Positions 1-64,000 of a stretch of DNA of 64,000 nt are shown one piece after another; the first letter of the stretch is position 1; each line of letters starts with the position of its first letter. Position numbers and translations under genes: made by a program. The notes beneath the pieces are model-generated. The model searched no databases and was not told the origin of the DNA. It saw only the letters and a program-made list of their open reading frames with translations. Source of the stretch: Branchiostoma floridae (Eukaryota > Chordata > Leptocardii > Amphioxiformes > Branchiostomatidae); assembly GCF_000003815.2 (NCBI RefSeq), contig NC_049987.1, forward strand, positions 17,711,959-17,775,958, given 5' to 3'.

Positions 1-186
1 TACACGTAGGAATCTGATAGTCTTTATATAAATATAATTTTTACAACTAAAACTACGCTGCTTTTTGCTCATAAATTAATGAGCACGTTCAAGATACACT
101 TACACACGGACATCCGATAGTCTTTACCTTCTTTCATGTTGACAACTTTGGTCTTTCCCTCACTGACCGTGCCGAAATGTCACGAT

Positions 187-640
187 TAGGGGTGAGTACC
201 GGTACAGTGTACCGGCACGAAACCGTTTTTTCTTGTTAATTGGGTCCCCCCCCCCCCAAAATGATCTGCAAAAATTCACAAAAACACATTCATATTACAA
301 AATGAACATATTATATGAGCAGGCATTCACACGTTTTGGGGCTTACCGATGGAAGTAAAGTAGAGTTTCTAGTCATTTCTACCAAGTTTTACAGTCAATC
401 GTATAGAGGTTTTTATACAAATATAAATTTTACAACTAGAACTATGTAAAAAGCAGTTAGCCATGTAGGATTTTAACGGCGACCATGGGAGTCGAATACT
501 TCACCAAACAGATCCCTTTAGAAATGGACCATTGTTTTGAGTATTGCACATGAACAAGTTTTCACATACTGAATTTGGTCCGGACCTGATCCTCTGGACC
601 TGAACCGGACCTGAATTTTCTGTACCGGTACCCACCTCTA
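187..640. mobile_element. Palindrome-ended non-autonomous element (GGGGTG..CACC family), copy 1
   Basis: The ends are inverted copies of each other: TAGGGGTGAGTACCGGTAC on the left and GTACCGGTACCCACCTCTA on the right. The interior is AT-rich with a C-run near 247-257 and no coding potential. A second copy of the family lies in opposite orientation at 35734-36231 and shares the ends, the 'CAGGTCCAGG' subterminal blocks and much of the core. I see no clear target-site duplication. The transposon superfamily is unknown. Confidence 0.7.
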
Positions 641-902
641 TTGACGATCATTAGGCGGTGTGTTTTTCAGCTGACCACCTCACCTTCCTGCTCTCACTTC
701 ACCCATCAGGGTAGATTTATCCACAGACGGACAAACATGCTTCCTCATGATAGGGTACTGTAAAAACGGAAATGTGTGCAGAGGTTTTATGTTCGTTGCT
801 TTCGGGGTGAACTGAAACCCAAATGCAGCCTCGTTTTGGTGCCACGACCCCGGATGACCCCAGGAAATTCAAAAAGGCCACCATAACTGGAATTAGTCCT
901 AT

Positions 903-2048
903 TTACGGATCGAGTTCAGCGTTTACGTGGTTGCTGCGGAAGAGCCGTACAACGCCGCGACGGACCTCCTGTAGACGGAACCCATAGATGACGGGGTTGA
1001 CGGCGGAGTTCAAGATGATGGAGACGAACATCTTTGAGAGAGAAACGCTGTCTTGAGTGAACATGGCCATCTTGACAGAAAACGGCAACCATCCCACAAG
1101 GAATACAACGGTGATGATGACGATGGTGACCGCGGATTTTCTACTGACGCTCGGTGGGGCTCCCACGGCGACTTCTTGGGCAGCGATGGCGTTCACGTGT
1201 GTCCAGAGGCACCAGAAGATGCTCAAGTTGAAACAGACGATTGCCGCCATCGGGATGAAGACGAACGCTACGATGAGCACCACGTAGCTGAGCGGCAGTC
1301 CTCCCCCCATCGGCAGGCATCCTTCCTCCGTACGACTCTCGCACTGCCACCCGAAGTTGGGCAGCATCGCCAGTAACACAGACCACAGCCAGACGAGCAC
1401 CACCACGACCTTACACTTGTGGTTGGTGACGTTGTTGACGTAGGTCATCCCGTGGACGATGAACCAGTAGCGCTCAGCCGTTAGCGCCAGGAGGCTGTAG
1501 GCAGAGGACAACCCCGAGAACAGGACCAAGGTGAACCGGAGTCGCGACACGGCAAAGGACGGATCAGTCTCGGTGTAGACGTAGTACAAAACCCAACTAC
1601 CCGCAAAAATGAAGTCCACTCCGGTCAAAACGTCACTGGCCGCCAGATTGGCCATGAAAATATAGGCTGGGGTGTGGAGATGTTCGAACTTGATGATGGT
1701 TGCAAGCGGGAGACTGTTAGCCACAACGGACCAGAAACCAAGACATAGTGTAGCATACACGGGCACCATGGGACCTGAATACGACGATGGATCGTTCTGC
1801 AAAGATTTGGAGACGTTTGACGTGATGTTTTCTGCTGTTCTTGTACTGGCGTTGGATACCGTGTCGATACCACAGTCCTCAAACGAACTGTTAAACAACG
1901 TTGAGTTGCTGGACAAGCCCGTTATGTCGAACTCGTCAGTTGTCAAGTTGAAGGTGGACTCAAGAGCCGAATTTACCCCGGCGGAGCCAATCACAGCGCT
2001 GAATACAAGCGACACCAACCCGGGATAGCCTTGTATGGAACCCATCAT
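903..2048 (-). CDS. Rhodopsin-class GPCR, MECO/lysophospholipid-cannabinoid-like
   Basis: Intronless seven-transmembrane receptor of 381 residues from the ATG at 2048. The frame is open to an ATG at 2288, but the 80 extra residues look non-coding, whereas the ATG pair at 2045/2048 starts a signal-peptide-like hydrophobic stretch. An ectodomain of about 90 residues with six N-glycosylation sequons (NLT, NST, NSS, NAS, NIT, NVS) precedes TM1. Visible class A marks are ERY in place of DRY at the end of TM3 (about residue 192), GWLPF in TM6 (the CWxP position), and NPVIY in TM7 followed by an amphipathic, Arg-rich helix 8. The second extracellular loop carries its own Cys pair after a GWQC motif. 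That intraloop disulfide, with no obvious TM3 cysteine, is known from S1P, LPA and cannabinoid receptors, and TM7 NSAVNPVIY also resembles them. The ligand cannot be read from sequence. It acts at the plasma membrane. No neighbour suggests function. Confidence 0.88.
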   Translation of the reverse strand: MMGSIQGYPGLVSLVFSAVIGSAGVNSALESTFNLTTDEFDITGLSSNSTLFNSSFEDCGIDTVSNASTRTAENITSNVSKSLQNDPSSYSGPMVPVYATLCLGFWSVVANSLPLATIIKFEHLHTPAYIFMANLAASDVLTGVDFIFAGSWVLYYVYTETDPSFAVSRLRFTLVLFSGLSSAYSLLALTAERYWFIVHGMTYVNNVTNHKCKVVVVLVWLWSVLLAMLPNFGWQCESRTEEGCLPMGGGLPLSYVVLIVAFVFIPMAAIVCFNLSIFWCLWTHVNAIAAQEVAVGAPPSVSRKSAVTIVIITVVFLVGWLPFSVKMAMFTQDSVSLSKMFVSIILNSAVNPVIYGFRLQEVRRGVVRLFRSNHVNAELDP

Positions 2049-3695
2049 TTCGTCGTGATGACAAGATAATAAAATGCCTAAAGAAGAGCGAGAGAGATCT
2101 CTTGCGAAAGGACAGGGAGCCACCAAAATGGTATCTATCCCCACTGTCACCAGTCGGAATGTACTAATTCTGTCCCCAGTATATATGGGGCTTTTATAAT
2201 CAGTTATCATATGCGATTTGACGTCTTGTTTTCTAAACACATTAGAGCAACAGGTGGAATGAACATCACTAATTGGGCCATGGAACATCGTAAGCTACAC
2301 AGAACGTCATATATTGTTTTAATTGTGGTAATTATGTCGTATTTTCTTCTGGGACCAAAAATAATTGCCGATTACTCTCTTGTGTTAGTTATAGAAGCTG
2401 ACATCATATCATCACGCTTGAACTGAGATCAAGCTGAAACACCCACCCCCTACACGCCAGTGTGTTACACACAAGAAAATAACTATCCGCTGGGACACGT
2501 CACGATGGTCAGCCATATTAGCTCACAGCAGTATAAATCCGTCTATCAGTATTATCTTCTGTGCTGTTTCTTCTGACTTTTATTAACTCGCTAACGTTAA
2601 TGGAATACGACCTTTTGTATATATATGTCTGTACTTAGTCCGATAGGGAATGAATGTGCAAAAAAAAGCCTATTAAAAACGTCAATGTTCACCACGTAAC
2701 AAGACCTGAAGGTCGTTTCAATGTGTGACCCGAAGGCCACTCCAAGGTTTACAAACGGGTTACAAACTATCACCAACTAATTAGAACCAGCATACTGGTA
2801 CCAGTTGAGCCACAGGTAGGGATGATGTTGAACAGAGGACGTGTATGACATACAAGTACAGATAAAAGTGCTTCCGAAGTAACAGCTTTAGTAAACTAGC
2901 TATAACATGCTTGACAAAATTCAACAAAGTCTATTATCTGTTGAAATATCACGATGCAAAATGATTGGGTTGATACGCGGATGAGTTTGTAAAGTGAGTG
3001 TGAGAGAAAGAGGGAGAGTCGGTGATTTCGTGAGTTTGTTTGTTCGTTTTATTTTATTTAGATCTCATTTGGTGACAGATATATAGTTTCACTATTCACT
3101 ATACAATAAAATGACATGTAAGAATCAAAATCTATACAACTTGTTAACAGAAAAAGTAGCAAAACCAACTGAGGTAACTTAAAGTGAACGGGAGAGATCA
3201 GAGGTCGACATAAAATATCAGAAGCATTGCCTGTGCTTTGTAAAAGATATTGAAATGAGTAACAAAACATAACTGATTTTATCAAACTGAACATAACGCA
3301 TATGCAGAGGAGTACAAACTAAAGTAGTCACAATAATTATAATAAAGAATGATATAACATAATAAACTGTATATAACTGAAAGGAAATCAGCAGTGAAAA
3401 GGTAATTAATAAATCGTGACTAATGTATTTACAAAAGAACAGAAAAATGCTACTGAATTAAATGATAGAAAAAGTGAGTGAGCGAGGGAGTGGGTGAGAC
3501 AGTGAACATGAGAGTGAGTAAATGTGTAAGTGAATGAGAGTAAATGAGTTACAGCAAATCAGTAAATGTGTGACAAATATGTGAATGAATATGTAAGCAA
3601 GTGAGTGAGTGAGTGAGTGAGTGAACGAGTACGTATGCCTGCAATGCTGAATTATTTATTTGAGAAACATTCATTGTCATCGTTGAAGAAGTCGT
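2049..3695. other. AT-rich intergenic spacer
   Basis: No gene recognised. The stretch contains short open frames without homology and a (GTGA)n microsatellite at about 3598-3628. Confidence 0.6.
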
Positions 3696-3931
3696 TATAC
3701 CCCTGTCACATTATCCACGATCTTCTGGCGTATCGATGGAAGATCGGCCATGTTTAAGATCGACAGAGGGCTGCGCTTTTTTTCACCTGAAAACAGTCCT
3801 TGTCACATATAAGCCATACTTTGTACTTTGTACAATTGTTGTGCAATAAAGTTTTTATTATAAGTGAGGCTCGGGTGATTGCTGCAGAATCGTCGTCCTA
3901 TCGATTTTCGCCAAATGTGACTGGGGTATAA
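3696..3931. mobile_element. Short MITE with TATACCCC ends
   Basis: The left end TATACCCCTGTCACATT and the right end AATGTGACTGGGGTATA are inverted copies with a two-base mismatch. The element is about 236 bp and has no coding capacity. A TA duplication would fit a Tc1/mariner-type MITE, but the TA may equally be part of the inverted repeat. Confidence 0.65.
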
Positions 3932-4362
3932 ACGCTGCCTCCTAGCGGACATTTCAGTGCATTGCAACTATTCTTCTCGTCACCAATGCAACGATGACCA
4001 CCGTGTACCAACAATGTATAAAACATTTCATACGTCCAACACAAGTAAAAGTAGAAAAGAGAATGCATGACTTGTTTTTTGTCCAGAGTAATTGTCTGGA
4101 CATTGCTTCACCGGAAAATTACATGAATAAATCTATCAGTAATATTTTGATATATAAAAAATATAAACAACAAACATATCGGTCACCTCTCTGGTAATGC
4201 AGAGACTAATAATTTCTACACGAGAAAATAAATACAGCTTACAGTTCTAGATATTAGCAAAGGGCTTCTGTATGTTTGATATGTTTACTTTTAACGGCTA
4301 AAAACGTCAGAGTGCTGCATTGCTGCGACTTTACCTCCGTAAAAAGAGAGATTGTAATGGGC

Positions 4363-4397
4363 GGTGTGTGTGTGTGCATGTGTGTGTGTGCAAGTGC

Positions 4398-4428
<31 letters not shown>

Positions 4429-4452
4429 TGTGCAAGTGCGTGTGTGTGTGTG

Positions 4453-4490
<38 letters not shown>

Positions 4491-4770
4491 GCTGCACTGC
4501 AACGAGTTCACCTCCTTGAAAAGGCAGTTATAATGGGTTGGTGTTCGTGCAGATGTATGCGTGTGCAAATTTATTATTTTTTTGTGTTGGAACAAACTTT
4601 TTCCCTATGTAATTTACCAACACATATGAGCTTTCATTCAGTGTGTGTTTGCACGTGTGTTTGTGTGCGTGTGTTATGTGTACAGTGTGTGTGTGCACGT
4701 ATGTGTGTATATGTGTGTACGTGTGTGCGCACATACGTGTGTGTGTGTACACGTGTGTGTGTCAGTGTTT
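4363..4770. repeat. TG/CG dinucleotide microsatellite cluster
   Basis: Two (TG)n tracts, 4363-4487 and about 4640-4770, with a short (CG)n insert at 4397-4411. The Cys/Val and His/Thr frames across it are repeat artefacts. Alternating purine-pyrimidine DNA of this length can adopt the Z form. Confidence 0.9.
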
Positions 4771-4789
4771 GTTTATTTGCCTAATGGTT

Positions 4790-6057
4790 CGAGTCTACAG
4801 TTATGTGATAGCAGGTTACTAGTGGATGCTTCTAAGTAAGGTGGAAGTGGTGTAAAAATACTTGAAGAAAAGAGAATTAAAGGAATAGTTTGAACACAAT
4901 CGTGTTTCAGCTTAGAGCCAGTGAAATGCCAAGGCGAACTTGTTCGAATGTTGAGAGGTATTCTTGTAATTACCTTGCTAGGTCAATCATGTGTTCTTCA
5001 ACTACGACAACTAAGAAATGAAATAGATTTTATAATCATCGGTAGAGAAAGCATAATGTCAAGACACTGGGTTCCTAAATGGATACATCTGAATGATACC
5101 ATCAACCACATAGCCGATAGAATTTACATTACACTACTTGCAAGAAATCGACATAGGGCTTTGTGTGCATCTTCCCGCACCTATATTTTGAGTAGTACCA
5201 TCACCATTTCTTTTTCTCCAAAAGACCACGGGCGACAAGGTTATGCAAACACTACATTAGTGAGCTATTTGGGAAATGGTTAACACCATCAATACAAGAC
5301 TTTGGATACAAAAAGTAAAGTCATATCTCAAAATAACTCTCCACCCCTTTGACACCAGTGGTGCCCATTATATGCACAATTGTGAAATATGGCACATTAC
5401 ATGTAGTTCTTTTACTAGTAGTGCCGCATGTTCAACTACCATGCCCTCTCTACTCTACTTCCTTGTCGAGGAAAGAGGATGAACCCAGTTGACCTTTTCG
5501 TTGATGCGTTTCGCTGGCGGGCGTTCGTCGCTCGGGGCATCTAAAGGATAGATTAAAAAAGAAAAAAACACACTATCATTTAGTAGTAAGATGTAACGTC
5601 GTATTAGTTTCCTCGGTCAGTTGTAGTTTTGCATTACACAACATCAAATGATCATACAGACTGTTGCATGTTATATGTTGCCCATCCGCTAATCAATGTA
5701 ATAACGTTGTGTGTAATTGTCTTTTGCCTTTTTAAAAATATTACAAAATATACTTTTTGTTTGAAGGAATTGTAACAAAGCATACATATTTCAATCCATA
5801 TTTTCCGATTATCGAACTTGGCCTTCGTTTTCCTGACCCATACCCACCTAGCAAATATCATCAGGATTCAACGTACTAACAACAATGATTTGACCATCGT
5901 TGGACGCATCAAAGCATGCCAAATTTCACGGACCTACAGTCAACTAATTTTCTGTTATGAGCATTACAGTAAAGGGTAGTTTTACGGGAGAGGCGCGCTG
6001 CGTCGTTTTCGCTGTTTTTATAAAATAAGCGCGTTCTAGAGCATTGAGCACAAACAC
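4790..6057. other. Spacer without recognisable gene
   Basis: A 120-codon plus-strand frame at 4921-5283 shows no motif, codon pattern or splice context that I trust. If the lectin gene at 7984-15424 has a short terminal exon, as its paralogue does, it would have to lie here, but I could not find it. Confidence 0.5.
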
Positions 6058-6254
6058 GCTCAAAACTAACCTGGAATCCAGTCTACCGTGGATTGGCCAG
6101 GCTACCTTCGGGACAGGAGGGTCTTTTCACCGCCGGGGTAATCTTTCACACCCGGTAGGAGTTTGGCACGGCGGGAGTTAATTTTGCCAGGCCTATTAAC
6201 TCCCACAAGTCCTACCGGGAAAATGCTACCGGGTGTGAATTACCGTGGCCGATA

Positions 6255-6540
6255 TCAACAATGTGCAACACACTTACTTTTCTGCTCAAGACACTTACTC
6301 TTCTGCTCAACACACTTACTTTTCTGCTCAACACACTTACTTTCCTGCTCAACACACTTACCTTTCTGCTCAACACACTTACTTTTCTGCTCAACACACT
6401 TACTTTTCTGCTCAACACACTTACTTTTTTCTGCGTGAGACACTTACTTTTTTCTGCGCGAGCCACTTACTCTTCTGCGCGAGCCACTTACTCTTCTGCG
6501 CTGCACTTACTCTTCTGCGCTGCACTTACTTACTTTTCCT
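6255..6540. repeat. 21-bp tandem array in left foldback arm
   Basis: About nine copies of a 21-bp unit built on CTTACTTTTCTGCTCAACA, then decaying variants ending in CTGCGCGAGC and CTGCGCTG. The mirror image is at about 7570-7850. Small differences between arms (for example CCTGCTC at 6352 against the right arm) show that the arms have begun to diverge. Confidence 0.9.
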
Positions 6541-7569
6541 GTGGTGCGCACCCCTCCCTTTATCAATGGATGGTCCCTGAATCAGGCCAAAGGTCACAAA
6601 GACCGCATAAAATGTAGTATTGACCGCATGTCAATCCTAAATTATCCTCCTTCGGATGACCCTATGAAATGACCCTTACCCTAGCACGTTTTTGTGGATT
6701 CAATTTAATTCTTTTTGGTCTTTAGTATAGCATTTTGACAATGCAGATCGATAACGACAAGTCTCGATTTGATCATCACAACATCGCGTTTTGTTGCCAT
6801 CACAACGTATTGTCAACTTTGAAAACAAATTCTGCGCGCGTTTCTGGCGCGCAGCTTTAAACTTTTATTTACCAGGGTTTACCTAAACCAGGCAGAGGCT
6901 CTTAACTCCTCTGTAGATAGGAGTACGAAGGCAGGTAGGCCTTGGTAGCTCCTCTGTCCAGAATTCGGCGTCTGTTTAGTAATAAATAGCCAAGTTGCCG
7001 CACGTAATGTTTTGGTGGGAGCACTGAATTTTACTACCCGGATCCGGACTAACTTTGGACGGAGTGGACTTAGTACACCACTACCCCTTTGGAGACCCTA
7101 CTAGGTGGGCGGAGCAGTACCAAATCCACATAGTCAGGCCACTCCCAGGATCTAATTGTTAATCAGAAGCGGGTATTTCTTGTGACCAAATCCACATAGT
7201 AGGGTCTCCAAAGGGGTAGGGGTGTACTAAGTAACAAATAAATTGACTAAGTCAGAGACGCCCACCCACCATTCAACTGAATGTTTTCAAAGTTGACAAT
7301 ACGTTGTGATGGCAACAAAACGCGATGTTGTGATGATCAAATCGAGACTTGTCGTTATCGATCTGCATTGTCAAAATGCTATACTAAAGACCAAAAAGAA
7401 TTAAATTGAATCCACAAAAACGCGCTAGGGTAAGGGTCATTTCATAGGGTCATCCGAAGGAGGATAATTTAGGATTGACATGCGGTCAATACTACATTTT
7501 ATGCGGTCTTTGTGACCTTTGGCCTGATTCAGGGACCATCCATTGATAAAGGGAGGGGTGCGCACCACA

Positions 7570-7850
7570 GGAAAAGTAAGTAAGTGCAGCGCAGAAGAGT
7601 AAGTGCAGCGCAGAAGAGTAAGTGGCTCGCGCAGAAGAGTAAGTGGCTCGCGCAGAAAAAAGTAAGTGTCTCACGCAGAAAAAAGTAAGTGTGTTGAGCA
7701 GAAAAGTAAGTGTGTTGAGCAGAAAAGTAAGTGTGTTGAGCAGAAAGGTAAGTGTGTTGAGCAGAAAAGTAAGTGTGTTGAGCAGAAAAGTAAGTGTGTT
7801 GAGCAGAAGAGTAAGTGTCTTGAGCAGAAAAGTAAGTGTGTTGCACATTG
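7570..7850. repeat. 21-bp tandem array in right foldback arm
   Basis: Inverted counterpart of the array at 6255-6540. The open frames running through both arms are by-products of the 21-bp periodicity and not genes. Confidence 0.9.
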
Positions 7851-7983
7851 TTGATATCGGCCACGGTAGTGAATGATTACACCGGCGGCTGAGTGCTGCA
7901 CTGGCCCCGTAGAGAGCCTACTGAGTGAACTACGGTAGGCCCAGATCTGGGTAGGCCGTGCCACAACTAGACTGGATTCCAGG

Positions 7984-9382
7984 TTAGCTCAAAACAGAAC
8001 CTTCTGGCGAAGGTAATAACAAACCTGATGAAAGAACTTGGCAGATGAACCTGTTCTTCCTGCTGCAGCCGGTGTCATACCAAAGGTTCTTCCACCCGTA
8101 CGAGGCACAGTCTTCACCGCCCCGAATGTCGTTTGGCTGGTCCATTCCCCACATGCTGATCCCACTGTTCAGAGCCTTGCCGTCCATCCATTCCCACTTA
8201 CCCTCCTCGTTCCGATCGTGCAGGCCGAACCAGTAGTCACCCGAACTGTACCTGAGTTATGTTTAACGCTAGTTCACCGTTATCCGCGGGTTAACCGATA
8301 TCCGTTGTTTATAGACAAGAAAGGGTATTTGGGGTTAGCAAGTCGACAGACGGTAGTTTCAGATAGTACATTGAATATTTAACAATTTGAAATCACCGTC
8401 CATTGACTTGATATCACTAATTACCGATTCTTAAAACAACGGGTATATGTTAACCCACGAAAAAAGTTGAACTAGCTTTATATCATATGCTTGATTTGTT
8501 ACGACTTATGATATGAATATTACCATCTATCAAGACTTGAGTTACAATTTTGTTGCCACCTTTCTTTTGTATATCATTATTCATCAAGGATTGAGTTACA
8601 ACTTTTTTATATTATCATTTATCAATTTTATGTGGCTAATGAGGAAATGTCTGTATATTTTTGTTTATATTGAACATGAATATAAAAAAGGCAACTACCC
8701 TTTAGGCCACACCTGTTTTATTTGTTGCGAGAAAAAATGATGCAGTTTTTGCTATCACAAACCTATAAATACTATCATTTAGAGCCGCATACACATAATT
8801 TTAATGCCTTTCATTCAGAACAATTAGTAACAAATCAAAGAAAGGGATTCATTGCAGAAAATGTGCTATTAAATTTTAGCTGTTTTTTTTGTTGAAGCCA
8901 TGTCTTCACCCCAGACCTTTAACCAATTATTTTCGAGACCTGTTGGTCCATTTTTAATAAAATAAAAATCCGAGATGCAGCGAATAAATTTGGTGTGGCC
9001 TTAGTAACAAAAAAACTGTACCTGTCTTTTGCATTGATGAGGGAGACCAGGAAGCCGTTGGTACCACGGTCTTGGGGCATGGCGAGGGTGCCGCCGCCAG
9101 GAACACGCGCGCGTGCACAGGCTGCAGCCGCCTCCATGAAGGTTATGCGTGTTTCAAACAGTTTGAAGCAGTGGTGAAGATACTGGTTGTAACCGGGAGG
9201 GCAGGGCGCTGAAAAAAAGGTTTTAATTGCAGTGCCTTATAACGCTGGTAGGGAGCCCATTATCGAACTTGACATTTGTTTCCCACCTACCAAATATCAT
9301 CCAACCACGGCTTCCTGAGTCACGCTGCTCACAGACACAGACACAGACACATACACACACACACACACTCACGCACACACGC

Positions 9383-9468
<86 letters not shown>

Positions 9469-9495
9469 ATACACACACACATACACACACACACG

Positions 9496-9566
<71 letters not shown>

Positions 9567-12500
9567 ACACACACACACAAACACACATACACAAGCGGCG
9601 AAGAAAGCATAACCGTCTCGGCGAAGGTGATGAGGGTCCTATTGTTCATACCGTAGTTGGTTAGGGTTTTGCAGATAAATCTAAGTTATCATTCATGAGT
9701 TTAAACTTACTATTTATTTTAATGTAAAAAGAAATGCAGTTTTTAAGGGGCGTTTCAATTGAAACTACAGGGAAAATATTGAACTTGATAAAAGGGAATC
9801 TCTCACCGCTATAAACACAAGTTCATGCAGCCGTTTTATTGTTGGCTCAGCACTCTAAGGAATAGCCATCAGTCAAAAGCACAGTTGCAATAAATTTATA
9901 CTTACGCCTTTGTGCGGTTGCAGTACAAGTTTGGTTCTTGATGTTGCCTTCCACGGATTTTAGCATCTGAAGAATCTCGTCGAAGATGCCGGGCACCTGA
10001 GAGTCGTTCTGTTGTGTCATGCTGGCTGCCAGCTTCCCCAGGGACCTTTCGTGTTTTTCAATGATGACTGAGAGGCTGTATGTATTCTCAATTGCCTGGA
10101 AATAGAAACACTTGCTTTATAATAATGGTGGAAAATCAACGCAATGGAACTATTGGTAACGTTAGTATTTAATCAAGGTAAATTGTGTGTTACTAAGGAG
10201 CTGATAAAGGATATTCTATATAATTAGTTTGTTTAATTTTAATGTGACACCTATTGTTGTGATCCGTTTGTATGTCTGTGTGTATGTGTGTGTGATTACT
10301 TGTGTATGGTTGTAAGGGTGCGTATTTGTGAGTGATGTGCATATGTGCGTGTTTATGTATGTGCATGCACGTCAAAAAATGGGCATGTTAATATTAGTGT
10401 ACATGTTTATGTTTGTGTAAGTGCATATTGATTGTTTCAATATGTGTCTACGTATGTGTGTGTGTTAAAGTGCCTATCTGTAATGAGTCTACATACCTTT
10501 TGCAGTTTTTCAGAGACGCCGTTTGCAGTGTCCATCTCAGTCTTGCCTTGCTGGTTAATTACCAGTATCAGGTCCGACATTGTCACCACTGTATAAGAAA
10601 ACAAAACAAAAACAAAGCAACACGTCAAAGAAAATATTGAACCCCATTCAGACCGGGGGCGGGGGCTTTTGAGGCCTGAGCCAACTTTCATGAAGTATGA
10701 TGCCAGAATAGGCTAGAACCAATAAATTTAAAAAAATTTCTCACAATTTAGTTGGCAACAATTTCACAAAGTTCGGAAAATTTTTCGTTTTTTTGTGTTG
10801 CCATTGCAACCGTTTGTCGACATGAAATTTTGACGAATATTGCTAATTTCGGTTCTAACAATGTATTTTTAACGTTAATCTGCTATATTACTGCTACCTT
10901 CTTAGAAATACATAAATAAAGTCTTATGTTATCTAGAATAACTTCCATAATCAAATATATGCTAATTGGATAGTGGCATCAGTTAAAATCTAAGATGGGA
11001 TTAAACCTAGTACATCTACGAGAAACTCTTTGGACAACAATCACAATACTTACCCAGAAAGGTAATAGTCACCAGCACACAACAGTTCAGTACCAGGGAC
11101 AGCACAGGGATTGTCTTCTTCATGGTGCTGATCCGGACTCGGAACTGACCGGGAATTCTCATGCCGTCCCCTGGGCTTCTCATACCGACCTCTGGGCTCC
11201 TCATACCGACCCCTGGGATGTAGTCTTTAACGAAACTATCGTCAGAGCTTTCTGCAAAAGAGGACGATCCAATATCGTACACAAAGTTATTATTTGTTTC
11301 CGAACTGGTGTAGCCTACTGGATCTGCATTTATATCTATATTTTGATTTTCGATTTCTGATATCAATCCTAAAGAAGACTGACAGCTGATTAGGAATGTG
11401 ACAAAAAGCATGTGTTATGATAACCTGGAATTCAGTCTCCTAGTGGCACGGCCAACCGCAGTTAGGGGCCAGTACAAGTGTAGCTTTCAGCCGCCGGGGT
11501 AATCGACCACACCCGGTAGGATTTTTACGCGGTAGGATAATTAGCCGTCCATGCGGCCGGCAAATTAACTCCCACTGGGCAAAGTCTAACCGCGTGAAAA
11601 TCCTCCCGGGTGTGAACGGTTACCTCGGCGGCTGAGAGCTGCACTGGTCCCGTAGAGAGCCTACACTAACTACGGTAGGCCGTGCCACTAGGTGACTGGA
11701 TTCCAGGTCCAAGGAATGACGTGTCATGTTCAACGTTCTTACGGGAGTGGCTTGCATGAACAGTTATTCTAAAACGATCATATTTTGAGATTTGCAATGG
11801 GGAAAAAATTATTTCATGCTTCGTAATAATACACATTAAGTGTCAACATTTAAGTTTAAAGAATGCCGATGTCAAACGTTAAGAATGCACAGCATTCATA
11901 AGGATGAGTATAAAATATATGTCTGAGACGTAAAATGGGGTTCTCGTGTTAGATGAGGCGCCATAAAAACGTTATTTGGGAAGGCCTACCAACTTCTGTA
12001 TGCACAAATGTACCCCGCAACTGAAACGTTGAAATAACGAGGAAACTAGCTGTGGTAGGCATGTGCCACTATGCACTACAAATTTAACAACAACACCACC
12101 ACCAACATGTCTGCAGGATGCATATATAAGACATTAACTTCGAACGTACCCGTTGGGGTTTCCTGGTCAGGATTCTCCATACTAGTGGAGGAACTCCTCA
12201 AGTCCACAGTACAGGCAGCCGCGTACTCATTATCCGTGTCCTTGGCATATTTGTGGCAGCAGTTTTCGTCCATCGGAAGCGGCCTTCCTCCACCTGCAAC
12301 CAATTTACACAGTTTGTTTATCCATAACTATGATAAACTGTTGCACCAAAAAGAAGTTACTCAAACAACTGGATATGACTTTGGAAACGGTCAGACGTTT
12401 CAAACAACATCCGTTGTTATTGTGTCACTAGGCACTACAAGGTAAAGAAGTCCAACACGTCTGTAGGATGCAATTATATATATATATACTTTGGACGTAC

Positions 12501-15424
12501 CCGTAGGGTCTTTGCAATGGAGACGTTGAAACAACAAAGAAACTATCTGCGTTAAATGTGCAACTATGCACTACAAGGCTAGCAACACCAACATTGCAAC
12601 AACAACATGTCTGCAGGATGCATATATAACACCTACATTTATGGGCGTACCTATGGGGTCTTTGCAATCGAGACGTTTCAAAACAACAAAGAAACCTAGG
12701 ATGCTTCTCTATGTGCAAATGGCATTACAACACCGACAACAACATGTCTACAGGATGCATCTATAAGATAACAACTTTAGACGTACCCGTTGGGGTTTCC
12801 TGGTCAGGATTCTCCGTACTAGTGGAGGGACTCCTCAAGTTCACAGTGCAGGCAGCCGCGTACTCATTATCCGTGTCATTGGCATAGTTGTGGCAGCAGT
12901 TTTCGTCCATCGGAAGCGGCCCTCCTCCACCTACAGCCAGTTTACACAGTTTTCTTATCAATAACTATGATAAATTGTTGCACCAAAAAGAAGTCACTCA
13001 AACAACTGGATATGACTTTGGAAACGGTCAGTCGTTTCAAACAACATCCGTTATTTTTCGTCAGTGAAACTGGAGAAATCATGTTGGAGAGAGTTTTTGT
13101 ATCCTAGCTGTGAATTGATGTGTGAAAGAAATCCAGATATAGATGGAGAACATTAAAACTAATTAGTGAACAGTTTAAACTTTGTTCCAACACAAAGAAA
13201 GAAACTGTTCACTATGGAATTTACCAACACAGATGAGCTTTCATTCGGATATTAAAATTAATTGTTGCAAATTTGAGGTATCGATCCCATATTTTTAGCC
13301 TTGAAAATGATTACTTCCTAACTACAAAGGGATGTGCTAATATAAAATAATAATAATAATAATAATAATGGTTTATTGGGTCCATAAAAAGTACAGATTT
13401 GCAGGACACAGAAATTGGTCCTGAATTGCTCATGTACTAACATATATAGTTGTAACATGGACAACATAACGAGGACAATTAAAATCGTTTACAATCATCA
13501 AACGTATCAAAATATATACAGATTTATATACAGATTGGACTAACCGATAAAATCGACAGATAAGGTAAAAACGGCACAGTTCATGAGTTCAGTAGTCGGA
13601 CGATGTGCGGAATGGTACTGTTCTTATACCGCTCCGTTCTGGCATTGATAGTGGTCAGTTTGTTGTGTGATCTGGTACACCGTCCGCTGGTTTCGCCTCG
13701 GGTTGGTGGGAGCCACTGTCTGAATGTTCTTGATTGCAACAAGGTGACGCCGAACTTCTTGGTAAGCTGTTCCCGTCGTTGCTGGAGAGTGGGTAGTCCC
13801 AGTAGGTCGCATGCTTCCGAGTACTTTGAATAGCTTCTACCGAGGATAACTCGACAAGCACGACGCTGGATGTTCTCTACCTGGGCTGTTTGAGTCGATG
13901 TAAGTCCAGGACGGGGCAGGCATACTCACACAGCGGACGCACGTAGGTTATGTAGACAGTAACCAGGTCAGGTACTGGAAGTTTGAATCTTTTGAGGTGG
14001 CGTAGGAGGAAGAGTCGTCTGCTACTCTGACTGATGATGTGGTTCACGTGGCCGTTCCATTTCAGATCGGACTGGACTATCACCCCCAACAGCTTGGCGG
14101 CGGTGACTTGCTAAATACAAAACTTTAACTCATTTGCTTTTACCAAATATGCCTTTATTGAATCTCGCACTGGTGAAAAAACGGGATAACACCCCTCTGT
14201 CATTTTTTACCTAAAGATTTTCATTGAATCACTAACTGATAAATCAGTATGGTAAAAAAAGAAACAACTCATTATAAATATAATTCATACAATTTTGCAA
14301 AAGTGAACAAGTTTTTTAAAGTTTAAAAAAATTGTGTACTAAAATATATGGACTAAATAAGCACGTCTTCCATTTTCAACCATCCCAGCTTCTAGTACCC
14401 ACAGTATTTGCCTTAAAGCAAAAAGAAATTAGATGAATTGATTCATAAGAGTCAGTTATACGTCTAGCCTATGGGCATTGGTTTGTATTGGTGTAAAGAT
14501 ATGTTGATCGAAGGTCTGCAAGTGTTGGTCATATGTCTTCCCTATCTTCTCTAATTCTAGTATCTCGTCATGTGTGAACGACAAGATATTTATACATTAC
14601 ATTGTCGATTTGGCATTGCCTTTTATAGACGATAGCAAGACTTAAAAACCACTTTTCTATTGACAGAATCTGTTATTTCCCGTGTGTTTACACATATTTG
14701 TTTGGTTTTCATTATGGTCCAGTCGGTAAACTGACAATGTTAGCTACGTGCAAATTCGGTCTGTCTAATAGAGGGTGTTGAGAGTCTGTAAGCTTGAAAA
14801 TTCCGCAACAAATAATTTTTCCTTAATGTTTACCACTCTTATTAACTAAAAGTATGGATTTTCAAAAAAATACATTAGAGAGATATATGTTTCTGGATAC
14901 CACATTGTCATTACAAGTCTGATGATCATGAGGTCCAGTTGTTAACGTATCCGGATTGAAACCCATCTTAAGGGGGTTAAGAAAGAGTTCTACTGTTCAT
15001 ATGTTCATGTCTGAAATTAGAGATGACTAAAACTACCTTTGATATGAAGTAAACTAGGGTAATATTTTGGCTAAAATATTTCTTCTCTGTTCGTAAAATT
15101 TCTGAAATATTTAGAAAATTAACATAGGAATATGTAAGTCAAACTGATACTCGACGAAAATGCTTGCGATGAGAATTTTGTCTTCTTCGGGGATGGTTAA
15201 TGTGACTGTAGGAATGTAGCTATGACGTTAGAACTTAACGTCTCATACTTTTCAAGAAAATAAGACTTTAAAAAATTGTCTTGACTTCATATTCAGATTG
15301 CAACATAAAAAATACAATGTGGACGACACATAGGCAGCATGCTGATAAAAACTATCTTACCTTCCTCTGTCGTTCTTGATGCAACCGGAGGTCCGGAATC
15401 GGTGCTAGATGCCAGAGTTTCCAT
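7984..15424 (-). CDS. Type II transmembrane C-type lectin (lectin gene 1)
   Basis: Model in transcription order: 15424-15361, 12930-12787, 12293-12150, 11251-11054, 10588-10497, 10095-9906, 9208-9022, 8251-8025 or through to the stop at 7984. All joins are GT-AG and phase-consistent; reading through gives 428 residues. The order is a cytoplasmic tail with a duplicated 48-codon exon, a tail segment with DYIPGVGMR, one TM helix (11054-11130 plus the start of the next exon), a helical stalk from two exons, then a CTLD. CTLD marks are CPPGY, FMEA, GGTLAMPQDRG, DYWFGLHD, WEWMDG, QPND, EDCAS, WYDTGC and FICQ. QPN with WYD departs from the EPN/QPD and WND calcium-sugar motifs, so sugar binding is uncertain. 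The domain is interrupted by an intron (8252-9021) absent from its paralogue. The first exon is the least certain: the paralogue's start ATG is ATA here, so I used the ATG at 15424. A donor at 8024 could lead to an unseen last exon. Confidence 0.78.
9330..9593. repeat. (AC)n microsatellite, about 260 bp
   Basis: Long CA repeat with AT and GC interruptions in the intron between the stalk exon (9906-10095) and the first CTLD exon (9022-9208) of lectin gene 1. Confidence 0.95.
11423..11708. mobile_element. Small copy related to the 6-8 kb foldback element
   Basis: The ends ACCTGGAATTCAGTC and GACTGGATTCCAGGT match the terminal repeats of the element at 6067-7986. Subterminal blocks are shared as well (CCGCCGGGGTAATC, CCCGGTAGGA, CCCGTAGAGAGCCTAC, ACGGTAGGC). 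This copy lacks the 21-bp arrays and is about 286 bp. I see no target duplication. It lies in an intron of lectin gene 1. Confidence 0.85.
12060..13060. repeat. Local tandem duplication carrying a repeated lectin exon
   Basis: Four related blocks lie in a row. Two contain intact 144-bp exons (12150-12293 and 12787-12930). The two between them keep only the donor-side edge (CGTACCCGTAGGG near 12494 and CGTACCTATGGGG near 12647) and flanking sequence. All share CTGCAGGATGCAT-like motifs. A separate mobile motif (AAAAAGAAGTTACTCAA) follows each intact exon and matches the ends of the element at 21033-21516. Confidence 0.75.
13340..14112 (-). mobile_element. 5'-truncated CR1/L2-like LINE, reverse transcriptase C-terminus
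   Basis: Read on the minus strand, this encodes the end of a non-LTR reverse transcriptase: a block with GVIVQSDLKWNGHVN and YVRPLCEYACPV, then in another frame RRACRVILGRSYSKYSEAC through to a stop at 13581-13583. The switch of frame near 13880 shows it is dead. A 3' UTR of about 210 bp ends in an (ATT)n tail at 13345-13370, the short-repeat 3' end typical of CR1/L2-type LINEs. The 5' side stops abruptly near 14112, as expected from incomplete target-primed reverse transcription. It lies in the first intron of lectin gene 1. Confidence 0.85.
14113..15360. other. AT-rich intron sequence of lectin gene 1
   Basis: No coding exon, RNA gene or clear repeat was recognised apart from simple A/T runs. 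Confidence 0.5.
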
Positions 15425-18400
15425 AGAGCTAGACGTATCTATCGCAAGCTTACCTTTCTTTGTTACAGCACTATATCGGTTCAAACACACACACACACCT
15501 AGCTTATCCACCAGTAAAGCTTCGCAAATGTTCTACCTCATCGGCTTTTCTGGACTTTTATTCTTTCCTCCTAGATAATTGTCTGGACACAAAATATTTT
15601 GGGCACCAATCTCGTCAAACGCGGGCAGACCATCATACTCGTACCGAAAAGTCCCATGCATTAGTAATAGAAATAATTTTTTGGGTCAGTTGTAAGCAAA
15701 CTACCCCCCCCCCCAAAAAAAAGACGGCAAAAACATTAAAATGTAGAATTTGATAAAGAAATTTAAATGTGCTTATTCTACAATCCTAATTTTTCGTCAA
15801 TTTGACATTTTAATGTTTGTAATAGGCAAACAGTCATATATTACTTTAGATATAATTGTTGTAATTCTTCAGATATTGCTGTTAAGGCCACAGCAATTAA
15901 ATGTTATAGATGACGTCAGCGACCTTGTAAAATCTCGCCTGATTTCAGAAGAAAAACAATATTTTTCTTCTTCTTCAGAGATGGTCAACATGACGAGAAA
16001 ATACCGAAATGTCCAAATGTGTTTTGGCCTGATAATCGTACATGTAGAATATCTATGACGAAATCTGCCAGTTTTTCTAAATTGCTGAAGAGGGAGGAAC
16101 GATATTGGGTGTAATCAGTTTTATTTTAGTTACAGGATTATGTAAATTATGCCTGTCTTCGCCATTTTCAGTGACACTCAATAAAATCAGGTACTACGTC
16201 CATGATCTTTCTACGACGCTTCCCAGCCCTTCAATGTTTTATCTACTGCAGTAATGTCGACGTTTTTCAACGGATGTACGTAACGTTACAGATCACCGAC
16301 CTCACCACCATATTGTAGTTTGCCTCGTGAATGTTCGAGTAGTTCCTGCACAAGAAAAAAAAATGGTGCACTTTTCGTCACGACTAGACTAATCAAATTC
16401 CACTGGACCAATTGAAAGACGCGGCCTAGCTGCATGTTTTATAACGTTTTTAAGTCGTGTAAGAATCTTTATTGATATACCAAAAAAGAACAGACTTTCA
16501 TATATTCAGCTATAAACTACCAAACAGAAATAGGAAATAAGAAATCTTAAACATTGACCTATGATGTGAGTGTTTAATTCCTACTGATACACATGATAAA
16601 ATTAAGTGTCATATATGATATATCACGCAAATTTTTATGGCATGCTCCTGACATTCCAAAATTATAAAGATATCACTGTTATCTATTAATTTCTGAAAAT
16701 AGCGATACAACAGTTATGTTTGAAATTTTTAGATGTTGAGTTGATATATTGATGATACATTAGATATAGATCTGGAGTATTATTCCTTCAGATATTGTCG
16801 TTATGAATTCAGAGAAATTTTGAGGCGGAATCTGTCATAAGTAGCAGCTAATTACACAGTGGTAATGTTTAATCCCCACAATCTTTTCCTCAAAAATTAT
16901 AATTTTGACACCTATCCAAAAATACGGTATTCATGGGGAGGGGGGCAACATTCACATACAGGGTTATAGGTCTGCTGTGTATGTGAGTTATGAGGACATT
17001 TAATTAAATTTTGTTGAATTTCTTACCACAGCTACCGGTTCTTAAATATGATACTAAATAGTGACTGTAGTAACTTTCTTTTTTTTGTATCGTTCGGTTT
17101 CAACAGAAGTATGGACGACAGGTCACCAACCTTGCCGCCATATTGGATTTTGGCTCTCGTTTATGTAAACTTTTTTTTGATAAAAGGTTATCATTTTTCG
17201 TCTCGAGTAGACTAATCAATTTCATAAGGACCAACTGGACACAGCCTAATAAGTGTTTATTTAGGTCGGATCAATTATTATTTTTACCTTGTGTAAGATG
17301 TGAACTCTAGTAACCCCACGAACCATTGTGCTGTATTTACAACAGTAATTGAAATGCGAGGTATATTCCCCTAATACTGTACCTTACAAAATGTATTGCC
17401 AAATCAAACAAAAGTCTATATAGTAAATGCTGGTAGTACTCTAAACCCTTTCCCTTGCCAATTTATTATCTGCTGTATCTAAGATTTCAAATATAACTTG
17501 AAGAGTAACTTCCCACCCAGGCCACCACTGATATGAACTGCACAGGTGCCTGTTACATATCATACTAGTAGTTCACATTATCTGGTCTTTACATAGTTTT
17601 ACTGGACCCTAAGACGTGGACTGTCTCAGGGTTTGTGCGTAGTGTCAGTTGTACCTTTTGTGCAATTTGTTGCACGGTGTGCTGTACTTTGTGTAAATTT
17701 GCTATATTGTTGAGTCTCCTCTGTGATGTCTCTTTTAGCGTCCAGAAACACTTGAAAGAACACCAGAAAATAGAATTAAAGAACTTTAGTAGTGGGATCT
17801 ACTTGGGGAATAGATATTTTTTATTATTCTTCATTTCAGGCACTACAGGCCCATAACAATACATACAATTAAAAACCGGGAGACATATATATGCATATAA
17901 ATACAGGGTGGGTACGACCGGATGGTGTTAAAGGTATGTACAAAATGAAAGCATTAAGCGACAAATGAGTAAACTTAACAAAATACCGTATCTGTACTGA
18001 ATCCTGGAATACATGTACATGTGTTCTTTACATTTTAATATTTGATTTTTGTTATCATAGAATCTGACGAAACGCAACACCTATACGTTAATATAAAAAT
18101 GCATCACACACAGGTCTGGAAGGTGTGATATGTTCTGATAATACAACTACTGAGATTATTTTGAGAATTGATGCTACCGCTGATTTTGTTCCAGCAAATA
18201 CTCGTATAAGCACTATAAGCATATCTGCACTATAAGCAGATATCAAAAGTCCCTCGCGATAGTTCAGTGTCATCTATTACCAGTAAACATCCTACAATGC
18301 AAGAAACATCTGCAAACATTCGCAATAATATGGAAAAAAAAATACTCGTGCAGACTTCACAGCTCTGCGCATGACCACAGATTATACCCAAATGTTGTTG

Positions 18401-18571
18401 TTTTTCTGTAGGACCACACTCATGGTTTTATTCATATAACTATCTGGTCACTCTGTGACCAAGCAATTACGGTAAAAAAAAGTAATAAAGATATAGGCAC
18501 AGATACAAAACATTCGATTCATTTGTGATCACGTCAACTCTGAAGAGGTTGTGAGAAGAGGGCAGCTTGCG
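15425..18571. other. Spacer between head-to-head lectin genes, with diverged internal duplication
   Basis: No gene recognised. Blocks at about 16290-16430 and 17115-17260 look like diverged direct copies about 830 bp apart (shared elements: CACC-ACC-CCATATTG, TTTTCGTC..GA-TAGACTAATCAA, GGACCAA-TGGA/GAC). Being between two divergently transcribed paralogues, it should contain both promoters, but no box stands out. Confidence 0.45.
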
Positions 18572-21500
18572 ATGGACAAAAACGTATATGAAGAGGCCTG
18601 TATGGCTTACAAGTCCACCAGCAGTGACGATGACTACAACGAAGCCTGCACGGTTTCTCCATCTAGCCTATCGGCTACTGAATCTTTCAATTTTGCTGAA
18701 GAAATGTCGAGTATAACCGTAACTACGGAGATTTCTGAACAGCGAGGTTGGTTTTTTCAAAGATCGTTAGTCTCCAAGCAGACCCTACGGTGCCTTAGAG
18801 ATAGCATCAAAGCTGGCAAAGGAGTATAGCCGGCCAAACGGAGTCAAACGGCCCGGTGCCGGCTATACTCCTTTGCCAGCTTTGATATTATCTCTAAGGC
18901 ATCGTAAGGGTCTGCTTGGCAGAGGCGGCGGCAGCAAATTTCGTTTTGGGGGGGGGGGGGGCTTTTACTGACAGAACTTTGCAGCACATGTAGCGCCAAA
19001 GGCGCTCCCCCGGGAAAATTTGAAATCTTGACCCTCTAAAATGCCATTTCATGCGTTTCGACGGGCAAATTTTGCTGCCAGACTAAGCTAACTTTGGTGA
19101 CAATTCTGTTAGAAAGACACATGGTTTTAGCGAGGGCGATGCCCCAAAAATATATTCACGACTTCGAGTGCCGAAGGTGCAAGCTGTCGCAAGGTTGGTC
19201 TGGGGAAGTTTTAAAATCTGCACCCTCTGAAACGCCATTTTCTGTATTTTGAAGGGCAAATTTTGCTGAGGGACTATGCTAAATCTAATGACATTTTTGT
19301 TAAAGAAAGAGATGTTTGAGGGCGATAACCCACGCTCAACAAATTCACCATGTCGTTGTGATCGCCGGAGGCACAAGTCATCGCTAAGGAGGTCCGGAGA
19401 AAATTTTGAAATCTTGACCGCCTGAAACGTCATTTCCTGCATTTGAGGGCCACATTCTGCTTGTTAACTAACCTAAGTACGATAGCAAAATTTCTATTAG
19501 TTTATAAGGTTTTTGAGAGCGACTCTCCCGCAACATATTGTTTTGCGCCGACATGGCCGAAGACGCGAGCCGTCACAAGGGAACTCGGCGAAATTTTAAA
19601 ATCGGGACTCTCTGAAACGTCATTTCTTACGTTTTAAGCGTAAATCTTGCCGTTAGACTAGCGTGATTTAATGAAATTTCCATCATCAAAAAAATCCACA
19701 AGGTTTCAGCTTGATTTGGGGGGGGGGCGACCCCCCCCCCCCCAACATATTTTTTTATAGAACCGCCTATAGCTTAACTCATGTCACCAAACCCTCCAAT
19801 ATTTTCTCTAAAGCCAACATTATTCTCTAAAGCCAACAGGTGTTTGCAATGTTTCTATGTTTGACGTTCTTCTCCAATCAGTCGTTAATGTACATGCTCA
19901 TGTAATTAGGTTAGCATTGCCATTGACCAGTACTATTTTATGTCTTGGGGTGGTGCGAATTTGGCGCACTGTTATTTAACTGAATTTATTTACTGTATTT
20001 ATTTGTGGCGCTATCAAAATAATTCTTAGAACTTGTGTGCAGCACTACGTTGTCTTTGTCATGTGTTCATGAATAGAAAAATAATAGACATAACAACTCT
20101 TCTACAGAAACCTCGACCGCTGATGATAGTGCCACCACTGATTACATCCCAGGAGTCGGTATGAGGAACCCCGGTCAGTCCCGAGCTCGGACTAGTACCA
20201 GGAAAAAAACAAGCTCCGCGCTGTCCCTGGTGCTGATCTGTTGTCTGCTGGGCACTGTTATCTATCTGGGTGAGTGTTGTTGCTCTGTGATCGGAGGGCA
20301 ACCTCCGGCGACAGAGATTTGTTTCTGTACGATGTGATGAGTGTTCGCATCTGTATCTCTATGTTCCCTTTTCCGCATTCGTATGTAGTTTGGCATGTCC
20401 TCTACGCGATAATGCACGTTGCTTTTTTTCACGGTAGCTTTTCTTATAATCGGCCCCCCAGTTTATTGGTCCAGGTCTGCGTTATCCCCGCCTGCTAGGG
20501 CCTTGCGGTACTTAGATATTGTCAAGCAGATGTTGCGTGATTTTCTCTGATCGTTCTGTTCACGCCGTGTCGTCAGCTGTTTCATGCTGTTCCAATGCTT
20601 ATTTTGGGATTTGAAAATTAGCTTATCTCCAAGCAGATACGGATTATGTGTTCTCTAACGTAGAACAGCTGTGGCGGCAGACTGAGAGAAATCCCCAAAC
20701 AGATGTTAGAGTCTGGATTCCTAGTTATCTTTGTATCTATCTTTGTCGGCCTGAAATAAATTCTGCAATATCAAAGCCATAGCATACATTTTATCTATGA
20801 TATTTCATGTTATTGTGCTTCTCATGATATATGTATATATACAGAAGATAAATTGGGTCTGTATTTTTTTTTCTCATTTTTAAGCTTTGGCTGTGTCGGA
20901 TGTCAAACTATCATCCAGCCGACTAGGCCAAAATATGGCTATGAACACCGCTAGCCTGCGGAACCTTTCTGAATGGCTACAACAGGTAACTATAGATAAT
21001 GTCGATGTAGGTTAGACATCCAGGTAAGAAGATACGCCAAAAAGAAGTTACTCAAGCAACTGGATATGGTTTTGGAAACGGTTAGACGTTTCAACTAGCA
21101 TCCACTAGTTTTCGTATGGAACTATCTGGTACTTGGGATCTGGCACTCCCCCCATCCCCCGCCTCCCCCAACAAATTAAAATACTTAGCTCCTGTAAACA
21201 AAACAACAGGAGCTAATTGACTCATTTGTATCAACTCTGTCTTAGCTTTGTTTCCCTTTGACATCCAAAATTTTCTTCAGCTTGACTTTGCCTTACCTTT
21301 TGTTTTCTCTTGGAATCCAAATTGTCATTAGCCTAAAATTGTCCTACAATACAACGTTTCCTATAGGACATCTAAATTTGTCTTCATTCATAGTTAGCCA
21401 TATAGACCTGTTTCTTCCAGGTCACTTAAGTGTCACTAACTAGTGGATGCTAGTTGAAACATCTGATCGTTTCTAAAACCATATCCAGTTGCTTGAGTAA

Positions 21501-22122
21501 CTACTTTTTTGGCGTATTATAGATAATTTAATCCTAGCAATTGACCAAAATCGAATAAAGGGTTAATGATCCACTTCGCTCACTCAGTGACTTATGGACA
21601 GGCGTTCTGGCACCATTGACGCCGAGGAAAAAATAGATAGCCTTTAGCCATAAACAAGTCTCCATCGTCATTAATGCATGCTTATAACGTAAACCGATAG
21701 GAGTGAATGTCTGTAGTTAATCTACAGAGCTTGGCTACATGGCGCTTGTCTCTATTTTTTAGTACAATCCTTATAAAAGCATTTGATTTGCAGGCAATGA
21801 AGTCAGCATTCGATTCGCAAGAAATGGAGAAGGTAGAAAGTAAATTAGAAAAAAATGAAGACCACGGAGACGCTCCGGAAGGCAGTACCATCAGCATGTC
21901 TCAGACGACCGTCTCAGAGCCACCAGACCTTCCAGAAGGCAAGAACGAAGAGCCTAAGGAACCGGAGGAACTGGAAGGTAAGGAGACTCTACTGTACAAA
22001 TGAAAAGTTGTGACAATTGTTGTAGTACCACTGCAATAGGACCGTAATACTGTCGCAATAGTACAGCTATAATGCCACAATATATATTACATTATGAGAC
22101 AGAAGGGTGTGTGTGTGTGTGT

Positions 22123-22193
<71 letters not shown>

Positions 22194-23162
22194 TGTGTGT
22201 GTGAGGAGAGAGAGAGACAGAGAGACAGAGAGGGAGAGAGAGACAGAGAGACAGAGAGTTCAGGGAAAGAGAAAGACAGAATGGGGGTCAGAGAAAAACA
22301 GGCAGACAGAGACATAGAGCTAGGGAGAGAGACAGTGGCAGATATGTGCGCGTGTGGCTAGGTGGGGCTTACAACACATTCGAGATATCAAAATAGCTAA
22401 ACATGCTTTCCAGCCTCATGCCCTGCTGGTTACCAGAAGTATCGCCAGCTCTGTTACAAGTTATTCATGAGCCTCCAGACTTTCTTTGAAGCGTCGGCAA
22501 CATGTGAGGCTGATCATGAAGGAGGCACCCTCGCCATGTCCCGTGATTTCGGCATCGACCAATTCATCATCTCCCTCATCAGGAAGACACAACAGCGCAA
22601 CGGCTATTTTTGGTTCGGTCTGCACGATCAACGGCAGGAAGGTCAGTGGGAGTGGATAGACGGCACGGAACTGGGAACCGGGTACAGCAGGTGGAGAGAG
22701 GGGCAGCCCGACAATTTCCTCATGACCGGCAAGAACCTTACCGGCGAGGATTGTGCAGCGTACACTACTGATGGTTGGTATGATCGTAACTGCGAAAGCC
22801 TCAAGACCTTTATCTGTGAGGTCATGCCAGAAGGTATGTATCAAACGTTACAGACATCATAATTATGATGGTAGATTGAATTACTGAACGTATAAACATT
22901 GACAACAAGGGTTGGGAAAGTCTTTTTCATTTATTTTTCAAAAGCTTTTGAAATTATCGGACGTACAAACATTGACAACAAAGGTTAGAAATGACCTTTT
23001 TTGATTTTTCAAAAGCTTTTGAATTTTTCCAAAATCTGCAGAATGTTCCCAAATTATTTCCATTTCATAAAGCTCTTTAAATGTCTGTATTGTGTTGAAT
23101 TCTTACTGATAAAAATCAATTTGTCTTTCTTTATAGATGCTGAAGGCAAGAAAGAAGGATAG
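18572..23162 (+). CDS. Type II transmembrane C-type lectin (lectin gene 2)
   Basis: Six exons, phase-consistent: 18572-18746, 20108-20269, 20885-20985, 21794-21977, 22414-22833, 23137-23162; 355 residues. Residues 1-95 form a cytoplasmic tail with three tyrosines in acidic context (VYEEA, AYKST, DYNEACTV) and a basic stop-transfer side (RARTSTRKK). Residues 96-116 are a TM helix, about 117-207 a Glu/Lys-rich stalk, about 210-344 a CTLD, and an eight-residue charged tail follows. CTLD marks are CPAGY, FFEA, GGTLAMSRDFG, YFWFGLHD, WEWIDG, QPDN, EDCAA, WYDRNC and FICE. QPD is the galactose-type motif of calcium-dependent lectins, but WYD replaces WND. It is paralogous to lectin gene 1 in order, phases and sequence, but its CTLD is one exon. 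The first donor (CGAG|GTTGGT) is weak, though its phase fits. It is expected at the cell surface as a recognition receptor; the ligand is unknown. Confidence 0.85.
18772..18921. mobile_element. Near-perfect 150-bp palindrome with CTCCAAGCAG ends
   Basis: Arms of about 63 bp (18772-18834 and 18857-18921) are inverted copies around a ~20-bp spacer. The terminus CTCCAAGCAGACCCTACGG recurs as CTCCAAGCAGAGGT or close variants near 36308, 46107, 46605 and 46852. It lies just past the first donor of lectin gene 2 and is a MITE remnant. Confidence 0.8.
18960..19740. repeat. Diverged ~190-bp tandem repeat, four units
   Basis: The block 'TTTTGAAATC-TGACC-TCTGAAACG-CATTT' recurs near 19013, 19207, 19397 and 19588, each followed by a GGGCAAATTTTGCTG-like segment and a GCCGA-G--G-AAG segment. 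The units are roughly 65-80 percent alike by eye. It is bounded by G-runs at 18948 and 19717 and sits in intron 1 of lectin gene 2. Confidence 0.75.
20278..20453 (+). repeat. Dispersed repeat, copy 1 of 2 in this window
   Basis: Shares about 170 bp with 38898-39073 in the same orientation, including TGATGAGTGTTCGCAT, TATCTCTATGTTCC and CGTATGTAGTTTGGCATGTC. The 5' end is a small palindrome (CTCTGT..GGAGG..CCTCCG..ACAGAG). It lies in intron 2 of lectin gene 2. The class is unknown. Confidence 0.8.
21033..21516. mobile_element. MITE with TACGCCAAAAAGAAGT ends
   Basis: Arms of about 75 bp are inverted copies: TACGCCAAAAAGAAGTTACT at 21033 and the complement ending GGCGTA at 21516, including the 'GCAACTGGATATGG' and 'GCATCCACTAG' blocks. 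Partial copies of the same arm lie at 12347-12420 and 12987-13060 in lectin gene 1. It sits in intron 3 of lectin gene 2. Confidence 0.8.
22107..22340. repeat. (GT)n microsatellite followed by (GA)-rich tract
   Basis: (GT)n at 22107-22202 with a short (GC)-interrupted end, then GAGA/CAGA purine-rich sequence to about 22340. It lies in intron 4 of lectin gene 2, just before the CTLD exon. Confidence 0.93.
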
Positions 23163-23368
23163 TACTCCCCAACCTTAAATATAGGCCAAGGTTCAAACGT
23201 TAAGAGGAGTGCAAGATTTCTATGGTAACTTTCATGCAGTTTTGATCAAAACAAGTCGAATGAAAATGTCTATATGATGTAAAGTACTTACGAACGGCTG
23301 AAAACACCGAAAATAATTCTGTGGTTTAAGACAAATTGATAAACAAAGAAAGTTGACCAAAAATAGCT

Positions 23369-23440
23369 CTCCGTGTCGGGGAATCGAACCCCGGTCTCCC
23401 GCGTGACAGGCGGGGATACTCACCACTATACTAACACGGA
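23369..23440 (-). tRNA. tRNA-Asp (anticodon GTC)
   Basis: A 72-nt gene read on the minus strand. The 7-bp acceptor stem TCCGTGT/ACACGGA has discriminator G. The D arm is TAGTATAGTGGTGAGTA, the anticodon stem-loop is CCCGCCTGTCACGCGGG with GTC at 23405-23407, and the T arm is CCGGGGTTCGATTCCCCG. The internal A box (TAGTATAGTGG) and B box (GGTTCGATTCC) are intact. A T5 run directly downstream (AGCTATTTTTGG) is a Pol III terminator. There is no intron. It lies alone, 206 bp past the stop of lectin gene 2, on the opposite strand. Confidence 0.97.
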
Positions 23441-25789
23441 TTGGCTGGGTCAATCATTCACAAATAATCTCTTATTGGTGGAAAACAAAACAAAACAACA
23501 ACAAAGCACAAAAGAAACGTTGTCTGTGGGTCCCCCGGGCCTACAGATTCGGGACTTTTGAATATTTCTTAACGCCAAGGACACTTTCCCCTCGTCTATA
23601 ATATGAATGAATATCGATATATGTGGATCTCCTATTTGTGTGAGGAGATAACATTATGTTTATATGACATCTGCGGTCTAAAACTTGTCATCAGTTTTCA
23701 GTTTATTTTTGTTCTCGACTGAAATACTGCAGTCACGTTATGAAACCAATGTGTGACACCATTCTGTCATGAAATTAATAAATTGATTAAAATAAGTCAT
23801 ATAGGTGGTTTGTGCTTAACACGAATGTATATATAGAAAAATGATTTGTCTGTTTGGTACCATGGGTCTGGTGTGGGTAAAGTTTGAATATTCATATTTT
23901 TTGTGTCTCTTTTTCTAGCCCTTAAAACTTTCAAGCGTGTCATATGCATTCTGAACCTTCAACCGAAACGATTGTTCAGGGCACGTGATCACATGGATTG
24001 TATAAAGTTTTTGTTGTTATCCTATATTTTAGTCCGTAAGATTTACCTTTAAGATTTACTCTTTATCCATTATTTTGTAGTTTATAGTTGACCATACGAG
24101 TCACTGTACTTCTTGTTGTGTCCAAAAAGCTGGTTGTGCTGTTGTAACGTGAACATGCGTCAGGATGTTGGTATCGCCCCCCGTCTCGGTTCAATGATGA
24201 TATATACTACAGATTAACATCCCTAGAGATACCAATGAAGGTAAAGGCTTACCTTTATACGTAAATGTCTGACTAAAGTCATTTGTGAAATCTACACAAG
24301 AAACAACATTGTTTGCTTGTACCTAAAAAAATTTCATAACTGTACCAAAGTAACAGATATGGTTAGCAAAATGGCTTGCAAAGTTCTGTCATTGTTATGT
24401 TGATCTTATACTTTGCTATATATTATCATTATTATGTAGCATATGACATACTTTTGCTTTGCACAAATATATCGATATGGATCAGTGACAAGTGACAACA
24501 CATTTCAAGACATTCTACTACAATGTAATGCTATTTTATTAGTTTCAAATGTACATATAGTCACAATTCTTACAATTGTACACTACACATTTTTCAGTAA
24601 TGTTATAATTTATTTATTCATCTCAAAACATGTGGGTAGCCCCTTCAACTTGTTTGAAGTTGATTTCCAAGGGGGCCCACTACATAAATAACAAAAACGA
24701 AACGTGTTACATTCAGTAAGACAACCAGAGGACAACAAACAATATATACGAATAAACCGAAGCGTCTTTACCAAGAACAGTTGTCGAGGTCAACAAAAAA
24801 CGTCAACGTCAAACAATAATTGAAAATAGCACTCTCTTGTAAAAATTCAATAATGTCCAAGAAATTTTTATTCTATAATACCGTACACAATTCACTTCAG
24901 TGACATGTATATATCAATCTGAAGATCGTCATTTGACACTATAGGCCATTTTTTTTTAGTTTTTTAGGCTGTACAATACACCAGACGCTGTAGCAATATC
25001 GCCCAATGGCTACCGATGGCCAAATCCATGTTTTATTGGATGTATGAAACATGATTCTTACTCTTTGTGTACATAACGTTAATTAGGATGTTGTATACAT
25101 TTTTCATAATCTTTCTTTTATTTCCACAAGCACACAATATTCCATAGATATACTAGAAAACGTACAAAGTATCTACCTCAGACGGATTTTCTAGTATCAT
25201 AATCTTTTGCATGTAGCACCAGTGACTGTTTCTACGGTAACCGCAATTGATTGCATTATTTTGTTTTCTGGTTTTACCCTGTATGTGATTGTATTATAAC
25301 CTGATGAAATCCAGAAAATAAATGATAATCATATGCACAATATCAGTGAAGAGCATATATTATGTTTCCCTCCATCAAAAAGAAACATGTTGTTTTTAGT
25401 TCTATTTCCTATTCTTCTGCAAATTGAGGTCAATGACCTGGACCAGACAGCTGTCACCATGGTTACTGGTAAAGTAGCAGACACCCTGTGGTGTTTGATC
25501 ACAATATGTAGCAAGTAGAAGGACAGAGAGTGAGGGGCTGGTCCCTTTAAGCACATACAAACAGAACAATAGTTTGTTAAGCTACATATGCACCAAGAAA
25601 AGGTAAATATTATGTATTTGCTTGGAAATGTTACCTTCTAGCTTATAATTAAGATTGCCGACTGAATTGTTCCTTGTGGTCATGATGTCGAAAGTATTTC
25701 TTAAAAATTATATTTGAAAACGAAAACTCTGTCGAGGTAGTACATGAAGTAGCTGTCTCCTACCCCCCTCCCCAATTCTTTAGGTCACA
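23441..25789. other. AT-rich intergenic spacer
   Basis: No gene recognised. AATAAA at 23777 could serve as a poly(A) signal for lectin gene 2, but this is weak. Open frames of 60-82 codons (24443, 25333) have no motif. Confidence 0.5.
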
Positions 25790-26276
25790 TTAAGGTCGCA
25801 GAACACATTTATGGGTAATCCCCGTGGACAAAAGTAGGTCAGGCACAAAATAGTCCGTCGCAGCCCTTCAAAAGCCATAAAAAATTTTCTGTGCACGTCA
25901 GCAAGTCAGAAACTGTGGTGGGTAGGAGAGGAATACGTAAGTTTTGAGGCTATATGTCTTGGGTTACAATGTTTCTTTAGCTGGGTAGAATTTTGCGCAC
26001 GAATCCGGTTCCCGCTACTTCCATGTGTCAGCTGCAGTATGGTGACCTCCGCTGGGGGTCATTTCAAATTGTTTTACTGGGAAAACGAGCTGGCAATCGT
26101 AAGCTCATTTTCACATATTTTGTAGATTCTACCCTGAACTCCAACACATTCAATTACTTTTGCACCCTGCTATAAGTTTTGAGGCGTTGAACCTTCTCAC
26201 TTCGGGGTCCTTAACCAATTTTTTTTTTACCATGTAAATCCCCATAGGCGAAAAACTGTGTTCTGCTACCTTGAAT
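25790..26276. mobile_element. Possible MITE next to the 3' end of the coiled-coil gene
   Basis: TTAAGGTCGCAGAACACA at the left and TGTGTTCTGCTACCTTGA at the right are inverted copies with one mismatch plus an end difference. The arms fade quickly and the interior looks unique, so this is a weak call. Confidence 0.4.
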
Positions 26277-26298
26277 ATTGTTGCTATGCCCGACATGG

Positions 26299-29200
26299 CT
26301 AGCTCGAGTGTACTGTTGGGTTTACCCACATGGTACTCAGACACTTGGCCTCCTACAAGAAGAAAAAAACAAAAAGAAAAGTATATGAGTCAGCAGAAGA
26401 AAAGTTACTGAATGGACTGACATGCAGTTTCTATGCCATTTCAAAATTGTAAATCGTCCCAAAAAGGTTTGCTATTGTGTATACTGTTGGTGTTGTGTAC
26501 TGCTGTTGACAATAGTTGCTTTGCCATTGCAAAATTGTATACCTTCCAAAAAAATCCATCTTTGCTATTGTGTGTTGTTTGTGTACTCTACACTTTATCT
26601 AAATTTTAGGCAACTTGGCTTTATCCCCATGTGAGTGTGATGAAATTTGCCTGACTTGCAGTTATACTAAAGCCTGCTAGGAGGCACTACTAAATCCATT
26701 ATCAAGATACTATATATAAACTGTTCATTACTGTAAAGCTAAGGGCACAACCCGCCATACATTCAATTTGTCCGTACATTTTTTGGCGGCCATGTCCGCC
26801 ATGTATTTCTGAAAACGTGGGGAGTGACTGGCAAGAGCAGGGAGGGAGTACGTCAACGCACGGCACATAAAGTTTCGCCTGCATGTAAAGTTCTACGGTG
26901 TGTCTGCGTGCTCCAAAATCCGTTGGATTCCCTACGAGTTCATACGGAGGCGGTACTTACCACTTACGGATCTAAAAAGATTGCCCACGTTTTGGCACAT
27001 ACACAGCACGTATTTGCACGTGCGGCGGGTTGTGCCCTTAGCTTTTAATCAATACAATAGGCTAATGCCCTTACCTTGATAATAGTTTCCTCTCCATGTA
27101 GTAGACTGTTCATGGTGAGAGGGACGGTGGGTGTGGGTGGGGGCTTGGCAGTGGAGGCACCGGTCTCTAGCTGTCTACTGCATGGAGAGTGTGATGTAGG
27201 GAACGTTCATGAGAATTTCAAAATAGACAATCAACCAATCTGCATGACCAACTAATCAATCTATATCTGATCAATCAAACAATCACTCAATCGATCAATC
27301 AGCTAGCTAGTCCATCCATAGTTTTCCTTTCATCCATTCATTTTCCATTTAACCTTCCTTCCTTCCATCCATGCATCCATCCCCCATCCATCCATCCATT
27401 CATCCATCTGTCCTTCCCTAACTCCAAAAAGACCATCCATTCTTAATATGCCATCATCCATCTTAATGCTTACTTGTAAATTTCTATGCGACACCTGGCA
27501 TGGAATACCGTCCCCTGAATATTGCACAATGCTTCGTTGTACTTGCATGCAAAAAACTAGTATCTAATAAAACAAGAGAAAGCTGCCTGCCTCACCTGTC
27601 TAACTCCTGAGGTGTGCTGTCCATCTCACTCGCCATCTCAGACTCCATGTCCTCCTCAGAAGACTCCTTGATGGGTGAGAGGAACTTGATGCCGAGGTCA
27701 GCGGCCATGAGCTCTGTATCAATGGTGTCTGGCCACTTCTCTGATGGCCAGGACTGTATAAAAATCAAACATTTAAAAAAAAAAGCAGTTAATACTACGT
27801 TAAGGTATCTCGGTTGGCTAAATTGGCATTTTGACCTTCCACTGTTTTCTTATTGATAAATTAAGAAAGAATGGAGCCGTAACGGATGCTGATAGATGGG
27901 CATTAGAGAATTCTAAATCTGATTTTTTTGGGGCCAAATTGATGACGTCATCATTTTTATTGCCTCTGATATTATTTTTTCTATGACAAAATTCAGCACT
28001 TTGGTACATACCACTGTAATGAAACTTCGTTTTTCGTTGCATAATGATGAAAGCTACAAACGTAGTGTTGCGCAAATTGATATCCACTAACATAATGATC
28101 TGTAGTAATAGAAAATGTTTGTTTCATCCAATTAAAATCATTTAATTCTTAATAACTACAGATCGTTGGTAGATATCAGTTTGCGCAACACTACGTTTAG
28201 TTTGTAGCTTTCATCATTATGCAACGAAAAACTCAGAAAAAATCAGATTTAGAATTCTTTAATGCCCATCTATCAACATTCGTTACGGCTCCATTCTTTC
28301 TTAATTCATTAATAAGAAAACAGTGGAAGGTCAAAATGCCAATTTAGCCAACCGAGATACCTTAAACTTGAAGGTAAAAAGGTAAGGTCCCATAGCCTAA
28401 TTGAGGCAATTGGGGCATTTGACTTAATAATCAGAATATCATTCAAAAGTATGAATAAAAAGAAGGCAGACAGTACATAGAGATCGTTTTATATCGATAA
28501 AATTTGTTGAGCGCTCTGTCAAATTGCTTGGTTACAGTACCGCCCCAAGTACACTTTAGTGGTGTCAAGTTTAGTTCTACAAGATAGTACACTCAAGGTA
28601 ACTACAACAGGTATTTTCTTGACATGTTGTCAAATACTTCACAATTCTCCACTGATCTCATCTATAAGACATGCTGTGGCCTACACATGTAAGGCTTGGC
28701 ATAAAAAGTGGCATTTGTTATAAATTCTAAGTGAACAGGAAGGTTGTCAATGAACAAATGGCTTAACAAGTGTCGTATATCAAACAAAAGATTCATTAAT
28801 TTTTGTTCTTTGATTTCCAATTGGTATTCTGCAACAATTATGCCCATTTTTCAATTTCTGAAATATTTTAGCTTATATTGCAGCTGCTTTGTATGATTTA
28901 CAGTATGGTCAAAAACTTTTTTATTAGAAACGGACAAAAATTAATGCGGAGCAGATGTCATCCACTTAATCACATCAACATAGCCTATTGACAAGTGTGT
29001 GTATGTACCTCCATCACCATGGCAATATCCTCATCATCTTCATCCTGGTCCTCCTCCTGAGTGGGGACATCTGTTAGGAAGAAGGAGTCTGTCTGCACAT
29101 CATCTTCCTCTTCAAAGGTGATGGCCTTAGTCTGGAACAGAACAGGTAATGAAAAACATATCAGGTTTGGACAAGTTTTCTAAAATTCACTTGTCCTATC

Positions 29201-32200
29201 GGGCAAGTACATAAAAAATTTACCTGCTTAAACCAACTTTTCACTTGCCCAAAATTTAAATTTTACATTTTCTGCGGGTATAAAGCTTGCTTACGAACAT
29301 AATTGTGGGATAAGTCTGATAACTAAGACCATCTCAGAGGTTTTTGTGCCTATTGAACTGACAGTAAACGGGGGAAAATAAAAACAAAAGCCTAAGACTT
29401 AAGTGGGAAGGTGGCACTCCTGGAAAAATCTTACTTGCTCGATAAGGACAATTGCTTGCCCGTTTGGCACTTTCACTTGCCTGGGACAATCTGACTATTG
29501 GAATTGTCCAACCTTGCATATTCATAAATTGTTACATCATGGACAGTGAAATGGTCTGAATAGAAAGGTTTGGAAACCAATCAAAAGTCTTTTCAATCAT
29601 AATTATCATTCTCTATTGTTGCATTATGATAATTACTAATAGCATTGCATCTTGTCTATTCTTCCTTTAACTGATACCTCGACTTTGTAACTTAAGGGAC
29701 AATCCAAAGAAGAATATTTGGGGACGGAGTTGAGATAGAAATTGCTACTACTAGCTATGCTATAATAGGATGTGACTTAAAGTTACCAGCTCAACAATGG
29801 ATGGTCCCTCAAAGGTGCTGTCAAACTGTCCATTTCTGTCCATCAATCTGTAACAAAGGAGTAAGTATCTCAGTCATGCAATCATACATTTTTGTGTGTA
29901 TGCCACTGAGACTTTTGCATACAGCATGGATGCAAAAAATTACCTTCAGCTGACATCCTTTTAGTGTTTACAGTAAGTCTTCAAATGTTTGCAACTAGCG
30001 ATTTCCTTTTAAACAAATATGGTTCTACATGGAACTTAAAAAAAAAATTTATGACAAACTCCTCAAAACTAGCATTTATATACAACTGACATGTCCCAGC
30101 AAAGTTAGATAGAGTAACTGTTATCCTACATGTATGTGGAAAGTTGGTTGCAAATTGTGTAACAATGCTCCCATGATTTCAAGTGCTGATCACATTGATA
30201 CAGTAACATTTTGTAAATCACTGTAAAACCAGTATTATGTACTACAATGTTTACAAAGATATTTTTCCCTCTGTAAACCAACCAACCTGGAAGCTGATGC
30301 AGCATTAGCCTGGGAGTGGTTATACATCTTCAGTATCTTCCTCTGTAACTTCTTTCTCTCACGTTTTCTTCTGTCCAACTGTTCCATAGTGTCCTCCTAA
30401 AGAAAGGAAGTCAAAAAGCACACTTTCATCTACTCATTCATTTACCACAAACAACTATTAGATGATATTAACTGCCTTATAGTTATACTAACAGCTTTTT
30501 CTTGATCATTTGTGAAATTCCACATTTCAATGAATTAGAAACAAGATGCAGTATATTAAACTTGTAATGGTAAAAGACTTTGGCACAGTGGTGTTTGAAT
30601 TATACAAACTCTAAGAATTGACCACTCACTTTTTCATGATCTGGTTCCTCGAACTGTAGGTCCAGCTGGTATGCAGCAAGTGGTGGAAATTCAGTCTGCA
30701 GAATAAAAGAAAGCATTGATGTGAAATACATGATTGTACACTTACCTCTATTGTAATGATGATTGTAAGTATTGCATGCACAACTACTTGGAGGAGGAAG
30801 GTAGGCAGGGAGGGATATATGGGAGGTAGGAAGGTATGAAGGAAGAAAGGGGAAGTGAGGAAAGAAAGGAAGGAAGGAAAGAATGAGGAAAGGAAGGAAT
30901 GGAAGCAAGGGAGGGAGGAAAGAAAGGAAGAAGGAATGGATGGAGGGAGGAAGGAGAGGAGGAGGAAAGGGAGGGAGGAGGAAGGAAGGAGTGGAGGAAG
31001 GAAAGCAGGAAGGATGGAGGAAAGGGAGGAAGGAAGAAGGGAAGGAAGGAAGGAAGGAACTACCAAATAGATGAAGGAATCTTTATGACAATATCAAGTA
31101 CCTTTGGAAACATTCTCTCCATTTCCGAGTCATCCCTTCCAACCGATGATCTGGACATTTGTGCCATCTTGTGGGGAGACAGCGATGTAGACATAGACCT
31201 GAGAGCAGCTGGAAACTACGGGGAAGAAATAAAAAAACACATGTAGAAACATATAATTCTACTAACAAGTAGTGAGTAAATATTAGTTAATGGGCATGTA
31301 TGGCAAAAAGCCACAAATTCTAACTTGTCAAAGACATTGAAATAAAGAAAAAAAAATACTTATTATGACAAACATTTATTGTCAATGTAATTATTATATA
31401 ATAAACAAGCACAATTACTGGTAGTACATATTATGTAAAAGTTGTTTTTCATGATAATAACAATCAGAGAAAATAGGCTATACTTATATATTAGTATACA
31501 TTAAAAGACATGGAAGTTATTCTTGGTGTCATGTGAGAAAAAAAAAGATTCAAAGTCAAATAACACTAATATTCAAAATCTAAAAATGAAAATAAAAACT
31601 ATGCATGCCCAAACAAAAAAAAAATGCCTAAGTGACAATTTCTGAAACTTTTGCAATCTACTATTAGGCTTACTCCCTGAGAGTGTTGCCAAAATGTTTG
31701 TTACCTTTCTGGCCTGTTCAAACTGTTCGATAGAAGTGATGCCCCGTGTGCTGGGGCGGGATGGTTCTCTCTGTTCCTGTATCTGGGTCAGTCCTGATGT
31801 AAGATGATCCGTCCTCAAGTCAGTCTAAAGAAGACATGAAGAATATATGTAACTTAAAGTTAAGTTTAATGTAATTTTGACAGTGTACCGTACAGCATTT
31901 TTACAACAAGCATACAAGATATACAATGAAATGTACGTTTGTAATATCGCCAAATGCATGGTATACAAAAGTGCTATTATAATTCCTTTATGTTTCCACA
32001 AAATTTAACCTGGAAACCAAATGCAACGTTCTTGATACCAAGTCTTAGAAATCATTGTCTGAGCAGCAAAAGCACAACATATTTTGGAAGTGCAAAATAT
32101 CAGGAAATTCTACACCACATACACAATCTAAACATATTTCTATTCTGTTTTGCAAATGTATAAAAAGATATTGCTTACTTCATGATGTGAGAGTGTTTGC

Positions 32201-35200
32201 ATGTAAATATCAGCTGATGACAATGACTTTATTGATCTTGTGTCACCCATAGTTGCAGAGTCTGTAAAAAAATATATACGAGGGTCAACTTGATGTTTGC
32301 TTATTCTTCAAATGCACTTCAAAGGCCTGGGTAGAAATAGTTTCTGTCTGGTACAATAGTTGCACACATAGTGGCAAGTGTCCTTGCTGTATAAAATGTT
32401 CTTGTGACAGCATCGTCGGTACAAATATATATTACACTACGGGTAAAGGGTTAGGGACACTTATAACCAAAGGATATAGTATAGTACATTCCCAAGAAAG
32501 ACCAAAAGAAAGATGACCAAATAAGAATCTGCAAACTAACTAAAACAAACTTTTTAACTAGTCCTGTTCTTTTTATTCTCAGTCAAAATTTAAGTGTAAT
32601 TCTTGAGAGAGAATGAAACAAAGTGCTATACTTTTTTGGCCAGCTCATACAATCAGTCATGTATTGAAATGTTGCTTTTCTACATTGGTCTGGAAATGAT
32701 ATATGTTGGCCAGCACATGTGCACCAGGGCAAACCTCTACTCTTATCAGCAACTTCAATTTCCCTTGATGCTCACCTTGTGGTGATGCGAACACTTCTCT
32801 GTATCTCTCTGGTCTCAGAATGTCCTTCCAGTAGGCCTCCAACTCAGAGTGGGACTGGATCTTACCCTGTTTCACCAAGGTTTCCTGGAGTCCAACCATC
32901 TGGAAGAAAAACAACAAAATTTAAGAAATGACTACTTTACAACAAAATTGTAATCGACTCTTGCATACCTAGATAACCAAACTAGTTGGTTTGTTTAAAG
33001 TGAGAGTGGATCTGTTTCTTGAGTTAAACAGTGTCTTTCAGTTATTCCGGATCAGTAAATCATCTGGAGTCTTCACCAAGGTTTAATAAATAATATATTT
33101 TTTGGTAGCGATTAATTGTTATACCAGCATTTGCAGTTTAACAGCATCATATTAAGCTCAAGAAGTTATATAAATACATGTACTACTAGTAGACTGTTTT
33201 GGAATTTGGTTTCTGGTTAGGTCTCTCTACATGTACCAGTATCATTATGAAAGAAATGTTTAAATTTTGGGTCCCCAGGTAGCTTTACTTGGTACTGCAG
33301 CAGAACTTCCAGCTTTTGTATCTTCTGATCTGGACAAGGTCACGATTGGGCAAGGGGGAAGATAGCTCGTAACAATCTGAATGAAGTCTACAACAAAAAG
33401 GAGAGTATTTTCACACAATGTGAATCCTACCTTGTAAAACTTGGACTTGGGTATCCTCTGCAGGTATGCGTTATCATGGGAGAGAACAGATCTGGACAGA
33501 CGCTTCTTTACCCGATGCAGCTCCTCTTTCTGAAACAAACAATCAAATAAACACTACATGTAATTCATTTCCCCTTGGCATTGATGTTAAACATTTAGCT
33601 ACAAGAAATCAAATGAAACATTTACTATATGGGGTGTTTGCATCAACAAATATGTCCCAATTGCCAACACAGCAAGGTCTACATTGTATTTACAAATATG
33701 AGTCTGCAAAAGGGAAACTTTCAAAGGAATCAAATTTTGCATTTGGGAGAAAAGGTGACAAGAAAATGGAACAGGACTTTTCATGTGGCCATAAGCTTGC
33801 GGTGAAGACGAAGTTTAACATAAAACCATCGCAAACATTTCTCCTTTTACCATATTTTCCAATGATGTAACAATGTAATATTTGAGAAGACTCCAGTGTC
33901 CAAAACTAAGTTATCTTTGAAATTGATGAAACTATTTGCATCTATTTTTCACAGCACAGTATAACAGATGTTGTACCTCTTTTTCCTCCTGTTCCTGTAG
34001 TCTCCTGTCGTGCTCTTGTTGTCTGGTGGTGATCTGTTCTCTCTGTTTCTTTACTCTACGCTCCAGCTTCCCCATGTACTCACTGTACAACTGGTCACGC
34101 AGCTTGTACTGCATGTCCACAAGGTGTACATGTCTCTGTGGGGAACGGAAGAAGGTATAGTTTACATGTACTTAGTATATAGTTGGCACTTTACCCAACT
34201 TTCCTCACTTAACTCAGGTGTGAATGAGTACCTAGCTGTGGCTAGTGGCAGTGGCAGGCCTTTGTGGCACAGTAGGCCTTAGGGGCATGTTCGGGCATGA
34301 CGCACCCGCCATGACATACGAGTCAGGGTAGGAGAAACCCCTTGCATCCTTGGTCGGAAGTCCTCCTAGGAGACGGAAACTCCAAACAACAAACGTGCAT
34401 CTGCTGGGGCCATCTTACATGTTGCATACAGTTGCCCCTGTAGGACTTAGTGCACCAGTAGACGTGAGGGTGGAGAAGGAAGTGTACACCCCTCCCGCAC
34501 CTGAAAAACCGGGCAAGTGCAGGCCAGGCAGACGGGTCGCCTAACCCACCCTGTCTGCCTACCATTGTCTTCCGATACAGATGGATTCTAATAAATTATA
34601 TAGTTGATCATGAGTGGACACACCTCTCATCAGCTGACTGACATCTATCTCACTGCAGTCATCCCTAAGACAACTAGGGCCTCATAGTTCCAGTTTAGAA
34701 CTTTTATTCACCCTGTTAATAAGCCAGTAAGTAAGTCTCTAACCACTGAAGAAGTTGTAGGCAATGAAACCTTGCCTGGGTCACATGCTCAATAACTAGT
34801 GCTACACTATGTGGCTCCAGATGTCTTAGTGAGGGATGTCTGCATGCGACAGATGTCAGTTACTTGAAGAATGTGTCCAAACTACTTTACATATACAAGA
34901 TTTAGTGTTTCTAGTAGGATATAACTAAATCACGCTCCAACTGGCCTGCCAAAATCAAACTCACTCACTCCTATACACATCACAGAATATTCTTAGACTA
35001 CCCTTATCCAGCAAATATTCAGTTCTTACCGCATCTTTCAGCCGTTGTTTCTCCTCCTCTAGTTTTCTTCTTTCCTCTGCAGCTTCCTTCAAAGCCTGCA
35101 GACGTAGTTTAGCTCGAGTCTTCTTCTTGGAGAAGAGCTTCTCAAACAGTGCTGGTGGTCTCTGTGGCTGCATTAGGAGGGTAAAATTCGCTTTGACCAT

Positions 35201-38163
35201 TGTAAATTGTATACAGTACAGCAGTATCTATTGTTTGTGTATGCATCTCCGATTTGATTTCTAATGGTAATTTTTTATTCAATGTCAATAATAAGTCAAA
35301 AGATATCTTCAGAACAGCATCAAGTTGTTAATTATAAGTACTGACAGGTGTTGCAATTTTAGGAACTCTATCAAATCAAAAGCTGTAGTTATGCATAACA
35401 ATGTGTTTTTTCGTGTTCATTTCTTTGTTAATTTGTCCCTAAAATGTACTCAGATTCAAAAGCAGTGTACTAGAATCAAGTCTATAGAGAGCAGTTTCAA
35501 ACTGCAATATTTTATTTTTTTAAATATTTCAGATTAAAACGATTGTCTTAACAAAAAAATTGGGATCCCTACATACCCTGTTAAAAAAAATATGGACATA
35601 CACATAACTTGAACTACTAAGTGTTATATTATGTAAAAACCAAGAAATGAGAATGTCAAACTTGCATGCATACAATATCCCTCAACAAAAATATGGTCGC
35701 AGTAGGTGCATAACCACTTGAATCAATAAGGATTAGGGGTGGGCACCGGTACAGAAAATTCAGGTCCAGGTATGGTTCAGGTTCAGAAGATCAGGTCCAG
35801 GTCCAGACCTGAACCTAATCATCTTTGAAAACTTGTGAATGGGCGATACTCAAAAGTCAAAACATGATCCATTTTGCTACAAAGGGAATCTGTTTGGTGG
35901 AGTATCCAATGTCCACTTTTGTTTTGAAATACTATCTTTATGTAAACAACCCTCTGTTATACATGCAGATCAAGTTTGACTATAGAAATTTGGTAAAAAT
36001 GACTATCAACTCTTCTCTACTTCACTCAAGGAGGTTAAAAACACAACCTCCTTGCTTCACTCTTGTAATTTTCTTGGATGCGTAAGCACCAAAACATGTG
36101 AGGGTTTGCCGTTATAATCTGTTCATTTTCTAATCGGCCCAAAATCTGGTCCACCATTTTTTTCAGGACCGGTTTTCTTTACTGGTCGAACAAGAAAAAA
36201 ATTATGTACCAGTACGACGTACCCACCCCTATACATGATCATACTAATGTTTACGTCAATGTGAAAAACAATCTAGTTTAGCCTCCGTAGAAGGCTCTAT
36301 GGTACTCTCCAAGCAAAGGTTGGTGGGGAAAATCGTGACCTTTTCCTTTCATTGTTTTCCGATCGGCCTTCCCACCAGTTGAGTAGCTCTCTGAGGCTTT
36401 TCTTTGGCTCATAATACACTTTAGCTGGCCATTTCTGGTGGGAAGGCCCATAAAAAAAAAAAGAAGAAGAAAGGAAAAGGTCTCAATTCTTCATACCAAC
36501 CTCTGCTTCTCTTAGGCCTTTTTTTGGCTCAAAATACAGTTTTGCTGGCCATTTCCTTTTGTACTGGGTCGCTGATTGCTGGGTCGCTGATTACACTGGC
36601 CAGGAAAAGTGTATTATGAGTCAAAAAAGGCCCAAGAGAGCCTGCTACAGAGTCTAAATCTTCCTAGTGGATCTAAAAAGATGTGGCCACAATGGACAAG
36701 TGGTACTTCACATATTTGTTATGTTAGAAACACCAACATTAGGTACCTTAGGTCTCCCAGGGTAAGCAGGTAGAAAAGACATTCTGGTGTCGTAGACTTG
36801 GTCAGGATAAAGTTAGCACTGCAACTTGGTGTTAAATGGTTAAAGGAGTTAGTATAAAAGGGTTAAAAGAGACACCACATACATGTACATATAGTCTTGA
36901 TCATGTGCAATTTAATGAAGATATGAATTTTTTTGTTACTAGTAATTGTTGAGTTATTGCAACTTCGTAAATGAACTTGTTTAAAAGGATCAGTTTCAAA
37001 GAGGGTGAATTCTGAAGTTAAACTTTATTCTACACACAGGATCAAGACCATAAAAATCAAACCCTTAGTAAATGTCTTGGCACACAAACAAGTAGGTGTT
37101 ACAACACATGTTTCAGTTAGTTACAAAGCATTTTTGCCCATGTTACAATTTTTCAACATACTTTTATTTTCTCTTTTGACTGAATTGACAATTGTCTTGA
37201 AAATGCCTTTCTACATATAGTATTACTTCAAGACAACTGTGATGTATATGTCAAACAGTTACTAGTGACAAGAGTGGGTGGTTGCAAAAAAACTGGGGTG
37301 TACACCGTTAATACTTTTTAGTAATCATTAAACCATGCTAAGTAAAGTATAGGTTAATAGAATTGGTTAAACAACATTTAATCAGTTTAATGTGACTGCA
37401 GTTTTCAGTGAAAAAAAACAAAAGATGAAAACTCCAGCTTGTAAGTTATTTCTGCAAACCAATTTGGTTTGATGCGGTGTTTGCAGTTTTTAAATTTTAC
37501 AATATAAAACTGTAACACTGTTGTTAGTAAGTGTTTTAGCCTTTTAGGTGTGACAAATTTGCAGTGACAGCATTAAGCCACCACGAATCTTACAGTAAGT
37601 CGTGTTGACAATACTATAACCTACATGTACCTTTGGCTTTGGTTTGGGTTTATACTGTTCCAGTACAGAAGGAAATGTGCTTTGCCTTAGTCTGGTCGGG
37701 GTATCAGAGTCTTTGTTTGGTTTGGGCGGGGGTTGGACTTCTGGCTCTGCTTCCTACAGTACAAAGTATTTTGAATAACAAAAAATATCAAAATTGCGAC
37801 AAAATATATAATGTGATTGAATAATAACAAACAATATGAGAGAAAAGGGGTTGAACTTAGAAACTTGGCTATAAGTGGCATAAATTTCAAGCATATTAAA
37901 CCACAAAATATTCCCTTATGTTACTTATGCAGCACATAATTTTGCAAGAAAGTTGCAAAACTATGCAGCCATATATATGCCCCCCCTCCCCACGAGTCAA
38001 CTTCAGTGGGGTTTAGCATATCAAAACACCACAAAAACATGAAATATTGTATCATTTTACAAGAAATTACCTCTTCAGCTTCTCTAGCGTCTTCCTGTGC
38101 TACGGCGACTTCCAAAACGGCTGCTAAAAATCGTTTTTTCCCGGTCAGTCCCTTGAAAGCCAT
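26299..38163 (-). CDS. 17-exon coiled-coil protein with acidic C-terminal half, unrecognised
   Basis: Exons in order: 38163-38071, 37753-37621, 36796-36747, 35167-35030, 34135-33977, 33529-33431, 32899-32776, 32261-32179, 31824-31705, 31215-31102, 30695-30630, 30396-30287, 29847-29787, 29131-29009, 27753-27596, 27177-27075, 26352-26299. All joins are GT-AG, phases agree throughout, and the total is 595 codons plus stop. Exon 2 has two donors (37630 and 37620); only the latter keeps phase with exon 3. The start ATG at 38163 has a strong context (GGAGGATGG). Residues 1-90 are basic and Pro-rich. Residues about 100-230 are highly charged with heptad character (KKKTRAKLRLQALKEAAEE, EYMGKLERRVKKQREQI). 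Residues about 451-545 are strongly acidic (EEDQDEDDED, KESSEEDMESEM), and WPSEKWPDTID starts exon 15. There is no signal peptide, TM helix or enzyme motif. I could not place the family; a cytoskeletal or ciliary scaffold would fit but is only a guess. Confidence 0.85.
26735..27045. mobile_element. MITE with AAGCTAAGGGCACAACC ends
   Basis: The ends AAAGCTAAGGGCACAACCCG and CGGGTTGTGCCCTTAGCTTT are perfect inverted copies of at least 20 bp. The element is about 311 bp and GC-richer than its flanks. It lies in the last intron of the coiled-coil gene. Confidence 0.88.
27320..27416. repeat. (CCAT)n microsatellite
   Basis: Imperfect CCAT/CCTT repeats in the intron between exons 15 and 16 of the coiled-coil gene. 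Confidence 0.9.
27800..28365. mobile_element. 566-bp MITE with long inverted arms (TTAAGGTATCTCGG)
   Basis: Arms of about 250 bp are inverted copies with a few changes, from TTAAGGTATCTCGGTTGGCT at 27800 to its complement ending at 28365. If TTAA is the duplicated target, the element belongs to the TTAA-targeting groups (piggyBac or Kolobok type); this is inference. It lies in intron 14 of the coiled-coil gene, 47 bp upstream of exon 15's acceptor. Confidence 0.88.
30785..31062. repeat. Polypurine (GGAA/GGGA)n tract, about 280 bp
   Basis: Almost uninterrupted purines on the plus strand, built from GGAA, GGGA and GAAAG units. It lies in the intron between exons 10 and 11 of the coiled-coil gene, 40 bp downstream of exon 10, where the transcribed pre-mRNA is a long polypyrimidine run. 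All open frames across it are artefacts. Confidence 0.95.
34230..34590. repeat. Possible dispersed-repeat insertion in intron 4
   Basis: GC-richer than its surroundings. It contains an AGGCAGACGGGT module, also present at 42943, and ends in an inverted CCCTGTCTGCCTACC. I cannot assign a class. Confidence 0.35.
35734..36231. mobile_element. Palindrome-ended element (GGGGTG..CACC family), copy 2
   Basis: TAGGGGTGGGCACCGGTAC at the left and GTACGACGTACCCACCCCTA at the right. The interior matches 187-640 in reverse orientation, including the CAGGTCCAGG blocks and the TCTTCTCTACTTCACT region. The 498-bp element lies in an intron of the coiled-coil gene. Confidence 0.75.
36296..36660. mobile_element. 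CTCCAAGCA-type composite element
   Basis: Starts with CTCTCCAAGCAAAGGTTGGT and GGGGAAAATCGTGACC, as at 46107. It contains two inverted 'GGCTCA-AATACA-TTT-GCTGGCCATTTC' blocks and ends with a GTATTATGAGTCAAAAAAGG complement and GAGAGCCT. It appears to be nested remnants of one MITE family. Confidence 0.55.
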
Positions 38164-38180
38164 CCTCCTACTGTTGTCCC

Positions 38181-38191
38181 GCCGCCATCTT
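38181..38191 (-). promoter_or_regulatory. YY1-type motif at the start of the coiled-coil gene
   Basis: AAGATGGCGGC on the minus strand, 18-28 bases upstream of the chosen start ATG. This is the canonical YY1 site found at many animal transcription starts. Its own ATG opens a six-codon upstream ORF (stop TAG) just before the main start. Confidence 0.55.
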
Positions 38192-38897
38192 GTTGCCAAC
38201 GTAAACAACTTTCCGTGGACCCCTGTGAACGAGAGTAATCACGTGACACGACTATTTACTCTCGTTCACAGGGTAGTAATTTTTCGGACAACAGGTGGGT
38301 GGAGGTGGGTGGTTGTAGTTGTCGGCTCTACTGTTGTTTTTTTTAAAGATTTACAGCTTTTGATTTTGAAACTCCCTCCTTAGAGAATGCCATTCAATCA
38401 TAACTTACGTATTGTGGTCATACACAACTCAATAAATCAAATCCATGTACCAGGTAACGTTACCTATTTCGTTTTCTTCACACCCTGTTGGACGATTTTG
38501 TCCGATGGACTCTACCATTGCTATCTAGCCCGGCTGTACTCTTGTAGAGTTTGCCAAATGCATGGTGTACAGGTGAAAATTTTTGTTGGGCATAACAAGT
38601 AACGTAAAACATCGATCATTGCTGTTTCCGTAACGAAAGATTGGAACAGCTAAGCAACTTGGCAAATAGTTGCCAATGGGCACCGATCGGAGATATTTTG
38701 TCGCCTGAAAAGTTGCGATTTTGAAAAAAAGAAACAGTAATTTTTTTGAATGTCGTAAATATTCAGAAAATGTCACAAATGGATGCAATTTGAAATATCT
38801 TATAATACCTGACCTATGCTGCGTCAAGTATCATGATAATTCATGGAATAACATTTTATCATTGGAATTCATAAAGCAATTTCATAATCGTTGTTTA

Positions 38898-39073
38898 TTA
38901 CTCTGTGACAGAGAGTAACCTCCGACGACAGAGTATTCTGATAGGTATATGTGATGAGTGTTCGCATGTGTATCTCTATGTTCCGTTTGCCGCATTCGTA
39001 TGTAGTTTGGCATGTCGTCTGTACTCAGTTGCGCGATGATGCACGTTCACGGTAGCTGTTGTTATAATCGATA
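38898..39073 (+). repeat. Dispersed repeat, copy 2 of 2 in this window
   Basis: Same sequence family and orientation as 20278-20453. It lies in the 1.3-kb gap between the divergent coiled-coil and hydrolase genes, about 370 bp upstream of the hydrolase start. Confidence 0.8.
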
Positions 39074-39446
39074 GAAAAAATTCGGAAATCACCCCTATAT
39101 TCCCGGTATTGTGGAACAGGCCATGTTCAGAGGAAAGGTAAAATTTAGACTTCCAATATCCTATGGCACTAACGGTACATACTATACTTGTTTTATATAG
39201 AGAGCTTGAGAGTTACGGTGTATGTGTGTACGGTTTGTTACATCGCATTTCAATGAGTCCCAATGAGTAACAAACGTTTTCTCTAGGGGTTTCATCCTAG
39301 CAAAACCAAAATAATGCACAATTAAAAGACACAAATGGATATGCAAAAGGACTCGAAAAACAGGTCTGTTCATCCGATTATACTATAGAAAGACAAGCGA
39401 ACCTGTTCTTCGATTTGTCTGTAATCTCATTTACTCTGAGGTGAAA

Positions 39447-42400
39447 ATGGCGGAGAAATGTGGTCAACACGAGGAGGACTCTGCATCCAAGTAAGGTCAA
39501 GTTTTATCATTTGGAGTGGTACTTTTAACCTTCATTAGCATCTAAGGAAGTGGGTTATCTAAAAGATGTAAAATTTGTTGAAAAAGATCAAGGAATTCTT
39601 TACGTAAAGTTACAAATGCAGTATTTGCAAGTAATAGTAAGCATGTGTGATTTCTTAAAACATTTTGGACGAATCTCTCAATTGTTTACCTGGATGTAGC
39701 GTTTACCTGGATTGTTAACCTTTATAAACGATTTCAGTTTATGTTTCCCAGAAAAATTGATTATCATGATGTCATGTTTTAATATTTTACTTCAGGTCTT
39801 TGCTGGGGACACGCTTTAAATGGTGTCCTACATCATTGCATAATCTTGCTGCCGCTGAAACTAAAGTATTACAATGTAAGTAGGTCATTGCAATCTACAT
39901 GTACGATCTTGCATGTCTTTTTTGGCGACGCCTCAATGACGGAGCCGGTTTTATTCAATATTGGGCCTTATCTTTTAATGCAAAAGAAATGTTCTATGTT
40001 TCGCTTCTTTTCCGAACTCAATCAGTTCCATGTTTATAATGTACTTCTTAGTGTGACATCCACATATGTAATAACGATTATGTACTGGTCAACTTCTATA
40101 ACTTTAGTAACTTTTCCTCACTAGATGTCAAATCAAGATTGGAGAGATTCTACGTTCCAATCCCTAACGGCGGAAGGATATGGACCCTAAAAGTGAACCC
40201 CAGAAAAACAGACGCCTTTCCCATTGTGATGGTTCACGGGTTCGCAGCCGCAGCGGGTTTCTTCTTCTTGAATTTTGATGCCCTCGCTGAGCACCGAACG
40301 GTCTACGCGTTCGACGTACTTGGCTTTGGGCAAAGTTCTCGGCACAAGTTTAGCACAAAGCCAGACGTTGTGGAAGAAGAATTCGTGGATTCCATAGAAG
40401 AGTGGAGGAAAGGTGTAGGACTGGAGAAGTTCATTCTGATGGGTACAAGTTTTGGCGGTTTTCTTGCGGCCTCCTACGCTATCAAACATCCCGGCAGAGT
40501 CAAGCACCTGATTCTGGCCGACCCCTGGGGGTTTCCAGAAAAGACAGAACAAGCTGCTAAAAAGTTTCGAGCTGAGGTATGGTATTGGGTTAAGACCTAT
40601 ATATGATTAGTCACTTAGTGAATTTGTAAGGGTGATTTGCAAGGTAGTTGACACGTTGTGGATTGTAGTTTCGTATCGTCCAAACTAGTCTTTGGTTGCA
40701 TGAAAATTTCTAAGTTGTACAAATGTCTCCTGTCATGTGATACTAGTAGCCAGCACTAGTCACGTGACAAATCTCCAAGACACTATCCAACATTTTGATC
40801 AAGAAAGAGGCAATGATAGTCACGGAAGCGTCCAAGTGATAATTTCTTTTGTAATAGCAATATATTATATGCATAAATCGTTGCAGCTGTCGAAATCGCT
40901 AATGAATCCCAACAATTCAAGTCTATCAAAAAATCTTCTGAATTTACCATCCAACATGGCGGCCAAGGCTTACATTATAGTCACGTGGATACAAACACAC
41001 AATCTGCTGCAGTTTGTTTGTTGTCCATGCAAATGAATATGGAGTCAAGTATTTCTCTTGTTGTGTTGCAGACGCCGTTCTGGATGAGGATTATTGCCCC
41101 AATGCTGCCACACATTAACCTCTTGGCGCCCTTACGACTCGCAGGGCCGTTCGGTGAGTGTATACAAGTTTATATAATATTGTACAAGTACGACGTTATA
41201 GTTAATAGCCATTCATAAATCCTTTAAAAGTATTGCATGTATACTAGTATATAGAAATGAAAGTCATTCATTAATATGTTACAATCAGTTTGGTGTATTG
41301 TTTTTTTTCTTACTGTTTTGTCAAAGGTCCTCAGCTTTTGCGGGCTGTGCGGCCGGATGTAAGAACCAAGTTTGCGGACGGGTTTCAGGACAACACTGTG
41401 ATTGACTACCTCTATCACTGCGTTGCACAACCACCAAGGTAGGGGGCGTTTTAACGCGCCTCTTTTTCCTTACGGTTAATTCAAACGAATCGTCGTGATA
41501 TTTGGCATGTGAGTAGGTGTCGCTATACAGTACGTTGGATTATGGTCCTCATGGATTATGGTCCTCCCGGTGGCTGTCTATGGTACTACAGTGAAACTTT
41601 CAGTTATAGTATCTCATTTTCATTTGTTCGTTTGAACCGCCAAGCGGTTAGAACTGCTGGGGTATGTTTGTTGTTGAAATTAAAAAAAAAGGATAATTTG
41701 AGAAGAAATTGATCGATTTTTATGTTTACCAAACGTTATATCATTTGAGTCTGTATGTGAATGCTCAAACTTGTTAACACGTATGATTATGTATGTATGT
41801 ATGTATTCTTTGACATATATATTTCAGCGCAGAGACGGCATTCGGGACCCTACAAAGTGAAGGTTGGGAGTGGGCTAAGAAACCCATGCTTCCTCGCATG
41901 ACCCGCTTGGACCCGAATGTACCAATCACATTCATCTATGGTGCAGACACATGGATGGACAGTAGAACAGGAAAACAGACAGCAATTCTACGGAAAGGCT
42001 CTTATGTTGACATAATTGTAAGTATCTTTTGTTATGATTTAAACACAAAAATGAACCAAGTTCATAATTCAGTGCTCCCATTATGATATAATGTATTTTA
42101 ATACAATTTTTCCTTGATTGCATATTAAGTTTGTAACTTTTTTTGTATTTGATAGTATATGCCTACGGCCAGGTTATTGCAGTTGACAGTTGGAGAAAAC
42201 AGTGCGAACAAAACGATGCGTTGCATTGTAGATGTCTCAAATGCATTTGCCCTTTTTGCTAAAATTATCAAGTCAACACACAATAAACAAGACTGTACTC
42301 CATCATGTATCCACTGCAACGAGAACTGTTTATTTTAGGATGATAAATGCCTTCTTTTGTCCACAGTTCATTCAGAATGCTGGCCACCATATGTACGCGG

Positions 42401-42465
42401 AACAATATCGCGACTTCAACAGAGAGTTGTTGAGGGTGTGTAGAAATACGGACAGAACACAATAA
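39447..42465 (+). CDS. ABHD4/ABHD5-like alpha/beta hydrolase (copy A, complete)
   Basis: Seven exons: 39447-39490, 39796-39875, 40125-40576, 41072-41153, 41327-41438, 41828-42017, 42367-42465; 352 residues, close to vertebrate ABHD4/5 length. Motifs in order: WCPTS (about 27), VMVHGF oxyanion segment (77-81), YAFDVLGFGQSSR (102-114), EEWRKGVGL (133-141), nucleophile elbow GTSFGG with Ser150, HLILADPWGFPE, GWEWAKKPML, YGADTWMD with the likely acid Asp301, and AGHHMYAE with His327. ABHD4 hydrolyses N-acyl phospholipids; ABHD5 is a catalytically dead co-activator of adipose triglyceride lipase because its serine is Asn. The serine is present here, so a working lipase is predicted (inference). 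The ABHD5-type HX4D acyltransferase motif reads HX4E. Divergent from the coiled-coil gene, 1.28 kb apart. The start context AAAATGGCGG is good. Confidence 0.93.
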
Positions 42466-42532
42466 TTGTCAGTTTTGTATCTCGATCTTTTATGTTCAGC
42501 TCATGGCTATATTACGTTAGCTACGGAGTATC

Positions 42533-42538
42533 AATAAA
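42533..42538 (+). terminator. Poly(A) signal AATAAA of hydrolase copy A
   Basis: AATAAA lies 68 bases past the stop codon of the hydrolase gene, in unique sequence. Confidence 0.55.
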
Positions 42539-42960
42539 CGAGTGCATTCAAAGCAAAGGAACTAGTGATGCACATATATGTCAAAACTGAATGTATCACT
42601 GATTGTTTGAAAAAGAAAAAGCTAATTAACAGTACGATACCAGAAAGCCGGTCAAGCAATTACTGATAGATGATTTGATCGCTTGCAAATAGTCCAAAAG
42701 GTTTCATAAAAAACTCCTTATAATAGTCGATCTTCATAGGTTGTGGTGAAATCAAATCAAGTAGACACCGCGAATAACGAATGTTTGTTGTGTCAATGAT
42801 GTAATTTGTAACTGGCCGGTACTATACTCAGGAATATCCGTGGGAGCAGCGGCCAGGACTGGCAGAGAATCTGTTCGGCAGCCAAGACAACGGTTTTTCC
42901 CGCCGACCTTAGCTAAGCACTCCGGGGAAGTGTCATGAGTGAAGCAGGCAGACGGGTAGT

Positions 42961-43380
42961 TTGACTACCCCGCATTATACATACAACCAAAAAACATATC
43001 TAAGTAATGAAAATATGAGGGACAGGAATGCTGTCACAAGCCTAATTAGCTGCCATAAACTTCATATTGAAACAGGAAGACATACTCGCACCCCTCTGGA
43101 ACAAAGACTATGCAAATATTGTAATTTAGATAGATTAGAGGACGAACGTCATTTTGCAGTAGAGTGTAGATTGTATACTTCAGAGAGAAATTAACTGTAG
43201 AGGGTTTACAAAACCAATTTCCTAATTTCATACACCTATTAAAGTTCTGTAGAAAAATTCATATTCCGAATGCAACTGGACTAACCATCGATCTTAAAAC
43301 ATATTTGCTCTTTTATCTCCACTATAAGAGAAAAGCGGGAAGTTGAATTTATCCAGCAATAGTCTCATTCTGTATCTGTA
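42961..43380 (+). mobile_element. LINE reverse transcriptase C-terminal fragment (left part)
   Basis: A 77-codon frame contains HKLHIETGRHTRTP followed by the Cys-His cluster CKYC..EDERHF..EC, the C-terminal zinc-binding segment of CR1-like non-LTR reverse transcriptases. It ends at a stop at 43192-43194, followed by UTR-like sequence to 43380, where the 6.2-kb foldback element begins. The probable remainder of the LINE 3' end lies beyond that element at 49546-49640. Confidence 0.75.
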
Positions 43381-43799
43381 AAGGTCCCCTCTTACTGGAC
43401 GTGGGGCACGCTTGCGGCATTGCTGCATCCGAAAACGCAGATGTACCCCCACGGAACCTAGAGGTGCCCCCGCGAAACCTAGAGGTGCCGCAAGCAAACC
43501 TAGAAGTACCGGTTGCAAGCGCGACGTTTTTTGGAAAGTTTAAAAATAACGCAAGTGGCAAGATGAGAAGGGGCTGCACGAGCAACCTCCATGGAGGAGC
43601 TCCACAGAGCTGACCTCCATGGAGGTTGCTCGTGCAGACCACCAGCTCCACCGAGCGAGCTCTATGCGCTATGAATACAAACACTTGGTTCTCGTCACCT
43701 TCATGGAATTTTTAGTACTACATGGAGGAGCTTCTCTCGTAGAGGACAAACAACCGGACTGAACTAGCAGCTGTACGCAAAACATGCTACACGGGCTAT

Positions 43800-45165
43800 G
43801 AATGTAAACATTTGGATCACGTCACCCAAAACAAATTGGTCTTAGCGCTCTATACGGTAACAGAGGTCTGTTTGAGTAGCGCTCTACGGGTTATGAATGT
43901 AAACACTTGGTTCACGAAACCCAAAACAAATCGGTCTTAGGGCTCCATACAGAGATACTGTAAACAACAAACACACAGAGCCGATAGCTGATCGAGCAGC
44001 TCCACGGGCTATATGAGGGTAAACACTTGGTTCACGTCACCATCAACAAATCGGTGTTTAGGGCTCTGTACAGGGATACTGTAAAAGAAAACACACGGAG
44101 CCGATAGCTGATCAAGCAGCTCCACGGGCTATATGAATGTAAACACTTGGTTCACGTCACCATCAACAAATCGGTGTTTAGGGCTCTATACAGGGATACT
44201 GTAAAAAAAAAAAACACACTGAGTCGATAGCTGATCATGCAGCTCCACGGGCTATATGAATGTAAACACTTGGTTCACGTCACCATCAACAAATCGGTGT
44301 TTAGGGCTCTATAAAGGGATACTGTAAAACAAAACACACGGAGCCGATAGCTGATCAAGCAGCTCCACGGGCTATATGAATGTAAACACTTGGTTCACGT
44401 CACCATCAACAAATCGGTGTTTGGGGCTCTGTACAGGGATAATGTAAACAACAAACACACGGAGCCGATAGCTGATCAAGCAGCTCCATGGGCTATATGA
44501 ATGTAAACACTTGGTTCACGTCATCATCAACAAATCGGTGTTAGGGCTCTATACAGGAATACTGTAAAACAAAACACACGGAGCCGATAGCTGATCAAGC
44601 AGCTCCACGGGCTGTATGAATGTAAACACTTGGTTCACGTCACCATCAACAAATCGGTGTTAGGGCTCTATACAGGGATACTGTAAAACAAAACACGGAG
44701 CCGATAGCTGATCAAGCAGCTCCACGGGCTATATGAATGTAAACACTTGGTTCACGTCACCATCAACAAATCGGTGTTTAGGGCTCTATACAGGGATACT
44801 GTAAAACAAAACACACGGAGCCGATAGCTGATCTAGCAGCTCCATGGGCTATATGAATGTAAACACTTGGTTCACGTCACCATAAACAAATCGGTGTTTA
44901 GGGCTCTATACAGGGATACTGTAAAACAAAACACACGGAGCCGATAGCTGATCTAGCAGCTCCATGGGCTATATGAATGTAAACACTTGGTTCACGTCAC
45001 CATCAACAAATCGGTGTTTAGGGCTCTTTACAGGGATATTGTAAACAACAAACACACGGAGCCGATAGCTGACCGAGCAGTGCTCTACGGGCTATGAATG
45101 TAAACATTTGGTTCACGTCACCCTTTAACAAATCGGTGTTAAGGCTCTGCGGATAATCGCAAATG
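43800..45165 (+). repeat. ~120-bp tandem array, left arm, about 12 units
   Basis: Units spaced 117-122 bp contain GAGCCGATAGCTGATC, CAGCTCCACGGGCTATATGA, ATGTAAACACTTGGTTCACG and AACAAATCGGTGTTTAGGG. The inner units are nearly identical, while the first two and the last are diverged, as expected of arrays homogenised from the centre. Confidence 0.95.
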
Positions 45166-47734
45166 ACAAGCATTCACAGAACAACGAATGGATATCTTTT
45201 TTGCACGATAACATTTGAAACAAAAATGCTGATTTTGTAAGAACTTAAATCGCGTGTACTATTGAATGACCCAAGAAAGTGGGGTATTTTTATTCTTCAG
45301 GTGGATGTTGGGTCGCGGAATTAACAGTGAGTTCGGAAAAGTAGTAGGAATTTACCGGCTCGCTCTCTTCACGGGGACCCAACCTCTGCTTGGAGAATAG
45401 ATAGGAGTACTTGTTTGTTTGCTTTTATCAAGCTCCTTGGTTTGCCCAAGGAGGTTTAACCTCCTTGGTTTGCCATTGTAAAGAATGCGAAAACTTCGCA
45501 CCTCAGTGCTAATCGTTAAGAATGGCTGATTTTGGGTTTGATTCAGCCCTGTGACAAATTTTGGGGAAATCTGTTGGCCTTTTATGAAAAAAAAATGGTT
45601 TCATAAAACAAATATTTAGACCTGTTATGAGATCTCCAATACCAGGTGTGCCTGTTTTTAGAAGAAATTAAATGACTGCCAAGAGAGAGTAGTTGGTCCA
45701 CCCATCATTATCGGATACGGGCAATGAGGTAAAACTTCCTTGGTACGAGGTTTGCAACAGCTCTAAATATTTCTTTTATGCAACCACAAGTTGTTGTTTT
45801 TGCAAAGTGGGCAACAGACCCCCGTGCGCGCGCGCAACGCACACAAACACTAGTAATAATTGTTAATTTTTTGTATGGTTGGATACAAAGGTTAAAAGAA
45901 CAATCGAGATGGTAATACTTTTAAGAATCAATACAACCCGTTTATTGAATGAAGCAAGCGGTGCATTGTTCATATGTCGGCTCTCGCAAGGAAAGCCGAA
46001 AGTTCGCACCTCCGTGCTAATCCAAAATCGTCTCAAAGCGCGCCCTTACCACGCCAGAACACTGACGCCAGAAGCGGCTGGCTGACTGGCCTATGACGTA
46101 GTCTCCAAGCAGAGGTCCGTGGGGAAAATCGTGACCATTTCCTTTGATTCATATTTTTTTTGAAGGTCGAAAATTATGTCACACCTTTCTCCACCAACCA
46201 CTGCTTGCAAAGTTATAGACCTCTCTAGTCAGCCAGCTGTTTTAGGCGTGCACGTGGTAAAGACGATATCGTATTAGCACAGGGTGTAAACTTCCAGTTT
46301 TCTTTGCGATCAGAGCGACAAACAATTCACCGATTGCTTCATTCAATGAACGGGTTGTTTTAATTTGCCATGAAAGGAAAAAATCATTGTTACAGTAGTG
46401 TTTGTGTCTGTGAGTGCGGCGGGAAGGGGGTGGTTTGTGGAATATGATTTCTTGAAGGTGAAGCATTATACATGTACCATGTTTGTCTTAATAGGGGTGT
46501 ATTCAGGAAATATTTGCGGAATTCATACGAGCTCTAAGGATCGTATGGATTCCGTAAAACTCATATGAATTAAGTCAGATTCGTGTGTTTCTTTAATCTC
46601 CAGGCAGATCCTACAATGGCCGATTATTTAAAGGTTAATAAGTACCAAACTCAGACGGAGTGTAGTGAGTACAAAATGTGTCTTTTGCCTGAATTGTGAG
46701 GAGCTTACAAACTCGTGTTCAATATTAAAACCTTTGAGATTAATATTGAATCAATACTAGTAGTCAAAGATAGTTTGCGCAAACTGTACTTTGACATTAC
46801 TCTTCCCACGGAGCTTTTATCATTTTTGCTCTACCAGACTACATGACCCACTCTCCAAGCAAGCATGTACTGGTTGGTAGAGTCTTCAACATTGTCAACT
46901 TCTCATATGCCGGTAGGACCAGCGGGGAAAAGTGACTTTTGGACTGGTCACACTTTACTCCACCAACATCTGCTTGGGAAGTTATACGCCAGTCAGCCAG
47001 CTGCTTCCGGCGTCAGTGTCCTGGCGTGGTAAGGTCGCGCTCTGGGGCGATTTCGGATTAGCACGGAGGTGCGAACTTTTAGCTTTCCTGGCGAGAGCCA
47101 ACAAACCGCTTCATTCAATGAATGGGTTGTTTTGATTTCTTCTCAGACACCAAGAACTTTCTTTGAGATTAGGATTACGGAATTCATACGAGCTCTACTA
47201 ATCGTAAATATATCGTGTGCATTTCGCAAACCTCTTTTGAATTCAAATCCGTGTGTTGTTTGGTAATGAATCGTTTAAAATAACTATAAATTCGTACATA
47301 TATCATTAAACTCTTATGAAAGCCATTATATTCTTTATATATAAAAACAGGCACCCCTGGCTTTGGAGATCTCCTCATAACAGGTTTAAATTTAAATCTT
47401 TATGAAGCCATATGTGTTTGTTTTTTTCGTAGTGGACCAACAGATCTCTACAAACTTGTCACAGGGCTGAAGTAAACCAATAACAGCTATTAGCATGAAG
47501 GTGCAAAGTTTCCTCATTCTTTACAATGGCAAACAAACAAGTATCTATTCTCCTATAGCAGACGTTGGGTCCCCACGTGAAGGGAGCGAACCGATAAATT
47601 CCGACTACTTTTCCCAACTCACCATTCTGTGACCAAAAATCCGCTTGAAGAAAAAAATATTCACTTTCTTGGGTAATTCAATGGTACGTTAGGTAATGAG
47701 TATTGATTTGTCCGTATGATTTGTAACCTCCTTG

Positions 47735-48245
47735 TTTATATTCATAGTGCATAGTGTTTACATTCATATAGCCGGTGGAGCTGCTCGATAGGCTATCGGC
47801 TCCGTGTGTTTTGTTTTACAGTATCCCTGTATAGAGCCCTAAACACCGATTTTTTTATGGTGACGTGAACCAAGTGTTTACATTCATATAGCCCGTGGAG
47901 CTGCTTGATCAGCTATCGGCTCCGTGTGTTTGTTGTTTACAGTATCCCTGTATAGAGCCCTAAACACCGATTTGTTGATGGTGACGTGAACCAAGTTTTT
48001 ACATTCATATAGCCCGTGGAGCTGCTTGATCAGCTATCGGCTCCGTGTGTTTTGTTTTACAGTATCCCTGCATAGAGCCCTAAACACCGATTTGTTGATG
48101 GTGACGTGAACCAAGTGTTTACATTCATAGTGCGCAGAGCGCTGCTTGGTCAGCTACCGGCTCTGTGCTTGTTGTTTACAGTATCTCCGTATAGAGCCCC
48201 AATACCGATTTGTTTTGGTTAACGTGAACCAAATATTTACATTCA
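47735..48245 (-). repeat. ~120-bp tandem array, right arm, about 4 units, inverted
   Basis: Reverse-complement copies of the left-arm unit (CGTGAACCAAGTGTTTACAT, CGGCTCCGTGTGTTTTG). Only about four units are present against about twelve on the left, so the arms differ in copy number. Confidence 0.95.
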
Positions 48246-49545
48246 TTTTTTGAAGGTTCTAGTTCAGCCCGTCCCCGTTGGTTTTTTCTTCTACGAGAGA
48301 AGCTTCTCCATGGATTAAAAAAAAAAATCATGAAGGTGATCAGAACTAAGTGTTTGCATTCATGAGTGCGTAGAGCCCGTTTCGTGGAGCTGGAGGGCTG
48401 TACGAGCAACCTCCATGGAGGTGCTCTGTGGAGCTCCTCCATGGAGGTTGCTCGTGCAGCCCCTATTGGGCAAGATGCCCCAACAGTGCCCCAACGGTGC
48501 CCCAACAATGCACCCACAGTGCCGCAACCACGCCCCAAACCGTATCAAGGATATATTTTGCTTATTTTACACCAAGAATCAAAAGAAAACATCCTTTTAT
48601 CACCAAAAAGCTATTTTAGATGTAATTCTGATAATTTTACAGCGGTTTTCGATCCAGTTACAGCATTGCGAATTCCACAAAACTTACCTTGTATCCGTAT
48701 TCAGAGTTAACTTAAAAGTACATCTTTTGATTTATTTAATGGAAAGTAGGGCAGTATTTTATACTTGAAAACAAAAAAATAAGTAACTGGTTTATCGATT
48801 AACCTACGGATGTAGAGAAAAAGATTATCGTACAACGTTCAAAAAGAAATTATTTATGTGAGATGATAACGTTTGCTTTTGAGTTTGCGTTATAATGTTA
48901 CAAGCAGTGTAATCATTGCTGGTAGGCTGCCGCCGATAAAATACAAAATTGCAGTTATTCGGACCCATGGGCCATATTTTTCTCACTTTTTACAAATATG
49001 GTAGACTTAGACATCATCAATAGACTGGCAAGCCATCCGCCGACAATGAAAATACCCCGCGTCATACAAAAAATGTATGAAATATCAGACATTTTCATTT
49101 TAAAAATTTGCAAAATTGGTGAATAAACATCAAGGAGCTTGATGAATATATAAACATACATCATTACACATAACGTTACATGGTGCAAAACGTACACATG
49201 GAGTCAAATCTGGTATATGGTTCGTGTCTGTTCATTCGGGTCATTTCCTTTACAGTAAAAGTCTTTCAAGGTTATTTATAGCATACGCATCATATAATTC
49301 ATTATCATAAGGGAAATTTTTTCATTTTGATCTCATTTTTGGGCATTCTCGTCATTTTACAGTGATTTTTCATAAATTGATAACGCTGCAATTGTCAATA
49401 ACATGTTCATTTAGTCTAGAAACGCAAAAGTGCCGCACTTCAGTGTGAGTGCAAGACAAAATCGGCGAAATTAACACAACAGTGCCGCAGTGAACGAACG
49501 CAGCAATGCCACAAGCGTGCCCCACGTCCAGTGAGAGGGGACCTT

Positions 49546-49650
49546 TACCTGCATCTTTTCATCATGTCTTGTTGTGACTTGTACTTAGCCCGGTGTGGCA
49601 AAAATATGCAATAAAGGTCCTCATTGATTCATTATCTCACCATGTCTCTG
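49546..49650 (+). mobile_element. LINE 3' end (right part, past the foldback insertion)
   Basis: Contains GTACTTAGCCCGGTGTGGC, AATAAA at 49609-49614 and an imperfect TGATTCAT end. It looks like the end of the LINE whose reverse transcriptase fragment stops at 43380 on the other side of the foldback element. The assignment rests on position and appearance. Confidence 0.45.
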
Positions 49651-49772
49651 ATTAACGTAGCAAGGTGAACGTACACAGCACAGTGGGTCATACCTCGACC
49701 ATAGAAATAGATATCTTTTCATCACTTTATACAATGTAACACCCCTATTTCGGAAGACTCGAACTGGGCCGT

Positions 49773-49995
49773 GTTCGTGGGAAAGCCTGGCTAGCCTGCA
49801 GGCTACCCTTTTTAGGGCCTCAAGGGTGTGCATGGGGTTTGACCCCTAATGGAATTTTGTAAAGGTAATTCTGGTAGGAAAATCTGGGTGGCTGACATTC
49901 CAGCTCAGGTTGCGTACGGAAACCACCATGCATACCCTTGGGGTCCAAAAAGAGTAGCCTGGCAGGCTTGCCTGCGCCCGGCCTTTCCCGCGAAC
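49773..49995. mobile_element. Small MITE with GTTCG-GGGAAAG ends
   Basis: GTTCGTGGGAAAGCC at the left and GGCCTTTCCCGCGAAC at the right are inverted copies. TAGCCTGCAGGCTACCC and GAGTAGCCTGGCAGGC extend the arms to about 60 bp. Confidence 0.65.
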
Positions 49996-50106
49996 TGTGA
50001 CCTTACCGGGCCAGAGTGTTTTGTTCTGATTATGCACTATAGGTCAAAGGTTAATTTGTGACCTAGTTTTTCCCTCTAAAATAAATAAAGGGTCATTCTG
50101 AAGAAG

Positions 50107-53100
50107 ATGGCGGACGGTAGTGTCGGTCAGCACCAAGAAGAATCCAGGCGAGTTTGGTATTTTCGAATGGTGATGTCTAAGTATCCACGGAAGGGCTCAA
50201 TTTTAAGATAAACTATTTGCTGGGATAGACGAGGAAATTCTTACGTAGCTCAATTCAGCTCTGGCCTCGGTTCCGTTTCCGAAGGGAATTAATTAGGTCA
50301 CAACAAATGTCACCGTTTATGTAATGATATCGATACACTGGATCACTTTGTAAGGTCATAACAAGTGAGTTCTATGGATGGCATCCGCGCGGTAATATTT
50401 GTGGTCATTAATATTCGCCAAAAAAAATACATTCTTCTTTGAAGATAGTCAACATGACGAAAAAAATTACCAAATGAGCAAATTTGTTGTATCCATGATT
50501 GTGCTGTAGAAGTGATACTAGCAAGATAGCCAGGGCTACGTATTTAGAAATACAACTTAGTCGGATAGTTGTTTATGTGGCACCGATATGGATAGCGATG
50601 AGTGTAGTTACCAACTTTGTTAGCCAGTCTACCACGCTAGAGATACTTTTACTACACTAATATATGAATACAGGAATGAATGCCTAGTTGGCTGGGATAC
50701 GACGTTTTGTCCCTTTAATTCTTGTTACAACGTTTATGGTGTCTATTTTGAAAATGTAGCCATCTTTTTTTGGTGCCCATCTTGTTTTTTTTGGGCCTTT
50801 TCTCCCTTTTTTTGTAGTCTGAAGAGGAAGGCATCCATAAAGCTCACTTGCTGTGGCAAACGTTAGATCCGTGTTTTTTGTAGCGTTTCAGGTTTTGCGT
50901 GTCTGTGTATTAAGTTACTCATTGTATATCTTTGGTCGTGTGATTATTTTAGCAACTTCGTACTTTGGATATGGGGCGCTGACGGAACCTTTTCTACGAA
51001 GGCCCACAACGACATATGCCTATCCCGTCGTTATGAATGGCATCATGTACTGACCGATAAGACCGGGCTGAAGTTAGCAGCCCATTTAGCAGCCGATTTT
51101 AGCAGCCGATTTTAGCAGCCGATTTTGACCTAGAGGAAAGGTAGCATCCGATTCGACTACATATATTTTTATTTCTTTTTACGATTTAGCCCAATTGAAC
51201 ACATTTGTCAACGTGAGCGTTGACAAAAGTTATAAAATAGTATTTTTCCAACAATTTAAGTTTGTTATCGTTAAGTCGCAATTCTTAGTTTAGCAAATAA
51301 CAGCAAAATTAAAAAAAACCTCCAGCAGCGATATGCGATACCTACCGGAGTGAGTGTACTTACGTAAAATCGGCTGTCTATCTAAACGTGGCCCGTGAAC
51401 TTGTGAGGGCAATTTAGATAGCTTATACCCTAACGTATTCAATACAAGTATTAAATCTAACGGGCCGGATTTAATTAATGAACTAATTGAGTTGAAGCAG
51501 TTTCTACACAGAGCCAAGGCAGCGCAAAAATCGGCTGCTAAACTGCTTGTAGAGCAATCTGCTACTTATTTAAACGTGGCCCGTGAACTTGTAAGTGCTA
51601 TTTAGATAGCTTAAACCCTAACGTATTCAATACAAGTCTCAAATCTTACGGGCCGGATTTAATTAATGAACTAGAGGTGAACTAACTGATAGGATATATG
51701 CAAGCAGGGGGGGGGGCATAAAATCGGCTGCTAAACTGCTTGTAGAGCAATCTGCTGCTTATCTAAACGTTGCCCGTGAACTTGTAAGTGCAATTTAGAT
51801 AGCTTATACCCTAACGTATTCAATACAAGTATCGAAACCTACGGGCCGGATTTAATTAAGGAACTAATTGAGTTGAAGCAGTTTCTCGCTGAGCCAAGGG
51901 AGAGCAAAAATCTGCTAAACTGCTTGTAGAGCAATCTGCTACTTATCTAAACGTGGCCCGTGAACTTGTTAGTGCTATTTAGATAGCTTAAACACTAACG
52001 TATTCAATACAAGTATCAAATCTTACGGGCCGGATTTAATTAATGAACTAGAGGGTAACTAACTGATAGGATATACGCAAGAGGGGGGGGGGGGGGCTAA
52101 AATCGGCTGCTAAACTGCTTGTAGAGCAATCTGCTACTTATCGAAACGTTGCCCGTGAACTTGCAAGTGCAATTTAAATAGCTTATACCCTAACGTATTC
52201 AATACAAGTATCGAAACTTACGGGCCGGATTTAATTAATGAACTAGAGCGATCTAATTGATATGAAATCGGCAAACATAGGGGGCGCTAAAATCGGCTGC
52301 AAACGGCTTGTAGAGCAATCTGCTACTTATCTAAACGTGGCGCATGAACTTGTAAGTGCAATTTGGAAAGCCTATACCCTAACGTATTCAATACAAGTAT
52401 CAAATCTTACGGGCCAGATTTAAATAATGAATTAGAGCGATCTAATTGAGCAGAAATCGACAAGCATAGGGGGCGCTAAAATCGGCTGCAAATGGCTTGT
52501 AGAGCAATCTGCTACTTATCGAAACGTGGCCCGTGAACTTGTAAGTGCAATTTAAATAGCTTATACCCCAACGTATTCAATACAAGTATCAAATCTTACG
52601 GGCCAGATTTAATTAATGAACTAGAGGTGAACTAACTGATAGGATATACGCAAGGAAAGGGGGGGGGGGCATAAAATCGGCTGCTAAACTGATTGTACAG
52701 CAATCTGCTACTTATCGAAACGTTGCCCGTGGACTTGCAAGTGCAATTTAGATAGCGTATACACTAACGTATTCAATACAAGTATCAAATCTTACGGGCC
52801 GGATTTAATTAATGAACTAGAGGGGAATTAACTGATAGGAAATACGCAAGTCGGGGGGGGGGGGGGGCATAAATTCGGCTGCTAAACTGCTTGTATTGCA
52901 ATCTGCTGCTTATCTAAACGTGGCCCGTGAACTTGTAAGTGCAATTTAGATAGCTTCTACCCTAACGTATTTAATACAAGTATCGAAACGTATGGGCCGG
53001 ATTTAATTAAGGAACTAATTGAGTTGAAGCAGTTTCTACACTGAGCCAAGGGAGCGCAAAAATCGGCTGCTAAACTGCTTGTAGAGCAATCTGCTACTTA

Positions 53101-56100
53101 TCTAAACGTGTCCCGTGAACTTGTAAGTGCTATTTAGATAGCTTATACAATAACGTATTCAATACAAGTATCAAATCTTACGGGCCGGATTTAATTAATG
53201 AACTAGAGGGGAACTAACTGATAGGATATATGCAAGCAAGGGGGGGGGGCATAAAATCGGCTGCTAAACTGGTGTAGCAAGTCTGTTATTACGTTGGGCG
53301 GCCCAGGGGTCACGTGGTGAGAGCACGTGATCATGGGCGCGCCCTGACGTCAACTAGGCCACGCCCCGCTGCGCTCACGTAAGCTCCGCCTCCAATTTAT
53401 GTAATATAAGACGCGGTACGGCGCTAGTTAGGCTAGAAGCAGACTCAGGGACAAGGACAACCGCATCTTCCGCCACCGTAGTTACGTAACCGGTTAGTTA
53501 GTATCATCCACCCGCATCTGTCCAGGTATCTTATCTTGTATTATTTGTATTAAGTCAGTCTATATCATTACCTCCGTTCACTTGCTTAAACTGTATACAA
53601 TCGGTCGTAGTAATAAAGATCACATCAAACTGTACACTGAACCCTGGTCCTTGGCTATATTGGTGAGAGTACATAGCATAGACGCGTCACCTTGACGTAT
53701 AGGTAAATGCCCAAATCCTACCACTAAGACCAAATGTTTACATGATTCCCACTAGTGGATACAGTTTTGCTCTGTGATCAAAATACTACGACTCGGTTTT
53801 CGTAAACTTCGTACCTTGAGTTTATAGTATAAGTCGCGTTCCGTTTTGCGCTAGGGTGACGCGCAGTAAAACTTTCCTTTGTTCTTGTGTGTCACATCCC
53901 CCCAAAACACGTGTGTTGTTGCACCAAACTTCCATTGTACAATCGATACGTTTCTCCGCCAAAGTGTTGAAATCCATTCTACCGCTCTGTTAAAGTTCAC
54001 GTTGATACTTCGGTACTTTTTGCAACGCAATAAGTTAGAATGAAGAGTACGAAAATTGTCTAATCGTCTTGGCCACGTTTTGCAAAGCTCCCTGACGTCC
54101 TGGTGCGAATTTTATCCGTCAAATTCACGTTCTAACTCCAAAGTCCAAGTGCATCGTAAAACGCCGATATCTGATACAATTTCCTTCAAAATATTTGGCT
54201 CTTGCATCTAAAACTTCCGATCCTCCACGTGGCGGCCTATCGCATTACCTGATTTCAAATTCCCAGCCCAAATTGACCCAAAAGTTTCTATTCCATTCGG
54301 TAAAGTGTCCATTTGTTTCCCAACGTTAAATCTAGCCATTCGTTCTAAAATTCCTTCGGTATAAAGTCACTTTCGCTGCGTTTGCTTCCAAATATCTCCC
54401 AAAGGAAACTTGACTTTTTGTTCGTTGTCATTTTGCCATTTCGCGCCTCAACCGAGTTTTCTTTTGATCTGGGCTGCCGTCTCCCCGCTGGCGCCTATCA
54501 GTTTAACAAGTCTGAACTTAGCTTTTCATATTCCAACTTAGCAGTTTTGCGTAAATTATTTCAGCGGTTCGCAAGTTTTGCCTGGCGCCGGGCCGCTTTG
54601 TCATCGTTTTGACACCTTGTCTCTAGTCAACGCACCTATTGTCCCGACCAGGGTCTAATTTAACACCCTCTGTCGACAAATCCTTTTTATTGCAAATTTT
54701 TAGTGTCGTCTCTGTTTCTTGTTTGGCCGACGCCTGTGTCTTCTAAATTTCGCTACTGCCGACAAATCCTTTTTATTGCAAATTTTTAGTGTCGTCTCTG
54801 TTTCTTGTTTGGCCGACGCCTGTGTCTTCTAAATTTCGCTATTGCCGACAAATCCTTTTTATTGCAAATTTTTAGTGTCGTCTCTGTTTCTTGTTTGGCT
54901 GACTTCTGTCTTCTAAATTTCGCTACTGCTGACAAATCTTTTATATTGCAAATTTTTCGTGTCGTCTTTGGTTTTGCTCTTGTAGATTTCCCCTTGGCGC
55001 CCTGTGTGGCCTGCCGCCCCGTGTTTTGGTTCCCAAGCAACCATCTGACGAAGCGCCTACTGTTGTTACACCACACCGAGTATAAACCATGTCCACTGCT
55101 TCCGCACACGACAACACGATACCAGATGACCAAGTGGTCCAACTCAACTTTGGTCTCCATGGCAACGGACGCGGTAGAGGCAGGGGCCGCGGCCGTGCTC
55201 GGGGGACCCCGCGCGCTACCGGAGCAGCCGCGACCCCCCGGCCCGCTCCCCAGCTCACACCGGTTTCACACGATGGGCCCTCACTAACATCGACCCTGGC
55301 CCGCCACCGTAACCTCTTCCCCCCTTCACCAATCTCAGGGCAATTCGACGATGCTGTCCCCCGTACCACTCGCCCTAGGATCATCCCTAAATTAATGTGC
55401 AGTTTTAACGGTGTCTCCGACATAACTTGGGAGGAGTTTGAAATACAATTTACCGCAGACAGGTCCTATGGCGAGTGGGACGACCCCCTCAGCAAGACAG
55501 TACTAATCAGGCATCTTTCGGGTGGGGCCCTTCAAACCTATAACACGGCTGCACCGTCCATCAAAAACGGACCCTGTGACGTGGCGCTTGACTTCATGCG
55601 GGAGATGTACAGTCGGCCTAATGACCCGACCCATTTTGAGTCGGAACTTTTCACGTTGTCCCGCAACCCGGGTGAAACGCCACAGTCTCTAGAGGTACGA
55701 ATCCGCCGGCTAATCGCCAAAGTTCACCCCCAGGCCGACCAGCACACTAGGGATCTTTTGGGACTGCGGGAGTTCGTAGGCAAAATTCAAGACAAGCAAA
55801 TGGCATGGGAGGTAAAACGTTCTAAACCCCAAACCCTGCACGAAGCCAGCATGACCCTTCAGTTTTTCGAGGACCTTGCTAAATCACACACACCGTCACA
55901 GCACCCCTCCCCACCTCCTCCTAATGTCCGCCAGGTCAGCGATCCCTCTCCCGTCCCAGCGGAGACAGACATGCAGGCCATCCTGGCCTCCCACCGCCAG
56001 GAAATGCGAGAGATGCAGCGCTCCCACGAGCGTCAAGTAGCGTCTCTCCAAAGCCGCTTCGAGACGCTCCTCGGTTCCCAGCACCAACCCGCTCCCTACC

Positions 56101-59100
56101 ACCCACCACCCTCAAATCGCCCACCACCCCCCACCCCCCAGAACCCAACTCCGCGACGCACCCCGCAAAACTCTGGGTGCAACTACTGCCACGAACTTGG
56201 GCACTGGAAAAGGGAGTGCCCTCAGCTGCAGCGCTCCAACGCTGGCCGCCGGTCGGGAAACGATTTCGGGCTGGCTTAACTGGGGGTCAGCCAGCCACTA
56301 GCTCCCCACCCCCCTCGACCCCTCCCGACCCCTCTCCTGCTAACCCCATACCTTCCACCCACCCTTCCGTCGGAAGTTTTCACTTTACACCCCAGATATA
56401 TGGCCATTACGCTGACGTATTAATTGACTCGGGAGCAGATGTTTCGCTTATTTCTGTTGACGTGCTAAACAAACTTGGTAACAACGTGACTCCACCAGAA
56501 CTTGTTCCTTATGATGGACCTGCCCTATCGACTGTGGCTGGGGGCGCCTTGGACATAGTTGGTTACGTCACCCTCCCTCTCACGTGGCAACAACACCAGT
56601 TTCCCGCGAAATTCTTGGTCTGTCGTAACACGACCACGCCCATTTTGGTCGGCACTGACTTTCTACTGGCTTTCGACGCTGAAGTGTCAATGCGCAAGCG
56701 CACAATGACGCTCTGTGGGCCGACGGGCGTGGCATCCATTCCGGTCTCGCGCAAGGCAGCTGGGGCCGTTCGTCGTGTCGTGACCCGACACTCCTACTTA
56801 GTACCAGGGCGTTCGGTTCACCTTGTCCCAGGCAAAGTGGTAGGAAAGCGCGCAGATAACTCCCTTGGTCCCGGATACGTTAACCCGGCTCTTGCTTCAT
56901 TAGGTCGTTTTGGCTTAACAGGGGAGTTGATATCACACACTCCCGGCAAAAATACCACCAGAGTTTTTGTCGTTAATGAGAATATTGAACCTGTCCTAAT
57001 CCGTCCCGGTGCTGTAATTGGCCTGTATCACCCGTACACTGCTTGTAGAGCAATCTGCTGCTTATCTAAACGTGGCCCGTGAACTTGCAAGTGCTATTTA
57101 GATAGCTTATACCCTAACGTATTCAATACAAGTATCAAATCGTACGGGCCGGATTTAATTAATGAACTAGAGGGTAACTAACTGATAGGATATACGCAAG
57201 CGGGGGGGGGGGGCTAAAATCGGCTGCTTAACTGCTTGTAGAGCAATCTGCTACTTATCGAAACGTTGCCCGTGAACTTGCAAGTGCAATTTAAATAGCT
57301 TATACCCTAACGTATTCAATACAAGTATCGAAACTTACGGGCCGGATTTAATACAATCTTTATTGACAACGACAAAAGTACAGCGACTTTCGTAAGGTCT
57401 ACATGAATAACAACTACTTACAGTACAACTAAACACATATATATGGATATCTATAGGTATGGATACATCAACATAAAGGGTCTAGCATGTCATTTACACT
57501 ATTGGTTCTACGGTATAAACAATCGTGAATATATTTGCCTACTTGTACACAATGTGGATTTTCGCCTCCCAGAATGTACTTGAATTTATCTATCGAACAG
57601 AGAGTAGTAAAGTCTTTAGAGCGAGCGGAAAGTAATGTGAACAGCTCTGTGCGTTTGTCATCATATTGAGAACAATCCATAACAAAGTGACGTTCGTCTT
57701 CGATCTCATTTGGGCAGAATGGACAAAACCTGTGGTCACGGGGAATTTTAGAATATCTTCCGGCTTCTATATTTAGTTTGTGACTATAGCATAGGGGGCG
57801 CTAAAATCGGCTGCAAACGGCTTGTAGAGCAATCTGCTACTTATCTAAACGTGGCCCGTGAACTTGTTAGTGCTATTTAGATAGCTTATACCCTAACGTA
57901 TTTAATACAAGTATCAAATCTCACGGGCCGGATTTAATTAATGAACTAGAGGGAACTAACTGATAGGAAATACGCAAGCAAGAGGGGGGGGGGGGTAAAA
58001 TCGGCTGCTATACGGCTTGTAGAGCAATCTGCTACTTATCAAAACGTGGCCCGTGAACTTGCAAGTGCAATTTAGATAGCGTATACACTAACGTATTCAA
58101 TACAAGTAACAAATCGTATGTAAGAAAGANNNNNNNNNNNNNNNNNNNNNNNNNNNNNNNNNNNNNNNNNNNNNNNNNNNNNNNNNNNNNNNNNNNNNNN
58201 NNNNNNNNNNNNNNNNNNNNNNNNNNNNNAAGCAGTTTAGCAGGGGATTTTCCGGCCCCCCCCCCCTTTGCTTGGGTATATCCTATCAGTTAGTTCCCCT
58301 CTAGTTCATTAATCAAATCCGGCCCGTAAGATTTGATACTTGTATTGAATACGTTATTGTATAAGCTATTTAAATAGCACTTACAAGTTCTCGGGCCACG
58401 TTTAGATAAGTAGCAGATTGCTCTCCAAGCAGTTTAGCAGCCGATTTTTTCGCTCCCTTGGCTCAGTGTAGAAACAGCTTCAACTCAATTAGTTCATTAA
58501 TTAAATCCGGCCCGTAGGTTTCAATACTTGTTTTGAATACGTTGGGGGATAATCAATTTAAATTGCACTGCCAGGTTTTGGGGTGGGGTTGGATAAGCAA
58601 CAGATTTCTCTCCAAGCAGTTTAGCCCCGGATTTTATTCCCCCCCCCCCCCTTGCTTGCATATATCCTATCAGTTAGTTCCCCTCTAGTTCATTAATTAA
58701 ATCCGGCCCGTACGATTTGATACTTGTATTGAATACGTTATTGTATAAGCTATCTAAATTGCACTTACAAGTTCACGGGCCACGTTTAGATAAGTAGCAG
58801 ATTGCTCTACAAGCCATTTGCAGCCGATTTTAGCGCCCCCTATGCTTGCCGATTTCTTCTCAATTAGATCGCTCTAGTTCATTAATTAAATCCGGCCCGT
58901 AAGTGTCGATACTTGTATTGAATACGTTAGGGTATAAGCTATCTAAATTACACTTGCAAGTTCACGGGCAACGTTTAGATAAGCAGCAGATTGCTCTACA
59001 AGAAGTTTAGCAGCCGATTTTTGCGCTCCCTTGGCTGAGTGTAGAAACTGCTTCCACTCAATTAGTTCCTTAATTAAATCCGGCCCGTAAGTTTCGATAC

Positions 59101-61438
59101 TTGTATTGAATACGTAAGTGTTTAAGCTATCTAAATTGCACTTACAAGTTCACGGGCAACGTTTAGATAAGTATCAGATTGCTCTACAAGCAGTTTAGCA
59201 GCCTATTTTATCCCCCCCCCCTGCTTGCGTATATCATATCAGTTAATTCCCCTCTAGTTCATTAATTAAATCCGGCCCGTAAGATTTGATGCTTGTATTG
59301 AATAAGTTAGGGTATAAGCTATCTAAATTGTACTTGCAAGTTCACGGGCAACGTTTCGATAAGTAGCAGATTGCTCTACAAGCAGTTTAGCAGCCGATTT
59401 TACGACCCCCCCCCCTTTGCTTGCGTATATCCTATCAGTTAGTTCCCCTCTAGTTCATTAATCAAATCCGGCCCGTAAGATTTGATACTTGTATTGAATA
59501 CGTTATTGTATAAGCTATCTAAATAGCACTTACAAGTTCACGGGCCACGTTTAGATAAGTAGCAGATTGCTCTACAAGCAGTTTAGCAGCCGATTTTTGC
59601 GCTGCCTTGGCTCAGTGTAGAAACTGCTTCAACTCAATTAGTTCATTAATTAAATCCGGCCCGTAAGTTTCAATACTTGTATTGAATACGTTAAGGTATA
59701 ATCTATCTAAATTGCACTTACAAGTTCACGTGCAACGTTTAGATAAGCAGCAGATTGCTCTACAAGCAGTTTAGCAGCCTATTTTATGCCCCCCCCCCCC
59801 TGCTTGCATATATCCTATCAGTTAGTTCCCCTCTAGTTCATTAATTAAATCCGGCCCGTAAGATTTGATACTTGTATTGAATACGTTAGGGTTTAAGCTA
59901 TCTAAATAGCACTTACAAGTTCACGGGCCACGTTTAGATAAGTAGCAGATTGCTCTACAAGCAGTTTAGCAGCCGATTTTTGCGCTGCCTTGGCTCTGTG
60001 TAGAAACTGCTTCAACTCAATTAATTCATTAATTAAATCCGGCCCGTTAGATTTAATACTTGTATTGAATACGTTAGGGTATAAGCTATCTAAATTGCCC
60101 TCACAAGTTCACGGGCCACGTTTAGATAGACAGATAGACAGCCGATTTTACGTAAGTACACTCACTCCGGTAGGTATCGCTGCTGGAGTTTTTTTTTAAT
60201 TTTGCTGTTATTTGCTAAACTAAGAATTGCGACTTAACGATAACAAACTCAAATTGTTGGAAAAATACTATTTTATAACTTTTGTCAACGCTCACGTTGA
60301 CAAATGTGTTCAATTGGGCTAAATCGTAAAAAGAAATGAAAATATATGTAGTCGAATCGGATGCTACCTTTCCTCTAGGTCAAAATCGGCTGCTAAAATC
60401 GGCTGCTAAAATCGGCTGCTAAATGGGCTGCTAACTTCAGCCCGGTCCGATACGCCAGTCGCTACAACTCCCCCCCCCCTTATAGCCAGTTTTAGGAGTT
60501 TGTTTTCAACATTTCACTCCCTTAGGGAAAGACATAATCCTTTTGAGATTATCCTTTGTTCAAATGTCAACACAATAAAAGAGAATTCCCATAGATACAA
60601 CAAAGTTTGCATTGCAATCGGCGTTAATATTGTCAAGAAAAAAGGAGGAAGGGAAAAGGTATTTGAATCGTCTTCTGTTTCCCGATGGTGCCCAGATGGT
60701 GCCCGACATCTCCACAACGTCTTGCTGATGCTGAAACTCGAGTATTGACATGTAAGCTGTCGTATATTTCAAGTTTCTTTTTTTGTGACTCCTCAGGGAC
60801 GGGGCCCTTTCAATAGTATTGGACTGTCTTTTTTAAAAATGTTTCATGTGTTCTTATCGTACATTTTTATCAATTTCCAAGTACACGTCAGTTTGCCTAT
60901 TAGCTTAACACCCATTAATATATTACTAATACGAATACGTAACGGTAGATCTATTTGCTTTTCTCTTACTTCTATTTCCATACTAGATGTAAAATCAAGA
61001 ATAGAGAGATTCTACGTACCAATCCCTAACGGCGGAAGGATATGGACACTCAAAGTGAATCCAAGAAAACCAGAAACCCTCCCCATTGTGATGGTTCATG
61101 GGTTCGGCGGCGCAGCAGCGTTCTTTTTCTTGAACTTCGATGCCCTCGCTGAGCACCGAACAGTCTACGCGTTCGACCTACTTGGATTTGGGCGAAGTTC
61201 TCGGCCCAAGTTTAGCACAAATCCAGACGTTGTGGAAGAGGAATTCGTGGATTCCATCGAAGAGTGGAGGAAAGGTGTAGGGCTGGAGAAGTTCATTCTG
61301 TGGGGTGGAAGCTTCGGCGGTTTTCTGGCGGCCTCCTACGCTATTAAACATCCTGGCAGAGTCAAACATTTGATACTGGCCGGACCCTGGGGATTTCCAG
61401 AGATGACAGAACAAGCGATGAATGAAGTACACGCTCAG
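50107..61438 (+). CDS. ABHD4/ABHD5-like alpha/beta hydrolase (copy B, first three exons)
   Basis: Exons 50107-50147, 60696-60751 and 60987-61438, with phases identical to copy A; the third exon is exactly the same length (452 bp). Exon 1 (MADGSVGQHQEES) resembles copy A's first exon. Exon 2 keeps RWCPTS and LADAETRVL but is 24 bases shorter at its 5' side. Exon 3 carries VHGFGG, YAFDLLGFGRSSR, the nucleophile elbow GGSFGG and HLILAGPWGFPE, and is closer to vertebrate ABHD4/5 (GFGGA, FGRSSRP) than copy A. The exon 1 donor is GC (CCAG|GCGAGT), a minor but known class. Intron 1 is 10.5 kb and holds the 9.4-kb foldback element. Exons 4-7 were not found up to 64000; they may lie past the window or be lost. 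Confidence 0.8.
51340..53271 (+). repeat. ~190-bp tandem array, left arm
   Basis: About ten units spaced 185-196 bp, each with AAACGTGGCCCGTGAACTTG, AACGTATTCAATACAAGTAT, ACGGGCCGGATTTAATTAAT and AATCGGCTGCTAAACTGCTT. Unit spacers alternate among a G-run type (8-14 G), an AGTTGAAGCAGTTTCT type and an ATAGGGGGCGCT type, so the array is built from higher-order variants. Confidence 0.95.
53273..53636 (+). mobile_element. Retrotransposon 5' LTR, 364 bp
   Basis: Bounded by TGTAGC at the 5' end and TGTACA at the 3' end, giving the TGTA..TACA inverted ends expected of LTRs. It contains a TATAAG promoter box at 53405 and AATAAA at 53612-53617, about 20 bases before the end. A likely primer-binding site follows but I could not assign its tRNA. 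The second LTR is absent because the element is truncated. Confidence 0.65.
53637..55088 (+). other. Retrotransposon leader with 85-bp tandem repeats
   Basis: Untranslated leader of about 1.45 kb. From 54670 to 54960 an ~85-bp unit (CGACAAATCCTTTTTATTGC, GTGTCGTCTCTGTTTCTTG, TTCTAAATTTCGCTACTG) occurs three and a half times. The 76-codon frame at 54382 has no motif and is not called. Confidence 0.7.
55089..56279 (+). CDS. Retrotransposon Gag (Ty3/mdg4 type)
   Basis: 396 codons starting MSTASAHDN. There is an RG-rich stretch at residues 28-38 (possible nucleic-acid binding), then a capsid-like domain at about 100-265 with the Retrotrans_gag look (ITWEEFEIQF, LSGGAL, LFTLSRNPGETPQSLEVRI), a coiled segment at 296-330, a Pro-rich linker, and one zinc knuckle CNYCHELGHWKREC at 364-377 (CX2CX4HX4C). 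It stops at TAA 56277. Intact, with no internal stop, and GC-rich compared with the surrounding satellite. It binds element RNA and forms the particle core in this class. The partner protease lies in the -1 frame. Confidence 0.9.
   Translation: MSTASAHDNTIPDDQVVQLNFGLHGNGRGRGRGRGRARGTPRATGAAATPRPAPQLTPVSHDGPSLTSTLARHRNLFPPSPISGQFDDAVPRTTRPRIIPKLMCSFNGVSDITWEEFEIQFTADRSYGEWDDPLSKTVLIRHLSGGALQTYNTAAPSIKNGPCDVALDFMREMYSRPNDPTHFESELFTLSRNPGETPQSLEVRIRRLIAKVHPQADQHTRDLLGLREFVGKIQDKQMAWEVKRSKPQTLHEASMTLQFFEDLAKSHTPSQHPSPPPPNVRQVSDPSPVPAETDMQAILASHRQEMREMQRSHERQVASLQSRFETLLGSQHQPAPYHPPPSNRPPPPTPQNPTPRRTPQNSGCNYCHELGHWKRECPQLQRSNAGRRSGNDFGLA
56255..56296 (+). promoter_or_regulatory. -1 ribosomal frameshift signal between Gag and protease
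   Basis: Slippery heptamer GGGAAAC at 56255-56261, in the correct register (G GGA AAC against the Gag frame). After a 7-base spacer comes a 7-bp G/C-rich stem GGCTGGC (56269-56275) with GCCAGCC (56290-56296) around a 14-base loop. The loop contains GGGGG, which could pair with the C-run at 56306-56316 to make an H-type pseudoknot. It lies 16 bases before the Gag stop. Confidence 0.8.
56261..57037 (+). CDS. Retrotransposon aspartic protease, truncated Pol
   Basis: Read in the -1 frame from the slippery site. It has a Pro/Ser-rich linker, then a retropepsin domain with VLIDSGADVSLIS (catalytic Asp codon at 56426) and the hydrophobic ILVGTDFLLAFD segment typical of Ty3-type proteases. About 100 further residues follow. 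At 57037 the frame passes directly into ~190-bp satellite sequence, so reverse transcriptase, RNase H, integrase and the 3' LTR are missing. The domain itself is open and keeps its catalytic motif, but the element cannot be autonomous. Confidence 0.85.
57038..58129 (+). repeat. ~190-bp units resuming after the retroelement
   Basis: About four units in the same orientation as the left arm, interrupted by a LINE fragment at 57348-57790 and ending at the assembly gap. The unit broken by the retroelement resumes with ACTGCTTGTAGAGC. Confidence 0.9.
57348..57790 (-). mobile_element. LINE reverse transcriptase C-terminal fragment inside the array
   Basis: On the minus strand: HKLNIEAGRYSKIPRDHRF, then CPFC..EDERHFVMDC, the Cys-His segment of CR1-like LINEs also seen at 43000-43190. 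It runs to a stop at 57468 and a UTR with AATAAAG at 57359. It replaces part of one 190-bp unit. Confidence 0.8.
58130..58229. other. Assembly gap, 100 N
   Basis: Exactly 100 N at the switch from forward to inverted 190-bp units. The round length marks an unknown true size. Confidence 1.
58230..60140 (-). repeat. ~190-bp tandem array, right arm, inverted
   Basis: About ten reverse-complement units (CAAGTTCACGGGCCACGTTT, ATTAAATCCGGCCCGTAAG). The unit next to the gap, and one near 58560 (GTTGGGGGATAATCAATTTA), are degraded; the latter may contain assembly errors. Confidence 0.95.
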
Positions 61439-62520
61439 GTATGGTGTGGGCTAACTCTTAGAATGAAGGAAGAAATAGTTGATTACGTTATAAATTGCAG
61501 TTTTTTTTAATCAGAAAGACGGGTCTGTGGCTATATCAAATGTGTAAGGTGTACAATCATTTTTTTTTGTCGTGATAGTTTCCTCAGTCACGTGTCAAGA
61601 ACTCCAAGACGAGACCTCACCTTTTGGTTGAGATAGAGACAATGATTGGCACGAACGTTTTAGGAGGCAACATTTGTGGGGTGAAAGTTTGTATGAATGA
61701 CTGTTACATGATTTGCCTGAACATTTATCTGAATGTCATATTTCTTGTTTTCGCACTCTGTTCGAATTTCCATATCACATAACTGAACATTCAAACGACT
61801 TATGATAGCATACTAGTGTATACATCATAAGTCGTTTCTGCAATCAATAATTTCAAACTTACGAATTAAAATAAGAATCACCTGGCAACTTAAAATCTTA
61901 ACCACTGCCTGAAAAGCCTCATTTCCAGGATGGAAACTGACTTACACAGTACTGGAAATTAAACATGTCCTTCAAAATCCGGAGGTTTCATGCCTGCAAA
62001 CGAGACGTGTACAGTCCTTTACATGTCCTAGAATCTCGCGGAAACGAACCATTTCTGTGTGCAGGACGGCGTAAAGGGCTTGAAATACCCTTACAGATTG
62101 CCTTGAAACAACCTTACACAACAGGACATGAGCCGTGTGTTGCATTGTGTGTTGGCGGAATATGCATACATTAGCGGCCAATTACCACCTAATTATCTTT
62201 CCCCGGTCTGCCTCACCCAGTGCATCCCTTTTGTCATGGAAAGTGGCGTCGAGAGATCTGACGCCCCCCCCCCCCTTCTGGATTTTGCCCCCCTCCCCAT
62301 TTATTCGGCAGTTTCTTACTCGCATTTCTTATTCTGTAATAGCACCATATATATATTCATATTGAAAGAAGACAATTTTTATTAGTGTTTGTTCGTGTGT
62401 ATGATAGGTTGAAGTCGCGAGTGCCTTTTGTATGTCATAGAATGCCGGCTGGTCTTTTGTTGTCTTCTAGTCTTCGTAGGCTACTAGTATGCACTTCTTG
62501 ACGGCATGCAGGGTAGTACA
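61439..62520. other. Spacer downstream of hydrolase copy B exon 3
   Basis: Searched by eye for exons matching copy A exons 4-7 (QPP, GWEWAKKP, AGHHMY segments) and found none. It contains poly-C at 62266 and short frames without motifs. Confidence 0.5.
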
Positions 62521-62522
62521 TA

Positions 62523-62888
62523 GACTCCCTTGCAGTCCTTGGAACGGGGCTGGGTTTTTTTTTTGGGGGGGGGGGGGGGGTGGCGTTGGTCCGCGACTTT
62601 CAACGTGACTACGTCTGCCGGGAAAGGGAGTTTTCCGTGGGAGGGAGTGTTTCGTAGGAANNNNNNNNNNNNNNNNNNNNNNNNNNNNNNNNNNNNNNNN
62701 NNNNNNNNNNNNNNNNNNNNNNNNNNNNNNNNNNNNNNNNNNNNNNNNNNNNNNNNNNNNCCTTCCACGGCAAACTCCCTTTCCCGGAACAAAGTTATAG
62801 TCGACTAGTCAACGTTGAAAATCGCGGAACACCCTTGCCCCCCCCCCAGAAGAAAAACCAGCCCCGTTCCGAAGACTGCAAGGGAGTC
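62523..62888. mobile_element. MITE with GACTCCCTTGCAGTC ends, gap in its loop
   Basis: GACTCCCTTGCAGTC at the left and GACTGCAAGGGAGTC at the right are perfect inverted ends flanked by TA on both sides. The arms continue as AACGGGGCTGG, a G-run or C-run, CGCGAC/GTCGCGG-like sequence and GGGAAAGGGAGTTT. The TA flanks suggest a Tc1/mariner-type MITE. The assembly gap falls in the loop. Confidence 0.85.
62661..62760. other. Assembly gap, 100 N
   Basis: Exactly 100 N within the loop of the MITE at 62523-62888. Confidence 1.
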
Positions 62889-63259
62889 TAGGTGATACAG
62901 TTGTCGTTCCTAGATGAGGGTGGTTTCGCTACCCAAACATGAGAGCCGTTTCGATATTCCTCCGCACTATTTCCGTCGAAAGCAAAGTCAAATGCCGACT
63001 GCAATATCATCGCTACAGTTGTATACGGAAGTTCCTTGATCCTTGAAGCCATGGGAGAGAACTTTGGCCCGACGGTGGTCCTGTTATTATTAGTTGCAGC
63101 TGACGTCCTGTCGTCCTGTTCCGCGATCTTGAGTAGAAACTCCTTGCTGATGTAAAATAATGACCAATGTTCCTCGGTACCATCAGATAACGCACCCTGG
63201 TATATAGACACACTTGGACAGCAAGAACGCACATCCACACGCAAAGACGCGGAATTCAC
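62888..63259 (-). CDS. Hypothetical 123-codon ORF ended by a MITE insertion
   Basis: The frame runs from the ATG at 63259 (MNSASLRVDVRSCCPS) to a TAG at 62888-62890 that is made by the TA target site and the first base of the MITE. Composition is protein-like (KEFLLKIAEQDDR, IKELPYTTVAMILQSAFDFAFD), but I recognise no domain. It may be one exon of a larger gene or an older mobile-element relic. No splice model was attempted. Confidence 0.35.
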   Translation of the reverse strand: MNSASLRVDVRSCCPSVSIYQGALSDGTEEHWSLFYISKEFLLKIAEQDDRTSAATNNNRTTVGPKFSPMASRIKELPYTTVAMILQSAFDFAFDGNSAEEYRNGSHVWVAKPPSSRNDNCIT

Positions 63260-64000
63260 AATACCAACTCAACTGAAGAATTTGAAAATTGTGACTGGCA
63301 CGTTGATTGGCCGAAGGTTTGACCCTATAATTGTGCGAGGAGAAATTCTATTGGCTTTTTCTGAAGAATTTGCATGGGCACAGACACAAAGAGCTGTGAA
63401 CTACCGCTAGTACCAGCCATGATGTCTATTGTTACAATCACGTCAAGGAGGTTGTTTGAGCTGCCTGATTACCCGTATTTCACTTCACAGTAAAACAATA
63501 CCTGCCTAGAAAGATGTGAAACATGCCGCTGTGATTATCAACAGCTTGAAACATCGGTAGAAATTTAACGTTCAACGTTGTCATTTAGTTTGTACAATCA
63601 AGAACATAACCCGGGACAAAAATTTAGTACATCGAGTCAAGGAGGTTATATCTTAACATAGATCATTTCACTCAGTTTGTGCGTCGACAGTAGCCAAAGT
63701 TAGAGACAGTAACCAAGAAAATGGACTGTATTTTGTCCCGTGTTCTCTCTATTCTTTTGACAAAAAGCTGCCCATAAATCAGATCGCAGTCCTATGTTTT
63801 CCCTATGTCCAACGTCGTTTCAGTTCAACTTCCTCGCTATGACGCGACAGGCACTCTATAAAAACATCGTACATCACTAACGTTAGTTTACGAATTTCCA
63901 AATTAAACTTCTTTGGTTAGTTTATTTTCCTAGCTCTTCATACAAAGGGGGCAGATCACGTAACTGATTATCGCGATATACGCAGAAGTCTATTGCAGCA
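63260..64000. other. Terminal spacer with possible promoter
   Basis: No gene recognised. TATAAAA at 63857-63863 in CACTCTATAAAAACATC could be a core promoter for a plus-strand gene starting near 63890 and continuing past the window. An ATTTGCAT octamer lies near 63367. Confidence 0.3.

Follow-up and report, generated by a model that had tools for sequence, protein, structure and literature searches.

Three sequence-unrelated foldback elements with tandem arrays in their inverted arms in a 64-kb stretch of the Branchiostoma floridae genome

Three large palindromes, each with tandem arrays in its arms, lie in a stretch of 64,000 nucleotides of the Branchiostoma floridae genome (contig NC_049987.1, positions 17,711,959 to 17,775,958, forward strand; hereafter the window), and the locus raises the question of how such structures arise. 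The first-pass annotation had invoked a general process that grows satellites near the ends of elements and fuses these ends into giant hairpins, independently of transposition. In our judgment it is highly probable that these elements are non-autonomous foldback DNA transposons, independent of one another, which a transposase acting in trans moved by cut and paste and which were reshaped by changes in their arrays and by exchange between arms.

Layout shared by the three elements

Long inverted arms with internal tandem arrays are found in three large elements of the window, and the common layout described earlier, inverted arms with tandem arrays inside both of them, is seen in each. The elements are also unrelated in sequence, as no pairwise BLAST match was obtained among them at E ≤ 1e-5. 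A chance origin of the arms is ruled out by the score of the top inverted match, 3038 bits in the real window vs 39.2 bits for the best of 20 dinucleotide shuffles. The 6.2 and 9.4 kb previously given to the mirror arms of the two larger elements are correct as total spans and not as arm lengths, which are 0.6 kb in foldback 1, 0.7–1.6 kb in foldback 2, and 2.2 kb in foldback 3. Tandem repeats of 21 bp, ~120 bp, and ~190 bp are indeed present in both arms, but the arms are not exact mirrors: in element 2, 13 unit anchors on the left face 5 on the right, with 10.6 and 4.1 array copies, respectively. Across the foldbacks, the array copy number ranges from 4.1 to 12.5 among arrays scoring at least 100.

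No MULE, THAP-domain, or other transposase was detected in the 37 open reading frames of at least 60 amino acids from the four stretches scanned. Non-autonomous copies are expected to be devoid of a transposase. A coding function of the cores was likewise rejected, the only sensible hits being gag-like and protease-like and under the curated cut-offs. No weight was given to scattered weak hits of core reading frames to unrelated families, the best of which was DUF4184 (E 0.0048).

Foldback 3 and its mixed core

The largest element is composed of the following features:

51061–60447, no strand: foldback 3, with flanking domains (51061–51378 and 60129–60447), ~190-bp arrays (51379–53283 and 58230–60128), and a mixed core
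51086–51126, plus strand: tip cluster of three TTAGCAGCCGATTTT copies at 13-bp steps, with a mirror cluster at 60382–60422, from motif matches
53284–57036, plus strand: LTR-retroelement-like fragment in the core, with a gag-like reading frame carrying a zinc knuckle and an overlapping protease-like reading frame; edges set by eye
57037–57352 and 57790–58129, plus strand: array units displaced into the core, in the orientation of the left arm, with two unit anchors per stretch
57353–57789, minus strand: core fragment with a 110-residue open stretch and no Pfam support
58130–58229, no strand: assembly gap of 100 N near the centre

Element 3 can be read as a single element whose core holds retroelement-like pieces, displaced array units, and the 100-N gap, and the "mixed core" of the first-pass annotation holds for it in this sense. 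The two reading frames of 53284–57036 match zf-CCHC (E 0.0013) and RVP_2 (E 0.001), both under the curated cut-offs, and no second LTR was seen for this fragment; the 110-residue stretch is presumably akin to the end of a non-LTR retrotransposon.

The arms (51061–53271 and 60447–58233) align over 2241 columns at 90.5%, and the flanking domains are identical at 308 of 311 aligned bases. The array has a period of ~189 bp, or of ~385 bp if read as a dimer. Counted from the tip, units 1–4 have their best match in the mirror unit of the other arm (0.99, 0.98, 0.95, and 0.96, the third tying at two decimals with another unit), while the inner units reach 0.85–0.90 in register. The identity between arms thus drops with the distance from the tip, and 97 of 20,000 permutations attained an in-register mean as high as the observed one. 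The tip motif TTAGCAGCCGATTTT recurs in the array units, where it is inverted relative to the tip of the same arm, and all 26 matches in the window with at most one mismatch fall in foldback 3, 23 in the arms and 3 in the core. The flanking domain and the unit also match at 33 of 42 columns on opposite strands, a value reached by none of 500 shuffles. Since the units carry the tip motif, it is probable that the array provides additional binding sites for the transposase, as in Galileo, a Drosophila element of the P superfamily whose THAP domain is described as binding sites in the tandem repeats (PMC3688188).

Element 3 is where an assembly artefact, a false palindrome made by the head-to-head joining of haplotypes or repeats, would chiefly be expected, given the 100-N gap close to its centre, the near-identical flanking domains, and a core in which array units lie beside retroelement-like pieces, an arrangement that cannot be explained by a single insertion. 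However, the arms differ by ~10% over their full length and the inner units are out of register, unlike a duplicated haplotype, and the sequences beyond the two tips fail to align as mirror copies. Elements 1 and 2 are free of N gaps and have good junction repeats. We therefore regard an artefact as quite unlikely. The junction repeat of foldback 3 itself is weak, either a perfect 6 bp, CCGATA (matched by 33 of 2000 random pairs), or 7 of 8 bases by eye.

Foldbacks inside other inverted-repeat elements

The smallest element and an unoccupied relative of its host are described by these features:

6058–6066 and 7987–7995, plus strand: target-site duplication GCTCAAAAC of the host MITE; match reached by 1 of 2000 random pairs
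6067–7986, no strand: host MITE with tip TAACCTGGAATCCAGTCT, split by foldback 1; own sequence 6067–6240 and 7869–7986, from the joined flanks aligned to 11421–11708
6235–6240 and 7869–7874, plus strand: target-site duplication GTGAAT of foldback 1; match reached by 13 of 2000 random pairs
6241–7868, no strand: foldback 1, with arms 6241–6827 and 7282–7868, 21-bp arrays 6266–6499 and 7610–7843, and core 6828–7281
11421–11708, no strand: MITE relative without a foldback, from alignment to the joined flanks; one long hairpin when folded

All junction repeats were compared with 2000 random position pairs, the end positions having been inspected beforehand.

Judged from the alignments, element 1 is two elements, a MITE of ~286 bp with a 9-bp target-site duplication that was broken by the insertion of the 1.63-kb foldback 1, which has a 6-bp duplication of its own. 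When aligned to 11421–11708, the joined flanks are identical at 222 of 255 aligned bases (87.1%; 319 columns including gaps), with no gap at the join, and the relative carries a single target site, GTGAAC, at the position of the join. The 19-bp tips of the host MITE are identical. Folded as single-stranded DNA, this relative reaches −113 kcal/mol (z −18.5, 0 of 200 shuffles). The region 6067–7986 was also considered as a single element with a unique terminal inverted repeat followed by the 21-bp array, and this was rejected because a single intact MITE matches its outermost 174 and 118 bp. The outermost repeats, previously called unique, are hence those of the host. The arms of foldback 1 are 587 nt long and identical at 585 positions (99.7%), and the link between its flanking domain and its array unit is no better than in shuffles (63 of 500).

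Element 2 has a similar arrangement:

43378–49548, no strand: probable outer TIR element, with 49-bp ends 43378–43426 and 49500–49548 (96%), from a local search
43557–43565 and 48469–48477, plus strand: 9-bp direct repeat GGCAAGATG flanking foldback 2; match reached by 1 of 2000 random pairs, with 5 bases of slack on each side
43566–48468, no strand: foldback 2, with inverted repeat starting at 43569 and 48464, 120-bp arrays 43881–45148 and 47753–48246, and a core

Foldback 2 is enclosed by the 49-bp outer inverted repeat and by ~1.2 kb of non-mirrored flank, with ~1 kb of extra sequence at the right end relative to the left. It is probably nested inside another inverted-repeat element, because the 9-bp direct repeat lies just outside the inner inverted repeat; the outermost repeats of element 2, too, would then belong to another element. 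No convincing target-site duplication was found for the outer element (310 of 2000 random pairs). The inverted arms of foldback 2 (43569–44270 and 48464–47753) align over 736 columns at 82% and are followed by decayed inner inverted repeats (45256–45660 and 47342–47687; 67%); more diverged units occur outside the two arrays. What stands of the proposed growth of subterminal satellites is that the number of units within an arm changes, as is visible here, where the arms are unequal and the inner units are 0.95–0.99 alike across arms; the outermost mirror pair reaches 0.86, and the mean identity in register is unremarkable (1711 of 20,000 permutations). Upstream of the first unit, the match between flanking domain and unit is no better than in shuffles (225 of 500), and an apparent link of 30 of 34 bases was discarded, the stretch being the diverged first unit itself.

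These structures can be explained without a fusion of ends into giant hairpins, element 1 being the insertion of a ready-made unit, element 2 probably so, and element 3 having a weak junction repeat. The common layout of three sequence-unrelated elements within 64 kb would suit the end-fusion process, but it is very unlikely in view of the empty MITE relative and of the junction repeats flanking foldbacks 1 and 2, which show the insertion of ready-made units. A further argument, that ~8 other local inverted-repeat loci of the window have no listed array, is weak, because the list of these loci omitted rows that start in four simple-repeat stretches and the arrays considered were those scoring at least 100. 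The capture of independent satellites by transposon ends is highly improbable as well: Tetris units are also described as free kb-size satellite-like arrays (PMC4079207), and foldbacks 1 and 2 show no link between unit and flanking domain, but in the window each array is confined to its own element and runs in opposite directions on the two arms, and the foldback 3 unit bears the tip motif.

Origin and comparison with known foldback systems

In the transposon explanation that we favour, each foldback would have moved by cut and paste, its tip being acted on by a transposase made elsewhere in the genome. A small MITE received one of the three, and another inverted-repeat element probably received a second. 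After the long arms had arisen, slippage or unequal exchange may have changed the unit number within each arm, and break repair or conversion between arms could have kept the tip and the outermost units alike. A shared selection for repeated arm units in foldbacks of unrelated ancestry in this genome, together with a preferential insertion into inverted-repeat elements, hairpins collecting hairpins, is a rather unlikely extension. It agrees with one demonstrated and one probable case of nesting among the three elements, a sample too small to prove it.

Long terminal inverted repeats able to fold back and tandem repeats inside them, the marks of the foldback structural class, are present in all three elements. 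Good target-site duplications accompany two of the three foldbacks (GTGAAT for foldback 1 and GGCAAGATG for foldback 2), that of foldback 3 being weak. Compared with the 8–10 bp typical of Mutator, the 9 bp of foldback 2 agree and the 6 bp of foldback 1 do not, so that foldback 1 is not filed under this superfamily. The sea urchin TU and Drosophila FB foldbacks are known to carry tandem units in their outer TIR domains. One combined-term search found no paper on foldback inverted-repeat transposable elements in amphioxus.

The class itself is already known and cannot be called under-described, as had been suggested, because tandem repeats inside long TIRs have been published for several animals, namely Drosophila, root-knot nematodes, and Aedes. 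According to the reports cited here, a change of repeat number inside inverted repeats was found in several of Tetris, Galileo, Tm1, and the Aedes MULEs (PMC4079207, PMC3688188, PMC3573991, PMC3169594, PMC5225508). Tetris of Drosophila virilis, whose report also lists sea urchin and Drosophila foldbacks, has TIRs made of a flanking domain, an outer domain of ~220-bp tandem units, and an inner domain; like the foldbacks here, it is non-autonomous, with long TIRs and a variable core lacking conserved ORFs (PMC4079207). The likeness is one of layout; the units here are of 21, 120, and ~190 bp, and the target-site duplications are of 6, 9, and an uncertain 6–8 bp vs 8–10 bp in Tetris. The 37 bp common to its flanking domain and unit are paralleled here by foldback 3 only (PMC4079207). 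Galileo shares the internally repetitive long TIRs with unequal unit numbers between arms, whereas its D. mojavensis F copies have 2–3 units of ~210 bp, fewer than the arrays here (PMC3688188, PMC3573991), and its THAP-domain transposase has no counterpart in the reading frames scanned. In the Muta MULEs of Aedes aegypti, subterminal tandem repeats occur in 10 of 12 long-TIR families, and non-autonomous derivatives with heterogeneous cores are found as in the window, with shorter units (9–15 bp) and target-site duplications of 8–9 bp (PMC5225508). Tm1, a Mutator/Foldback element of root-knot nematodes, differs by its ~14-bp units and by copies that encode a transposase; its variable unit number, the nesting of one inverted-repeat element in another, and a 9-bp target-site duplication separated from the TIR by a few non-inverted bases, as in foldback 2, are found here as well (PMC3169594). 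The three foldbacks are new examples within this class. Being unrelated in sequence, gathered in 64 kb, and in one case accompanied by an unoccupied relative of the host, they provide material for questions of array change and arm likeness, and they teach annotators that a seemingly single giant palindrome can consist of two elements, one nested in the other.

Architecture of the three foldback elements

Self-comparison identified three large inverted-repeat elements in the window, referred to here as elements 1, 2 and 3, with the following arms.

Inverted arms of the three elements
Element 1: 6241–6827/7282–7868, inverted, 587 nt, 585 identical
Element 2: 43569–44270/48464–47753, inverted, 736 columns, 82%
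Element 3: 51061–53271/60447–58233, inverted, 2241 columns, 90.5%

Both arms of each element hold tandem arrays detected by Tandem Repeats Finder, with units of 21 bp, 120 bp and ~189 bp (or a ~385-bp dimer), respectively. The top inverted match scores 3038 bits versus a maximum of 39.2 across 20 dinucleotide shuffles, and no match at E ≤ 1e-5 is found between any two of the elements. The arms, arrays, shuffles and absence of cross-matches at this threshold thus bear out the first-pass annotation in that three sequence-unrelated inverted-repeat elements with tandem arrays are real. They most likely represent three families of non-autonomous foldback DNA transposons; no transposase was found among the 37 ORFs (≥60 aa) from their scanned stretches.

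Nested elements and their surroundings

The outer flanks of element 1 (174 bp left, 118 bp right) are mirror copies over a 19-bp tip only, and both match a single intact element at 11421–11708, which folds into one long hairpin (–113 kcal/mol, z –18.5). With 6241–7868 and one GTGAAT removed, alignment of the joined flanks to this relative spans 319 columns, has 222 identities among 255 aligned bases (87.1%) and runs ungapped through the join. Direct repeats at element ends were compared with 2000 random position pairs, the end positions having already been inspected before the test. The outer unit, a host MITE, is bracketed by the perfect 9-bp repeat GCTCAAAAC, matched by 1 of the 2000 pairs, and the inner one, foldback 1, by GTGAAT (13/2000). 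The stretch 6067–7986 comprises two elements, the host MITE and foldback 1; the gapless join and the bracketing repeats therefore indicate that the host MITE is the older and that the 1.63-kb foldback inserted into it.

The outermost inverted repeat of element 2 is 49 bp long (96%, 43378–43426/49500–49548) and is separated from the inner foldback 2 by non-mirrored stretches of ~140 bp on the left and ~1.0 kb on the right. The foldback 2 arms start at about 43569 and finish at about 48464, with the 9-bp direct repeat GGCAAGATG immediately outside them (1/2000 random pairs, 5-base slack per side). The few bases separating repeat from arm differ between left and right, as described for Tm1 (PMC3169594). 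Foldback 2 is probably nested inside an outer inverted-repeat element, and only probably so because the outer pair lacks a convincing duplication (match reached by 310/2000 pairs) and no empty relative is seen within the window.

Elsewhere, a further inverted-repeat element at 27800–28365 (129-bp ends, 96%) surrounds a separate self-palindrome at 28029–28232, possibly another nested pair. A 332-bp direct repeat (91%) lies at 12090–12421 and 12727–13058, with shorter related pieces near 21037–21115 and 21445–21509. The coding content gives the window the look of animal DNA, with ORF matches to a rhodopsin-type 7TM receptor and to the alpha/beta-hydrolase fold, the latter twice. The hydrolase-coding stretches 40113–40593 and 60975–61454, 86.5% identical on the same strand, flank elements 2 and 3 and are probably a tandem gene duplication whose copies these elements separate or interrupt. 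An 83-aa open stretch close to the left end of element 2 (42900–43250) has no Pfam match and resembles, by eye, the piece at 57353–57789.

Layout of foldback 3 and array units across arms

Element 3 reads as one element, foldback 3, arranged as flanking domain, array, core, array and flanking domain. Its flanking domains (51061–51378 and 60129–60447) are identical at 308 of 311 aligned bases, and its junction repeat, CCGATA, is weak (33/2000 random pairs). The core carries a gag-like ORF with a zinc knuckle (Pfam E 0.0013) and an overlapping retropepsin-like ORF (E 0.001), both below the curated cut-offs, as well as what we take to be a second retroelement-like piece. It also contains 100 of the 200 N that form two gaps in the window, and two stretches that each hold a pair of array-unit anchors, all four oriented as in the left arm. 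No single insertion explains how the core pieces are ordered, and the centre may therefore be misassembled. Within the retroelement-like fragment, an 86-bp tandem repeat (3.5 copies, 54670–54967) lies shortly upstream of the gag-like ORF.

In foldback 3, the best partner of each of the four tip-nearest units is its mirror unit (0.99, 0.98, 0.95 and 0.96, the third tying at two decimals with another unit), and inner units score 0.85–0.90 in register with their best partner elsewhere. The in-register mean is 0.918 versus 0.884 off register, reached in 97 of 20000 permutations. Foldback 2 has 13 unit anchors in the left arm versus 5 in the right; its inner units (left 4–12 versus right 3–4) show cross-arm likenesses of 0.95–0.99, its outermost mirror pair 0.86, and its in-register mean is not unusual (1711/20000). 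Such patterns would fit arms that gain and lose units internally and also undergo exchange or repair with each other. About half of the foldback 3 units (51707–53249, 58256–59800) contain G runs of 10–15, five per arm and variable in length; those of the right arm read as C on the + strand.

Each tip of foldback 3 has three copies of the motif TTAGCAGCCGATTTT; nine more lie in the left array, eight in the right array and three in the core units. The array copies point the other way from the tip of their own arm. When one mismatch is allowed, the motif has 26 matches in the window, all within foldback 3. The flanking domain of this element also aligns with the opposite strand of its array unit, with 33 of 42 columns matching (0/500 shuffles). 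No such link stands out for foldback 1 (63/500 shuffles on the better strand). For foldback 2, none stands out upstream of its first unit either (225/500 shuffles). The lack of this link in foldback 2 slightly weakens our best explanation overall, independent non-autonomous foldback DNA transposons, which is still highly probable. It likewise weakens the reading that unrelated foldbacks share selection for arm repeats and insert preferentially into inverted-repeat elements, which is improbable. The capture of independent satellites by transposon ends gains slightly from it and is still very improbable.

Comparison with known foldback transposons

The duplications of the independent foldback transposons favored here measure 6 bp (foldback 1), 9 bp (foldback 2) and an uncertain 6–8 bp (foldback 3). 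Tetris has the same layout, and its flanking domain and unit overlap (PMC4079207). For Galileo, published work describes a transposase THAP domain that binds sites inside tandem repeats (PMC3688188), TIRs of a single copy that differ in unit number, and a proposed TIR extension by copying of one TIR into the other's place (PMC3573991). Among Aedes MULEs, 10 of 12 long-TIR families carry subterminal tandem repeats (PMC5225508). The first-pass annotation had envisaged a process that grows subterminal satellites and fuses ends into giant hairpins; the fusion is unnecessary, and the part that the data support is thus already published for Tetris, Galileo and Aedes MULEs.
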